Shown here: positions 1 through 64,000 of the stretch, in pieces
Layout: each line of letters opens with the position of its first letter
Numbering within the stretch: the stretch's first letter is position 1
The notes under the pieces: generated by a model
Database searches by the model: none
The model's input: the letters and a program-made list of their open reading frames with translations, nothing else
Told to the model about the DNA's origin: nothing
Position numbers and translations under genes: made by a program
Source: Lentinus brumalis
Lineage: Eukaryota; Basidiomycota; Agaricomycetes; Polyporales; Polyporaceae
Direction of reading: 5' to 3'
Assembly (NCBI GenBank): GCA_001792895.1
Contig: MARA01000012.1
Coordinates: 310,001 to 374,000 of the forward strand
Length of the DNA stretch: 64,000 bases

Positions 1-625
1 CGGTCAGAATGTCAAAGTCAACGCCAGTTATCTCCTCCAGGATGAATGCAAGTCCGAGCTTCGTACCCAGGAAGCGCCACGACTGCGTTAAGAACACTGC
101 TCGCCTCGGCGCGACAAGTTCCTGCAGCGTCCAGCCCCGCGTATGCCATCTGCTCTTTTTGAAGTGCGAGTCGGAGTGATCGGGAACGTCACCGTCGGGT
201 ACATCCTCGAGATAGACGTAGCATACATCTGCGAGTCGGTACCATTCGTACATGGAGTTGATCGCCTCGGAGAGCTCCGCGCTGCTGGACTTGTCGATGC
301 AACAGGCGTCGTTCCAGATAAGCCGGTATCCCGCGTTTCGTGCGACCTCGCAGACACCCCTGATTTTGTCCGAGAGCCTGGGGTAAGAGAAGATGGTGGG
401 CTCTGGGGCCTTGGAAGCATCACTGGTCGCGCCGGTGGAGGACGCAGGGCCCGAAAGGTTCTTTGCAGCTTCTACTTCGGCCTGGAGCGTCCGGATATCG
501 TCAAAGGTCTGTTCACCGCCTTGCTTTGGGGAGCGCCAGGTGTGAGACAGGATGGCGTAAACGGCAGTATCTGGATTGTTCTCCCATACGAATTGGCCTG
601 TATGTGTGTCCAAAAAGCGCGGCAT
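1..625 (-). CDS. HET-domain (heterokaryon incompatibility) protein, 5' part
   Basis: An open frame of 208 codons runs on the minus strand from ATG at 625-623 off the left edge without an intron. The translation starts MPRFLDTHTGQFVWENN and carries the HET-domain landmarks in order: an early AILSHTW block (about residues 23-33), YRLIWNDACCIDK (about 106-118), AINSMYEWYRLADVCYVYL (about 126-144) and SRWHTRGWTLQELVAP (about 158-173), then an LEEITGVD segment near the edge. HET domains are known in filamentous fungi for allorecognition and programmed cell death of fused cells, and they form large families in Agaricomycetes. Domains after HET are not visible because the gene leaves the window. The start is the first ATG before the conserved N-terminus, and nothing upstream continues the frame. 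The family call is secure; any specific role of this copy is not. Confidence 0.93.
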   Translation of the reverse strand, partial: MPRFLDTHTGQFVWENNPDTAVYAILSHTWRSPKQGGEQTFDDIRTLQAEVEAAKNLSGPASSTGATSDASKAPEPTIFSYPRLSDKIRGVCEVARNAGYRLIWNDACCIDKSSSAELSEAINSMYEWYRLADVCYVYLEDVPDGDVPDHSDSHFKKSRWHTRGWTLQELVAPRRAVFLTQSWRFLGTKLGLAFILEEITGVDFDILT

Positions 626-2179
626 CTTACTACATCGCACCGGGGAAACAATTACAGCTCATCCGTGCGTGAATGATAGTGGTCTGGAAGCTCACAATTG
701 CACCGATTCAAGTGATGTGGACAAGAAAGATTCGTCGAGATAGAGGGGTCGAGGGGGGGAGAGCTTCGAGTTGCCAACTGGGGGTACGATGTGCTTCAGA
801 TATATTGACAGCACACGCGGCGCCCTGCTCGTGGACATGCCGGGCATGAGAGTGACCTATGGATCGTGACACCGAAAATGACCTGTCATCCACCCCGCAG
901 GGTCCAAAGATAACTGTTCGTCTGCGCTCACGAGCTGCCAGTGATTTTCATGTGAGACTCACATACTAGATCTGGCTGGACACCGTCCACCTAGTCGTTC
1001 GCACATTACATATATTCGGCTATTGATCTTCGCATCTTGCACCTGGAAATGTATGAGAAATGTCAGATTGCAGAGCCTAGCTTGGGCGCTATTGCGCGGC
1101 GACTCCGGAAGTACTTCGACATATTTCTATGACCTCTACCACGACCCAACCTTGTGCCAGATCCTACAGTGACGCTCCTGCCGTCCACCACGAGCTATCC
1201 TGCAAGCGTGTGCATGGGTGGTGAACATGAGCGTTCATATTTCATATTACTAATCCTGCTAACCGGCTGCAGTGCGCATGCAAGCGGACTTGCATCCTCC
1301 AAACAGGACATATGCAAGAACATCCACTGGCAATATGCACACATGCCGGCTGGCGGCAGCCAAATGATCTCCGCTCCGTCAGAACTGCGATGCAGAACGC
1401 AGGATGGCAAAGACCGGGTTGTCAACTTGAAGGCGACCGGCGTGCGCCAAATCCACTGAAGACCACGTTTGTCCGCGTACGGTACGAGCATAGGACAGGA
1501 ACTGACGCGACGTGCTGCAACAATGCGCGAAGGACGGAGCTGCGTCGGAGCAACCTAAGGACTAGGGATCGTACATGTGACTTACTTTCCGTATTGCCTC
1601 CGCACTCCCGCGAGCACCGCTACCAATTGTTCTCGTCGTGAAGCCCTCGAGCACATATTGTCATGCGAGCAGAGGACGTGCACACGAGGAAGAAGAAGAG
1701 CGCAGGAGGAGGAACTGGATCACTGCAGCCGTACTTGATGAACAATTGATGACTTACTTCAAGTTAACCGTGGGCAAGTAAGTATGCACCTTACATAATC
1801 ACCGTCCGTGCGAACTTGGAGCTTAAACTAAGCCCCTTACACGCTACTGTGAGCTTGAGCTCTAACCACATCCGTTTGGCGAGGTCTTGAAACATAAACT
1901 GCAAAGCGTAAGCTGAGAACGATTCGTGTGAAGTTATCTGAAATTTCACGTGTGTACAGCGCTCTGGAAGCAGTAAGTACCACTGCCAGAAGAACGGTGC
2001 CACCAGAGATCCGAGTGTCTCTCAAACCACAGTCGCCAGTCACGGTCTACTAGTACATCCACTCAGTAACATCACGCCAGGTAACCGAAGATCCGCGTGC
2101 ACTCGCTCACCTTGGATCGCGTATCAAAACTCATACCAGGTGTGTCCGCAGCGGAATAAGTACTTACGCGCAGTCGATC
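626..2179. other. intergenic stretch, no supported gene
   Basis: This stretch is the 5' flank of the minus-strand HET gene followed by sequence with only short overlapping open frames on both strands (for example near 1154-1641). None has a domain, splice logic or protein-like composition that I can support. The 5' regulatory region of the HET gene must lie at its left side, but I see no clear TATA element. Confidence 0.5.
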
Positions 2180-2980
2180 ATGCACATGTCTGGAACAGCA
2201 TTCATAACGATCATGCCTGTACCAGTCGAGAGCAGCACGGAAGCCGTACAGGACGGCGCCACAGAACCCAGCAACTTGATTTTCTCGTCCACGAAGGCTG
2301 TTCGAGCATTGTCGCCAGCTCAGGAACGCAAGCTGGTGGACCACCTTGAAGACCGCTTCTTGGACATCACCAGAAACTACAAGAAACGGTTGGTATTCCC
2401 GGTTCCATGATGGTGAGATACTGACCCGCAGGCAACAAATAGGTCAGACCCGTCGTCCACACTCGCCACACTCTCCGCCTACCTCGTGGCGACCCACCAC
2501 CTACTCTTCCTCATCCTCCAAATTCCTCCCGTCGACCCATCCGCCCCTCTGCGCCCCTCGCTCTTACTCCGGCTTACAGGGGAAGTCCTTTCGTCCATTA
2601 CGGGATACGTCCCGGATATGGAAACGCTGCCTCTGCTCCTCGCATACCTCACCGACCTCGACCACGGATGGCTGGCGGTGCTGCGCGGACAGGCTTGGGA
2701 CGCAGACGCATCCGCGGGCGTCGACGCTGAGCTCCCGGACGGCGCGCGCGCATCTAGAATGAGCCAGACCGAACGTACGCGGCTGCGTAGTTTGCTTCTA
2801 GGCGGTACGGACGCGATCGAGGAGTGGATGGAAAAGCTGGACACTCAGGGCCTGGGGTTCGAACTTGTCCTGCAGAGGGTGGGGTTGGAACAGTCGTTCA
2901 ATGATCTCTTCTCCGAGACCTTGTCGGAGATGGGGTCTCTCGCTGGTGAAAACCCTCAGGGCATGATCGGGACCTGTTGA
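2180..2980 (+). CDS. unrecognised two-exon protein, 253 aa
   Basis: Exons 2180-2392 and 2432-2980 join in phase 0 across a 39-nt intron (GTATTC donor, CTGAC branch, CGCAG acceptor) and end in TGA. The joined protein is clearly protein-like: SPAQERKLVDHLEDRFLDIT (about residues 43-62), a leucine-rich helical stretch around TLATLSAYLVATHHLLFLIL, then charged C-terminal helices ending NPQGMIGTC. No signal peptide or membrane span is evident. I do not recognise the family. ATG at 2213 is an alternative start. It lies just left of the repeat-bounded block beginning near 3128, so it is either the host gene next to the insertion or the remains of a neighbouring element. Confidence 0.6.
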
Positions 2981-3127
2981 ATCTCGCTCTTACCTGTACG
3001 ACTAAGCAGTGGCATGCACGAGGACATACAATTCATGGAGGCAAATATGTAGTCAGGCTTACCGTGGCACAAAGCAAGGATGTGACACAAGTCGTCATTG
3101 CGTTGCATTAACCGGCCTTCTCTGAAC

Positions 3128-3197
3128 TGATAAGTACCCAGGCTCCTAACCACCCTGCCTTGCGTCGTCGTTCAATAAATCCTACAGCGGGGGGAAG
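3128..3197 (+). repeat. outer inverted-repeat copy (left)
   Basis: The segment containing CCTTGCGTCGTCGTTCAATA and ending in a G-run recurs as its reverse complement at about 15905-15957. An adjacent 17-18 nt tag, CTGATAAGTACCCAGGCT at 3127-3144, recurs in direct orientation with one base fewer in the C-run at about 15964-15980. The core GCCTTGCGTCGTC is also the terminal motif of the inner repeats at 3343 and 8838. Confidence 0.7.
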
Positions 3198-3313
3198 GTA
3201 GAAGTAGATTCTGTGTATGGAGGAAAGTACATACTACGGGTCTCAGCCACATCTGTTCAAGGACCGACAGAGTTCCGAATGATGGCACTCCTTATTATTA
3301 GAGACGCGACTCA

Positions 3314-3403
3314 ATTTTGAAACTCCTAAACCTTAGCACTTGAAGACGACGCAAGGCAGGCTGGCAAACTATGGCCTGGGAAAGCTTGGTAAGCACGGGG
3401 CGC
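3314..3403 (+). repeat. terminal inverted repeat of cassette A, left
   Basis: The core TGAAGACGACGCAAGGC followed by GGCAAACTATGGCCTGGGAA reads in the plus direction here and as the reverse complement at 8790-8876. The outer 25 bp (TTTTGAAACTCCTAAACC against TTTTAAACCCCTGAACC) are more diverged than the inner 65 bp. Confidence 0.8.
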
Positions 3404-3474
3404 CTGCCACGGACGCGTCGCGTCGCGTCGCGTCTCGCCTAACGCGACGCGTGCTGCTCGACTTCGTACTCACC

Positions 3475-6127
3475 ATGCGTGAAGCAGCGGTCGACCGCGT
3501 CCTCGATGCACTGGACGGCGAATCTATAGGCGGATTTCTTGTTGCTTTTCTCTCAAACTCGAGCTATTGCAAACACCCTCTGCGGCAGCAATTCATAGCT
3601 GAATTGGCTCAGCTTCTGGGATTCTTCTGCTCTCTCGCGTGCTTGTCGCCCACCGTCACCGCCTTCTGCCTGGAACACATCATCAAAACGCTTACCAGCG
3701 AAGTCCGAGGCCTTGTCAAGAAGGAGACCGGCTGGCACTTCAGTGCACGCAATGCGCAGGCCGGGCCTATCCTTGGGTTCTCCCTCTCGGCGATGGCACG
3801 CAGGCTCGAGGAGAGCGCGCCGTCCCTATGGAAGGTCCTAACCGCGTTGTTGTCCAGCGAGCCGAGAAACGCACGTCGCCGCGCTCAGCCAACCGGTGAG
3901 GCTTGCTCAACGCCGGTGTCCGGGAGTGGAGGTCGAAGTGAGGATCTGGATTGGGATGAGGAGGATGAGTATTGGGCGCAACTCGAGGACATGGAACAGG
4001 GAGGTGGTTCGGAGGGGCCGGAAGTGGATGAGCATGGAGAACGTCCGTCAAAGCGACAGCGACGTGCAGGGATGCGTAACGGGGCCTTGATTCGCATAGT
4101 AAGTGCGCTGCCTCGGCAGTTCTGGCGCATGAGCTGACACATACTTGTAGCGGCTCGTTATTATCGTGTCTATTGTGATGATTAGCGCGAATCAGCAATG
4201 CAATGCACTCGCCAGCCTGGTCGGGCTGTTTTGTCACTCAACGTCTGCCCCGGAGCTAGTCATCGAAGTTCTATCGCGCGCCGGGCTGTCCGTATCACTG
4301 ACGGCTATTCACGACATGATCAAATCACTGTCCCGCAACTCTTCCGACGGCATACGAAGGCTCGCGAAGACGCTGCTAGGCGCGTTTGCATACGACAACT
4401 TCGATATGGACTTCAAGTCCTGGCTGCCCACTGTGGAAAAGCCGGGGTCAACCCTGCAACATGCAACGTCTGCGCTCATCTTCCCGCTCGAGCACGGTGT
4501 TACGCCCGACGATCTCAAGTGTTCTGCTGAGCTATGGAAGAGCGACCCACTGAATCCGGCCATACCGGCACAAGAGCGACGCCCTCGTCGGACATGGGCC
4601 GACTGCGTCCCTCCCCCATCCAGTGAGCGGGGTCCCGACCTGCATACTCGTCTTCTCGCGTGGCACTTCCGCCACGCACTGGTCACTCATTGTGCCGGCT
4701 TTGAGCACCTTCGTGACAAGCTCGGCACGCCCGAGACCGTGCTACAAATCCCTGTGATGAAGACGTCGCACGTTCCATGCCGTGCAATGGACATCAATCA
4801 GTCGACGCACGACGGCCAAGCGCAGATCATTGAAAACCTTCTCGCACAGGCCAACCTAGGCGATCCCTCAGACTTCCCGGGCGTACACGACCTCGACGAC
4901 CAGGTTCTACTCTTCCATGGCGATCTCGGCACAGGCGAACGTATTCAAGGCATTCGCGAGTCGCGTTCGATCGAACAAAACAGCTCGCGGCGCCTCCAAT
5001 ACGTTGTCTACGTCCTCGGACTGTTCCATCTCCAGATGGCCGCCGCGGACGCGATCTGGCGGATGTACATCGAACCAAAGGAGCTCCGAGCAGATCCCAA
5101 CGGACTGTATCAGCACATGTGCAAGATCCGTCCTCACGACTCGGGCCGCATTGGCAGCAAACCAGGATTCCGCTTGATACACGATCTGGTCCACCAGTGC
5201 GCGACGGGCCGCATGCTGGATGTGTGGAGGGTCGAGGCCAGCAAGCGCAATGCAGCCCATTCAACGCTGGAGAAGTTCGCGGCGGCGAAACCATCCTGGG
5301 AAGATGTAGAGGGTCTTTCACTTAACCTTGTCTCGACATATGTCGACAAGCCCACCGCAAGGGACGAGGAGTTCCGAAACTCGTCTCTGATCCTTGGCCG
5401 GCTGCTCCTCTACGTCGAGCTGTGTCACGGGATGAAGCATGGCGATATCGGACGAGTGGAGAGAACATTCCTTCCATGGGTTTTCGTGTTCAAGAAGGTT
5501 GGCAAGCATAAGTATGCGACGGAGCTTGTGAGGATCATGAACCTTCTCAACCATGTGTACCCGCCTCGTCTCGCGTAGGTCTTGGATGTTATATGCGTGC
5601 GTGCACTGACCCATATTATCCACAGCCGTGCGATCCGTCTCAACTGGCTGTGTAACCCAACGGGCAAGCCGAATGGTTTCCGAGCAGTCGACTGGCTGGT
5701 GGAGTTAATGAACTTGTTCACAAAGGTCGTGTACGGGAGCTCAGGCTACACGCGCACCTTCCAGCTCATCATCAAGCAATCACCTCTCATTGAACTCTTC
5801 CGCAGTGTACACACACTTTTTCAAGACAACTTCCACCTTCTGCATCGGTCTGTGCGACATGCCCCTCCGGACACCAAGAGCACCATTGACATACTGCTGA
5901 AAGAACTCGAGAAGCACGAAGCGCATGTCTACAAACCGAATCGTAACGCCGAAGCAAAACTTACAGACCACCTGCGCGAGGGTATGTACATATTACAGAC
6001 AACGACCGGGATTATTTATGGTGACGACACGGCAGAACTGGAGGACGATGTGAGGGCTGAGGAGGATGAGGAGGAGATTGACATGGAGGTTGAAGTGGAC
6101 GATCTTGAGGCCATAGATGAGTCCTAA
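3475..6127 (+). CDS. DUF6589 protein (copy 1), candidate transposase, 849 aa
   Basis: Exons 3475-4098, 4151-5574 and 5626-6127 join in frame (introns of 52 and 51 nt) to 850 codons including the stop. ATG 3475 follows CACC and opens the first helical block (MREAAVDRVLDALDGESIGG). The C-terminal third has the DUF6589 hallmark RLNWLCNPTGKPNGFRAVDW and then NFHLLHRSVRHAPPD; the tail is acidic. The N-terminal half has an acidic/basic linker (about residues 165-200) with an RPSKRQRR nuclear-localisation-like patch. Aligning by eye with the second copy (12320-15223) shows shared positions: an Asp in AYDNFD, an Asp in LLFHGDLGT and a Glu in GKHKYATELVR, spaced like an RNase H-type DDE triad. That catalytic reading is my inference. 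It is convergent with the RecQ-like gene at 6175-8714. Confidence 0.85.
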
Positions 6128-6174
6128 CATGTAGCGACGAGGGGCACGTAGACGACATACCACTGCCATAACAA

Positions 6175-8714
6175 TCACACCGGCCTCGGAGGCACGTTCT
6201 CGTCAGATCCTGTCGCGGCACTTCCGAGTCGCTGTCTTGATGGACACAGAGGGCTGTTCTCTGTTGCAATATAATAAGATTCATCAAGAATGCCAGTGAA
6301 GTTCAAGCACGCACTACGATGGCCGAGGGTCCTGCAGACACTGCAAGTCGGCAGCGCTCGTCTCTTGCGTGTCGCCAAAGGAGATTCGGGCAGCTCGAGG
6401 CGAGGGACTGAGGTAGGAAGCTGGTTCTCACGTGAGCGCGACACCAGAGGTGTGGATACAAACGGCGATGGAGGTATTTGCTTCGGGAAATGACGGTGAA
6501 CAACACCCAGAATCTCGTCACCGAACTTCCTAGCAAAGCACCATCTTGTGTGGACTTCCAAGTCCTGCACCGTTTCGAGCTTGCGGGCATGGGCCAAGTC
6601 GACAATGCGACTGATGAGCCGGAAATGCAGCATCATATCCGGCCCGTAGAGATCGTAGTCACCATACGTTGACCGCGCTGTAGTCTCGCGCCACCGGAGG
6701 AGGTCCCTCTCGAGGTTGTCCTCAGCTTCTCCTGCAGTGTACGGCGCGATCTTCGCCTGCGCAGGAGCGCGTTTGGTCTTGGGTGCGACATCGTTACGGA
6801 CTGGGATCATAGCAGCAACCTCATCCGGGCAACAGGTGTCGCAGCAGATGACTGGGGGTTGAGGGGCACAGCGTGGGCAGCAGGTTTCGGTATCGGATGC
6901 TGCAGCCTCTCTGATTAGGTGCAAGAACATGCAGAGATATTATCATGAACTCACGAGCTTTGTCGTTGGCAAAGTAGAGATTCGAATGGTACCGACGACA
7001 ACGTTTGGGAATGGCGAGCGTGTGAGCGTTCATAAAGAAGCACAGTGCCCGATCCGTGCACTTTGAGCGCCGCCCACGCTTCCGCTTTCCAACGCGCTCT
7101 TGCCCGCCCACCAATGTGCTCTCTAGAGCCTCCTCGGTCACGGCTTGCTCTGCATCTCCTGCGACGGCCTCTTGATTCCCCGTGGCAGTCACTTCAAGGC
7201 CAGCGGCCTGAACAGCTACGATCCCCTGCACCGTGTCTTCCTCATCTGGCTCTTCGTCCTCTTCATCACTCTCGCTCTCGCCCTCAGACTCCTCGCTTAA
7301 GTGAGCAACCACTTCGCTGCCTGTCGTTTGGACAACCGGGTCAGGTAGAGGCAGATCTGATGTGGCGGTAAGCATGGTTCCCACTCATCTACGGATGTCG
7401 GACACATACCAGGTATGTTCAACCTTCTCTGCTTCCTGGTCCTGCCACGCCCCTGCCCTTTGCGAACCCGCCTCTGCTCCTTCTGTTTTTCCTTCCTCAG
7501 ATGCTCGTCGTAGAAGCAGGTAGGCTCGGCAATTAGGATGGCTACTGCCTGAAGGGCCGGGTCTCGTGCCCCGCGGCCGAAGCGCTGCATTGCCGTGTTC
7601 AAGTCCGGAGGTGCTTTCCATTGTACGATTAGCAGGACATCCCGGATGTCCAACCCCTATTATCGAATGAGAACAGCACAGAAGTTGTAGAGAATATATA
7701 TATGGCTCACCATCCCGCCAGAATCAGTCGCTGCCAGACCCCATGTTGCGCCGCTGGAGAAGTGCGCAATCTCTTCCGTCCGAAAGAATGCTGTCATACC
7801 TGCATGGAACCAAGGGACCTTGCGGCGTAGTGCGAGCGATACTCTGCCTGCAAGGTAGCGAGAGGCCGCTTCGGCTTCTTTCTTGTTGTCAAAAAACACC
7901 ATGAACTTCTTCGGCAATGGGTCGCCGTCTTTCCAATCCTTCGGGACCAGGAAAGCAAGGTCTTCATACGAGTTTGCGGCGTGCTTCATCTTGATGACCG
8001 TGTATGCAATGTTCACGCGGTCATTCGAGCGATGGAACAGCGTGTAGTTCTTGCCGAACCGGAACTTCTCGACGAGAGCGGTGACCATGGGTGGCGGCAT
8101 AGTCGCCGAGGATATACACATAGACGTCTCTGGAAGGAGCCATAGAATGTCTACAACTTCTTTGTATTCCTGGCGAAATGTCTCGCCCCACTGAATAATG
8201 CAGTGCCCCTCGTCAAACACGACCCTCTGGAGCTTTGACGCAAAGGCCTTGTTGGGCCACAGAACAGTCGCGCAACGCCCGCCCCTCTCGACCAGGATTC
8301 CCGGGGTCATGACAACCACACGGTACTTCAGTTGGCATATGCCCTGTCTTCCTATCAGTCTTAGCTTGTGTATGAGCAATGACGGGGACAGACCATGAAT
8401 GTTCCATCTGTATTGGTTTCTGCATGGACAAACACTGCCCGTAGCCCTGCAGCTTCCGCCTCCCGCACAAATTGGTCTCCGAGGACGTTGAGAGCCGTAA
8501 CCAAGATGACGATCGAGTCGGTCGAGAATGCGAGTGGCATAAGATAGGTGAGGGTCTTACCGGACCCAGTTGGGGCAATGCTGATGACATTGCGGCGCTC
8601 TAGTTGAGCGCGACACACACGAATCTGGAACAGGCATGGCCGCTTGCCAAAGACTTCGAGCGTCCGAGTGCGGATATCTTCGTCTGTGAGCGCACAGCGG
8701 ATGGGTGACGGCAT
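6175..8714 (-). CDS. RecQ-like SF2 DNA helicase (copy 1), 778 aa
   Basis: Five exons on the minus strand (8714-8394, 8343-7711, 7656-7410, 7356-6955, 6908-6175) join in frame to 779 codons. Helicase motifs appear in order: motif I IAPTGSGKT (about residues 45-53), Ia VTALNVLGDQF, II VVFDEGH (DEGH where most RecQ have DEAH/DEVH), III SSATMPPP, IV KFMVFFDNKKEAE, V SSGATWGLAATDSGGMGLDI and VI MQRFGRGARDP. There is no recognisable RQC or HRDC domain. Instead the C-terminal half holds an Arg/Lys-rich stretch, an acidic linker and a Cys-rich patch, TETCCPRCAPQPPVICCDTC, that may bind zinc. ATG 8714 is the first in frame and lies about 75 bp from the cassette repeat. Its stop is 47 bp from that of the DUF6589 gene, so transcripts could overlap at their 3' ends. 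Confidence 0.88.
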
Positions 8715-8789
8715 ACGAGAGGCGCGACGTGCAGATCAGGTGCTGGGAACTGAGAAGCATGCCCTCGCAAACGCTGCAGGGTTGGCCAA

Positions 8790-8876
8790 GCGCCCCGTGC
8801 TTACCAAGCTTTCCCAGGCCATAGTTTGCCAGTCCGCCTTGCGTCGTCTTCAAAGCTTAAGGTTCAGGGGTTTAAA
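8790..8876 (-). repeat. terminal inverted repeat of cassette A, right
   Basis: This is the reverse complement of 3314-3403, with the same GACGACGCAAGGC core and the same AAGCTTGGTAAGCACGGGGC inner end. Its outer edge overlaps the left repeat of cassette B by a few bases around GTTTAAAACAT, so the two cassettes abut directly. Confidence 0.8.
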
Positions 8877-8957
8877 ACATAGGTTCGGATCAACCCGCCT
8901 TCTCCGACCGAAATTTCGTGCTCCGCACGAGCCTTCGGAGAAGGGGCTTGTGACAAG
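8868..8957 (+). repeat. terminal inverted repeat of cassette B, left
   Basis: It starts TTTAAAACATAGGTTCGGA and ends CTTCGGAGAAGGGGCTTGTG followed by ACAAGA. The reverse complement is at 15717-15803. The outer 16 bp and inner 28 bp match closely, while the middle is diverged and itself contains short self-complementary steps (CTCCG/CGGAG). Confidence 0.7.
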
Positions 8958-9402
8958 ATCGGCGAAACGGGCTGCACCTTCGACACCTCTGCTTCATTCG
9001 AATTCGCGTCTCCTGGCCTGTAACAAGTGACGAATCAATAGCTTGTATGCGCACGAACAACCTCCAAGAACGCTTACGCTGGTAGGATGCTATGAACGGC
9101 TCTCACATCGCGCGCAACGTGGGCCTCGAGAGACCTTGTGAGACCGGTACTTGGGTAATTCATTGGATATTTGACCCTCTCTACATGACCTGTATACTTA
9201 CTTGCGCACTATGTATATACTACTGGCTGGCTGTGGGCGACATTTTGGGGTCATCTGCTGCCTGTGTGCTCGACAATTGTGCCCGCATGTTCTGAAGCCC
9301 GTAGGACAGTCGGGCGCTTACGCGTCTGAACGCGCGACGCGTCGCGTCTCGGGCGCTTCGCCCTTGTACTTGGATCGTGCTTCTCGACTTCTCAACCGCA
9401 GT

Positions 9403-12200
9403 ATGCCCGCTGCCGTTCCCAAGACGCCGCCTCGCCACGCGAGCTCCCTTCTACCACCACCACAAACCCCTGCTACACCGCGTCGCCGCAAGCTGCCTCA
9501 AGACCGGGGGCTACTACACGGCACTAGGGACCTGACGGCACGGCTCCAGCCTGCGGCCCTCCGTACGCGCCTCAAAAGCGCGTTGAAACTCACGTTCGAG
9601 CCGGATCCGTGGCAGCTCGAGCTTATTTCACGCGTCCTACGAGGATTTGACGCAATTGTCTGCGCGGGGACCGGCTATGGGAAGAGTTTGGTATTCGAGG
9701 GTCTCGCAGTGTTGGGCGGGAAGAATGCGGCTGTGATTGTTATCAGTCCGTTGAAGGCGTTGGAGCAGGACCAGGTGCGCCCTCTTGCGTGGTTTTGATT
9801 CTGACAGCTCAATGTATATGCAGGTCTTGCAGGCCTCCGCGAAAGGAATCAAGGCCTTCCTCATCAACGAAAACAACTCCCACCAGTCCGCCGTCTGGGA
9901 GGCCGCCCGGACGACTGCACAGCTGCTATATCTCTCTCCTGAGATGGCACTGTCTGAAGGGTTTGCAAAACTGTGGAAGAACAATCAGTTTCGATCGCGA
10001 CTCCGTGCAGTTGCGGTCGATGAGGCCCATTGCGTCGAGGAGTGGGGCGCTGACGACTTCAGGCCGGAATACCGCATGCTCAACATCCTCCGCCACTTCA
10101 CTGGTCAAGATATCCCCTTCGCCGCATTCACCGCCACATGCATGACGACGACTTTCGAGCGACTCTGGGAGAGCCTCGCGTACGGCTTTCGCCCGTTCTG
10201 GGGTCTCGACGTGGGTTGCGACCGCCCGAACCTGTACTACGAGATCCGCACGATTGTCAACAAGAAGCATCCAGTGCTCGATGTGCTCGGCCTCCTTCCG
10301 GGGCATCTGGACGACTCTACACCACGCATGGCCCTGCCCAAGACGATCCTCTATTTCGACTCTGAGGATGCATGCCGCGCTTCAACCGACATACTTCGCA
10401 AGTGTCTCCCAGCTCACCTCCGGTCGGCCGTCTACGCCTTCTCCTCCATCCACTCCGAGGCGGCCAAGGAGCGGTGCTGGTCGCGCTTCGGCAGCGGCGA
10501 GTATCGGTTCCTGTGCGCGACCGACGCTGCAGGGATGGGCTGCAACGTCGCGGACATCAAGAACATCGTGATATTCAACTGTCCTCGCACGTTGTCAGTG
10601 GTCGCACAGCGCTGGGCCGAGCTGGCCGCGATCGGAAGACCCCGGCAATGTGTCTCTTGCTCGTGCCGGAATGGGCAAAGCGTCCTTCCCCTCCGGCAGA
10701 GCCCGTGTCCACGCAAGCGGTGCAGAACTTGAAGGGCAGGAAGAAGCCGCTCCTCGAACCTAAGAACTACACCACGCAGCGAAGCAAGCTCCCACGAGCC
10801 ATCGAAAGCTTCGTGAACACAGAGGTGGACGCAGAGGATCCGGCAGACCGTGAGTGTTTGTTCCTCATGACGGCCACGATTGTGGCTGACACATAACACC
10901 CACAGGTTGTTTGCACGGAGTCCTGCGGAACGCGTTCAAACCGGCGACGAAGCTGACAGTCTTCAATGACCTAGCAAACCAAATACGACAGGAGACCGGT
11001 GGGCGCTCTGGCGCGTCCTCATTTTCGCTGACATGGACACTGCTCGATCTTGGGCGACGCCCTCCACCAACTCGCTGCTGCCACCTCTGTAACCCCAATC
11101 ACGCCGACCGCCTGCCTCATCCAGTGCAGAATGATGTGCGTATGTCGCGTTTTGCGCACGACTTTCTGGTCCCTTTGGTGGAGCCACCTACTCGCTCACC
11201 CTCTGTCATCACCATGGCAAGCCAGTCAGGCCTATCAGACTCGTCTGCAGGGGACTCCGAGGTGGCCTTCGAACCTCTCGTTGGTGACCACTCAGTTCCC
11301 AAGGAGGTCCGCGCTGTCCTTCGGACCGAGCTCCATGGATGGCGCGAGAAGCAACGTGAGGGCGATGACCGGGACCTGATGTTCCTCAGCCCAGCAGTGG
11401 ACTTTCCGGACAAGACCATCGAGAAGCTGGTTGAGAACAGTGCGCGTTTCTTGTCCATCACCGAGGTCACGCCACGCGACATCCTCAAGGTAGTCAAGTG
11501 GGACTCGAGCACCGCGTCAGAGCGCGAGGCGGTTGCACACATCATCAGCCTTTGGCGTGTCAATGCCGCGCTGTCTGCAACACCAAAATCACAGCGGCGC
11601 AACCGGAAGAGAGCTCGTACTTCGGGGAGCTTGGAAGCAACCTCCAGCGTCAATGGCCCTATTGAGTCACCTACCCCATCACCGCGCCGTCTTCTGTCTC
11701 CCGATGCCACTCCTCGTGCACCAAATCCCCATACCCAGAGGGCAGGTCCTCCGCTTGTTCGTCCATCTTCAACGGTGTCGCACACGTCTACAACTTGGAG
11801 TCTTCCTCCGTTACCCATCCCTTTGTCCTTCCCGCCTGTCTCCCAACCTAGTAACCCGCACCGGCAAACAGCCACCCCCCCACCACAGCAACGCGCAGCG
11901 CAACCCTACTCACCCGTGCCCCACTCGCCTGTATCTCGTCCTTTCATCCCCTATGCGTCCGGGAACCAGCTGCGTATGCCCGTTACTCCTGTGCTACCCG
12001 GCTCGCCCCTGCCCTACCCCACCATGCACTACTCTCCTGCCCCCATGCAGATCATGACACCACCGGCGACTCAAGCTCGTCCTGCCCCGCAGTATCCAAA
12101 TGTGCTGTCGCCGTCCCCAGCGCCATCACCCAGGGGCTACATGTTCGTCCCAATGTATCCTCCTGGCTTCTATCCATACCCGCCTCCTCAACCGCGGTAG
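9403..12200 (+). CDS. RecQ-like SF2 helicase (copy 2), one apparent frameshift in motif VI
   Basis: Exons 9403-9774, 9824-10849 and 10906-12200 carry a RecQ-type core: motif I VCAGTGYGKS (about residues 85-94), Ia VISPLKALEQDQ, II VAVDEAHCVEEWG, III AAFTATC, V FLCATDAAGMGCNV and then VI, where the frame breaks. Up to AQRW the frame is open, and the next frame continues GRAGRDRKTPAMCLLLVPEW. Adding one G to the GGG at 10614-10616 restores QRWGRAGRD and gives 898 codons with correct phases. After the core comes RCCHLCNPNH, a possible metal site. The last 200 residues are very rich in Pro and Ser, ending YPPGFYPYPPPQPR. There is no RQC or HRDC domain. If the missing base is real the gene is broken inside its arginine-finger motif. 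I favour a base-calling error because eight other breaks in the window behave the same way. Confidence 0.8.
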
Positions 12201-12319
12201 TGTCGACTCTTACAGAGCTTGTCATGGTGAGTGCAACTCGGAGACTCCGTGTCAAGTGACCTGACGGAACATTCCTAGATGCGATGCTTTGGTACATGTA
12301 TAGCATACGACATAGTAAT

Positions 12320-15223
12320 CTAGAAGGCCTCCATGCCAGTTGCGTATTCATCTCCTCCCCCAAGGGCTCCCCCACCATCCGCCTCGTCACCATGAAGATC
12401 GACATAATTCTCCGTCTCAAGAACATTTGTCCCGCATCGGTCGAACGCGGTGCCACTCCTGAGCCTTGTGTCGGGCGATGTGTCACTGTCAACACCGATT
12501 GGATAGCCACTCGCCGGATCGAATGCGGTTGCCTTGACGTACTCATCGAATTTCTTCTGCCAGATATCTGCTCCCGCGTCGAGGACATCGAACACTGCTG
12601 AACGCAGAGCTGCCGGTGTCTTCTTTGCCTTCTTGCCTGTCGTCGCTGGTGCGGGTACGAAGTGCGTCTGGCCAGGAGTGTGCGACTTGCGCTTTGTCAT
12701 CTCTTCGACGAGGACACGCATATCTTCCTGGAACGCCACTTCCTTTGACCGGCGATGGGCATCACGATCACCAAAGAAGTTCGCCATCCGGTGCGAGAGG
12801 TCTTGAAATGCTTCTACGCATGCCGAGCCCTTCTTCATGATGTACTCGATGGTCACCCCACTCCCGGAAGCAATAAAGACTCGCTGGTGCGTTGTCAACC
12901 TCTCCTCTATTTACGTTCATGTGTAACACTCACCTTTACCCAGAAATTGCACTGCTCGAGGTACAGATCTGCTGCAATCCACCGGCCTGGCTTGCCCCAT
13001 CGGTTCACGAACCATGACCGTTCGAGAGCTGCTCGGAGCTCATCCGAAAGTTCATACTTCCACTTCAGTAAGGTTTCCACACACTCGCGAGCATAGTTAT
13101 GCTGACTAGCGCCACGGAATGCGAACGCCCAATACTTCAGTACCCGCAGAACAAGGCCAGCATCTCCCGTGCTGACTGCGTTCTCGAACACCAGGAACAG
13201 TAGAGCATCGCGCATGAAGTAAATGTCATGGGCCAGCCAATCATCACCAGCTGTCTGTGCCGTTCGTGCCTTCGCTGATGTTGTGTATTCTTCCTGAATC
13301 TTGCGCGCGACACGGCGAACATCCTCGTAGCTTGGCTTCCAGCGCTTCAAGTCCGACCACGATCTGAATCCCTCGAGGACCCTGTCAAACAATGCAAGTA
13401 AGTCCCCGTAGTCCTGCTCGCTGCACAGCTGGGTTGCTTACATGACACATCGCAGCACCCGTCCAATGAAAGAGTGACGGATCATCGACTTGGCCGCAGC
13501 GTAGTTCGGCTTCAAAGCATCCCAGGTGCGACGCAGTAGGCCCTTATGGGCCGCGAGCGAGGCTGGATCCGTGATTGCATTCCCGAAGTGAGTTCTCATG
13601 ATCATATGCGTCGCATTGAGAGCAAAATGCCACAGTGCAGCTACGATCTCGATGTTCTCGAGGCGCTCGAAGACCGACACGTCGTCCTTGCGTTCCGCAC
13701 GTGCCTTACGCAGGTTGTTGACAGTGAGCCAATCTCCCTGCATGAGGCGTATCTTGGATTCCCAGTCCTCCTTACTCATGGTCGATTTCTCTTGCAGACC
13801 CTCGACTACCTGAATCAACCCCTTCTTCGACCCTTCGTTGACGTTCAGCACTCCAAAAGGTCGCACGTCCGTCACCTCTGGTTCGAGCGGGCGGTCGCGG
13901 GGCATGTCGTCTCGGATCTTCTCCAGCATCTCGGCGCGACCGGTCCAATTTGCGCTGCCAGGTGAGTAGCGCACGAGCATCTCCGCAATTAGACACTCAA
14001 AGGCCCTGCGCATGACCTCGGCGTCCTCGGATGTCGGTCGGATGTCACTGAATGTCGCGTTGATGCGTTTCCCCCGCATGTTGAGGTGCGACTCGATGTC
14101 TTCCACCTTGGCTGCATCACATCCCCTGATAGCAATGACAGCAGCGTTGGTCGCATGAATCATCGAATGTCGGCTGGTGAGTCGCTCCTGCCACTTCCGG
14201 AGGTACAGATTGATATTGTCGAAGATGATGAAGCACAGCGAAGGACCCGTGAGTAGGTCAACGGCAAGCTGCACGGCATCCGAAGAGATGCGTTCCTTCA
14301 CTCGCTCGACCGTTCGACTGGAGATGGAGAGGCCAATGTTGCTCAACAGCGACAGCACGCGCTCGCTCGTACCCGATATTTTGAAGAACAAACCAAGTGG
14401 GAGGGCGAGGATATTTGTTGCGCGATTCCGGGCGAACGCACAGATGCATATCGCCACCATGATAGCCTGACATTGCGCAGTGGTAAGCAGCCTTGCAATT
14501 TGGACTGTCTCGTTGGTGACAATGAGTACTCACAGATACCGGATTGCGCGCAAAGCCCGGGAAGTGTTCCTTCCATGCCATGCCCGCGGCTCCCATGTCG
14601 TCTCCGTCTTCCTCGTCCGAGTCCTCGGGGACATGGCCTGGCTGTGTCCTGGCTTCCGTGCCTCTACGTTGACCCTCAGCACCCTTCCCCTTCTTCCTCT
14701 TGCGATACTCATTCGGTGATGCGGTGAATGCCCGGAGGAAGCCGTATGTGAACGGCGCCAACTCCTGGATCTTTCCAAGGATATTTTGCGGGTTCGCAAG
14801 ACGTCGAAGTTCAGCAATGGTGAGAGTTTTTGTCCGAATCTGAAAAGCAGGCTCCTTGACGATCTTGTCACTCTCTTGCAGAGCGATTTCTTCGGCGCAG
14901 GGCTGGATTATTTGATCACAGAGGTGACGACGGGCCTTCGGAAAACGCTTCTGCCACTCTCGAAAGAGCGTTGCCGGATGGAAGACCGAGGGAGCGTTGC
15001 CGGTAGCAGCGTGATATGCCATGAAGTGAGCTGCACGATCTTTAACCGCTCTGACATTGGAAGAGAACATGTAGAGAAGCAAGTGGTGCAAGGGAAGGGC
15101 GAGATATATGATGAGAGAGAACACAAGCTGCACCCTGAGCTCAACAGAGCTCGGGACATCCCCTGGTAGAAGTCTTTCCTCCCAGAAGGAGTCCGAGAAT
15201 GCAAGTTCCCCGGGGTCAGACAT
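12320..15223 (-). CDS. DUF6589-like protein (copy 2), candidate transposase, 908 aa
   Basis: Four minus-strand exons (15223-14534, 14466-13442, 13381-12934, 12883-12320; introns 67, 60 and 50 nt) join to 909 codons. It shares the layout of copy 1 at low identity: AIMVAICICAFARNRATN against copy 1 RLVIIVSIVMISANQQCN, then IIFDNINLYLRKW, MIHATNAAVIAI, RLMQGDWLTVNNLRKA, and ASQHNYARECVE followed by NRWGKPGRW. The positions matching the suggested Asp-Asp-Glu triad (FDN, QGD, YARE) are kept. Residues about 175-215 form a Lys/Arg then Asp/Glu linker. The C-terminus differs from copy 1 and includes TKRKSHTPGQTHFVPA, seen in the tails of related proteins. ATG 15223 sits in CACCATG. It converges on the RecQ-like gene 119 bp away. 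Confidence 0.8.
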
Positions 15224-15716
15224 GGTGAGTGATCAGCTCGCTCACTCAAAAAATTCCCTTACATCTCTCATTTGCTTCCGCTACTCTCGCACGTCGAGTT
15301 TCGCGGAAGCAAATGTCCCAGAGGTCGCACCAAAGCCGTAGTAGCCTCTGTGGTCACGGTCTGTGACGCTCGTCACACTATAGCCACCCGGCATGCTCGC
15401 AAGTGTCTGGAACCTCTCATAACACGTTTACTATGTCTTCAGTATTACAGGTGTACTCACAGCTCCGTCGTATATGTTTCTGTTAGATTACAAGCCAAAC
15501 GGACTGCGTCCACACGCTCTAGCAGTGAAATCCTCATACTGACTGTGACGGCCGCGCGCACCTCGATATCTCCATCAGAATCCACAGAATAAATGCTTGT
15601 AAATATTCAATATGTCCGCTATCATCTTGAGTACAGATAGATACTATTTGTTGGAGGGCGTTCATGGGGTGGAAGAGAGCGAGGGGCCAGTCAAGGTACC
15701 CACCCAGTTGGGCGTT

Positions 15717-15803
15717 CTTGTCACAAGCCCCTTCTGCGAAGGCGCGCTGCGAAGCAAGCGCCGGAGCAAGGGCTTGCTCCGAACCTATTTAAAACATAAG
15801 TCG
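15717..15803 (-). repeat. terminal inverted repeat of cassette B, right
   Basis: Read on the minus strand it starts TTTTAAATAGGTTCGGA and ends GAAGGGGCTTGTGACAAGA, matching 8868-8957. It lies about 490 bp upstream of the DUF6589 start codon. Confidence 0.7.
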
Positions 15804-15904
15804 GCGATCAAACATGTAGCTGCGGCCATCAATCTGAGCTCTTCGGTACATGAAACTCATGTGGCTGAGATCCCCTGTTTCTGTCTAAGTACTCAGTATC
15901 TCAC

Positions 15905-15980
15905 CTCCTCCCCCGCTGGTAGGATTTATTTGAACGACGACGCAAGGCGGACTGGTTTGGAGTCTGATAAGTACCAGGCT
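15905..15980 (-). repeat. outer inverted-repeat copy (right) with direct tag
   Basis: The reverse complement matches 3145-3197 (CCTTGCGTCGTCGTTCAA, then ATAAATCCTACAGCGGGGG with two single-base differences). It is followed outward by CTGATAAGTACCAGGCT in the same direction as the tag left of the first copy. The pair therefore has the form tag-repeat ... inverted repeat-tag around the whole 12.8-kb block. Confidence 0.7.
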
Positions 15981-16273
15981 ATCTGTTACTAGTCAGAATT
16001 GAAATTCCGACACAACAGCGTATTGAAACCCCGCCCGGCACTTCCGCTGCCTCCGAGGTCGCTTCCAAGTTCAAACCACAACGCGGAGCGTGCATTTCTC
16101 AGTCTTCAGTAAGTGCTCTATATTATCACTAGAGTTGGTGGCTTGCAATAAGCCGGACCAGGATGCCGTCATAGGGCCCGGCTTTCGCTACATATAAAGT
16201 ACTTCAAGTTAAGGATGCGGCCCGACGACGACTTATTCGCGGGATTTTCAGAGGACTACCTCGCTCCTGGAGT

Positions 16274-17035
16274 ATGCCCCGGATACTCAGGAAGAGGAAC
16301 AATACCGAGGGTGTGCTACCGACTTTGACAATTGCTGAGTTGTTAGAGGACAAACGCGGGCTTCTCAGGTAATTGTCTACGACGGATGCCCTTCGTGATA
16401 GTCGTCTGGAGACGGCACCAGCTTTCAGCTTTCAGCGCTGCGACTCGACGGACTGAAGTGTACAAATACCTGCAGACAGGTAGAATGAATCGCACAACTC
16501 TCTTCCGCGAAGTACTGATGGGGTGCGTCGCCTCTTTGGCCAGCCTGCATGAGACTCTGATCGTACCTACTGCAGGAATATAGCTTCCGAAATCATATGT
16601 GAGCCCTCCTTTTTGTTGCCTTTCTTATACGAAGAAAGTGACATTCATTCGTTGCAGGCATGCCTATTTCGACCGCCGTGACCGCCAGAGACGGCGCGGT
16701 GGGATGTTGTGGCGTGTTGCTGTGTACGTCTTCACGCCTATCTCAGTCTATTGGCCCCCTCAGCCTCACGTTGCCTCACAGCGTTGGCGAGAGGCATCGC
16801 GACGGCAGCCCTGTTCGCGCTCGGAGCACTGCTCCTGGCGCTGGTGGCCGTGGGGCAACATCCTGTGCGTCTGCTGGAAGACTGGTGGTACGAACGAAAA
16901 TGGCACCAACGAACTTGGACGCCGGAGTTGCATTCAGGTCACGGCTTAGAGCATGGTGCAGACAAGCTACACTTCCCATCTTCGCTGAGCTCCTCTTGGT
17001 CCGCCCCGCTTATGTCCCTTCCCATACCGGAATGA
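16274..17035 (+). CDS. small membrane protein, exons partly resolved, one apparent frameshift
   Basis: ATG 16274 opens MPRILRKRNNTEGVLPTL and runs to 16368. A second exon, 16422-16479, joins in phase; later exons from about 16575 to 16598 and 16659 to 17035 give EYSFRNHMHAYFDRRDRQ, then LWRVAVYVFTPISVYW. Adding one C to the C5 run at 16755-16759 connects this to a strong hydrophobic span, ATAALFALGALLLALVAV, followed by QHPVRLLEDWWYERKW and a stop at 17035. The pattern is a basic juxtamembrane segment, then one or two membrane spans, then a cytoplasmic tail. I do not recognise the family. The exon between 16480 and 16575 is not settled. Confidence 0.45.
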
Positions 17036-17290
17036 ATGCAATTGTCGCAACTCATCACAGTACGACTTTCGGCATCCGTGAATATCGCATTGGATGACGC
17101 ACACACATAGGTGCAACAGATATCGGACCCGATGCGAGGAGCGGGAGGAGGGTCGATCGTGATCGACACCAAAGTACAGTTCGTCTTGACGCAAAGGTTT
17201 GGAGTATCGTGATTCCGTGAACCCACTGCAGACTGATATAAGTATCGAGACACAGCAGGCTTCCGTTCCCTACTTACCCACTGTCAATAA

Positions 17291-17854
17291 ATGTATACGC
17301 GCACGCAATCTTCGCACTCGCATCATCATGGGGTGAGTACTTCGAATACCTTAAGCAGGCTGTTTAGGATGCTAATTTAAAACGATACAGATCTGTAATT
17401 TCGGCCATTCTGCGTGCGTAGACATCGCCCCTTTTGGGTTCGCTCGTAGACTCAAAGCTGCAATCCATGTAGTGGCCCCTCTGGCAGCCCTCGGTTGCAT
17501 CACATACGTTGTGGTCGCAGTGGTGAGCACGGCGTTTACAATCCTCGCCACAATCCTCCGCGCAATGATAGGTACGCTAGCGTGCTATCTATTTCCTTCG
17601 ACACGCAGTTGACACATTTTAAAGACGTTGTATTCACACCCCTGGCGTGCTGTGCCATATTCCTGGAAGATTATCACGATCAGCGACGTGCCGTGAGAGG
17701 CAGAGTTGACATAGATCGCGACCTCACTGGGAAGACTGGCGCGTCCCGGGTCTCGCCCCGTCGTTCAAGCAGTATTTCGAACGAGGTGCCGAGCGGACGG
17801 AGGCTGTCAGGTCTGTCCAACTTTTCCCATTCCAGTCGGACTCTCTATGAGTAG
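17291..17854 (+). CDS. small membrane protein, about 139 aa
   Basis: Exons 17291-17332, 17391-17522 and 17609-17854 all join in phase 0 (introns 58 and 86 nt). The product begins MYTRTQSSHSHHHG, has a hydrophobic stretch AAIHVVAPLAALGCITYVVV (about residues 35-54) and ends in a Ser/Arg-rich tail, ASRVSPRRSSSISNEVPSG, like a phosphorylatable cytoplasmic tail. The layout resembles the gene just upstream (basic segment, span, tail), so the two may be diverged paralogs. The second intron could instead be retained coding sequence with a different donor. Confidence 0.42.
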
Positions 17855-18763
17855 ATAGATGGTTTTGTGGCTCGTCCACCGAAGATTAACATATGTACTA
17901 CCAGTAATATTGTAAGCTACGTTGTGTTTTCGTTAGGCGTGCATACTTCATCGAAGTATGCTCAGTGTATCATGTGGGCGAGTTAATGCGAATATTCCTG
18001 TACATCCATGCGCGTTCATCTATGTACCTGCACGACAGTGTTGTACTAGACCCCCGCCGCCACAGTTTGCACGACCCTCCTGCACTACGAGCCCATCCAG
18101 TGTACTGACTCGCTCGCTGAGCGTGACGCCGCTAAAGATTGTGCTCTTGCCGACCTGGCTACGGCGACGGTTACTCCACTTGTGCGCGATGTCGCGCTAC
18201 ATCCCGCGCGTGAAGGCAACATCGATATCCCTTTAGGATCTGCACAGCGTCCATACTTACAATGTGCCAGGAACGAACGCACAAGAGAAGTCGTCGACCT
18301 GGGCACAACTTCGACCGTCAAAACGTGGCATGAACTCGGTGCCCACAGTGGACACCCCGCGTGTGCGGCCTAATCATGCGCCATGGCCGGCCCACATAGC
18401 CAGTTGCACGACATGGTGCAGTATCTCAGTGCATGCTACAAGATCAGAAGGTGGGAGAAACGAGCATTCAAGCGCTTCCTGGGAGCGACTCAGATCGGGT
18501 CTACGCAGCGGCGGGAGCATTTATGATTCAACCATTGCATCCTAGAGTCTGCAGTGTTCTCGTCGGTGCCGACGCTTATGGCTTCTTGCAGCGAGCATAC
18601 CGAACGATCCATGTCAGCGTCGCTGCGCGGAGAATCGATATAAGTATACGCGCTGAGCTCGGCCGAACCTGATAATCATATACGCATAGACAAAGCCCGG
18701 ACACAAGGAAGAAGAGAGAGAGACATGTTGTACGCGAACGATGCAGCTCGAGACAGGAGACCA
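17855..18763. other. intergenic, no supported gene
   Basis: Only short frames without protein character are present. This is the 3' flank of the plus-strand small membrane protein and of the minus-strand DUF6533 gene, so it is a convergent spacer. Confidence 0.5.
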
Positions 18764-20522
18764 TTATGTGGAGAATGGTGATGCGGCCGACTCAGAAGCC
18801 TGGGAGGCCTGGCCGTCCTCTTCCCGGGCCTCTGAACGCGAGCCAAAATGGAGTTCAGAATCATAGGCGGACCGCCCTGATATATCCGGAATTATGAACC
18901 CTCCAAGGGACGACATGAAGCTTGAAGCATCATATGGGTTCCTCGAGGAATGCATCGACGCGTTGGGCCCGAGCACAAGGTCCCTCTGATTCGCTTCTTG
19001 CAGTTCGAGGAGGAAGCGCGATACAAGGATGGCTGTGATGCTGCCAAATGAGAGTGGGTTTCGGTTAGTGGAGACTCTCAGTCTTCTGAAGAGTGCTAGT
19101 GAAGAGCGTACGGGCCAGTGAATATAGTCACATCACTTCCTCCTGCGCTCCCCGCCGCCTGTCACAATACCAGTCAAACCGGGTATGCAAAATCACAAAG
19201 CACGATGAGCGCGACTTACCGCGACAAGCGAGAGGGTAAGGTGGAGGACATTCAAAATGAAGAGGACTCTGATCACGAGTGTCCTAGTCCGTTAGATGGA
19301 TCGCATCGCTTTCGCTCATTGACGTACATGAAATATATAGTCCCTGTACACGCCGTTGAGAGACACTTAGCCACTCCGTCCCTGGACGTGTATGACGATG
19401 CTGAAGGAAGGACGCACCGTCACGAAAGAGAATATCCGATAGCGACAGTCTCCTGGACTGTTGAATTCCTTTCAGGGCGCTCCGACTGTTCAGCTTTGTC
19501 CAGGTGATACAGATGAGCAGGATATCGGCCACGATGAGCGGTACTCGAGATATGATGACAACTGTTTTTTGGAATGAGCGTGCGCAGGTGCACAAAATCA
19601 CCGCTTGACCTACGCCTAAAACATGTTCATGTCAGTATCATTGCAACACTCGGATGTGAACCAGGGAGCACAACCTAAGGTCGAGTGCCACAGTCGTATT
19701 GTCTGTCTGTACGCATCCAAACGGCGGGAAGTTCTCCCCGGAGAGCTGATAGCCAGATGCAACCTGGATCGTCGACCAGTCTGTGTCTGGCCACATGCTC
19801 TCAAATGTTGATCCACTCACCAGATTAGCACCTGCTGGAGCGAGAGACAACGCGAAGACGAGTAGTCCGAGGAACTTGCTCCTGCTCAACACAACTGCAC
19901 GGAGTGCAGAGAAGGCTCATTGTAATGCGTCAGGACTACGACCTGCGGACCCGAAGCATGACTCACCTGCTCCGGTGATGAATGGCAGTACTCCGACTGC
20001 AGTTATTGATATGATGAACGTGGAACAACTGCGGATATTGACAGTCAGTTTGCCCTGTTCTGCAGTCTGGGAGGGTATACGCTAACCTCTATTTCTGTTC
20101 AGACATTGCTGCGACGCAGACGGAGAGTCCTCACCTTGTCCGAAGGGAAAGGTGCGAATGTGGTCGCCGCCGACATGACATAGTATAACATGGAAAACCA
20201 CTTGTTTGCGAAGAACAAGAGCGCCGCTCCGTTTCGCTTAGCGGTCCAAAAGCATGTCACCTCTTGATCGAACGTGACGAACGCTTCGTATATGAAGAGG
20301 ACTGTGACGAAAAGTCAGAACGTCTCGGGCTGATTGGGACGAGCAGGGACGAGCATGCGATGGAATGAACAGACCTGAAGCTGCCACAGCACAGTAGCTT
20401 TCCGTGTAGCTAATAATGGTGTCAGCAAGTCGTATCTATCTATGTCAAATGGCCTCGAAAATGGTGACGTACAAGCTGCTGAATAGGGCCACAGTCGCAG
20501 CAGCGTCTGCATCGGAGGACAT
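18764..20522 (-). CDS. DUF6533-type multi-span membrane protein
   Basis: About ten short exons on the minus strand. Those I can place with confidence are 20522-20473, 20409-20375, 20301-20135, 20066-19967, 19894-19821, 19763 to about 19690, about 19590-19393, 19266-19220, 19158-19112 and 19040-18764. The start gives SFYTESYCAVAAS and VLFIYEAFVTFDQEVTCFWT, the DUF6533 signature. Successive spans follow: ALLFFANKWFSMLYYVMSAA, FIISITAVGVLPFITGA, KFLGLLVFALSLAPAGANL, RVPLIVADILLICITWTKL and VLFILNVLHLTLSLVA. The last exon gives ITAILVSRFLLELQEAN and a polar tail ending SAASPFST. This family is common in Agaricomycetes, with unknown function and a probable seven-span plasma-membrane topology. The joins around 19690-19590 and 19393-19266 do not close in phase by eye, which may hide another miscalled base. 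Confidence 0.75.
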
Positions 20523-21148
20523 AGTGGTAGCAAAGCAAAAAGTCCTCACGTTGTCGAGGGCCGAGGAATGGTCGCGATGGCCTCCGTAGCACAACGGGGC
20601 TTTAAGTATACTTACTGGTCTCATAGGCCATCTGACAGCGTCTGATACATTGCGTCTTCGGGGATAGAAGAGGGAGTGACTGAACTCCGCAAGTATCCAG
20701 CCAATCGTACAGTGGTGGTCGGGCCGCCCGTTCAATATCCCACCATGACGGAGGCCCTAGCGACGAACATAGTGTCAGCATGCAGTTCGCGCCATGAGTG
20801 TTGCACAGGCGATAGAAGTAGAAGACGAGCGGATAAGGTTGGCCTCGCGAAGACCGTAAGTCACTTCTTGACTTGTCATCAGCGCTACCGGGCAGATAGA
20901 ACACCTCAAACGACGGCCGCCATCGCGAACTGTTTGGGTCACTAACCGGTATTACTGACCAAGCGGAGGAGATCGCAACCGCCGAATGCCATAGGACAGT
21001 TGCCGGACGATCGAACCCGTCAACAGGCTTCGGGAGCAAACAATGAACGTTTGTGATTGCACACGCTCGCAAATCATCTATAGTGCAAGGCGGGAGCAGC
21101 AAGTCGGGTACTGCGACGAACATAGATGTAGAACTGTACCTTCACTAC
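20523..21148. other. intergenic, no supported gene
   Basis: This is the 5' flank of the DUF6533 gene and 3' flank of the tryptophanyl-tRNA synthetase gene, both on the minus strand. The long minus-strand frame at 20602-21123 has no domain or consistent composition and is left out. Confidence 0.5.
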
Positions 21149-22599
<1,451 letters not shown>

Positions 22600-22710
22600 G
22601 GGCGTCGGCGACAAGGACGTCGTGCGGACGTTCTTGTACCGCAACCACCATCATCGTCGTAGTCGTCTTCGGGCTCTCAGCTTTCGTCCTTGGCTCTCTG
22701 GTCCTTGTAT
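22600..22710. promoter_or_regulatory. bidirectional promoter between MSW1 and NAA35
   Basis: Only 111 bp separates the two start codons, which point away from each other, so both 5' UTRs and both promoters must share or overlap this space. I see no TATA box. If NAA35 starts at the next ATG (22747) the spacer is 147 bp. Confidence 0.6.
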
Positions 22711-25465
22711 ATGGCCTTCACTGCGAGCTATGATGACTGGTTCGACATGCCCGGAGGAGACAACTTCGCGGATGTGACGGACTTATTCGTGGCCGGTGGC
22801 GAAGGTGCGTCCGTCGCGCTAGGTCGCGCTGCGCAAGAAATGGCTGAGTATATCGCACAGACATGGAGCCCGAAGAGGTCCTCCTGATGGATGGGTTCAC
22901 GCTCATGGACGCGATGAGTGCCTTCGAGGTAAGATAACGAGCCACTATTCGAGGATCCTGGACCAATATTTCCGACTGCTGCACAAAGATTGGTGAGCCG
23001 CGCCTGGACAGCGGGATGATCCTCGAGGAGCAAAGACGACCACCATTCGATCCGCTTGCTCCATTGCTGCCGGAGGAGCTCTGCTGGATCCTGGACCGGA
23101 GCTTCACGTGCGAGGTGAATAGCCCCGTACTGCTGTACCGTACCCGTTTTATGTACATTTCATTCTTTCAGATGGAATGGCATGCCGGGAAGACGCTCTC
23201 GCAGAGCGTATTCACCATCCTCTTTGTGCATCACATGCCGGACATCAACCCCGAGTACCTCGCCCCGAAGAGGACGACGATTCAGAACGTCCAAGGTGGC
23301 TGATCACTGTCGTGTTGCGGGCCGGGATGCTAGGCCTGCTCAAATGCTGCGACTTTGCTTGGAGAGAGCTGTCGAAGAACCGGGTGCACGACGTCAGTGA
23401 GATCGCAAGGCAAATGCTCGCAGTTTGCGTCCTGACGACTAGCTCCTAGGTAGAAGACTGGCAAGGCGAGAAATGCGACGTCTCCCTGCTAGAGGGCATC
23501 AACTCGGACATGATTGTGCGCATGCTGGACACGGCCTGCGACTGGTTACGACAATCCGACCTGTCTGCAGCTCACGTTGAGGCCATCTGCGACAGGCTGC
23601 TCTTGCGCAAGGTGAGGCTCGCACAGAATCGTGGCGTCTGGTCTAGGCTGACCGCAATTCATCCAGACGCTCCTCCAGCTATACAAGCTGGACCTGCACA
23701 AGGACACGGCTGAGCTTTGGTACAACGTAGCTGTCGTTCGCGGGCTCTTGCACCGCGTAAGAACATCCCACCAGGATTCCCTACCTCCCGACTCTCCTGC
23801 CCCGCTCGCAATGGACCCGTACATCGCGCGCCGCCTACCGAACTTCATGCCGATACGAGTGACTGAGCTTCCGCCTTTCGAGGCGACTTGCAACGCGCTC
23901 GACACTTACCTGGGACACTGGGGCGAAATTGGCCACCTCGTGACTGCACCGTCCATACTCAAGTGGGAGGTGAGTCTTCTTCTCCGTTCGTAGGAGCATG
24001 GGTTTACCTCGTTCAGACGGCAGGTTCACTGCAGTTCGCTCTGCATCGGAAGCCTGCTGCTGCCTTCCACCGCTCACTTGTGCAGGTATGGATTTTCCTG
24101 TCAAGTCGGAGCGCCGTTGACCGACGATGTCTAGACTCTCTTCTACGACAGAGACATGGTTCTCGGCGCGTATTGGCCGGGATGGCTCATAGAACGCTTC
24201 TTCTACGAGTCCATCGGCCTGCCGTATACCGCAATCGTGGACGCCTTCGACCGGAGCGCTCCTCCCCTGCAGAAGGCGACGATGCGCGACCTGATAGAAC
24301 GGCGGATCACAAAGGTATGTGCTACAAGGATGTTCTGGGCTGTACTTCGCTAATTTGGAGTGTACAGCTCATTGTCCCGCACGTCCGCTCAAGTTGGTAC
24401 AACCCCCCACGGCGGCGACGACATCTAATGAAGGAAGTTCTACAGTGGCACATGCTGTTCGATATGATGCAGCAAGACGTGGCGCAGTACGAGCCCCCAG
24501 TATGCTTCCATGTTACGTGTGGCTGATAGAACCGATGCTCATCAAAGTTCGCATGTCAGGATCCACCTACGGCAGCCATATTGAATGCGGTAGCGCGGAC
24601 GGCACAGCTGTGGCGACTCGCGGCAAGTAGGGAAGTGATACTCTCTGGATTTCAGCAAGAGCTGTATGCACCCGATGAGAAGCCGATTGCCTATTGGTAT
24701 CTGGCCCGCGTTTTGGAGGTTCATCTGTGTTGTATCGATGACCTCTTGCCAGTAGTACCCCGAGGTACATATGCGAACCTCCCTTTACGCGACATGTCTG
24801 ACCGGTCAACAGACACCGCGGCCTTCCATGAGCTCGACTTCCAGAAGGTCCACTTAACTGCCCTGCAATTGATTTGCACAGCACTTGTTTCGGTATGCCA
24901 GGTCCTTGTGATCGTCTGGCGACGTCGAACTAAACTCAGATCACATAGTTGACGGCAAGAAGTATCACGTCGTCCTGGCGAAGGATCTCGCTCAATTTCC
25001 TGCGGCGGTACAAGTGGGTGTTCGATCCTGAATTCGACAAGCTCGCTCCCGCGGAGCCGATCCCGGACCTCTTCGCGTTTCCACCTGTATTGGAGGAGCT
25101 TCTGCAGGTACGCGACACCATAATTTACATAGGCTCATACTGAATGGTATTGCGCCGCTTCACGTAGGATCGGTTCTACTCGCCCGCCGCGTCATTCGAG
25201 CTCGCGCGAGGCATACTGCTGAGCTTGAGGGGCTCGCAGGAATGGGTCGGCCATTGGGCGAACGATCGTGTACAGGTAAGTTGTTGCGTCCATGGCAACC
25301 TTCGCCTCCTCATTGCGTCCACAGTACTTGGACAATCTCGCGGAGATCTGCAATCGACTCCGGGAGTCTACTCCATCGAGCATGGTTGAGCTGCCGAACT
25401 TCAACCTGGCGACGTTGCAGTGGATTCCTGACGTGCACCCATGGTTTCCTACTGTAAAAATATAG
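22711..25465 (+). CDS. MAK10: NatC N-alpha-acetyltransferase auxiliary subunit NAA35/MAK10, one apparent frameshift
   Basis: Ribosome-anchoring subunit of NatC, which acetylates N-termini such as Met-Leu/Met-Ile. Fourteen exons: 22711-22804, 22861-22928, 22989-23114, 23172-23392, 23450-23611, 23667-23969, 24035-24085, 24135-24314, 24368-24499, 24560-24764, 24813-24892, 24949-25107, 25168-25275 and 25325-25465. The N-terminal Mak10 region is clear: VLLMDGFTLMDAMSAFEIGE then PRLDSGM, FDPLAPLLPEELCWILDRSF, EWHAGKTLSQSVFTILFVHH, and RPRWLITVVLRAGMLGLLKC. Later come DPYIARRLPNFMPIRVTELP and the C-terminal FALHRKPAAAFHRSLVQ. Exon 4 breaks frame after NPEYLAP; one extra C in the run 23263-23266 gives EEDDDSERPRW and a protein of 676 aa. 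All other junctions close. ATG 22747 is an alternative start. Confidence 0.92.
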
Positions 25466-25774
25466 ATCTGTACATTTAGAAAGTGAGCCCGATGATAGGG
25501 CGCGCGTGCCCACTAGCTTGTTTGTAGCAAACTAGATGTGTATGTTCAAGTACTAGTCACCATAGCCCAATCCGGAGGCGTAGAGATACATTGCTTCAAC
25601 TGTAAGGTCTGCAAGTGCAGCTTACAACATACAACCATGCTGATCGGAACGTCGACTAGGCGCTCGCCGAGGGCTAGGTTCACCATCAACGTTCAAGCCA
25701 CCAACTCAGCGTCATAACGTCAACTCTTCCCTCGACCACCACCAGCAGCTGTCAAGAATAACTCGCAGACATTC
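25466..25774 (+). promoter_or_regulatory. 5' flank of the THI20-type gene
   Basis: This 309-bp spacer between NAA35 and the thiamine gene must hold the NAA35 terminator and the THI20 promoter. It is CA-rich just before the ATG. I looked for the CTGAGA and related conserved blocks of a thiamine-pyrophosphate riboswitch and did not find them. Confidence 0.4.
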
Positions 25775-27909
25775 ATGGATAGTAAACCACCTCCAGCGGT
25801 ACTCACTATCGCAGGCTCTGATTGCGGTGGAGGAGCGGGAATCCAGGTCACTATTTTCCGCGTCATTTTAGCACAAGCCCGAGCTTATCTAGCTTCTGCT
25901 TCATACGTATACCAGGCAGATTTGAAAGCGTTCACTGCTTTCGGATGCTATGGGACGTCTGTCATTACGGCTCTGACGGCACAGAACACCCAGGGCGTGC
26001 AGGGTGTACATCCCACTCCACCCGAATTTCTGGAACAGCAGGTCAGTGTCTGACTTCGTAGGCGGGAAAAGAAGGAAACCACTGAAGATTCCGTTCGACA
26101 GTTGACTTCTGTCCTCGTTGACATCGAGATCCGAGGAATGAAGACGGGGATGCTTTACGATGCCGAGCATACCCGCCGAATCGCGCGGACTCTCAGAGCG
26201 CACTACGGCGACGTGTCGAAAGTCCCGCCCCTGGTCGTGGATCCCGTCGCTGTCTCGACCTCGGGGCATGTCTTGCTTCACGAGGACGCAGTGTCGGTCA
26301 TGATTGAAGAGCTCTTCCCGCTGGCGACGCTGATCACCCCAAACAAACCCGAGGCGGAGCTGCTCTTGTCACGAAAGGGTGCCTCCGTCAAGATCGAGAC
26401 ACTCGAGGACATGATCGCTGCATCGGAGAAGCTCCTCGCGTTCGGCTCGAAGGCAGTCCTCGTCAAGGGCGGGCACGTCAGCTTGACTATGGCCGACGTC
26501 CACCGCATCTCGGCTGCTCATCCGGAGGTGACGATAGTGCCGGAGAGCTTCCTTGACGAGAACATGGAGATTCTGCAGGTGAAGCAGGAGGATCTCGCTT
26601 CCCGCCAGCTTGTGGTGGACGTATTGCGAGAGGGAGAGAAGGTTACTCTGTTTGTCAGTCCTCGGATAGAGTCGAGTAGCACTCACGGGACGGGCTGCAC
26701 GCTTTCGGCTGTGATCGCGTCCGCGCTCGCAAAGGGAGAATCTGGTTCGTCCTCCCGAATTGTGTAAAGACGTACGCTGATGTCGTCTGGTAGTTGTCGA
26801 GGCGACGCGCCAGGCTACCATCTATACCCACGTCGGGATCGAGACGGCCTTCCCGGTCGGACGGGGGCATGGCCCACTCAACCACATGCACAACCTACTC
26901 CCGAGGCTCGTTCCTCCGTGCGTATCCCTCCGCCTGGACAACGTAACGCCGAACTCATACCGCAGTACAGACCAACGGCCAGCAATCCGCACCCTTTGAC
27001 ACGCATCCTCATCCAGTCATCACGAGAGACGTGGAAAGAGTACGTCGAGCACGACTTCGTGAAGCAGTTGGCACGAGGTACGCTCCCGAGGGAGTGTTTC
27101 CTGCATTTCGTCAAGTACGTGTGTCTCATGCCATCACTTGTGCCATATTGCTTATTCATTGGCGTGGACAGGCAAGACTACCTGTACCTCAAGTACTACG
27201 CGCGAGCATACGGGTAATCGCGACAGGCTTCCGGGGCGTGGCATGTGCTCACCTTCTCCCGACAGCCTCCTTGTGGCGAAATCGTCGACCTACAGTTCGA
27301 TCCAGACCGCCACACAGACGATCGTCAACGTCATCAACGAAGTCGCGACTCACAAGACATTCTGCGCGCAATGGGGGATCAGCGAGGAGGAGCTGACAGC
27401 CACTCCAGAGTCTCCGTCCACAACGGCGTACGGCGCGTACCTGCTGGACATCGGACTGCAAGGTGAGGCACCTAGGATGAGTGCAGCGCGGAGGCTGACC
27501 GACGCGCATCCTCAGGTGACAGCGCAAAGCTCATCATGGCCCTCGCGGCATGTCTGCTTGGCTACGGCGAGGTCGGACTGTGGCTGAAGAAGGAGGCGTC
27601 GAAGCCCGACAGCTGGGTCAAGCTGGACGGCAACGTCTATCTCAGGTGGATAGAGGACTACTCCGGGGAGCACTACCAGAGTGCGGTGAAGCTCGGCATC
27701 GGTGAGTGATCTCTGGGTATCCACAAACCCCTGCACGCGGTACTGACGTGGGGAAATGTGACGGTCATCATGGAATGGCAGAGACGATCGAGACACTGGC
27801 AGCTGCAGACCCGCCGAACGCGCTCCGCTTCCAGGAGTGGTGTGCCATATGGGAGAAGTGCACTAGGTTGGAAAAGGGCTTCTGGGACATGGCCCTGAAC
27901 CTGCTATGA
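25775..27909 (+). CDS. THI20: THI20-type bifunctional protein: HMP/HMP-P kinase plus TenA-like thiaminase II domain
   Basis: Nine exons (25775-25846, 25916-26041, 26102-26744, 26794-26917, 26971-27114, 27172-27213, 27266-27462, 27516-27701, 27782-27909) join to 554 codons, the usual length of fungal THI20. The N-terminal ThiD half phosphorylates hydroxymethylpyrimidine (phosphate) for thiamine synthesis: [20 protein letters not shown] (about residues 10-29), [35 protein letters not shown] and the anion-hole [20 protein letters not shown]. After a short linker the TenA half has [39 protein letters not shown] and [16 protein letters not shown], with [19 protein letters not shown] at the end; TenA domains hydrolyse pyrimidine-salvage substrates. 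It is cytosolic by the absence of any targeting signal. It converges on NTG1 with 174 bp between stops. Confidence 0.95.
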
Positions 27910-28083
27910 TTTAACATCCGACAAGAAGGAAACCCGATATGATACATGTCAAGACCACTGCTGGGAACATTAGACGACGGTAACTGTAGAGCAAGACGAT
28001 AGGGCCCGGGCGAGAAGCAACGAAAGCAATGTATCGGTAGCCACAATTCTGCGCGATAACATGAGAACCGCATGTGGAACAAA

Positions 28084-29603
28084 CTATGGAGAGGTGTCTT
28101 CCATCTTGACAAGTTCAACCTGCTCGGGCGGAGTGCGGCGCGTAGCCGACGTGGTCTTCACCGCGACCTTGTGTTCCTCTTCTTCGAGCTCGACTTCTAT
28201 CTTCGGCCCGGCGCCCGTATCTGGGTCAGATGCCGGCATGGTGACCTTCTTGCTCCTGCTCCTGCTGCTCGAGGCCTTGGTCACCGTGCGTGCGCTGGGG
28301 CACAGGCCGTCGCTGAGTTCGCACTGGTCGCACTTCGGCCCCACGGGCGCACATATGGTCTAGTATGGCGGTCGGGCCGATCAGTACGTCCGTTGCACTG
28401 GCACGCCACGAAGGCGTAGTAAGGCCTCATGGCAGGCGGAACGAGACTCACTTGACCAAACCCGACGAGCAGGTGGTTGATCTCAGGATGCAGCTCGAGA
28501 GGCAGCCACGATTGTAGGTTCAGCCTGCCACGCCAGAGATCAGCGCGAGCGGTCAGACGAGACGGCACGAGTGTACGGACCGCGTCTCCTCTGGCGTTTT
28601 GGTCGGCGGCTTGTGCCAGCCGAGCCGGTTGGTGATCCTGTGGACGTGCACGTCCACACCTATCCCGGCGTTGCTGCGGCGGGATTGAGAAGCCATGGCT
28701 ACGAGACGATCAGGGCGCGCTTACAGCTTCCATGCGACTTGAAGTGCTAAGAAGGCCATCTTCGGACCCACACCGGGAAGGGAACAGAGCTCGTCGACGG
28801 TCTTCGGGACGTCGCTCCCAAACTCGTCGTAAAGCTTCTGCGCCGCTTGCTTGATGTACCTGACAGCCTGGTGAGCGCTCTCAATTTAGTACGGCATGAG
28901 AGTTCCTCGACTCACTGCGTCTTGCGCCGCCAGAATCCAACCTTGCATATGGCTTCGGAGATGACGCTCTCGTCAGCCTGCAGGATAGCGTCTACGGACA
29001 AGGTTCCGCCGACAGCCTCGCGCAGCTTGGCCACGGCAGCGTCTGTGACCTCGTCCTTGGTCTGTGATGACAGCATAAGCGAAATGAGCGTCGAAAAACG
29101 CTGGTTCTGCCATGAGGTAGAAGCGTCAGATGATAGTCTACACTCTAGCACGAGCAGCGTACCCGCGGATCTGCCTCCTTCAGCTGCGCCCGGTCGCACC
29201 CCATGGTGTCGACCGGCGCAACGATGCGTGAGCGCATTCGCTTGATCGTGTCATATGTTTCTTGCCAGCGTGGAGGCGCAGGGTGTGGTGTTTTCAGTGC
29301 GGTCGGGATAGATTTCGGTTTGCGGGGAGAAGTGACTCGTTTCGGCTTGAACTTTTCCGCGAGAGCGTCCACGGAAGTGGTTGAGACATCTTCTGTCTTT
29401 ACGAGCGTTGCGGCTGAGCTGACCCTCTTCGTCTCCTTGCGAGGAGGTCCTGACACTTCCGGTTGTGCACGATCAGGTATGTCCGTGGAGACTTTGAGCC
29501 GCTTCGAACGTCGGACGTACTCAGCGGCGTCAGCTGGCTCATACAGAGTGACTTTGGCGGAGTACGGGCTCTGAGTAGCGCGTAAACTTAAGGTCCTCTT
29601 CAT
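28084..29603 (-). CDS. NTG1: endonuclease III-type DNA glycosylase/AP lyase
   Basis: Base-excision repair enzyme for oxidised pyrimidines. Six minus-strand exons (29603-29163, 29106-28916, 28859-28725, 28673-28581, 28524-28452, 28359-28084) join to 403 codons. The first 110 residues are basic and low-complexity (nuclear or mitochondrial targeting; SKRLKV). The HhH-GPD core follows: [20 protein letters not shown], the helix-hairpin-helix [20 protein letters not shown] with the catalytic Lys, and [15 protein letters not shown] with the catalytic Asp. The iron-sulfur loop is [20 protein letters not shown]: spacing C-x6-C-x2-C-x6-C, one residue longer in the last gap than the classic x5. A 60-residue charged tail ends MEDTSP. 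ATG 29603 is chosen because the further upstream in-frame codon is TTG. Confidence 0.95.
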
Positions 29604-29749
29604 AGTTTGAACCTTGCAGGAGCCTGTTCGAACGCTTCGCTCGGGCTTGGCCAACAGGAAGTATACTAGGTCATGATGATATCCATAAGTATGACAACGC
29701 TATTGGCTCATCTGACTTACTTGAAGTTGTACTGCTGATAGTGGACACG

Positions 29750-29938
29750 CTAGTGCTTGTTGGCCGTCGAAGGTACTTCAGCGAGAGATAGTCTTCCCTG
29801 AATATTTGGACTTGCGATTGGGCTTGTTTGAAAGGTTGTTCCCTGGGACTGCTGTAAGTCGGTGGCTTGTTGGTGGCTAACGAAGCTGTTGCCAGGTGTT
29901 GTGAGGTTGGGTGGCTTCCTCCGATGGTTTGAGCTCAT
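29750..29938 (-). CDS. possible small Ser/Gln/Pro-rich ORF, 62 aa
   Basis: ATG at 29938 opens a 62-codon frame, MSSNHRRKPPNLTTPGNSFV and on, rich in Ser, Gln, Thr and Pro, between NTG1 and the tRNA-Gly gene. It has no recognisable family. It could be a short gene, a 5' exon of NTG1, or chance. Confidence 0.22.
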   Translation of the reverse strand: MSSNHRRKPPNLTTPGNSFVSHQQATDLQQSQGTTFQTSPIASPNIQGRLSLAEVPSTANKH

Positions 29939-29968
29939 CTAACATGATATAGACAGCACGATTTTAAA

Positions 29969-30039
29969 GCATTCGTGGTGTAGCGGTAACATTGGGTCTT
30001 CCCATGGCCTAGCTCCGGGTTCGACTCCCGGCGGATGCA
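29969..30039 (+). tRNA. tRNA-Gly(CCC)
   Basis: A full cloverleaf of 71 nt including the discriminator A. The acceptor GCATTCG pairs with CGGATGC. The D stem GTGT/ACAT encloses AGCGGTA. The anticodon stem GGGTC/GGCCT encloses TTCCCAT, so the anticodon is CCC. The T arm is CCGGG-TTCGACT-CCCGG. There is no intron. An identical copy lies inverted at 63217-63287. Confidence 0.93.
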
Positions 30040-30049
30040 CTCGGTGACG

Positions 30050-30058
30050 TTTTTTTTT
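30050..30058 (+). terminator. RNA polymerase III terminator of tRNA-Gly
   Basis: A run of nine T starts 11 nt after the tRNA 3' end, the standard Pol III stop. Confidence 0.8.
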
Positions 30059-31182
30059 GCTAACATGATCACACGCCTGATCATGGAGCGCTCACACTTG
30101 AGCTCGACTGTAGACTTGGACCACCACCACCGAACTCCATCGAACCGTTCGTCAATACCCGCAAAACCAGTTCAGTAGGTGCCTTCTATACACGACTGGG
30201 TCTCATGCAAACGCATTGCCCGGGGTACACCCAAGAAGTAACGTACTTGATCTGCGCCGCCCATCCGCATGACATCCGGCCTTCCTCATGAGGGCGTGTC
30301 CTTTCTCCGAGCTCTGTATATACCGAGCAGAAGTGCCCCGATACCTTATCTCGGAGTCCGGGAAGGTCAGGAATGGGAGCCTCGACTTTGGACGCCGAAA
30401 GGCCGACGTGTTCGACACTGGTGAGCACTGTACCTGTCCCTGGCATTCGCCACTGTGAATCAACGTTGACATTGAGACTTACAGGCCTTTTTGATGACAT
30501 GCATACCCAATAGTCGCAGAGTATGTATAGTCTCAGATCAAGCTACCTAGCTATCCACTCCTGGGAGACTTAGGCAGCGCACCGGCGCCCGGCGAGGACC
30601 TGGAACGCCCCCCGTGGAGCGCACCCGTGAGTGTTTTGTTAGAGTGCCTTTTCCGCACTGCTCTCAGGCTGCCCCGATATGCGAGTTGCAGCTGCATAGC
30701 AACCGTCCGCCAGGAATGTGCCACTGGGCACCTGCATCAGCATGGCATCGCCGATAACTCGTCCGCAGTAGCCAAACTTGGCACCCACCTTCAATGTGTG
30801 CCGTGCTTGCTCCTCGGATTGACATATCCCGACGGCACCGATGCACGGCAGCCAATCACAGAAGTCTTTGTCGAAAGGTGTCCGTCGGCAACAGAACACG
30901 AGAGTTTGTCCCCTCCTGGTAAGTCCATTGCACCCTCAAACTTTCTTCCTCTCGAGCGCACGCTGCGTCCACATGTGCGGACATGGCTTGCGCGCCGGAA
31001 GTCTGCTTGCTGCATGCGGTCAGCGCGGCTTCCTCAATTTCCCCGAGCGCAACTTATTCCGCTGGTCGATATGTCGAGCAGTATAAAAGGTGGCTGCTTT
31101 GACTGGACATGAGCTCAAGCGGCGGCCATTGCTCATACGACTCACCGTGTTATACCCCCGCACTATACCCTGCGCCTCCGCC
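30059..31182. other. intergenic, promoter side of the first PL14-like gene
   Basis: No gene is supported here; several short frames on both strands lack protein character. The right end contains the TATA element of the PL14-like gene that follows. Confidence 0.45.
31082..31089 (+). promoter_or_regulatory. TATA box of PL14-like gene a
   Basis: TATAAAAG lies 94 nt upstream of the ATG at 31183, a good spacing for a TATA promoter. The related gene b has TATAAA at 52315. Confidence 0.6.
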
Positions 31183-32334
31183 ATGTTGTCGACGTTCGCC
31201 GCTGCTTTCCTCGCCTTCACCGGTGCTTTCGCACTTCCCGCATGCGCCCTCACTCTCCCCGTCACCAACCTCACCGCTCGCGCCAGTGTCTCCAGCTCTC
31301 TCTTCCCGGTTAGCCCCCAGATCAGTTACTGGACCACCGACTCCGGGATCGCCAACTCAAGCCCCCTCTCCGATGCCACTTTCCGGCCCCACAATCAGAT
31401 CACCGCTCTCTCGCACGACTACGTGACCGCGCCCGATGGCAAGAAGTCCATGCAGGCGCAATACCCCGAGGGGTCGTACACGTTCAGCCACGACCCGCAG
31501 GGCGGGTTCTCATTCTACGCCCCTGGCCCGTCGTCAGTCGATCTGACCACGGCGAAGGAGGCCACATTCAGTTACGACGTCTACTTCCCGTCCGGCTTTA
31601 ATTTCGTCAAGGGAGGCAAGCTCCCAGGACTGTGTAAGTCTTTCCCACATGCACCGCTCCGCGGAGGTGCTGATGAGATTTGTTATCGCAGACGGCGGAG
31701 ACAGCGACGATGAGGCCCTGTCCTGCTCCGGTGGCAGACGCGACGACGGCTGCTTCTCGGTACGCTTCATGTGGCGCACGGCCGGGGCCGGCGAGCTCTA
31801 CACGTACCTCCCGCCCGATTACGACGAGAACCAGGCCGTCTGCGACATCCCCCCGTTCTCCACGTGTAACGATGTCTACGGCGCCTCTGTGGGCCGTGGC
31901 GTGTTCACGTTCAAGACCGGCGCACGCACGACGATCGGCCAGCGCGTCAAGCTGAACGACGTCGGCGATGCGAATGGCGAGATCGAGCTCTTCGTGGCCG
32001 GCAAGAGCATGTTCTCCGTCGGCGGGCTAGTCCTGCGCGACAGTTCCTCGGGTCGAATCCGGGGCATGCAGATGCAGACGTTCTTCGGAGGTGAGCACCT
32101 TGCCTTTGTGCGCTGCTTCGGTTCGGCTCCGCGGTCAGCTGGGGCGTGCCGTCTTTCGGTGCGCCGAGCGCCCTCCCGTTCCGCCTTCGTCCTGTCTGCT
32201 GCGGAGGTCACGACATTCCGACATGTGTGCTGACCTGCCTTCCCCTTACAGGCTCCGACTCCTCGTGGGCCTCTCCGAAAGATCAGGACGTCTACTTCTC
32301 AGATTTCTCGGTCGCTATTACGGAGAAGCTCTAG
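31183..32334 (+). CDS. PL14-like secreted polysaccharide lyase, copy a, 310 aa
   Basis: Exons 31183-31633, 31692-32090 and 32252-32334 (introns 58 and 161 nt) close in phase. A signal peptide is evident (MLSTFAAAFLAFTGAFALP). The mature domain has the family landmarks ALSHDYVTAPDG, GFSFYAPGP, KLPGLYGGDSDDEALSCSGG, GELYTYLPPDY, TIGQRVKLNDVG, GEIELFVAGKSMFSV, RIRGMQMQTFFGG and YFSDFSVAITEKL. PL14 enzymes act by beta-elimination on uronic-acid polymers such as alginate or glucuronan; the substrate of this basidiomycete branch cannot be told from sequence. The intron positions, inside LPGL|Y and after FFGG, are shared by every copy in the window. The frame is intact. Confidence 0.88.
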
Positions 32335-32601
32335 GCCGCGATGCCACAATGCCTTGATGGCAATTTTTCAGGGTCCCTGGTGCGGCTACATACTTTGAAG
32401 GTCGTTGTTATATGCCGGCCCACGAGGTCGTTCCTTCTTTTGACATGCTGCTCTAGCCTCTCGCTCTCTCACTTACTTGGGGAAGAACGCGCCGCTTCGC
32501 GCGCCCGGTCCGATTCCACTGATGACTCACGGCCGAGATTTGTCATGCTTCAGCTCGCATTCAAGTACATTAACCATGCGGACAACGTGCATTTAACATG
32601 A

Positions 32602-33776
32602 TTACAGAGTAAAGACTTCAGGGAAGGGGGGTTCCTTATACAACACGGGCGAGTTATCCGGCTTGGGCTTTTCAGCCAGCCAGTAGAGAGAGTTCAGGAT
32701 CCACGACACCGTGTTCACATTCCCTCGCTCGGCCTCGGCTCGAAGGAGCGTGCATTCAATCAATACGAGATCGCCGGAGTGTAGTTTGGCTTGCGTGATA
32801 TGATCCATCTTAGACTTCTCGCGAAACGCCTCGGTCGCGTCGTATATCTCTTCGTGACTCTGTAGTACAGTGTGAGTGCGAGTGACACCGGGCAGGATCG
32901 GTTACTCACAGGTGGCCCTTCGTTGTCACTCGCTGGTGTGAGCACGATGAAAGTCTCCATCCGCGTTGTCGGTGTCGAGGCTGCGTTGTTGTAGAGTGCT
33001 ATTGCGGCTTGACGGTCGCCCTCGCGGACAAAGTCGGCTACGACTCGGACTCGAGGTGTCGGGAAGTTACGAGTGACTACGAGAGATGCGTCTATGAGCG
33101 TCGCGAGCACCCAGATCAGTACAGGTCGATTCCTGTGCGTGGCGTGCATGTAGCGTGGGTTTTCGTCGACGACAGACCAATGGAGGGTGGAGGGTACCCG
33201 ATGGATTGGGAACCACGGTCCTTGGTCGTTGTAGTAGTTGATGAATTTGTATAGATAGCTGTAGCGTCGTATGAGCACGAGCATATTATGTGGGCGAGAG
33301 GTACATACGTGATCGTTCTTGGAGAGACCCATGGCTCGGTGACGAGGTCGTTTGATCGGGCTTCGTAGTCGTCGGTGTAGATGTGAATCACTTTAGGTCC
33401 CGTGGGGGACTGCAGCGCCACGCGAGGCCTCTGTAGAGTCCGAGGAGTTCGAGGGGTTTCGTGTGCCTTGTCTTCGAAGCTGAGCGTGCGTTTGAACGTG
33501 CTCGGCCTAAGTCAGGACAAACGTGGGACGTACCGCAGGCGTTTACGAGGAGTCTCGGGCGAGGGGGTGAGTTCGCTGGTTCCATCTGCGTAGGTTGTTG
33601 CATAGGGACGCGCTCCCTAGGGAAACGTTCAGACGGGAATGCGTCGGGAGGAGAGGAACATCGTACGCTTCCTTCGGAGCACGTGCGCTAGGGTTCGTCT
33701 GTACAGCTCTGGATACCGCGAGTGTGTTCTTAGCGTTGTTAGTTTGTGGCCGTCCGGCAGGCTCGTCGTCGGCCAT
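32602..33776 (-). CDS. cluster gene A: unassigned, GD-V module at C-terminus, 323 aa
   Basis: Five minus-strand exons (33776-33635, 33585-33534, 33479-33309, 33258-32910, 32859-32602) join to 324 codons with all phases closing. The N-terminal 90 residues are disordered and Pro/Thr-rich (SPETPRKRLR, ETPRTPRTLQRPR). A compact domain follows: KVIHIYTDDYEARSNDL, YLYKFINYYNDQGPWFPIHR, RPVLIWVLATLIDASLVVTR and ETFIVLTPASDNE. The C-terminal module is LHSGDLVLIECTLLRAEAE followed by VSWILNSLYWL. I recognise no family. The last module resembles those of cluster genes B, C and D, and its alternating beta pattern would suit an OB fold, as in RPA-type single-strand DNA-binding proteins. That is inference. 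Confidence 0.72.
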
Positions 33777-33993
33777 GGATGCGAGAGCGAGGGATAGACG
33801 TGTGATTATGAGCGTCGAAGGATGTCCTGAGGTGAAGTGTAAGGGAGGTGCAACACGTGTATTGTCTTTTTTTTACGCTAATGACAAAAGAGGTTTAGAC
33901 TCTATGAGGGCCAGCACTGTCTAGACGAAAACTTTTTAAGTCTAAGGTACGTATGGTGTGGATCGACTTCTGATCGGGTTCGGAGCTGTCTTG

Positions 33994-35863
33994 TCACGTC
34001 GAGTCCCAAAGGAGGTAGATCGTGGCCAACTCGAACCCGACGGAGAACTCGGACCACGTCGTCGCCCGTGTCTTCCTCCAACGAGTCCACTCGGCGTCCA
34101 CGGCGATGACGTCGTTGTCTGTGAAGTCCACTGCGTTCAGGCGACGATCTTCAGTCTTGGCAAGGACTCCGTCGCGAGCGTCGAAGACGTTCTTGAACGG
34201 AAGGACCTGGACGGACTGAAGTGAGTGTGGGTCGTGGTTCATAGGTGGCATGAACAACATACCGTTTCGGTGAAGCTGCCACGCTGCCTCTGTCCTTGGA
34301 GACGACTCGCGAACACGATTTCTGGCAGATCTGTGCGCCGTTTAGCGACGTGCGCGTGCAACGTTGCGTGAAGACTCACCTGTGGGAGGTTGTGCTTTCC
34401 GATAGAGGGTTCGGATAGCTGCTTCTTCTGTGTCCAGGAGCAGGTGTAAACCGACGTTGACGCGACTTTGAGGTTTACCGGATCGGTCGAAGAACCAGCT
34501 CGTCCTGACGCGCCCCGTGAAGCGCAACAATGTCGGTGTGTTCCCAGGCTCGCACAAGCGTCTCTCCATCCGCCCGCGACCCCAGTCGAGACGCGCAGGG
34601 AGTCTGGTAACGCTGTAGATGTGCTGGTTTGGAAGCGACGTGCCGGTTATCTGCATGGCGAGCCTGTGTTCTAAAGTAAGCTTTTGATCTGTAGCAACGA
34701 TTGTCGTACTTACTGTTGGACTGCGACAGGGACGTCTTCGAATCCGGGCAAGAGCTGTGGTGCAACGGGCGGACCGACTACGACGCCAGCGTGAGCCAGC
34801 GGAGCATTGGCCTGTGGGTGCAGCGGATGCTGTCCTTGCATGGCGACCTGCGGAGCGTGGTGCTGCGGCGCTGGCGCGGGTGCCGGTACCAGCGGGAGGG
34901 CTGGCAATAGCGGGGTCTGGAATTGGGGCGCGGCGACGTGTCCATTCGGCACCTGCTGAGGACCGGCGACGGCGGCGGCGTGTAGCTGAGGGAGCTGCAG
35001 TTGATGGATGGTCCCTTCGCCGACGGTAGCATGAGCCACGGGCGTTGTCGCCAACGTCGGTGCGAGGATGGCTCCGGCTTCGTGGTCTTCAGCAGCGGGA
35101 GGGGCGGCTGCGGCCTCGGCGGTGCCGACAGTGGACGGAGCTATGACAGGTGTGGTGACGACGGCTGGCGGGGCAGCGGCGAGTGTGGTCACAGTAGGGG
35201 CTGGGACTGCGGGCGGAGCCGTGGCGGTGGCGCCGGGTGTCTGCTGGGTGACGCCGACCGCATGAGGCTCGGCGGTCGGAGTTCCGGTCGTCGTCGTTGG
35301 CTGAGCGAGCGGAGGCGCGACGACGTCCAGCAATCCGGTCGGAGCGGTAGGCGTGTCGAGCCCAGCTAAGGAGTGGTTAGAGTTCGGTTGAGGGACAGGT
35401 ACCGAGTTAACTCACCGATCGTTGCGATCGTGTTCGCGCCAGCAAGCCGCTGCTTTTGCGACACGCCGGCTAGCGTGCCTTGTCCGGCAGGGCTGTCTTG
35501 AGGAGTTGGCAGCCCGCTGTCGTTAGTCGCGGTCGACGGTGTGGAAGGAGCGGGCGAAAGCTCCCCGTGCGCGAAAGTGGGGGTAGACGGGGGCGTCGGG
35601 GTGTCTTCATCGATGCCGGGGAGGAGTGCGGTGGGGCTGTGGGAGAGGTTTAGCGTCGCTGGGAGATGAGTAAGGAAACTTGGCTTACTTCGGTGATGCC
35701 GGGCTTTGCTCAGCGATAGTATTATCGGGGACGTCATCTTCTGCCGTTCCGCTGAAAGGGATGAAAGTGAGCGTTCCCGTGGTAGGCGAGCGAGTAAGGC
35801 ATGTACGTACCGGCGACGTTTGCGCACACGCTCTCCAATCGGTGAGGCAGGTCGAGGGGGCAT
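33994..35863 (-). CDS. cluster gene B: unassigned, long Ala/Pro linker then GD-V-type module, 520 aa
   Basis: Seven minus-strand exons (35863-35811, 35751-35689, 35636-35416, 35365-34714, 34663-34380, 34330-34263, 34215-33994) close to 521 codons. After MPPRPASPIGERVRKRRR come about 290 residues dominated by Ala, Pro, Thr and Val, with a Gln/His/Pro stretch. The structured end begins ITGTSLPNQHIYSVTRLPAR, then LRFTGRVRTSWFFDRSGKPQ and SRVNVGLHLLLDTEEAAIR, and finishes DFTDNDVIAVDAEWTRWRK with SEFSVGFELATIYLL. The two ends of this domain look like beta-strand pairs. I do not recognise the family; the C-terminal module matches the pattern in genes A, C and D. Confidence 0.7.
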
Positions 35864-36274
35864 GTTGGCGAAGGTGTGCGAGGGACAGTAGAATGGAAGG
35901 GAACGGACGTCGACGTTGCTCGTGAACGGCGGAGGAGAGGTTTTATACGGCACTGGAGAGGCAGCTCGAAATTTTATTCGGGGAGACGGGGAGCCGCGAG
36001 GTGGTAGACCTCTCTGGAAAATTACCTTTGACAGCTGGCCGGTTGGCGACCAATGGCGGTTCTTGCGTCGGGACAGGTCCGCGAGAGACTTTCAGTCCTC
36101 TCGAAGAAGTTCGGCGCAAGTTCTAGCGCCATAACTCCGCTGTAATTTTCCATCCAGTGTCAACGTTCCGTACGTGTCGTCGGTGTCCGCCGTTCGGATG
36201 GGGCGGGAAGTGCGCTGCATATAAGGAGGATCGCGTCCGTCCGCTCGTCGACCTTCGTTGACATCAATCATCTC

Positions 36275-37397
36275 ATGGCATTTGTAGCTGGTAAGTCGCC
36301 AGACTTGCGCATGGATGACGTTGACTCACCTGCGGTTTCAGCATCTCCTACTGTGCTGGCTCGTGATCTGTGGCCTGAGTCGGCCGGCCGCATAGCGTCC
36401 GATACTGACGACGCGACTACGTTGCCAGCTCGTCGTATAGTCCCTGCGACGGTAGACGAGTTAATGGGATGGCTCTGCGTCGACAGCGGATCGGGTAATA
36501 CCACTCGTGTGTGGGTGCATCCGGACGTATCGGAAGGCAGGCGTTTGCAGCTTGTCCTTCGCTTGCAGGGCATCGTCGGCAACGTTAGCTTGGGACCTCT
36601 TGGAGACTGGAACGGGTGAGTTCTGTCCTGGCTGATGTCTGACCTCGTACTCACCATCTTCTTGTGGTTGTCAGGCAAGCCGAGGGAGCGCCCAAAGCGA
36701 TGCAGACCATGACGCTCGTCGGGACGCACTTCGCGGACGCCTTCGTTCCGCAGGTCCGGGCGCTGGAGAATATCAGGGATACTGTCCTTCATCTGCTCGG
36801 TCGCCGTGGTGTTGAAGGAGGTGGGAGTGCGGGACGTATCGTCCTCAAGCGTCGTGTGTTTGTCAAGGTGGGATTCGACCATGTAAGGCTCTCGTATTGC
36901 GTGGATCTGACAAGCAATGTTTGCCTTCGGACAGGTGTCCAGTGCGACAAGCGAGCCACCGACCGGTGGTGTTGTGCTCACTGAGGCGGAGGACCCCGCT
37001 CGTCGGGCTCGGCGGTTGCGACACATGTGGAGAGTGGAACGCAGGGTCGCCGCGAGTGAGGCGGATGTGGCGGGAGTCTTGACTCGCCTGGATCCGTTGA
37101 AGATCAAGCGAGGCGATCTCGTGGATGTCGCTGTGTCAGTCGAGGCGGTGACCATGCGTACGCGTGCCGGCAGACGCACCGAAGTGATGTTCTCACCTCT
37201 GCACGTCGTGCGGCTCCGGACGGCTGCGCGGATGAAGGTACGGACTTCACTGCATAGGTTGGATGCGATCGTACTGACCTTTCCGTCAGTTGCTTGTAGC
37301 GCAGCTGTATGGCCCTGGCAATGCCGACGAAGATGCTGACGGGGAGGCGGAGGTGGAGACAGGATTTGAGGATGGTGAGAACGCCATGCAACACTGA
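36275..37397 (+). CDS. cluster gene C: unassigned, GD-V module, 302 aa
   Basis: Exons 36275-36290, 36342-36615, 36675-36882, 36935-37237 and 37290-37397 close to 303 codons. The first intron is a multiple of three and could be read through, but it has a good donor, branch and acceptor. Landmarks: TRVWVHPDVSEGRRLQLVLR, LQGIVGNVSLGPLGDWN, MTLVGTHFADAFVPQVRAL, RIVLKRRVFVKVGFDHV, then LDPLKIKRGDLVDVAVSVEA with FSPLHVVRLRTA, and an acidic tail. It runs opposite to genes A and B and starts 411 bp from the start of B, so the two are divergent. The function is unknown. Confidence 0.7.
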
Positions 37398-37572
37398 GGC
37401 AATCTCGTCCGTAGCGTGCTCGCTCGCCGTAGCGGGGCGTAACGTAGTGATAGAAATTGTTCATAATTTCGTAGTGGTCAATACAGGCTGTTGTACAACT
37501 TTACATTCTGGCTTGCATGAAGACGGAGACGTCGGGGACATAGGTGAAGGAGATACATGTTGAGTACAGTAC

Positions 37573-38469
37573 TCACAGTGAGTCGAATAGCTGCCAGTGC
37601 CGCAAGATGCCTAAACCATCCATCAAACACGGGCCTCCACACGGGCGACAGTCGAGCCTCCATATGACGGTGGTCTGAAGCTTGTGCTCTAACAGCGGTT
37701 CTAGCCGACACGCGAGCGCCCCCCTGTCTGAGAATGACCGAGCCTGGGCGGTGCATGCCCATCGATGCGCGGGGCATGGGTGAGTCGTGCTGCGCAAGTC
37801 GGGCCACGCGCGGGCGGTCAGGCGAATGTCGAAGCCTCGGGTGATGTAGAGTCTCGTGTATTCTGTGTCGTCCGGATCACCGTCGCTGAGGAGGGCTCTG
37901 TGATGGAACAAGAGCGAGGGGTACCCGGTGCCGAAGTGGCGACCGTTGACGTAGGAGAAATGGATGGTCGACGAGGAGCGGGCGATGGGGGTGAGGGGGT
38001 CGTTCTGGTAGGACTGTGTTCGGTAGATGTGCACGTTGCCCTTTGGTGTGCGCATCTTCGTCACGCTCTCTGCACCGTGCATCGGCAGCCACGAAGGGGA
38101 CGCTTCGCGGTCGGGGAAACGGCATGGGACCTCGTAGCCGCCTTGTACGAAGGTGAGGTGGTACGTGAGGTATTTCCACTCTTGATTGCTGATGAACAGC
38201 TCGAGCGTGTCGACCACGATGGGTTCGTCGCGGAGAAGGAATCGCAATGCGCCATCGCCTCCTATGAACGCATCGAGAGCGTTGAGCAGAGCGATGAACT
38301 CATTCGGCTTTGGCATGAACGCTTTGACGATTTCGTATAAGGTGTTAAGGAGAGCGTCCTTCACCAGGAGTAAGTACTCGTGCGAACATAGCCGTAACCT
38401 CAATAGTCGGCGCAAGGGCATGAATCCGCAGACGTGAAGTTGTATATGAGGGGGAAGGCGTTTGTGCAT
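37573..38469 (-). CDS. cluster gene F: F-box-like N-terminus plus nucleotidyltransferase-like module, 298 aa
   Basis: A single exon from ATG 38469 (the upstream in-frame codon at 38484 is GTG). The start MHKRLPPHIQLHVCGFMPLR and RLLRLRLCSHEY resembles the helical part of an F-box. Next comes ALLNALDAFIGGDGALRFLL, the same 'GG-x-x-A' turn after a helix seen in cluster genes E and G, then a beta/alpha segment ending in aromatic-rich KYLTYHLTFVQGGYEVP, and VHIYRTQSYQNDPLTPIARS with HFGTGYPSLLFHHRALL. The C-terminus has several Cys (RLDCRPCGGPC). The family is unknown. It is a paralog of E and G at low identity. Confidence 0.65.
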   Translation of the reverse strand: MHKRLPPHIQLHVCGFMPLRRLLRLRLCSHEYLLLVKDALLNTLYEIVKAFMPKPNEFIALLNALDAFIGGDGALRFLLRDEPIVVDTLELFISNQEWKYLTYHLTFVQGGYEVPCRFPDREASPSWLPMHGAESVTKMRTPKGNVHIYRTQSYQNDPLTPIARSSSTIHFSYVNGRHFGTGYPSLLFHHRALLSDGDPDDTEYTRLYITRGFDIRLTARAWPDLRSTTHPCPAHRWACTAQARSFSDRGALACRLEPLLEHKLQTTVIWRLDCRPCGGPCLMDGLGILRHWQLFDSL

Positions 38470-38688
38470 GGTGAGCGAGGGCACAGGCTACGGTGTCCGC
38501 TGAGGAAGGAGCGCTGTTCGCAGTATGACGGTTGAGCAGAGTCAACGTTCACGGTGTACTTAGCTGAGATGACCATCTCGGGAAATGCTGGACTAAACCA
38601 CAAATGTATACTGGCAGTACAGTGATTGGGGACAAATGCACGCTAGAAATGTAGGCTAATCTAGGATGAAAGAGGAACAGTGAGTTGT

Positions 38689-39645
38689 TTATCGTACAAT
38701 TTCTCGTAAGCAGATGCGTGCGCCGGGCGTGATGACACGTTGGCCGCTGTGGCAGGTGGGCGAGCAGGTATGGCCGCCACGCCACCACACAGCTGTGACG
38801 GACTCGGTCGCGCCCAGAACCTGGCCACAACGATGTGTGATGGGGGCAGACGAACCTCTGAACGAGAAGCGGTCTCCAAAGGCACGCATAGCGGATGCGC
38901 AGCCGACCGACTCGACTCCTGTGCAGATAGCACCCGGCGCCCAGCTCTCCCACTCCACCTGCAGTGTCCAGCCCTGCTTCCGCCACCAGTCGTTTTCTTC
39001 GACGTCTTCCTTCCGGATGTTCGCGAACTTGTGCAGCCGCGCGGGATTCAGAAGACCGCGACAATCGCGCGTGAGGGATGGGTAGCTGGAACCGAACGCT
39101 CGCGTTGAGACAAAGTTGAAGTAGCCCGTGTGGAGTGCCGCAGAGATTGGGTAGAGAGGTGAGCGGTTGGTGCTCTGAACGGCGTCGACGGTGAGACGAC
39201 CCTTGGTGAGACGTATGATGTTAGCGACGCCTTCAGGAAAGAGCGTCCCTGAACGATGTTCGGTGACGAGATGCTCGGCAGTAAACCGTTCCATGCGCTC
39301 GAGGTACCGGACGACGTGGTAGTAGAGGTCGTGCGGGACGTAGATGTGAATGCGGTCTGGCACAACGGGAGTTGGAAACAGGATGTAGACCGCTCCCGCT
39401 CCCCCGACGACTGCCGAGTTGTCGTCGAGCACGGTCAGCAGCCGGTCGTAGTCCCAAATGACGTCCGAAAACACTGCACGGGAGCGTATATGGATAGTGG
39501 ACAGGACATGTGTTTCGGCGAGGCGAGAGACCTGGCGAAGGCGAACCATGTCATCGCCGTCTAGCAGTTCCATGACAGCTCTGGTGAGCTCGGGTAGGAG
39601 ACCACGGATGAAAGACTGATTGGAGTTGATGAGAGGAGGATACAT
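38689..39645 (-). CDS. cluster gene E: F-box-like N-terminus plus nucleotidyltransferase-like module, 318 aa
   Basis: A single exon from ATG 39645. GLLPELTRAVMELLDGDDMV with RLRQVSRLAE is F-box-like. The middle domain is LLTVLDDNSAVVGGAGAVYI, then VPDRIHIYVPHDLYYHVVRY, the counterpart of gene G's GGSAVVHM...HDFDFYVPIA. Then come ALHTGYFNFVSTRAFGSSYP and SLTRDCRGLLNP. The C-terminus is rich in Cys and His (CGQVLGA, HTCSPTCHSG), possibly metal binding. A 'GG-S/A' turn followed by acidic residues flanking a beta strand is characteristic of the nucleotidyltransferase fold, but here the acidic pair is partly replaced (DRIHIY), so activity is doubtful. Confidence 0.68.
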   Translation of the reverse strand: MYPPLINSNQSFIRGLLPELTRAVMELLDGDDMVRLRQVSRLAETHVLSTIHIRSRAVFSDVIWDYDRLLTVLDDNSAVVGGAGAVYILFPTPVVPDRIHIYVPHDLYYHVVRYLERMERFTAEHLVTEHRSGTLFPEGVANIIRLTKGRLTVDAVQSTNRSPLYPISAALHTGYFNFVSTRAFGSSYPSLTRDCRGLLNPARLHKFANIRKEDVEENDWWRKQGWTLQVEWESWAPGAICTGVESVGCASAMRAFGDRFSFRGSSAPITHRCGQVLGATESVTAVWWRGGHTCSPTCHSGQRVITPGARICLREIVR

Positions 39646-39748
39646 TGCTCGAGGTGAAGGTCAACTAAGGCGCAAAGGTGTTATGTAGCTTTAGAGGGGT
39701 TCGATCGAACTAAGAGAATCGAGGTTGGGCCGAATCTGAAGTCTATAT

Positions 39749-40679
39749 CTAAAGACCGCCACGGTATCGACTGCTCCTGCCGCAAAGAGCACGCGCGGCG
39801 CGGTGGACGAGCGTGAGGGACAGCAGCTCGAATTTGACGGACCACGTCGCCCAGCCGTCATGCGAGGTCCTGGCGAAGCAGCACTCGACTAAGACCATGT
39901 CCCCAGGGACGAACTCGTTGATGCCTAGCTGTCCCATGTTGGATTGGAAGTCGAAGGCGGCACTTCCGTCGTAGAGATGACGAAATACCTATGGGATGCA
40001 TTAGATAGTAACGATCCGGATGAGAACGACAGTCTTACCGACTGAGAGTCAGGTATGGAGGCCGCGGCGAGGAAGGTGCCGTCGCTAGGAAGGTGCTCTC
40101 CTTCGTTCCACCACGTTAGCATGGGAATGGTACAGGATGCAGTGTAGACGTACTAGACTTGGGTGCTGTGCGGCGATTGAGGCTCGCGTGTCGTACAATA
40201 TCACATTCGCGGAGGAGTTGGACTTTGACGGAAAGCGATGGAGAGTGATTGGGACGGATATCGTACGACACGTCTTCGAGACAGCCAAGAACCCAGATGG
40301 AGGCCTCGGTATTCTGGACGCAAAGGTAGCGTTCGCGCGACCCGGAGCCCCATGTAGCGTTCGGAGGCACGGCACCTAGGGAGTAGATGCCGACGACCGG
40401 GTCGACAAAGCGAGCCATGGCGTCGAGTTTGCTAGAAAAACTGTTATCTAGCGCGCTCACATAGAATGGAGTGATACGTACAAGAAGTCCCGCATCGTGA
40501 TCGTGGCCGCGACGGCTGGGGGCAGTACCAGAAGATCCTTCCGATACGTCGTGACGATAACCTGTTTGGCGGCGGTCCCACTCTGGATTGTGGCAGACTC
40601 CGAGCTAACGCACGTCAGAGGAGCGTTCTGGGACTAGGGAATGTGCATACCTTGCGCGTGACGGTCTGGATGGAGGCAT
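39749..40679 (-). CDS. cluster gene D: unassigned, GD-V module, 246 aa
   Basis: Five minus-strand exons (40679-40651, 40604-40482, 40431-40197, 40152-40039, 39988-39749) join to 247 codons, all phases closing. The protein is short and compact: KQVIVTTYRKDLLVLPPAVA, FVDPVVGIYSLGAVPPN, RYLCVQNTEASIWVLGCLED, DIYVYTASCTIPMLTWWNEG, and the terminal INEFVPGDMVLVECCFARTS with ATWSVKFELLSLTLV. The last part is the clearest match to gene A's LHSGDLVLIECTLLRAEAE and gene B's FTDNDVIAVDAEWTRWR. It is the smallest member, so it may show the minimal core of the family. Confidence 0.7.
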
Positions 40680-41385
40680 TGCGCTAACGAGAGAGGGTTA
40701 GGAGGGACGATCGGCGTTTGGGTTAAAAAGGTTGAAAACTTAGTGCACGCACGTCATGTGGTCACAAAAACTTGAAGGACTTTCAATCTGCAATCGGTCG
40801 TTGAGAGGGACCGAAAACCGCTGAGTAAGGACACTTGGTCGATCAAGGCCAGTCGGTGTTCTGGCCTCCGACGGCGGAGCGCGGAGTGTCTTAAGACAGG
40901 TTGTACGGGGTCTGCGATACACGCGGGGCCCGAGCGAGGCATATCGAAATGATGTCGGCACCAGCACGAGACCGTGCGTTGTCGCGTGTTCTAGCGATCA
41001 CGCAAAGGATCTAGAAAGCTTGGGTCGGGTTGTCGATGTCAGGATGTGGGGCGGAGCACAACGTTGGAACGCCGTTCCGACTCACGGTTTGCGCCCCGAG
41101 TTATCGCTGTAGTCAGAGCAGATTTACGCGGGAAAGGATAGACCCTGGGTGCAAAATTGAGGACCAGTGTCTGATAAGAAGTACGGCAGTCGTTCTGACA
41201 GAAGTGCTTAACTCCTTTGGCGCGGCGAGATGAAGCGTAAGTAAAGTGGTGCTATTGAAAGATGCGCGTACGTTAGGTACTCACAATGTGCTACAGCATT
41301 GTCGCGCGGCATACATGGTGTTGTGCAGCAGCCGACGCGATGCACCACCGCCTCGGCATCGCGTGTCTCATACAGAATCGGGGAT
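40680..41385. other. spacer inside the cluster, no supported gene
   Basis: This divergent spacer lies between cluster genes D (minus) and G (plus) and must carry both promoters. Short frames near 40740-40970 and 41030-41233 lack support. Confidence 0.5.
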
Positions 41386-42268
41386 ATGGAGGCAGACATT
41401 GCTCGCCGACATCGTGAGCTGTTTCAAAGGTAAGTCGAAAAGCAGATGGACGACAGCGCTGTGACACTGACCAACGTACAGCATAGTGTCCGACGTCGAC
41501 GCGTTGCACCAAGTCATGCGTGAATGTGGCGTGGTCCTTGGTGGGTCGGCTGTCGTTCACATGGTCTGCCCAATGTTCGACGACGTCCACGACTTCGACT
41601 TCTACGTTCCCATAGCGAGGGTCGAGGAGTTCGTAGAGCACTTCGTGGTGTGGGAGGGCTACAGACGATGCGGCGAGGACACTTACGTGGCATCGAACGG
41701 GTGCACGCGCGGTGATCTGTGCTACCTCAGTGGCATCGGGAAGCGAGTCCAGCTCGAGCTGGGGCAGTGTCGCGTAGACGTCATGGGGGTTGGCATTGGG
41801 GACGACTGGGACTTCGTCCTGACACCGATCGCGTCGTCATGGACGACACTGTTGTTCAACTACGCCACCGCCGACTGGGTGGTAGTTGGGTACCCGGGGT
41901 TGACCATGCGAGGAAGAGGCCTCATCCAGTGGGACCGAGTCTTGCACCCCAGTTTTCCGGGAGGGACGCGAGTGCCGGAGGTGGAGAAGTACCAGGGTAG
42001 AGGATTCGAGTTCCAAACACACGCCGGCGAGTGGGATGTGGACGCGCAGGGACGCCCGAGACCTTGTAGCCGAAGCTGGGTCTGCCGGATGATGTTCAGG
42101 AGCTTCGATGACCGCGGCTGTGTGCGAGTTCGAGTGGGCGAAGGGAAGGACACGGTTCCAGCCGTGCAGTGGAGGTTTGGGGGGACGGCGTGCCCGTCCG
42201 TTTGCACCGAGCCAGAAGGACAAAAGGCATGTGCAGAGGTTCATGTACCATGGTGCGCGTGTTATTAG
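41386..42268 (+). CDS. cluster gene G: nucleotidyltransferase-like module, 276 aa
   Basis: Exons 41386-41429 and 41482-42268 close to 277 codons; the reading frame extends upstream of the ATG without an obvious better start. After DIARRHRELFQSIVSDVDAL comes the best-preserved form of the shared module: GVVLGGSAVVHMVCPMFDDV followed by HDFDFYVPIARVEEFVEHFV. A GGS turn and a D-x-D on the next strand fit the nucleotidyltransferase-fold active site. Later: LELGQCRVDVMGVGIGDDWD (a possible third acidic strand), FNYATADWVVVGYPGLTMRG and a Cys-containing C-terminus with CSRSWVCRMMFRSFDD. There is no F-box-like start, unlike E and F. The enzymatic reading is inference; the fold call needs a profile search. 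Confidence 0.65.
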
Positions 42269-42513
42269 AGCTCTGTAGAAGTGGTAATGGCAGAAAGAGG
42301 TTGGCGTCGCTACGTAGGAGTTGAAAGCAAAGAGTAAACAAGTGTAAGCGCGCGCGAGGAGCATCTTCTCCTAGCAGGAGCGCGGTGCCCTTCCATGAGC
42401 TATTCGACGTATGCGGATGTCGGATAGACGATTGGTAACAATGACATGTGTTCTGAGTGACGATGCAATACATTGGCGATACAGTAAGACAACAGAGTGA
42501 CTATGGAATCAAC

Positions 42514-42972
42514 TCAGGCGGTGTTGCGAGTCTCTCGGAACGCGAACTGAACAATGGACGCGATATTGTTTGCAATGAGGCGGCCTACTGATCGCCGGAC
42601 TACTTCCCAAAAGGCAGTGTATCGATGGCCTGGTGGGAAGCTAGGCATGGTACGAACTCGAATGGTGATGGAGGGGGGGAGCCGGCGGTCAGCTTGTCTT
42701 GGATTGCTGGAAGTCGTGAATATGAGGAGCATGTTGAACTGTAATGTGGAGAAGGTTAGCTCCGAATCGTATGGAGAGCGTTAAGGTAGGCGTACCGGCT
42801 CGCGACCAGCGGACATCATCAGAAGTTCGCCCAATTGACGCTGCAATTCTGGGTCGCTGATATAGATCTCCGCAGTAGGGCGGAAGGGCCCCTGGAGTGC
42901 GTCAACGGTGACGGATTCGTATTGGAATTGAGTCAGAGGATCGCTCTCGATATCTCTAGCGACGTTGTTCAT
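42514..42972 (-). CDS. cluster gene H: unassigned small protein, 133 aa
   Basis: Minus-strand exons 42972-42796 and 42738-42514 join in phase 0 to 134 codons. The product has QYESVTVDALQGPFRPTAEI then YISDPELQRQLGELLMMSAG, FNMLLIFTTSSNPRQADRRL and SITIRVRTMPSFPPGHRYTA. An additional 5' exon cannot be ruled out. The position right downstream of the Helitron gene, on the same strand, suggests a shared transcription direction. No family is recognised. Confidence 0.5.
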
Positions 42973-43174
42973 CGCGGTGCTGGATGAGAGGCGTAGAAGT
43001 ATTAGTGGTGAAGGAGGAGCGCAGGAGGGGAAGGAAACTTACATTGCAGTCTTATTAGTAGATAGTCTCGGGGCGGAGTGGGATAGCTTGCCGCGTTGAT
43101 CGCCCCTGGGGCGGTGGACGATTCTGGGTGCCCGGACGGACGCCGACCAAGGAGCAAACGGCGTGCTGTGTCTT

Positions 43175-46100
43175 CTACTGCATGAGAACGTAGACGTAGT
43201 GCGACGCTAAGCGTGAGCGAGAAGATACGATAGTGGCAGGATGATGGATAGAAGCGGCGTCTGGAATGCAGTACCGGCCGGTCACAGCGCCGTCGTGGAA
43301 CCAGCACGATCCGGTCTGGTCAAAGTATCGAGACGTGAAATGCGCCCAGCCGAAGTAAACCGCGCCCGCCAGGCGCCATGTGCACAATTTCTCCTGGCTC
43401 ACAGCGCGAATCTCATCGTCCGGGATGACAGTTCCTGATACGACTGATTCGAGCACAATCAGCGGAGGAGCGGAGAGTATGGTGGTGACCGTCGGTGATT
43501 GTACCCCGCATGCTGTACAGGACCATGGGTAACCTGACTTTAGTAAGGTGTCGATGTACTCCTGCGCAGAAATTGACGATCGATCGGAGAACGTCGATCG
43601 GTACAAGGACTCTCCGAGGATCCAGACATACGAGTCTGACATGCGAGGGACGTCATTGTTCACTAAGCCGCAGGAGCTACAGGTGGAGGACGCACGAGAG
43701 TAAGGTGTTGGGCAAGTCAGAAGCAGGTAGAGGACTTCAGCGGCGGAGACCTTCCGCTGTCCATGACGGGGATAGGCGTGTGGGAACGCTGCGTAGAGCA
43801 CATCTCGAATGAGGTTGCGACAGAGTTCAAGAGCTGCGGGAATGCGACGCGCGGTGGGGAAGTGTTGGCGCATCAGTGTTAGCAGGGAATTTCCGGGAGC
43901 GACACCTTCAAGCCAATGGTCACCATAATCGACGTACAAGTTCCAGAGAATGGTCAGCGCAGCGTCGTAGCCACAGCTCCAGTTCTCCGCGTCCCACGGC
44001 ACACCATAGCGGACAGTAAGTTGTGAGGAAGATGTTGAGTCTTCGTTGGACTCGGACTGCTCGTGTTCGGTGCCCCGGTGGCAATCGGTTGTGACTTGGA
44101 TATCATAAGTGGCGGTATCGCGGACAGCTTGAGGGTTCCTTCTCTTTGGTGCTCTTGTTGGACGCCAGTTCTCCGGAGCAGACCGTTTCGTTCCACGTCG
44201 CGCGTTGGGGACGTCGTCGTCGGCATTGAGCGCGGAAAGCGCACGAGTGGTGTCTATGCAGGGCGTGAGTTCCGAAATGGGTGCGTCAGACCAATCAAGG
44301 GCCTGATGTACGTTGGGGGTACAAATCGTTCGCCCTTCCATGCGGTGAAGGAGGCCAGGAGAGCAGCACGGGAGTTGCCGTTAACGGTGGGGGGAGTGTT
44401 TTCGCTAGGTAGCATTGTGTGATGTAATCTAGCAGTTCGAGTTCGCGAAATTCACGACGGAGTGAACTGGATGCGCCGCACGTAATTTTTGACGTGTCGA
44501 AACTGTCAAGAATCAGCGTACCTGCGAGCGAGGAACTGCGTGAGAGGCAGGTATAGATAGACTGGTGATTTTTGCAATACTTCAGATGACATACGTTGTC
44601 AGGACGTGTTTGTCCTTGGCACGCGAAGTCGGTCACAGCGAAGTTTGGCAATACCATCACCTGCTCCCGTTGGACGTAGACGGCGATGTCGTCTGCAGGC
44701 AATATACACCGGACCGTCTTCTTTGTCTTGGTCAGAGGGATGACATTGGGCGGGAGGCCCGGCAACTGCACCGGCCTAGGTGGATTGGTCAATTCCACGA
44801 AGAGCGTATCGAGTGTCAACTTGCCGCATGGCATCCGATGAGCATCCCACTTCACAACGCGAGCTGCAGCGCCATTTGTCGCGCATAACTCAGTAGCCTC
44901 GTTGTACTTCAGAATCACAGGCATACCGATGCATAGGTGCAGAACACCTGGATGATGACCGGATAACGTAGGCGGAATGTTCCATAGAGCCTCTTGAATA
45001 CGAGGAGATATGACATTACTCTGTCGAACAGGATCAACGAAAGCGTCGTATGCTTTCTGTGCTTGCCGAATGGAAGCTCCGTCCTTATTTTTCCCCCAAA
45101 GATCGCATGAGTAGAAGCTTACCAGGGGAACATTGCGTGCCCTCGCATACTCACGTACTCGGTCGGCATTGATCGCGTCACGGTACGCGTTGAAAGCGGT
45201 GATGATGGGGACCTCGCGGAAACGTTCGGAGTGCAGCTCGCTGCCGCCCTTGTTAGGATCGTGAACTCGAGTGAGAAGAAGCGCGACGTCGTCCTTGGTG
45301 CAACGCGCGAAACGCATGTTCTCGAGTGCTGTCCGGAATTGAGAGTCTGTCTCCGACAGTCCTTTTTGTCGCATGTTCTGTCTGAGAATCACGACGGTCG
45401 TGAATTGGTGCCACAATGCTTTGCCGATGGCGCAGCGCTGGGCAAACTGAGTTGACGCACGGGACCATTCGCCTACTGTCGGACTGTATAGCGCTGGTGA
45501 GCGAGGTCCAGGTGGGGGAAGCTGCGCGAAATCACCCGCCAAAATGACACTCTTGCCTCCGAATGTCTGTCCCGTGTCTGGAAATGCGAGAGAGAGACGC
45601 GAGTTAATGTGGAAAAGGTCTAGACAGGATATCATTGATACTTCATCTATGAAGATCAGGTCCACGCGCAAAAGCCGACTGCGCAGCTTCTCAAGAGATG
45701 TGAGAGAGGAAGTCTTCTTCTCGGAAGGTAAGGAGAGACCGAGGACAGAGTGGTAGGTCGATCCGCCAATGAGAGATGCGCTGCTACCAGTGGGGCCAAG
45801 AACGATGAAGCGGTGCGCTTCTTTGCGCGCTTTCAGGAAGTCCATGAGTGCGAGCAGTACGCGGGATTTCCCGGTCCCACCCATTCCTCCAAGGTACATC
45901 CGCATGGGCTGCACGTCGTGATGGTGCAGGTGAGTGGCGATGAGTAGAAAAGCCCGACACTGTTCGGTGTTCAACGTAAAGTGGTCGATAACTCCGTGCA
46001 ACAGGAGCAAGTGAGGATCTTGAGGGCCACGGCTGATATCCACATGGTGAGTTCGAAGTAAGGCCAGATCTTCTGCGGTTACGATCTGAACTAGGCCTGC

Positions 46101-49100
46101 CCAGCCCGGGGGTGAATCTGTAACAGGTGCGGTCGGAGTCTGCGAGGAAGACTGGGCGGGGGACCCAAGTCGCTCCTTCAGGATGGCCTCGCGCGCAGCC
46201 GCAAGAAGTGCCTTCCATTCGATCGGTGATTTGGAAGTATGCACGGAAGGGCAAGGGACAGAGCAACGCGAGGCCAGTGGTAATTCGGTTTCACCGCAAT
46301 GCAAGAGCGAGCGCATAGCGTCCATCTGAAAGTTCACCTTTGCGGAGCGCTTTCCAACGGCGCCCTCGACAAGGAGGTCGACAAGGGAAGTTTCAGTATG
46401 TTCGTATTCCTCGTTGTCAGGCAGAAAAGGGATCTGATCAGCGTGTACAGCATCAGATACACCTCCAAGTCGCTGATCTCCGTATCCAGCGGCGCGGCGC
46501 TGCGCTGAGAAATCATCGCGCGCATCCAGACACTCATATAACAGGTTCATGTTTCGCATAACCGCTTGGTGGTTAGCAGCAAACGCAGTGCGCTCAAATG
46601 CGGAAGCCCACGATTCATCTCTGCGACGCAAGTCAGTTCCTGCCCGCCAACCTGTGGGACAGAACAGTGTCATCATCACCCTACAGTACTCTTCGCGGTC
46701 GCCACGATCTGGACGTGGCAACGCTCTGCCCACGAAATTGAGAATGTAAGATTTCGCCTCGTCGCGGAGATACACACCATGAGTGCCTCGCAAGGGGTGG
46801 CCGGACATGAAACGATATGCCTGGCCTTTTGGTGGGGCAGGAGCATCATACTCGCAATCCTCGTCCTCGGTTTCGGGGTCATCGTCGTCGTCCTCCTCAG
46901 ATTCGTCGTCTAAGTCGTCCTCGTCAAGGTCTGTCTCTTGCACGTCATCGTCTATGAAGGTTGAACGTGTAGTGGACTCTGCATCTGACTGTGTCTTTCG
47001 CAGCTTTCGGACGTCAGTGCGGCGCAGGAAATCATATAGGGACCAATGGGAAAAGTAGGGAGGGCGGTGCACGTAGTCGTTGACGCGGTTTAGCTGCACG
47101 ACGCCTCGGGAAGTGTAACCGAGCATCACGCGCTCCTCCTGTTCAGCTTCTGTAGAACGCGCGGCGGTATCCTCGTAGTCGGTGTGCATTACGGTCGATA
47201 CATATGAGTACCAGTAAAACACTTTGAACGTTCTGTTTGTGTAATGGTCAGAAAATCCGAGCAGATGACTACACACGGACGGGCCCCCGATCTCAGAACC
47301 AGATGTGAGGGCATTGACAATCTTGACGATGAGCGAACGCGCCGCGTACTCCTTGTCGTTGTCGCCCGGGACCAGTATCTCGGTGTTTTTATCAAGCACT
47401 GCGCGCACGGTTTGGAAGAAAGTATTTGTATTCAGAGACGTTTTTGTAACATAGTCAGTGACATATGCTACGACAGCTTTCACCTGTGTACCAGACAGCA
47501 GGCACGTTACGTCAGTATTGCAACGCAGAACGTAGGAGAGATACGGGTTGAATGTGTTGATCCACTGTTCATTCTTAGCGAAGCGGATGGCCCCACTCGA
47601 TCTGTCCACTTCTGTACAGGGGAAGAGTTCGCGTGGAAAGCGCGCTTTACAGTAACCTTTACTAGAGTCGCCTTTCCAACATCCTTTGCCGTGGAAAGGG
47701 TCATGACGATTAGAGCGGAAGATAATCTCGTCCACGTCAAGCTGAAAGCGTGCGTACCAGTCTGCAAACGATTGCTCGTCGTCGGGTGGCGCGATCGGAA
47801 GCTCCACGACAGGATCTCGTAAGCCACTACGCATACGTACTCGAGGGACCATCTGACCATCTTCTCCTGGGGTCAGATACTGCTCTTCGAGTCTGTCAGA
47901 GAGTGCTTGGCCGGTCTCTTGCAAGTAATCACCTGTATGGCACTGCTCCAGCCAACCAAGCAGAGATTGCTCGAAAGAGGAGTCGGCGAGGATACGATCG
48001 CGGATCTGTTGCGGTGAGATGGAGCCTTGAATCCACAGCAACGTATGGAGATGGAGAGTCTTCCGCCCTTGCTCTTCGACGGTGCCGTAAAATGCCTCTG
48101 TGGGTCCGAAAAGACCAGGTTCGTTGGAGTCGACCTTCAAGACGGTGGAGGTGAAGAGCGTGACGGCGTTATGAAAGAAGCGGGCAGCACCCACGGGGTT
48201 TTTCGCAATGGCGCGCAAACGATCGTTGCTGGAAGGCAGCGCAGGTGCAGGTTGGAGCAAGTCAATGCTCTCGCCACAGTAATGTAGGCACAGCGGGTTC
48301 TTGAAGTCAGCCGGGGCGAAAGTGATGAAGAACACGGGCACGCCTATTGCATAGATGAGGCTCTTGATTTCGTTACGTTGATACTTACGAGCGGTATGAG
48401 AGCCTTGAACGTGCCCTGCGACGTGATCTACAAAAGTCATGAGTTCGAAACATGCCTTCTCAGCATCGTTTTCCGGTGTGACATACGTAGAGGTTTTGCT
48501 GCGCTCGATCAAAGAATCGAGCGCGCTGCGATCGAGCGCGAGAATCTTGTCTGCAACGTGGTGAAAGTTCTTACGCGCTGTGAGCAGATACCCGCCTTGC
48601 GCACTGGAGCGGATTTGATCCTGATTGAAGACTATGAAGGGAAAGCAACGGTCCGTCTGGAACCGGCGGTCAGCATAGAACAACTTCGCGCGAACTTGCG
48701 CCGACTTGCGCAGACAGACAGACATACGTTTGTTGCCGAATCCGCCAAGTCCGTAAGGGTACAGCCAAGGAAACATAGCAGGGAACATGTCAGGATTGTG
48801 GTAGATGCTCTGAGGACTATGATCATGACCGTAAGCGAGGACATGACCGCCGCTATCGAAATGGCGAATAGCTGCAGCGAGTTTAGCCTCATACGTCATA
48901 TTGACAAACTCTGCACTTGTTAGACCATGCACAGTGAACAAACATTCACCGTCATCGACGCCGCGTTCGTTGACAGCCTCGTAGACAGCGAGAGACTCGT
49001 CAGGTGCGGAAGGGGAGGTCCTGCGATAAATGATCCCGACGGGGGGCTCGTTGTCAGTGTATGTGGCGAGGTTCTCCAGTGAGATACGAACGTCGTGATA

Positions 49101-50317
49101 GGCGACAGAATTGAGCTGTAACCACTCTAACGCAGACAGGAGGACGGAAGGGCGCACTAGGAATGGTGTACGGCGAATATCTTCGTCTGTAGGCTTTGCA
49201 GAGCCCACGAACAAGATTGCAAGACATTCCTCAATCTCTTTCTTTGGCGGAGGCAGAACTTCGAGCAAGCGAGCGACGGGCTGACCGAAAACGATGACGT
49301 TGGCAGCGAGGAACCGCTGCCCTGAAGAGACTTGTGCGACGCAGAAACTATGGCGCTGACGGGCAATGAGCAGTTGTTCGACGTAAGTGAGACCTTGGAG
49401 CTGAGGAGGACACTCTCCGATCCATCTGCCGTTGGCGAGAGCATATTTGGGCACCCTATGCCGTTTTACGACATTGAGGCAAGGCCGACATGCAGAGAAG
49501 TGCCTGTGCCCCTCGATCATTCGAACAGCAGGCTCGTATAAGATCGGACCGGGGATTTCAAGGATGGGATCGGCGAAACTCGCACGTTCTTGGCGAGTGA
49601 TGCCCTCACCAGGCCGCTCTAAGCAAGAAAGGTCGACAGAAGTGTCCGAGACGGCGTGTAGATCTTTTATGGGGGTCAAGCGGGCACAGATCGCGCACGG
49701 AGCTTCGGCGAGGGACGAAGAGCTGATGGCATCACACCATTCTTTGACGATGGAAGCCTGCTGTCGCTCACTCAAAGGAGCAGGCGGAAACTGGACGGCT
49801 GTGGTGGTGATGGATGTAGAACGTGCAGACGGAAGACATTCCGCAGACTGGACATTGCGGACGTTCACAGGAGACGGGGAAGGGACGGGCACAATAGCAA
49901 ACAGATATACAATTGACGAACAGTCTGACATGCACGTGTGGGCAACTGTGGCCGCGAGCATCTGCGGACGAGTACGACAGGAACGGCCGACGGCGATACC
50001 GTGCATACGAAGGACAGCGGGGAGGATGTCCACCGTAGCATAAAGGACAGCATCCTGCAGTGGAGGACGGATCGCGAATAACGACGCGTCTCTCGCACAG
50101 GCATCCGCGGCGTCGTCCTGGAAACAACAGCGAACGAGACGAGCACGGAAAGGCTCACTTTGGGGCTTGGTTCCGCATAAAGCGGGCCATTGTAGGAGGT
50201 CCGACTCCGTAGCCCATGCTGCAACATACACTTAGCGAGGGCGAGATCGCGAATGCATAGAAACAGCTCACATAGCGCGGAAGCCCTTTGGGAGGGGGCG
50301 GGTCTTGCTCGAGGCAT
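43175..50317 (-). CDS. Helitron Rep/helicase with C-terminal USP-like cysteine-protease domain, two apparent frameshifts
   Basis: Minus-strand exons 50317-50272 (MPRARPAPSQRASAL) and 50218-43175. In order: a Helitron N-terminal region with two CxxC-type patches (PCAICARL; HFSACRPCLNVVKRH); the Rep domain with the HUH motif in GRKTLHLHTLLWIQG and paired tyrosines in VVAYVTDYVTK; an acidic linker; and an SF1B Pif1-like helicase with GGMGGTGKSRVLLALMDFL, LIFIDEVSM, ILAGDFAQLPPPG, and CQGQTRPDNV near the end. Two single-base gaps, at the G6 run 44389-44394 and the G5 run 44315-44319 (plus strand), separate this from the C-terminal domain. Correcting both gives LLASFTAWKGERFVPP then NVHQALDWSDAPI and 2363 residues in total. 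The C-terminal domain has NWSCGYDAALTILWNLY (Cys box), CSSCG and CTACG, and FGWAHFTSRYFDQTGSCWFH (His box), as in ubiquitin-specific proteases. Confidence 0.9.
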
Positions 50318-51124
50318 GAGTGATTATAGAAGGTAAGGCAAAGAGGCTGACGCGATGAAGAACTGAGAAAGAAGCAAAGACAAACGTAACGGTAAAACAT
50401 ACATGGAAATCCTGGACCCCACACAGAGCACACTCCAATGGAGGCAGAGTGATGAACACCCTCTGGATCTAGAAGAGCCACCGAAAAGGGGACCTCAGTA
50501 CACCGTGACAGAATCAACGGTTTCATGACGGAGAGACCACGTACGACCTAGAGGAGCAACATAAGGTCAGGTCAGAAAGACGTGATACATTGAAGAGCAT
50601 CATCCGCACCTCGGAGAGATGACTGCGGGCAATAGCCCGCACCAAGGATGAGAAGAAGAGGCAAAGCAGGAAGTCCTGCAAAGCAGAAGTTGACGAAACG
50701 CAGGTCAACAGGATCGGAAAGGATGCAGGGAGCGAGCGTAGTCGTGGTGGCAAACGGAAATCTTCACACGAGGACAGAAACAAGCGGAGAGATCCGGAGA
50801 GCTCAATCGGAACAACCCGGGTACAGGATTTGTACCTCACGTGACCAGTGCAGGTCTCAAGGAGATGATAAGCCGATTCCAGTGGAATCGGAATCGGGTT
50901 CATCTCTTCGGGTTGGTGGTTTCTATTATTTTGCAACGGCTCTGTGATGTCCCGGTTCTCGGCCTGATCCCTACTCACGTCAACCTGTAGCTTATCTGTA
51001 GCTGTATCTCTCATAGCATTGGCAAACAAAGCAATGACCATGTGTAATCCTCGTGCTCCGCCTATTATGACTCGTGGGTACCCGCGGGGCGACCTTTCGC
51101 AGTTTGTTAGTCTAGAACTGAGCA

Positions 51125-51144
51125 ATAGGCTCGCGCGAGCCTAT
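51125..51144. repeat. perfect 20-bp palindrome
   Basis: ATAGGCTCGC is followed directly by its reverse complement GCGAGCCTAT. A CTAG follows 14 nt further on when read on the minus strand, which is the arrangement expected for a Helitron 3' end (hairpin, then CTRR), but the base after CTAG is A rather than T. Confidence 0.6.
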
Positions 51145-52314
51145 ACCTTCGACAATCTCGCGCGGGATAGGCATGTGTGAACCATCTCCTGTGGCCCTTG
51201 GGAAGACTTGCGTCGGATGAGGCTGTGGTTACCGGACTTGTTAGCCGAGTTCCGGTGATTGGCTTCCGAGAATGTTCGCCGGTGAAACTCGTGTGAGCGC
51301 CCATGCTGATGCTTCACCTCGTTCCACCACAACGCCCACCCCCGCCTCGCGATATGAGACCTGACTCCCATCGGCTCATGGTCGTTGTGCGAACTGATTG
51401 CGCCCGATATCAAGGCGGGGATGCCAAGCACGACGCTCGTGTGATTTCAGGACTGCTGTCAGCAAAGGAGTCCCCAGCTGAAGCACACTCATGCAGGATC
51501 ATTGTCAGTACGCGACATGAAACGGTATTACAGCGATACCCGCTATGACTACTGATTACCAAAGCTTTCTCCTAGGAGATTGGCTCGCTGACGGACGGTC
51601 AATCATCCAGTCAAATTCGTTTGCCATCTCGGTGATGGCCACAACGGCGCGTACAATTGCAACCGATACAGGGCCTTGAACGGTGTGTGTGTTCTTATGT
51701 CATGTATCGACGTACTACGTACGCTGCTTATCTGTTTTTACCTTCGATGGGGTTCCTGCGGTTGCTAGCGACACGTTGAGTTTGGTCTCGCAATATGGAT
51801 GGGAACAGAACACAGTCACCGGCCGAACGCCGGACGGCATGCAGAGCGACCTTCGAGCAAGCTTGGAACGCGTACCGTACTCTTGCGGGCATCTCATGAC
51901 GTGGAGGAAGTGTTGACTCTTGCGGTAGTGATCATAGGGTGACCTGCTATCTTTGCTGTTGAAGTTGCAGGGCTTCTTGAGAAACGTCTTGCAGGTGACA
52001 CGATGCACGGACAATCTGGATCGTGAGGCGACACGAGTCTGAAGAAGGACGCACATCTGGACTCGGATCACTATGCAGAAGTCAATAGGTGACCCTTGCA
52101 CAAGACCGTACGCCACTAGCGGGCTGTCAATACGCCTCACGATCGGCATTCTTCCTCTGACAGCATTGAAGACAATTGGCCTCGCGGTACAAACGCGCAT
52201 TGTTTTCTTGGTTAAGCGCCAGTCATGGCTATTGTGATGTCTAGGATCAAGGGCGCCCTTGTTCTATCGCGTTTCGTGGTACCTTCCTCCAGCTTTGCTG
52301 TGCGCCCACGACGG

Positions 52315-52320
52315 TATAAA
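52315..52320 (+). promoter_or_regulatory. TATA box of PL14-like gene b
   Basis: TATAAA lies 138 nt upstream of ATG 52458; the spacing leaves room for a 5' UTR of about 100 nt. It parallels the TATA element of copy a. Confidence 0.5.
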
Positions 52321-52457
52321 GCCGTTTCCACCTCCAAGATGGTTTCCTCGCTCGACGCCGCTGGTCCCCGCTTTCCTCGTCTGCTCTCACCCTCAAGCCA
52401 CTGCAGCTGCGCTGCTTCCACTGCTCTTCAACGCCCACTTCACGACACTCTTTCATT

Positions 52458-53528
52458 ATGTTCAAGACGCTCGCTTCCCTCATCGCTTTCGGACTTGCTT
52501 CCGTCTCGGCCCTTCCATTCCCCGGTAATACCACCCACATCCGCCGCGCTACATCCACCCTCTTCCCTGTTTCCCATAGCACCTCCTGGTCTGTTTCCGA
52601 CGACGTCTCTGGCGCTCTCCCTTTCAGCGATGACACACTACGCCCGTTCAAGGCGATCAGTGAGCTCAGCCACGACTATGTCACCGCGCCGGATGGAGTG
52701 CTCTCCATGCAGGCGAAGTATCCAAAAGGTTCCTTCAAGCCTTCAGCACAACCCCGCGGCGGTGTCTCCTTCTACGCTCCTGGTCCAGATTCGGTCGACC
52801 TGACCACGGCCAAGGAGGCGACGCTCTCGTACTCTGTTCTCTTCGAGGACGGTTTCGAGTTCGTCAAGGGAGGAAAGCTCCCGGGTCTTTGTACGTCACA
52901 TGGTCCGCATTCATCTGTTCATATGCTCACATGTGTATATGTTTGCAGATGGAGGAAACAGCGACGATGAGGCCATCTCATGTTCGGGCGGCCGTCGCGA
53001 TGATGGCTGTTTCTCGGCGCGCTTCATGTGGCGCCGCGAGGGCGCCGGCGAGCTCTACACCTACCTGCCGCCCGACTCACCCGAGAACAAGGCGGTGTGC
53101 TCCGTTCCACCGGAGTCGGACTGCAACGATATGTTCGGCGCGTCCGTCGGGCGAGGCTCGTTCACGTTCACCCCGGGCAAGCGCACGACAATCGGCCAGC
53201 GCGTCAAGCTGAACGATGCCGGCAAGGCGAATGGGGAGCTTGAGCTGTTCGTTGATGGCAAGAGTATGTTCACCGTTCCGGGCCTGGTGCTTCGGTCGGC
53301 GGATGCTGGGCGCATCCGTGGTATCCAGATGCAGAGTTTCTTCGGAGGTGAGTCTCTGCCTCCTTCAGTTGGGCGCGCTGTTTCGATGCGCCCATTGTTG
53401 TCCTGCGATTGTTGTGAGCGTGCTGACTGACTGCTTGGCGCGCAGGCTCCGACAGTTCCTGGGCGACGCCGAAGGACCAGAATGTGTTCTTCGGTGACTT
53501 CTCGGTGGCCATCACCCAGAAGTTGTGA
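52458..53528 (+). CDS. PL14-like secreted polysaccharide lyase, copy b, 304 aa
   Basis: Exons 52458-52890, 52949-53347 and 53446-53528 close in phase. Signal peptide MFKTLASLIAFGLASVSA. This is the closest relative of copy a in the window: exon 2 is the same 399 nt and exon 3 the same 83 nt, with shared strings such as CSGGRRDDGCFS, TTIGQRVKLND and WATPKDQNVFFGDFSVAI. RIRGIQMQSFFGG marks the end of exon 2. The frame is intact. It heads a run of four more copies to the right. Confidence 0.9.
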
Positions 53529-54419
53529 AGGCCATCCGTCCCTCACCAAATCGAGGACTCGAGAACATGACCGCGCGATGCGACCTGTTTACGACTCACT
53601 TATGAAGCTGCATTCTAGGTGATGCACGCACACGCAACCTATGCGACGGCTCTCCTTCCTGGCTCTCGTCCACGACGATGGAGCCACTTGTTCCAATAGC
53701 ACACCGCTGTACTACCGCGCTGTACACTGTCATGCATACCTTGTGGCACTTTCACGATCACCTCACCTCAAGTCCTCGACGCAACGCGCGGCACGATATC
53801 GCCGTTCATTCTGGTTACATCTATGTATCGATGGCCATGCCATCGCCGGGGACCAAAGTTGAGAGCGCTGTCCGTGCTCTGGTAGCGAAGGAACCGGTCC
53901 ATACGATGCCGACCTTTCTGACACTATGCCAAGCGACCGATGCACGGTATGTTGTAAGGGCGCGGCACCTGTCACTGACGAATGTCTGTAGCACTCTCCA
54001 GCTGATATGTGTTCAGGATGCAACGAGTGCACTGGACTGGTTGGTCAGTGCTTACTACGCAATGACATGTGAATGCTCACAAACATCATCGGGTGCTACG
54101 TAGCATGGGCCCTCGGTCCCCCATGTACACGACGCGCCATGATCGGTACGTCGGGATTCCAGATCATCGAGGCGGAACCCGCCTGACGTGAAGTGGGAGG
54201 ACTTCATGATGCATCAGGTGCATATGCATGATACTCGTACTTCCGATTCCGTTACAGCACCACATCCGCAGCGTCCGGTTCATAGCTCGTCGTCACGGAA
54301 AAGCTACTTAACCCATCCTGGTCTACACGGACAGGCTCAGTCATTTCTCTTCCTCCTCCAACACAACCTACTACTCTCAACCTCTCAGCACTCTTACCAC
54401 CGCGACCACTCTTGTCATC
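53529..54419. other. intergenic between PL14-like copies b and c
   Basis: No gene is supported; frames at 53641-54103 do not resemble any PL14-like exon and lack other support. Confidence 0.5.
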
Positions 54420-55727
54420 ATGCACCAACTACACTTCTACCTATCTTTCCTGAGCCTCCTGATTATACAGGTCTCTACCCGCGAGATCATGAGGGATGTG
54501 AGCGCCACGGGAAGTGGCCGCGGTATACAAAGTACAATCCCCAGCTCTGCATCGACCTCCCGTGCTGCCAGTAGCGCCTCGAGCACTGTAACCCTCGTCG
54601 CCCACTCCACCTGGGTGGATAGCGCAACGGGCTCCCATGCCTCGGCGACCAGCTCGTCCTCTAGCGCTGTTACTCCCACCCATCCCGCCGTCCAGGCCCT
54701 CTTCCCGATAGGCTATACCCCACCCAAGTACTGGTCCTATTCCCAAGACGTTCCAGGCCATTTCGGTCCTAATTTCGATATGGACTACATGAACGAGCTC
54801 CACAGATTGAGCACATACTACCTTAACCCGGCGCCTGATGGAGTCGTCGCTTTGCCCGTCCGTTTTGCACCGAAAATGTATGACGGGGAACAGGCTCGGC
54901 CGGACAATAACAGTTATGAAAATGGGCTGTTTACCACTTTCCTCGGGGCGGACGTGGCGAACCTTACCACGGCAAAGGAAGCCACGTTCGCGTACAGCCT
55001 GTACTTTTCCCCCTATGACCCCGACACTATCTTCAACTTCACTAAGGGTGGCATACTGCCCGGATTATGTGAGTAAGGTTCAATGTCGATGCCAGGACGT
55101 GCAGTGACACTAATTTGCCGTATCCAGTCGGAGGAGACAGCTTGGGCCTTGCATTGCAATGTACGGACGGAAACAAGAGCGACACATGCTTCTTGACGGG
55201 GGCGATGTGGCACGTGAGTGGTGGTGATTGGGCGAATGGGGACGGGGGATGTATGCTCGTCTTGCGTCCAGCGCCGAGCAGGACAACATCAACAGCGGGC
55301 TCTGCAACATCCATCCCCTCTCTATCTGTCCCGGAGAGCCTGAGGGAGCCACTGGCGGGTTCTCAATTGGATTAGGAGCGTTCAGCTTCCAGTCTGGAAA
55401 GCGTGTAACGATCGCGCAACGGGTGCGACTGAACGACATAGGGCAGGCGAACGGGGAGCTGGAGCTGTACGTGAATGGGGTGAGCATGGTCGCAGCGCAC
55501 AACTTGGTTATCCGGAAGAATCCCGAGAGCCGCATTCGAGGGATTCAGATGGAGGCGTACTATGGGCTTCCCGGCGGTGCGTAGATATCACGGGCTGAAG
55601 GGATGCAATTCGCTAATACATACAACCACTCCACCTCGCAGGTTCCGACGAAACCTATGCGCCAGTCGAGTATATGATGGGCTACTTAAGCGACTTCTCG
55701 CTGGCAATCACGGAGGAGTTGGCTTGA
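54420..55727 (+). CDS. PL14-like protein, copy c, long Ser/Thr-rich N-terminus, one apparent frameshift
   Basis: Exons 54420-55068, 55128-55576 and 55642-55727. The signal or anchor is MHQLHFYLSFLSLLIIQVST, followed by about 65 residues rich in Ser, Thr and Ala (ASTSRAASSASSTVT), a likely O-glycosylated linker. The lyase-like domain follows: KYWSYSQDVPGHFG, GADVANLTTAKEATFAYSLY, GGILPGLFGGDSLGLALQC, IAQRVRLNDIGQANGELELY, RIRGIQMEAYYG and YLSDFSLAITEEL. Exon 2 breaks after WANGDGG; one extra G in the G5 run 55244-55248 restores GDGGMYARLASS and 395 codons. The domain is more diverged than a and b and forms a subgroup with copy e. Confidence 0.8.
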
Positions 55728-55861
55728 CTGATACTGGTCGGTGGCGGGGAGGGGAGGATCATGAGGACTATCGTGTCAGCTGGCATGCACCGGTGCATGT
55801 CTAGCTACGCACAACCCTGTGTCTAGTAGTGCACGTTGTTGATGACCACGTATCGGGATTC

Positions 55862-56437
55862 ACCTGCCAGTGCCAGTGCGTACTCAGATGATGTCGATAC
55901 CTGCTTTGAAGTCGGGCTCATGTGGGTGACGGCGAGATGTACGCGCACCTCCCCTTCCCCGGCAAGGCCTCCAACGACGAAGGGATCTGCCATGGCGTCA
56001 ACGAGATCGACGGGAGCTCGCGTCCCCCCTTCTGGGGATCCTGCGTACGGCATCGGCATGGCCGCATTCAAGTTCACGGCAAGTGACACCGTCACGTTCA
56101 CGCAGCGCGTGCTGCTGAACGACCATGAGAAGGCAAACGGGGAGCTCTAGCTATACGTGAACGGGACCAGCAAGTTTACGGCGAAAGATCTGGTTATTCG
56201 GGCCAACGAGGAGCGCCGGGTCCGGGGGCTGCAGATGCGGACGTGCTTTGGCCGTGGTGCGTAGAGTGTGACTTCGAATTCTCTCGTGTGCGACGACTGG
56301 CAAGCTGGGTGTTGAGGCTCAAGTGGAGGAGGATCTGAACCTGATGTAACTTTGCCGACAGTGGGACATGTACTTAGTAGACAACAGCGCGGCGAGCTCT
56401 TCAGCGACTTCGTTGCGATCACGCGAGACCTGCCATG
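55862..56437 (+). pseudogene. PL14-like pseudogene, copy d (exon 2 and exon 3 remnants)
   Basis: DDVDTCFEVGLMW, then in a shifted frame GDGEMYAHLPFPGKASNDEG, then back in the first frame PAYGIGMAAFKFTASDTVTF and VLLNDHEKANGEL, an in-frame TAG, and LYVNGTSKFTAKDLVIRANE to CFGRG. A degraded exon 3, FSDFVAITRDLP, follows near 56400. Exon 1 and the signal peptide are missing. It is closest to copy e (shared MYAHLPF/MYAHVPF, VNGTS). The combination of a stop codon, two frame changes and a missing 5' half marks it as dead, unlike the single-base run gaps in other genes. Confidence 0.8.
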
Positions 56438-57835
56438 GTGAGTGTTGCTGCCAGTGCCTTCCCACTGTGAGTACATACATTAGCAAAACATCAGCTCAAA
56501 TGCTAACGAATTTCGCACTCCACGGGATGAGAGCAAGATACACTTGGCGTCAAATGCGAACCGGGGTCAACTTGTCATGACTCATCTGTAATAACCCGTT
56601 TCCATTCGCCCGAGAGTGCGTATGATGCTCTGGTGAATGCAATATTCAGAACCGTCGATCCACTGGGCCCCAATATCATTCGCTGCAGAACCAGCGGGTA
56701 CAGCATACAACCGACTTCCATCTGGCCCAGAGTTCGAGTGCCAGCCTTCACTTGTGCGTGTGCCTGCGTGTGCGTAAGTTTGTAGGGTAAGTACTCAGGT
56801 GTACTCACAACCTTCGTTATCGCGAGGGGAAGCTCTTCATCACGATTCGTCGGCTCTGCCCAATCATTCTTACCTTGGTCTTGCCCTCTTTCAATATTAT
56901 TTTGAGCTTCCACATGCCAAGATTCGGTACAAGTACTTAGACGCAATTATTGTTCAAGCATCCGTATGTCGCAAGGATAGTCTGACTTGGATAAGTGATG
57001 GACGACTCGAGAACTTGACGAAGGGATGTCCGGACTCACTCCCGGGCCCGCGGGCTGGATAGGAGGTCGTCTCCTTTGGGCGTTTGAGCGCCATATGCGC
57101 CTCCTCAACGATCAACTCGGACGACCACTGTTGCTTGGCGCCTGCAAATACCTTCCTCCTCCTCTTTGGCAGAGCCAAATCCAACTGTTATGATGTCTCG
57201 AAGGAAACGTTTACAGAATACAACATATCATCGCCAACAGGGCAGTCTAGACCGTCCACTAGATCAAGTTGTCGGATTGTCCGGATCCTTGCCAACCGCG
57301 CAGGCGGAATGATAATGCCAGCGTCGTATGGAGCTTCCTCTAGCTGCCTCCGACCGGAAGGACCATCTCGGATCACAGTAAGTTATTGTGCCAGGTAGTC
57401 ATTCAAACGGTTGCTGACTGATTGCAGCAGGAAACTCGCGGACGCCATCTGCAAGATACCGAAGATCTATAGCATTGTACTCACCGCGGTCTTCACGATG
57501 CGCACAGCATGTGCTTGCGTATTGCCGGCTAGCGACTTCGAGAGTGCCGGGATAGCATGGATTACCACCCACCTCCGAGTCTCAGTGAGTAGGTATCAGG
57601 TGCGCATGTGCGGTTTACATGCTGAATACTTCTGCTCCATTACAGTGCGACCCTTCCGATTCCTGATGTAGTCGCCGTCGTATAGAATGCTCACCTTTTT
57701 CACCACGATGGATGCGGTCCACGATACTTAATCTCGTAGCTGTCTCGCGATGAAACACACAATACATGCTTAGCTCCTCCGAGTACCCCACCGAAGCTAC
57801 CGCTTCCCTCCCACTGCACCACCATCATCTCCGCT
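56438..57835. other. intergenic, no supported gene
   Basis: Minus-strand pieces at 56954-57376 (KRRRKVFAGAKQQWSSELIV; DAGIIIPPARLARIRTIRQL) look somewhat protein-like and may be relics of a gene, but no consistent exon chain could be built. The right end is the promoter side of copy e. Confidence 0.4.
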
Positions 57836-59064
57836 ATGTGGCGTCTACTCCGCGTCTTCGCATCATACCTTGGGCTCACACTCCTATCCGCATCCGCGCA
57901 CGACATCGCGAGGGACAACAGCGCCACAGACCTGACCAGTTTCCCCGACCAGTTCCCCAAAGGCCACATCCCACTGAAGTCGTGGTCGATGTCTCCCCAA
58001 GTCCCCGGCCACTTCGCGATGAGCCTCCAGACCTTCAATATCCCTGATGCCCTCGGGCCGGCGAACACGCCCACGATCGTCCAAGGGCCCGAGTCGCCCG
58101 ACACCGACAGCCGTGCTCCGAGTCCTGCGGTACAAGCGACGTATGAGGCAGGCACTTACGGCGAGGGGTTACGCTCGGGCTTCTCGTTCTCCGCGTTGGG
58201 GCCGGAGCAGGTGAACCTCACGTCGGCTCAGGAGGTCACACTGTCGTACAGCGTGTTCTTCGAGGACGGCTTCGACTTCAATATGAGCGGGATGCTTCCC
58301 GGGCTATGTGAGTACTCGTCGTCGGTGGCGCACATCGTCTCTTATGCTCTGTGCTCACCAGCCGCCACGCATCAGACGGCGGAGACAGCCACGACCTCGC
58401 GCTCGCGTGCCCGGACACGATCCAAGACGAGATCGACACCTGCTTCCAAGTCGGGCTCATGTGGTCCACCATGGGCTCCAAAGCCGAGGGCGAGATGTAC
58501 GCACACGTCCCCTTCCGCAGCGCCAACGACGCGGCGATCTGCCGCAACATGTCGGTCGTCGGCACCGGGTGCCCCACCGCAGCGAACCCAGGCCGTGCGT
58601 ACGGCATCGGCGCCGCGACGTTCCAGTTCGCAGCGGGGGAGCGCACCACGCTCACGCAGCGCGTGTTGCTGAACGACGCCAAGGAGGCAAACGGGCAGAT
58701 CGAGCTCTGGGTGAATGGGACGAGCATCTTTGTGGCAGACAACCTGGTCATCCGGGCCAGCGAGGAGGGCCGGATCTGGGGGCTGCAGATGCGGACGTAC
58801 TTTGGCCGTGGTGCGTGGACTTGAACGTCTCTGTGCCATGCTCGGACTGGTTGCTGGTGGCGGCGGGCTGGGTGTCTAATGGGGAACCCTCCGAGTCTCG
58901 CTTGCCGTTGCGGTTCGAGGCAGGTGTGGCAGGTCGCGTGAAGGAGGTGCTGATGCGCTTTTTTTTCGACAGCGGGGAATCTAGACAGCGCTGTGGCGAG
59001 CCCGAAGTTGCAGCATGCGTACTTTGGCGACTTCTCGGTGGCGATCACGCAGGATTGGCCGTGA
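57836..59064 (+). CDS. PL14-like secreted protein, copy e, 328 aa
   Basis: Exons 57836-58307, 58376-58810 and 58985-59064 (introns 68 and 174 nt) close to 329 codons. Signal peptide MWRLLRVFASYLGLTLLSAS. Domain landmarks: KSWSMSPQVPGHFAM, SGFSFSALGPEQVNLTSAQE, FEDGFDFNMSGMLPGLYGGD, EGEMYAHVPFRSANDAAICR, LTQRVLLNDAKEANGQIELW, RIWGLQMRTYFGRG and YFGDFSVAITQDWP. Exon 2 is 435 nt, 36 nt longer than in a, b and f because of an insertion around the QDEIDTCFQ and GTGCPTAANPGRA segments. It is the intact relative of pseudogene d. Paralogous PL14-like genes often differ in substrate, which cannot be read here. Confidence 0.87.
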
Positions 59065-60089
59065 GTGGTGCCGACTTCGTACTTATCGTACTTGACTTTT
59101 TGCTGACGCTTTTCGATTCGCCCGACACAGGCACTAAGGCTTTCCGTTTCGTACCACGATGGACGAGTGGACCACAGTGCATAGGATGATGCTATCATTT
59201 GCATACTGTAACTTACCTCCGAGAGCACGTTACGAGGCTAGCCGCTCAAACGTAACTTTGTACTTCCCCCGTTTACTGTCTGAAATATGCCAACGGGGCT
59301 GTGGCGAAGACAGTCGCCCAAACGTACCGTCCAGCGGATCGGTCATCATAGTCGTTGCGGAAGCAGCCTGTGCATGTGATGGTCCGCGCGACATGCAACT
59401 ACCTTTTTTACCATCACCGCTAGCGCAGTCAAGTATTTGGTCTCATCACGATGATGGCTGTAGCGGTATGCGCTGAGCCCGTACGGAGGCGCATCAGCAT
59501 GTTGTGCGCCGCTGTCAATGGCATTAGCAATGCTGTGAACTCGGGAATGATGTTGTTTGGGGTGCGGTCGCGGTCGATTTGGCACACCGAATACTCACGT
59601 CCTTCGGTCTAGACCGCAGCGTGAGTTGTGTGCATCGTTCTTGCAAGGGAGGCACTCGCCGTGTCGGAATCCGGTGCACTCTCGGTCTCTCATCATGAGT
59701 CGGTAGAGCGGTTATTGCGTCGTGACTCAGGCTCGTGCGAGGCCTCGATATTCCGAACTTCGAGCTGAAACACCCGGATAGATTCCTTTTTCAATCGTCG
59801 CCGTTTTTACTGCCCTTTTGACGGTCATTCAACAATTCCGCGAGTCGCGGTGTGGTGCACCGAGGACGGCAGTTTGACGGCGGTTATTGCAAGGAACGTC
59901 CTAGGAAGATATTCCGAAGAGGTGCTCGTTCAAGGTCACTCTGACGTTCCGTGTCTCGGAATTAGGGAGGGTGTGCCGAGGAGGAGGGAAATGGGACAAG
60001 TTGAAGCTGGGAGGAGGATATTTTCAGGCGTCGATCAAGCTATCATCATTTACGCAAATTAACTAGTCACTCCTCGCATCCTCTTCCAA
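59065..60089. other. intergenic, no supported gene
   Basis: About 1 kb with only short frames; it ends at the tRNA-His gene. Confidence 0.5.
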
Positions 60090-60181
60090 GTCCCTGTCGA
60101 TTAGTGGTTAGATCATCACGTTGTGGCTCAATACTCGAGTACAGGACCGTGGGGACGCAGGTTCGAATCCTGCCAGGGACA
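60090..60181 (+). tRNA. tRNA-His(GTG) with a 20-nt intron
   Basis: The acceptor GTCCCTG pairs with CAGGGAC; D stem GATT/GATC; anticodon stem TCACG/CGTGG; anticodon loop TTGTGG-C with anticodon GTG; T arm GCAGG-TTCGAAT-CCTGC; discriminator A. The intron is 60127-60146, placed at the canonical site one base 3' of the anticodon (between positions 37 and 38). The extra G(-1) of eukaryotic tRNA-His is added after transcription, so its absence here is expected. Confidence 0.9.
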
Positions 60182-60185
60182 TTTG

Positions 60186-60192
60186 TTTTTTT
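60186..60192 (+). terminator. RNA polymerase III terminator of tRNA-His
   Basis: A run of seven T starts four nt after the tRNA 3' end. Confidence 0.75.
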
Positions 60193-61168
60193 GCGGCTCC
60201 CCATGTCGGAACTATGTTCTGAAGAGTCAGAGTCAGGGCACCGACCAAATTTTTGTCACTTTTTCATGGCCCTGTTTCATGGCAAGTCAGTTACTCCGAC
60301 TCGCTGCTGTCGTGTTTCCGCCACCGTGACGTCAGACAACGGATCGTCGAACGAACCGAGGCGTGTTGAATCCGAGCATCCCGCCTTGGGGCCTGAATGC
60401 GAACTTTGCGAAGATCAGTGCTCAGTACTGACGCGCGCTTACTCCGTACATATCATCAATGCTGCGCCTTCCGGTGCAGCTTGCAATATAAAGCTAGCCG
60501 GCAGGGCTGATATCATGTCAATGTCATACTACTACCGCGCCCCGGGCATTACACCACACAAGGCGCAATTTCGCAACGCAACGGTGAGCTCATTCGAAGG
60601 ATCCACAGGGCGTGTTTTACACGAGTTCACTCCCGTTGCCTGGAGAACCAATACACGAAAGAATGACGGCGAGTGAGTGGAGCTGCCCTCGAAGCGCGTT
60701 CGAGACCGCGGCGCAGAAGGAACGCATCCATGTGCATTGTGCAGCAACATTGGAGCAATCAGCAAACAGTGCCTTCCCGGCGTGTTCAGCCCGTCGCTGC
60801 GAGCGGCTTGGCATGCATGTTGTGCGCCGCTGGACTCTGTGTGCACGCTCGGGCGGGGTATCGGATTCGTCGGGCTCGTCGCTGTATGTATTTTTTTTTG
60901 TGGGGTGTTGCGTCCCGACGAGGGACAAAACGAAAGCCCGGAGGACAATCGGGGTCGGGGAGGGAAGCGCGCGTGTCGGCAAGCGCCCGTGATGTAGATA
61001 TTCGCTTAGCGCACGCGGTCCCTTCTTGCTTTTCTTCTCCTTCCATCGCCTTCCGCCTCGTCCTCCCCCTCCCCCTTCCTCCGTGTGCATAACGCACCAG
61101 TCACTCTTTACACCCTCACGGTCTCTTCGACTCGGTTAACTCTCCCTCGCTCTTTTCAGGCCGCCACC
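60193..61168. other. intergenic, promoter side of PL14-like gene f
   Basis: No gene is supported. The last 150 bp before the ATG are strongly pyrimidine-rich on the plus strand (CCTTCCTCC, CTCCCCCTCCC), as in many highly expressed fungal promoters. Confidence 0.45.
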
Positions 61169-62541
61169 ATGCACGCTTACAGGACTCTCCTCGCCATCCT
61201 GGCCCTCACCCTCGCCTCCTCCTCTGCTGCCCCCTCAACCGTCACAACAGGAGAGCCTGCAGACCCCACTCCTCGGCCTCTGCCCTCTCAGACATCGCGA
61301 CCAGCACCGTCGCCTCTGTCTCCACCTCCTCGGTCGAGGCGGCCAGCACGGCGGTCGCGACGACCCACGCCAGCAGCTCGAAGGCCCCCGAGTCCTCTTC
61401 CCATGCGTCTTCCACCCACGAGCCCAGCTCTACCCACAAGGCCTCCAGCACGAGCTCGAGCGCCCCGGAGTCGGCCACCAGCAGCTCCTCGGGCCCCGTC
61501 CCCGGTGCGTTGAAGAAGCTCTTCCCCATCTCGTCCTCCAAGACCTGGACCACCTCCTCCGCGTCCGACGATGCCCTCCCGCTCAACGACAACACCCTCG
61601 GCGTCACCAAGCTCCTCTCCGCCCTCTCGCACAACTACGTCAAGGCGCCCGACGGCAAGCTCTCCGTCCAGGCCCACTACCCCAAGGGCTCGTACACGTA
61701 CACCCACCAGCCCCAGGGCGGCTTCTCGTTCTACGCCACGGGTCCCGACAACTTCAACCTCGAGAACGCGAAGGAGGCCACGCTCTCCTACTCCGTCTAC
61801 TTCGAGGACGACTTTGACTTCAACATGGGCGGCAAGCTCCCCGGTTTCTGTGAGTCTCCGTTTCTGCTTGATTGCTTGCGGGCGCTCGTATGCGTGCGGT
61901 GAAGTCCTGATTGGGACGCCGTCGATCGTCGTCGCCGATCGCAGTGCCCCTATCCTCTGTTTCCGATCTTGTGCAACGTTCACGGATGCTGATACCTTCG
62001 CAGACGGCGGTAACGACGACGATGTCGCCACCTCGTGCTCTGGTGGCCGCCGCGACGACCGCTGCTTCTCGACGCGCTTCATGTTCCGCAAGAACGGCAT
62101 GGGCGAGCTCTACACGTACCTCCCGCCCGACTACTCCGCGAACAAGGCGCTCTGCAACGTCGCGCCCCAGTCAGACTGCAACGACGTCTACGGCGCGTCC
62201 GTCGGCCGCGGCTCGTTCTACTTCAAGGCCGGCACGCGCACCACGATCGGCCAGCGCGTGAGACTTAACGACGTCGGTAAGGAGAACGGCGAGCTCGAGC
62301 TGTTCGTCGAGGGCAAGAGCATCTTCACGGTCAAGGGTCTTGTCTACCGCAACAGCGACTCTGGCAAGATTCGCGGTGTCCAGATGCAGACGTTCTTCGG
62401 AGGTGCGTCTTCTTCGTGCCCTTCCATTCGTTTGACCCGGTTGACGCTCTTTTTTCTAGGTTCGTCCCCGAGTGGGCTTCCCCCAAGGACCAGAACACCT
62501 GGTTCTCCGACTTCTCGGTCGCCGTCACGGAGTCCTTCTGA
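61169..62541 (+). CDS. PL14-like secreted protein, copy f, with Ser/Thr linker; two apparent frameshifts
   Basis: Exons 61169-61849, 62004-62402 and 62460-62541. The start sits in GCCACCATG. Signal peptide MHAYRTLLAILALTLASSSA. One extra C in 61264-61267 joins it to a linker of about 90 residues of Ser, Thr and Ala (SVSTSSVEAASTAVATTHAS), then FPISSSKTWTTSSASDDALP, GGFSFYATGP, KLPGFYGGNDDDVATSCSGG, ELYTYLPPDYSANKALCNV, TTIGQRVRLNDVGKENGELE and GVQMQTFFGG. A second extra C in 62466-62469 gives PEWASPKDQNTWFSDFSVAV and a total of 388 codons. Exon 2 is again 399 nt. Codon choice is extremely C/G-biased at third positions, more than in other copies, which suggests high expression. Confidence 0.85.
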
Positions 62542-63216
62542 GCTGCGAGCTCCTCCGTCCCGCCTCCGACACGAACGTCTCCTCTGATCGCTCTCGCACC
62601 GCACGACCTATCACGCACGCACCGCATCCACATCGCACATCGCTAGCCCCGCTTCCCCTTCACGCACGCACATCCATCTGCATCTCTCCCACTGCACATC
62701 TAGTCTCCGTTCTCAGTTGTTCCCAGTTCTCGGTTTTTCCTACCCTTATTCTCCTTGCTCTCTTTCCCGCTCTTCCCGCCACGCTCGACGCATCCACTTA
62801 CGTTCTCCTGTTATCGCGCCCGTGCTCGACGCACCCATTCCTCGTCCAACGCTCCCCACGTTACTCACGAATATTCCTAACGAACATCCGCGGTGGTGGG
62901 GCCCCCCGTTGGGCATCGGCGCGCGCTAGCGTTGCGTCGGCAGGGAGGATTTTTGGGAGTGGGCGTATGCATTGCATATCGCATATGTGTGTACTTTGAT
63001 AGGCAGATAGATATCTGTATCGCCAGGGGCTTTTTGTCCATTGCTCGTTTGAGGTGTGATCTTTTCGTATGGGTCGCGCTGTACCAGGTGAGAGGAGCAG
63101 CAGTGTCCAGTGTCTAGAGGCCAGCGGTTGTGCTTTTGGGGAGCGGCGCGTTGGGAAAAAAATCTGTCAGAGGAACGCGAGGAAGGTAGAGGAAAAAGCG
63201 GCCCTGATATATCATG
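62542..63216. other. intergenic, no supported gene
   Basis: Pyrimidine-rich 3' flank of copy f followed by the downstream side of the minus-strand tRNA-Gly gene; a T5 run on the minus strand (63191-63195) may be its terminator. Confidence 0.45.
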
Positions 63217-63287
63217 TGCATCCGCCGGGAGTCGAACCCGGAGCTAGGCCATGGGAAGACCCAATGTTACCGCTACACCACGAATGC
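63217..63287 (-). tRNA. tRNA-Gly(CCC), second copy
   Basis: This is the exact reverse complement of the gene at 29969-30039, with the same 71 nt, cloverleaf and CCC anticodon. The two copies face each other and enclose 33 kb. Confidence 0.93.
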
Positions 63288-63651
63288 TGTGAAAGTGGTC
63301 AATGGTTTCCCTCCATGACATCTTGCGACACATCGTCTTATCATGAATTCGAGGCAGCATGTTGTTACCTGTCGCCGCGTCATGCCACATGCCGGCTAGG
63401 CAGCGGGATCACCTCAACGCTCGAACTGTCCAACGAGGAGGATAGAAGTTAACCACTGGCCTGAGGTCCGCCTGACGGTTAGGGTTGAGATGCATCGGGA
63501 ACCCTCGTATGGGGTTAGGGCCCGTGCACCAGCGCCTGAGATTCCAACTCGCAACCACCATCCTCAGTCTCTCTCCTCATCGTCGTCCTCGCTTTCCGTT
63601 TGATCTCTCAAGCCGCGTCTCTGCTGCTTCTGCGCGAGCTCTACAACATTT
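63288..63651. other. intergenic, promoter side of the last gene
   Basis: No gene is seen; this is the 5' flank of the BRCT-like gene and of the minus-strand tRNA. Confidence 0.45.
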
Positions 63652-64000
63652 ATGGCAAGATCGCGTCAGAACAGCCCTCAAGACCACCTTGTCTTCGCCC
63701 CAGACGGCAAGCCGGTACTGTTCTACTTATGGGGCAGCAACGACGAGCAGCCCGGGTGGCGTCTATTGCCAGGACAGAGAGAAGAGCTGCGAAACAAAAT
63801 TACTGTGAGCGGGAGCTTCTGCTGTGTCGCGTGGGACGCTCTGAGCCGGTTCACCGTAGGAACACGGCGGGCTCATATGCGAACACCCGGAGAATGCGGA
63901 CACTGTCATCGTAAAGGAGGAAGGAGTGCAGACCTTGACTGAACGATATGCGCGCTTGCGGACCGCGTACGTGGAACCGCCGCAGTTTGTCGGGGCGTGT
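63652..64000 (+). CDS. Rap1-like protein, N-terminal BRCT domain, 5' part
   Basis: Exon 1 63652-63804 and exon 2 from 63860 to the window edge join in phase 0 across a 55-nt intron. The product begins MARSRQNSPQDHLVFAPDGK, then PVLFYLWGS, LLPGQREELRNKITEHGGLI, ADTVIVKEEGVQTLTERYAR and TAYVEPPQFVGAC. A 'PV-F-L' strand, an HGG turn, a short VIVKE strand and a final EP-x-FV-x-x-C match the N-terminal BRCT-type domain of Rap1 (TERF2IP) proteins, which act at telomeres and in gene silencing. The Myb and C-terminal domains would lie outside the window, so another BRCT protein is possible. Confidence 0.7.

Follow-up and report, generated by a model that had tools for sequence, protein, structure and literature searches.

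The window (G000:C24:310001-374000; 64,000 nucleotides, from a genome of 53.4 Mb in 136 contigs) contains one 18.4-kb Helitron2-like element, with Rep on the minus strand. The copy in the window is referred to hereafter as C24, and positions are those of the window. As listed in Table 1, the element carries a Rep/helicase, a protease-like domain and a series of accessory genes, for which models were made with a splice-aware script and compared across up to four copies; the window models are stop-free by construction of the script. The initial annotation had described eight genes, A to H, beside a Helitron Rep/helicase in the interval 32602..50317. The Rep/helicase was confirmed by its Pfam domains and models could be rebuilt for all eight genes, but a proline/alanine-rich gene and the protease-like domain had been missed, and the element, when delimited by comparison of copies, proved to be larger than the interval first given for the same cluster.

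Table 1. Features of the C24 element, with window positions, strand and the basis of each assignment.
Feature	Position	Strand	Basis
Whole Helitron2-like element, 18,419 bp; 5' end 50893, 3' end 32475	32475..50893	-	Colinear copies and ends common to short derivatives
5' terminus TTCCGATTCCACTGGAATCGG, palindromic; inverted repeat of the 3' subterminal repeat	50873..50893	-	Copy/derivative comparison
Rep/helicase: DUF6570, Helitron_like_N, PIF1	44295..50231	-	All three above Pfam cut-offs, single ORF
Cysteine-protease-like domain (USP-like by motif)	43175..44341	-	Conserved motifs
Gene H, two exons, ~133 aa, no known family	42514..42972	-	Splice-aware model
Gene G, nucleotidyltransferase-like, catalytic signature kept	41486..42268	+	Model, phmmer, alignment
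Gene D, A/B/D family; middle exon uncertain	39749..40418	-	Splice-aware model, profiles
Gene F, 318 aa, F-box-like N-terminus and degenerate nucleotidyltransferase-like fold	38689..39645	-	Model, alignment
Gene E, 298 aa, F relative, catalytic signature degenerate	37573..38469	-	Model, phmmer
Gene C, four exons, no relation to A/B/D seen by profile	36275..37397	+	Splice-aware model
Proline/alanine-rich gene, four predicted exons, between C and B	34710..35863	-	Same position in four copies
Gene B, three exons, A/B/D family	33994..34569	-	Splice-aware model, profile match to D
Gene A, A/B/D family	32602..33421	-	Window model 32602-33332 plus approximate 5' exon absent from that model
3' terminus: subterminal repeat GTGGAATCGG, then GC-rich hairpin, then CCCCAAGT	32475..32519	-	Copy/derivative comparison

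The Rep ORF has the composition that characterizes the Helitron superfamily, in which a Rep of HUH, Y2 type and a PIF1 helicase form one protein. The motifs LHLHTLLW, YVTDYVTK and GGMGGTGKS, which we take to be the HUH, Y2 and Walker A motifs respectively, are all in place. No Pfam match to an AP endonuclease was obtained at E-values up to 0.1 in the Rep ORF or the next ORF, and the element does not class with the Helentrons by this character. The genome also contains another group of Reps with near-identical scores (C47:10729, C61:521265, C127:5184, C84:250687, C92:180196, C1:10180, C108:83443 and C112:56548). These are mostly very long open frames (to ~2,600 aa), several of them near contig ends, and the group is possibly recently active.

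The protease-like domain is probably spliced or fused to Rep; in some relatives the domain and the helicase share one frame. Putative USP-type Cys, His and Asp residues and CxxC pairs are conserved in 12 protease-domain sequences. The domain gave no Pfam USP match and no significant similarity to solved deubiquitinases, the top solved structure against PDB profiles being USP54 with a weak score (E 0.049). It had three matches in the protein database.

Genes E, F and G are nucleotidyltransferase-fold-like, with the features of the Pol beta fold. The initial annotation had placed the three in one family, and the phmmer scores agree (F-E 38 bits, G-E 36, G-F 26). The nucleotidyltransferase catalytic signature (GG/GS, DxD and a third D) is kept in only four of 34 aligned members, two G and two G-like sequences; the aligned F and E sequences no longer have it. 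E and F in the window match F-box below the Pfam cut-off, and 14 of the 34 relatives match it at E <= 1 (best 1.2e-4). F had four protein-database matches; the C51 copy of F shares 98% identity with a Lentinus brumalis protein across 294 residues. Named homologues of F, D and the protease come from Lentinus, Cerioporus, Polyporus and Trametes. These matches make it likely that the host is a polypore near L. brumalis.

Profile comparison places A, B and D in one family, linked via the D profile, which matched A at E 1.6e-11 and B at 5.3e-8 (hhalign); A and B compared directly gave a weak match (E 0.014). A family of four, A to D, had been proposed. This was correct for three of the four, because C shows no relation by profile: its E-values to D (0.42) and B (0.3) are like that of an unrelated control profile (0.4), and C was not confirmed as a fourth member. 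Pfam searches returned no match for A, B, C, D, G or H, and D gave no significant sequence match against PDB profiles. The AF2 model of D had a pLDDT of 34, and D had six matches in the protein database. The strand pattern of A, B and D suggests a possible OB fold.

Comparison of copies had been suggested as a way of defining the ends of the element, and it yielded termini common to the copies and to short derivatives. Five derivatives (C82, C47, C56, C60 and C1) have both element ends paired 289-435 bp apart, and a sixth (C63) has them paired 2.7 kb apart. End-only derivatives of this kind are the usual hallmark of non-autonomous relatives. Because the short derivatives carry both termini, the C24 ends were set at 50893 and 32475, positions that are uncertain by one base since a T is present on both sides. 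The terminal repeats are asymmetric and inverted, with hairpins, and are not of the form 5'-TC...CTRR-3'; they correspond to the Helitron2 ends described in PMC5148889. Canonical Helitron1 ends were rejected after this comparison of termini.

Genome searches with either C24 flank found no empty site and no element-free allele. The C51 ends have no direct flank repeat, and the repeat in the C24 flanks is paralogous lyase sequence only. Rfam at gathering thresholds and a tandem-repeat search returned nothing. Tandem paralogs, mutually 70-76% alike, flank the C24 element (31414-32095, 52671-53352 and 61630-62410), the left one lying within a polysaccharide lyase 14 ORF (Pfam).

Three diverged copies, on C51, C93 and C49, are colinear with C24. 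When the whole window was compared by BLASTN with ~30 kb around each of them, the matches were confined to 32475-50894 and fell in a single order and orientation in all three, the compared 5' flanks being short (~1 kb in C51, ~0.3 kb in C93) and the 3' end of C49 lying outside the compared stretch. Identity to C24 was 77-81% for C51 (one 5' piece 72%), 69-72% for C93 (one 5' piece 89%) and 66-72% for C49. In C49, E and F were missed by BLASTN and recovered as proteins, and H was recovered by a partial match. The C51 alignments contain stops in G (one), C (two) and exon 2 of A (one). In the C93 copy the 3' end is broken, the final portion of the hairpin being missing. This copy is also bracketed by a direct duplication of the sequence at its 5' side, 166 bp long and 100% identical (C93:465171-465336 and C93:484683-484848; L032:171-336 and L033:9683-9848), which is odd for a Helitron.

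To describe the association with Rep genome-wide, matches within 15 kb were merged into clusters, the window copy included, and a cluster was scored as associated if it lay within 25 kb of a Helitron_like_N or PIF1 match. Every cluster of D (14/14), C (8/8), H (4/4) and the protease-like domain (26/26) was associated, as were 22 of the 35 F clusters. Several loci resemble near-duplicate pairs, so the p-values of the association overstate independence. The remaining 13 F clusters, some of them near contig ends, had no detected Rep within 25 kb. By comparison, ~7.9% of the genome lies within 25 kb of Rep or PIF1 and a P450 control gave 3/61; the Rep/PIF1 positions are lower bounds, some split matches of one gene having been left out of the PIF1 list.

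Gene order was also conserved. Among the best 20 of 73 F matches, E follows F in the same orientation at 18 and D precedes F at 12; at the two without E in this place, C60 and one C126 locus, the next gene is C, on the opposite strand. In Lentinus brumalis, D-type and F-type proteins have consecutive locus tags and are recorded on contigs of equal length. The arrangement is different at L015, L016, L018, L019, L020, L021, L024 and L027, where D-F-E or F-E runs opposite to the neighbouring Rep. The initial annotation had anticipated both co-occurrence with Rep/helicase genes and a conserved order. The first was found for D, C, H, the protease-like domain and the 22 F clusters, and the second in the placing of E after F and in the colinear copies. 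It had also named the contrary outcome, single-copy genes away from Helitrons, which in this genome does not describe D, C, H or the protease-like domain, though 13 of the 35 F clusters do lie away from a detected Rep.

The arrangement of these loci bears on how the element arose. The C24-type element could be a fusion of modules from separate Helitrons, one with Rep, protease, nucleotidyltransferase, C and B (as on C60) and the other with D-F-E (as at several C126-type loci). C60 and one C126 locus indeed carry the protease, the nucleotidyltransferase, C on the opposite strand and then B, while D-F-E occurs at other loci with Rep in the opposite orientation. However, gene loss from a larger ancestor would give the same picture, and the loci were read in part; we consider such a fusion a real possibility but an unlikely one. 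It concerns the origin of the element and is compatible with our main reading, an element that inherits its accessory genes as a module.

Selection on the accessory genes was compared with that on Rep. Rep, the protease and every accessory gene included (D, B and A through selected exons; the proline/alanine-rich gene was outside the set) had dS values of 0.53-0.78 and dN/dS ratios of 0.03-0.20 between C24 and C51. The ratios quoted are limited to this pair because dS was saturated in several of the C93 and C49 comparisons; H compared with C49 gave a dN/dS of 0.39. Rep and the accessory genes have aged together under purifying selection. Simple recent capture was rejected by dN/dS, dS and the conserved gene order. 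That the accessory genes are captured host genes, riding as passive cargo, seems very improbable to us. In its favour, gene capture by Helitrons is described for plants, animals and fungi, and some F clusters are distant from Rep, as expected of a host source. Against it, the genes are whole, multi-exon and under purifying selection with a dS like that of Rep, their order is conserved across diverged loci, and D, C, H and protease matches in this genome occur exclusively near Rep. We give virtually no weight to another reading, a cluster of host genes or a segmental duplication lying next to a Helitron unrelated to it, which would suit a gene-dense region with multi-exon genes. Like chance neighbours, it was rejected by the colinearity, by the genome-wide association with Rep and by the common termini, since similarity ends at terminal motifs that also bound the short derivatives.

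Colinear copies, common ends, purifying selection and association with Rep thus largely uphold the original suggestion of a large Helitron carrying its own accessory genes and not random host exons. Counting against it are the failure to find an empty site, the F clusters away from a detected Rep, the stops in C51, the dN/dS of H against C49, the recovery of E and F in C49 as proteins only, and the odd ends of C93. We put the probability at about 0.88 that C24 is a potentially autonomous polypore Helitron2-like element that inherits some nine accessory genes as a module, together with the protease-like domain, a figure that covers the element and its inherited module only and excludes the tasks of the genes.

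Helitrons with extra genes are already known; what appears new here is an unusually gene-rich, conserved module. No description of this accessory module was found in the open-access literature searched. Helitrons or Helentrons with OTU, VTD, RPA, SET or TET/JBP genes have been described (PMC9741609, PMC12730594, PMC4067079). Helitron2/FoHeli of Fusarium oxysporum (PMC5148889) resembles C24 in its terminal hairpin, asymmetric inverted repeats and 3' repeat tens of bases inside; both have a RepHel and no matched AP endonuclease, but FoHeli is ~5-11 kb whereas the C24 element is 18.4 kb and has a conserved accessory module. HELPO1 of Pleurotus ostreatus (PMC4289320) shows that basidiomycete helitrons may have extra genes, as here: one to four uncharacterized genes lie downstream of its RepHel, and capB lies beside RepHel in several basidiomycetes. 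HELPO1 differs from C24 in its CT[A/T]G ends and fewer extra genes; capA and capB may or may not be relatives of A-H.

Helentrons and proto-Helentron-Pi (PMC4067079) are, like C24, gene-rich (~14 kb with several additional ORFs), and their RPA, OTU protease or SET genes have been proposed to aid transposition. Their accessory genes differ from those of C24, and Helentrons carry an AP endonuclease, to which C24 gave no match. The VTD and OTU deubiquitinases of Helitrons (PMC9741609), ubiquitin-directed cysteine proteases encoded with RepHel, offer a possible parallel to the C24 protease-like domain, although the motifs in C24 look USP-like. In fungal TET/JBP Helitrons, including Helitron2 in Agaricus (PMC12730594), the accessory gene is proposed to counter host silencing. 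It is a single dioxygenase gene, whereas no Pfam dioxygenase was found among the nine ORFs and eight further proteins scanned here.

If the element moves as other members of the Helitron family do, Rep would make its nick in the 5' terminus at 50893, one strand would then be peeled away by the PIF1 helicase, and the process would stop at the 32475 hairpin. From their conservation, the accessory proteins are proposed to aid transposition or fend off the host. Judged from their anatomy, G might transfer a nucleotide to host RNA or protein, for which we would give somewhat less than even odds. Rather more tentatively, A, B and D might bind single strand in an OB-like manner. With the same reserve, E and F, as F-box-like proteins on degenerate nucleotidyltransferase scaffolds, could act with the protease to adjust the ubiquitin system of the host to the element's benefit. 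The wider proposition that mushroom Helitron2 elements are self-contained replicons with a co-evolved kit (paralogous single-strand-binding A/B/D, a nucleotidyltransferase G with F-box pseudo-enzymes F and E, and a deubiquitinase) is more doubtful than any of these parts. If true, the kit would shield the transposition intermediate and reprogram host ubiquitin or nucleotidyl signalling.

Genes within Helitrons are usually regarded as captured scraps. Here about nine genes are whole, ordered and under purifying selection in diverged copies, an argument that the element depends on them. The helpers of rolling-circle transposition in eukaryotes thereby become testable by deletion and reconstitution, and proteins that databases call "hypothetical" gain leads, in the nucleotidyltransferase-like fold with F-box signals and in the A/B/D family. 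Overall, the element seems closer to a small, self-contained replicon than to a vehicle for random gene fragments.
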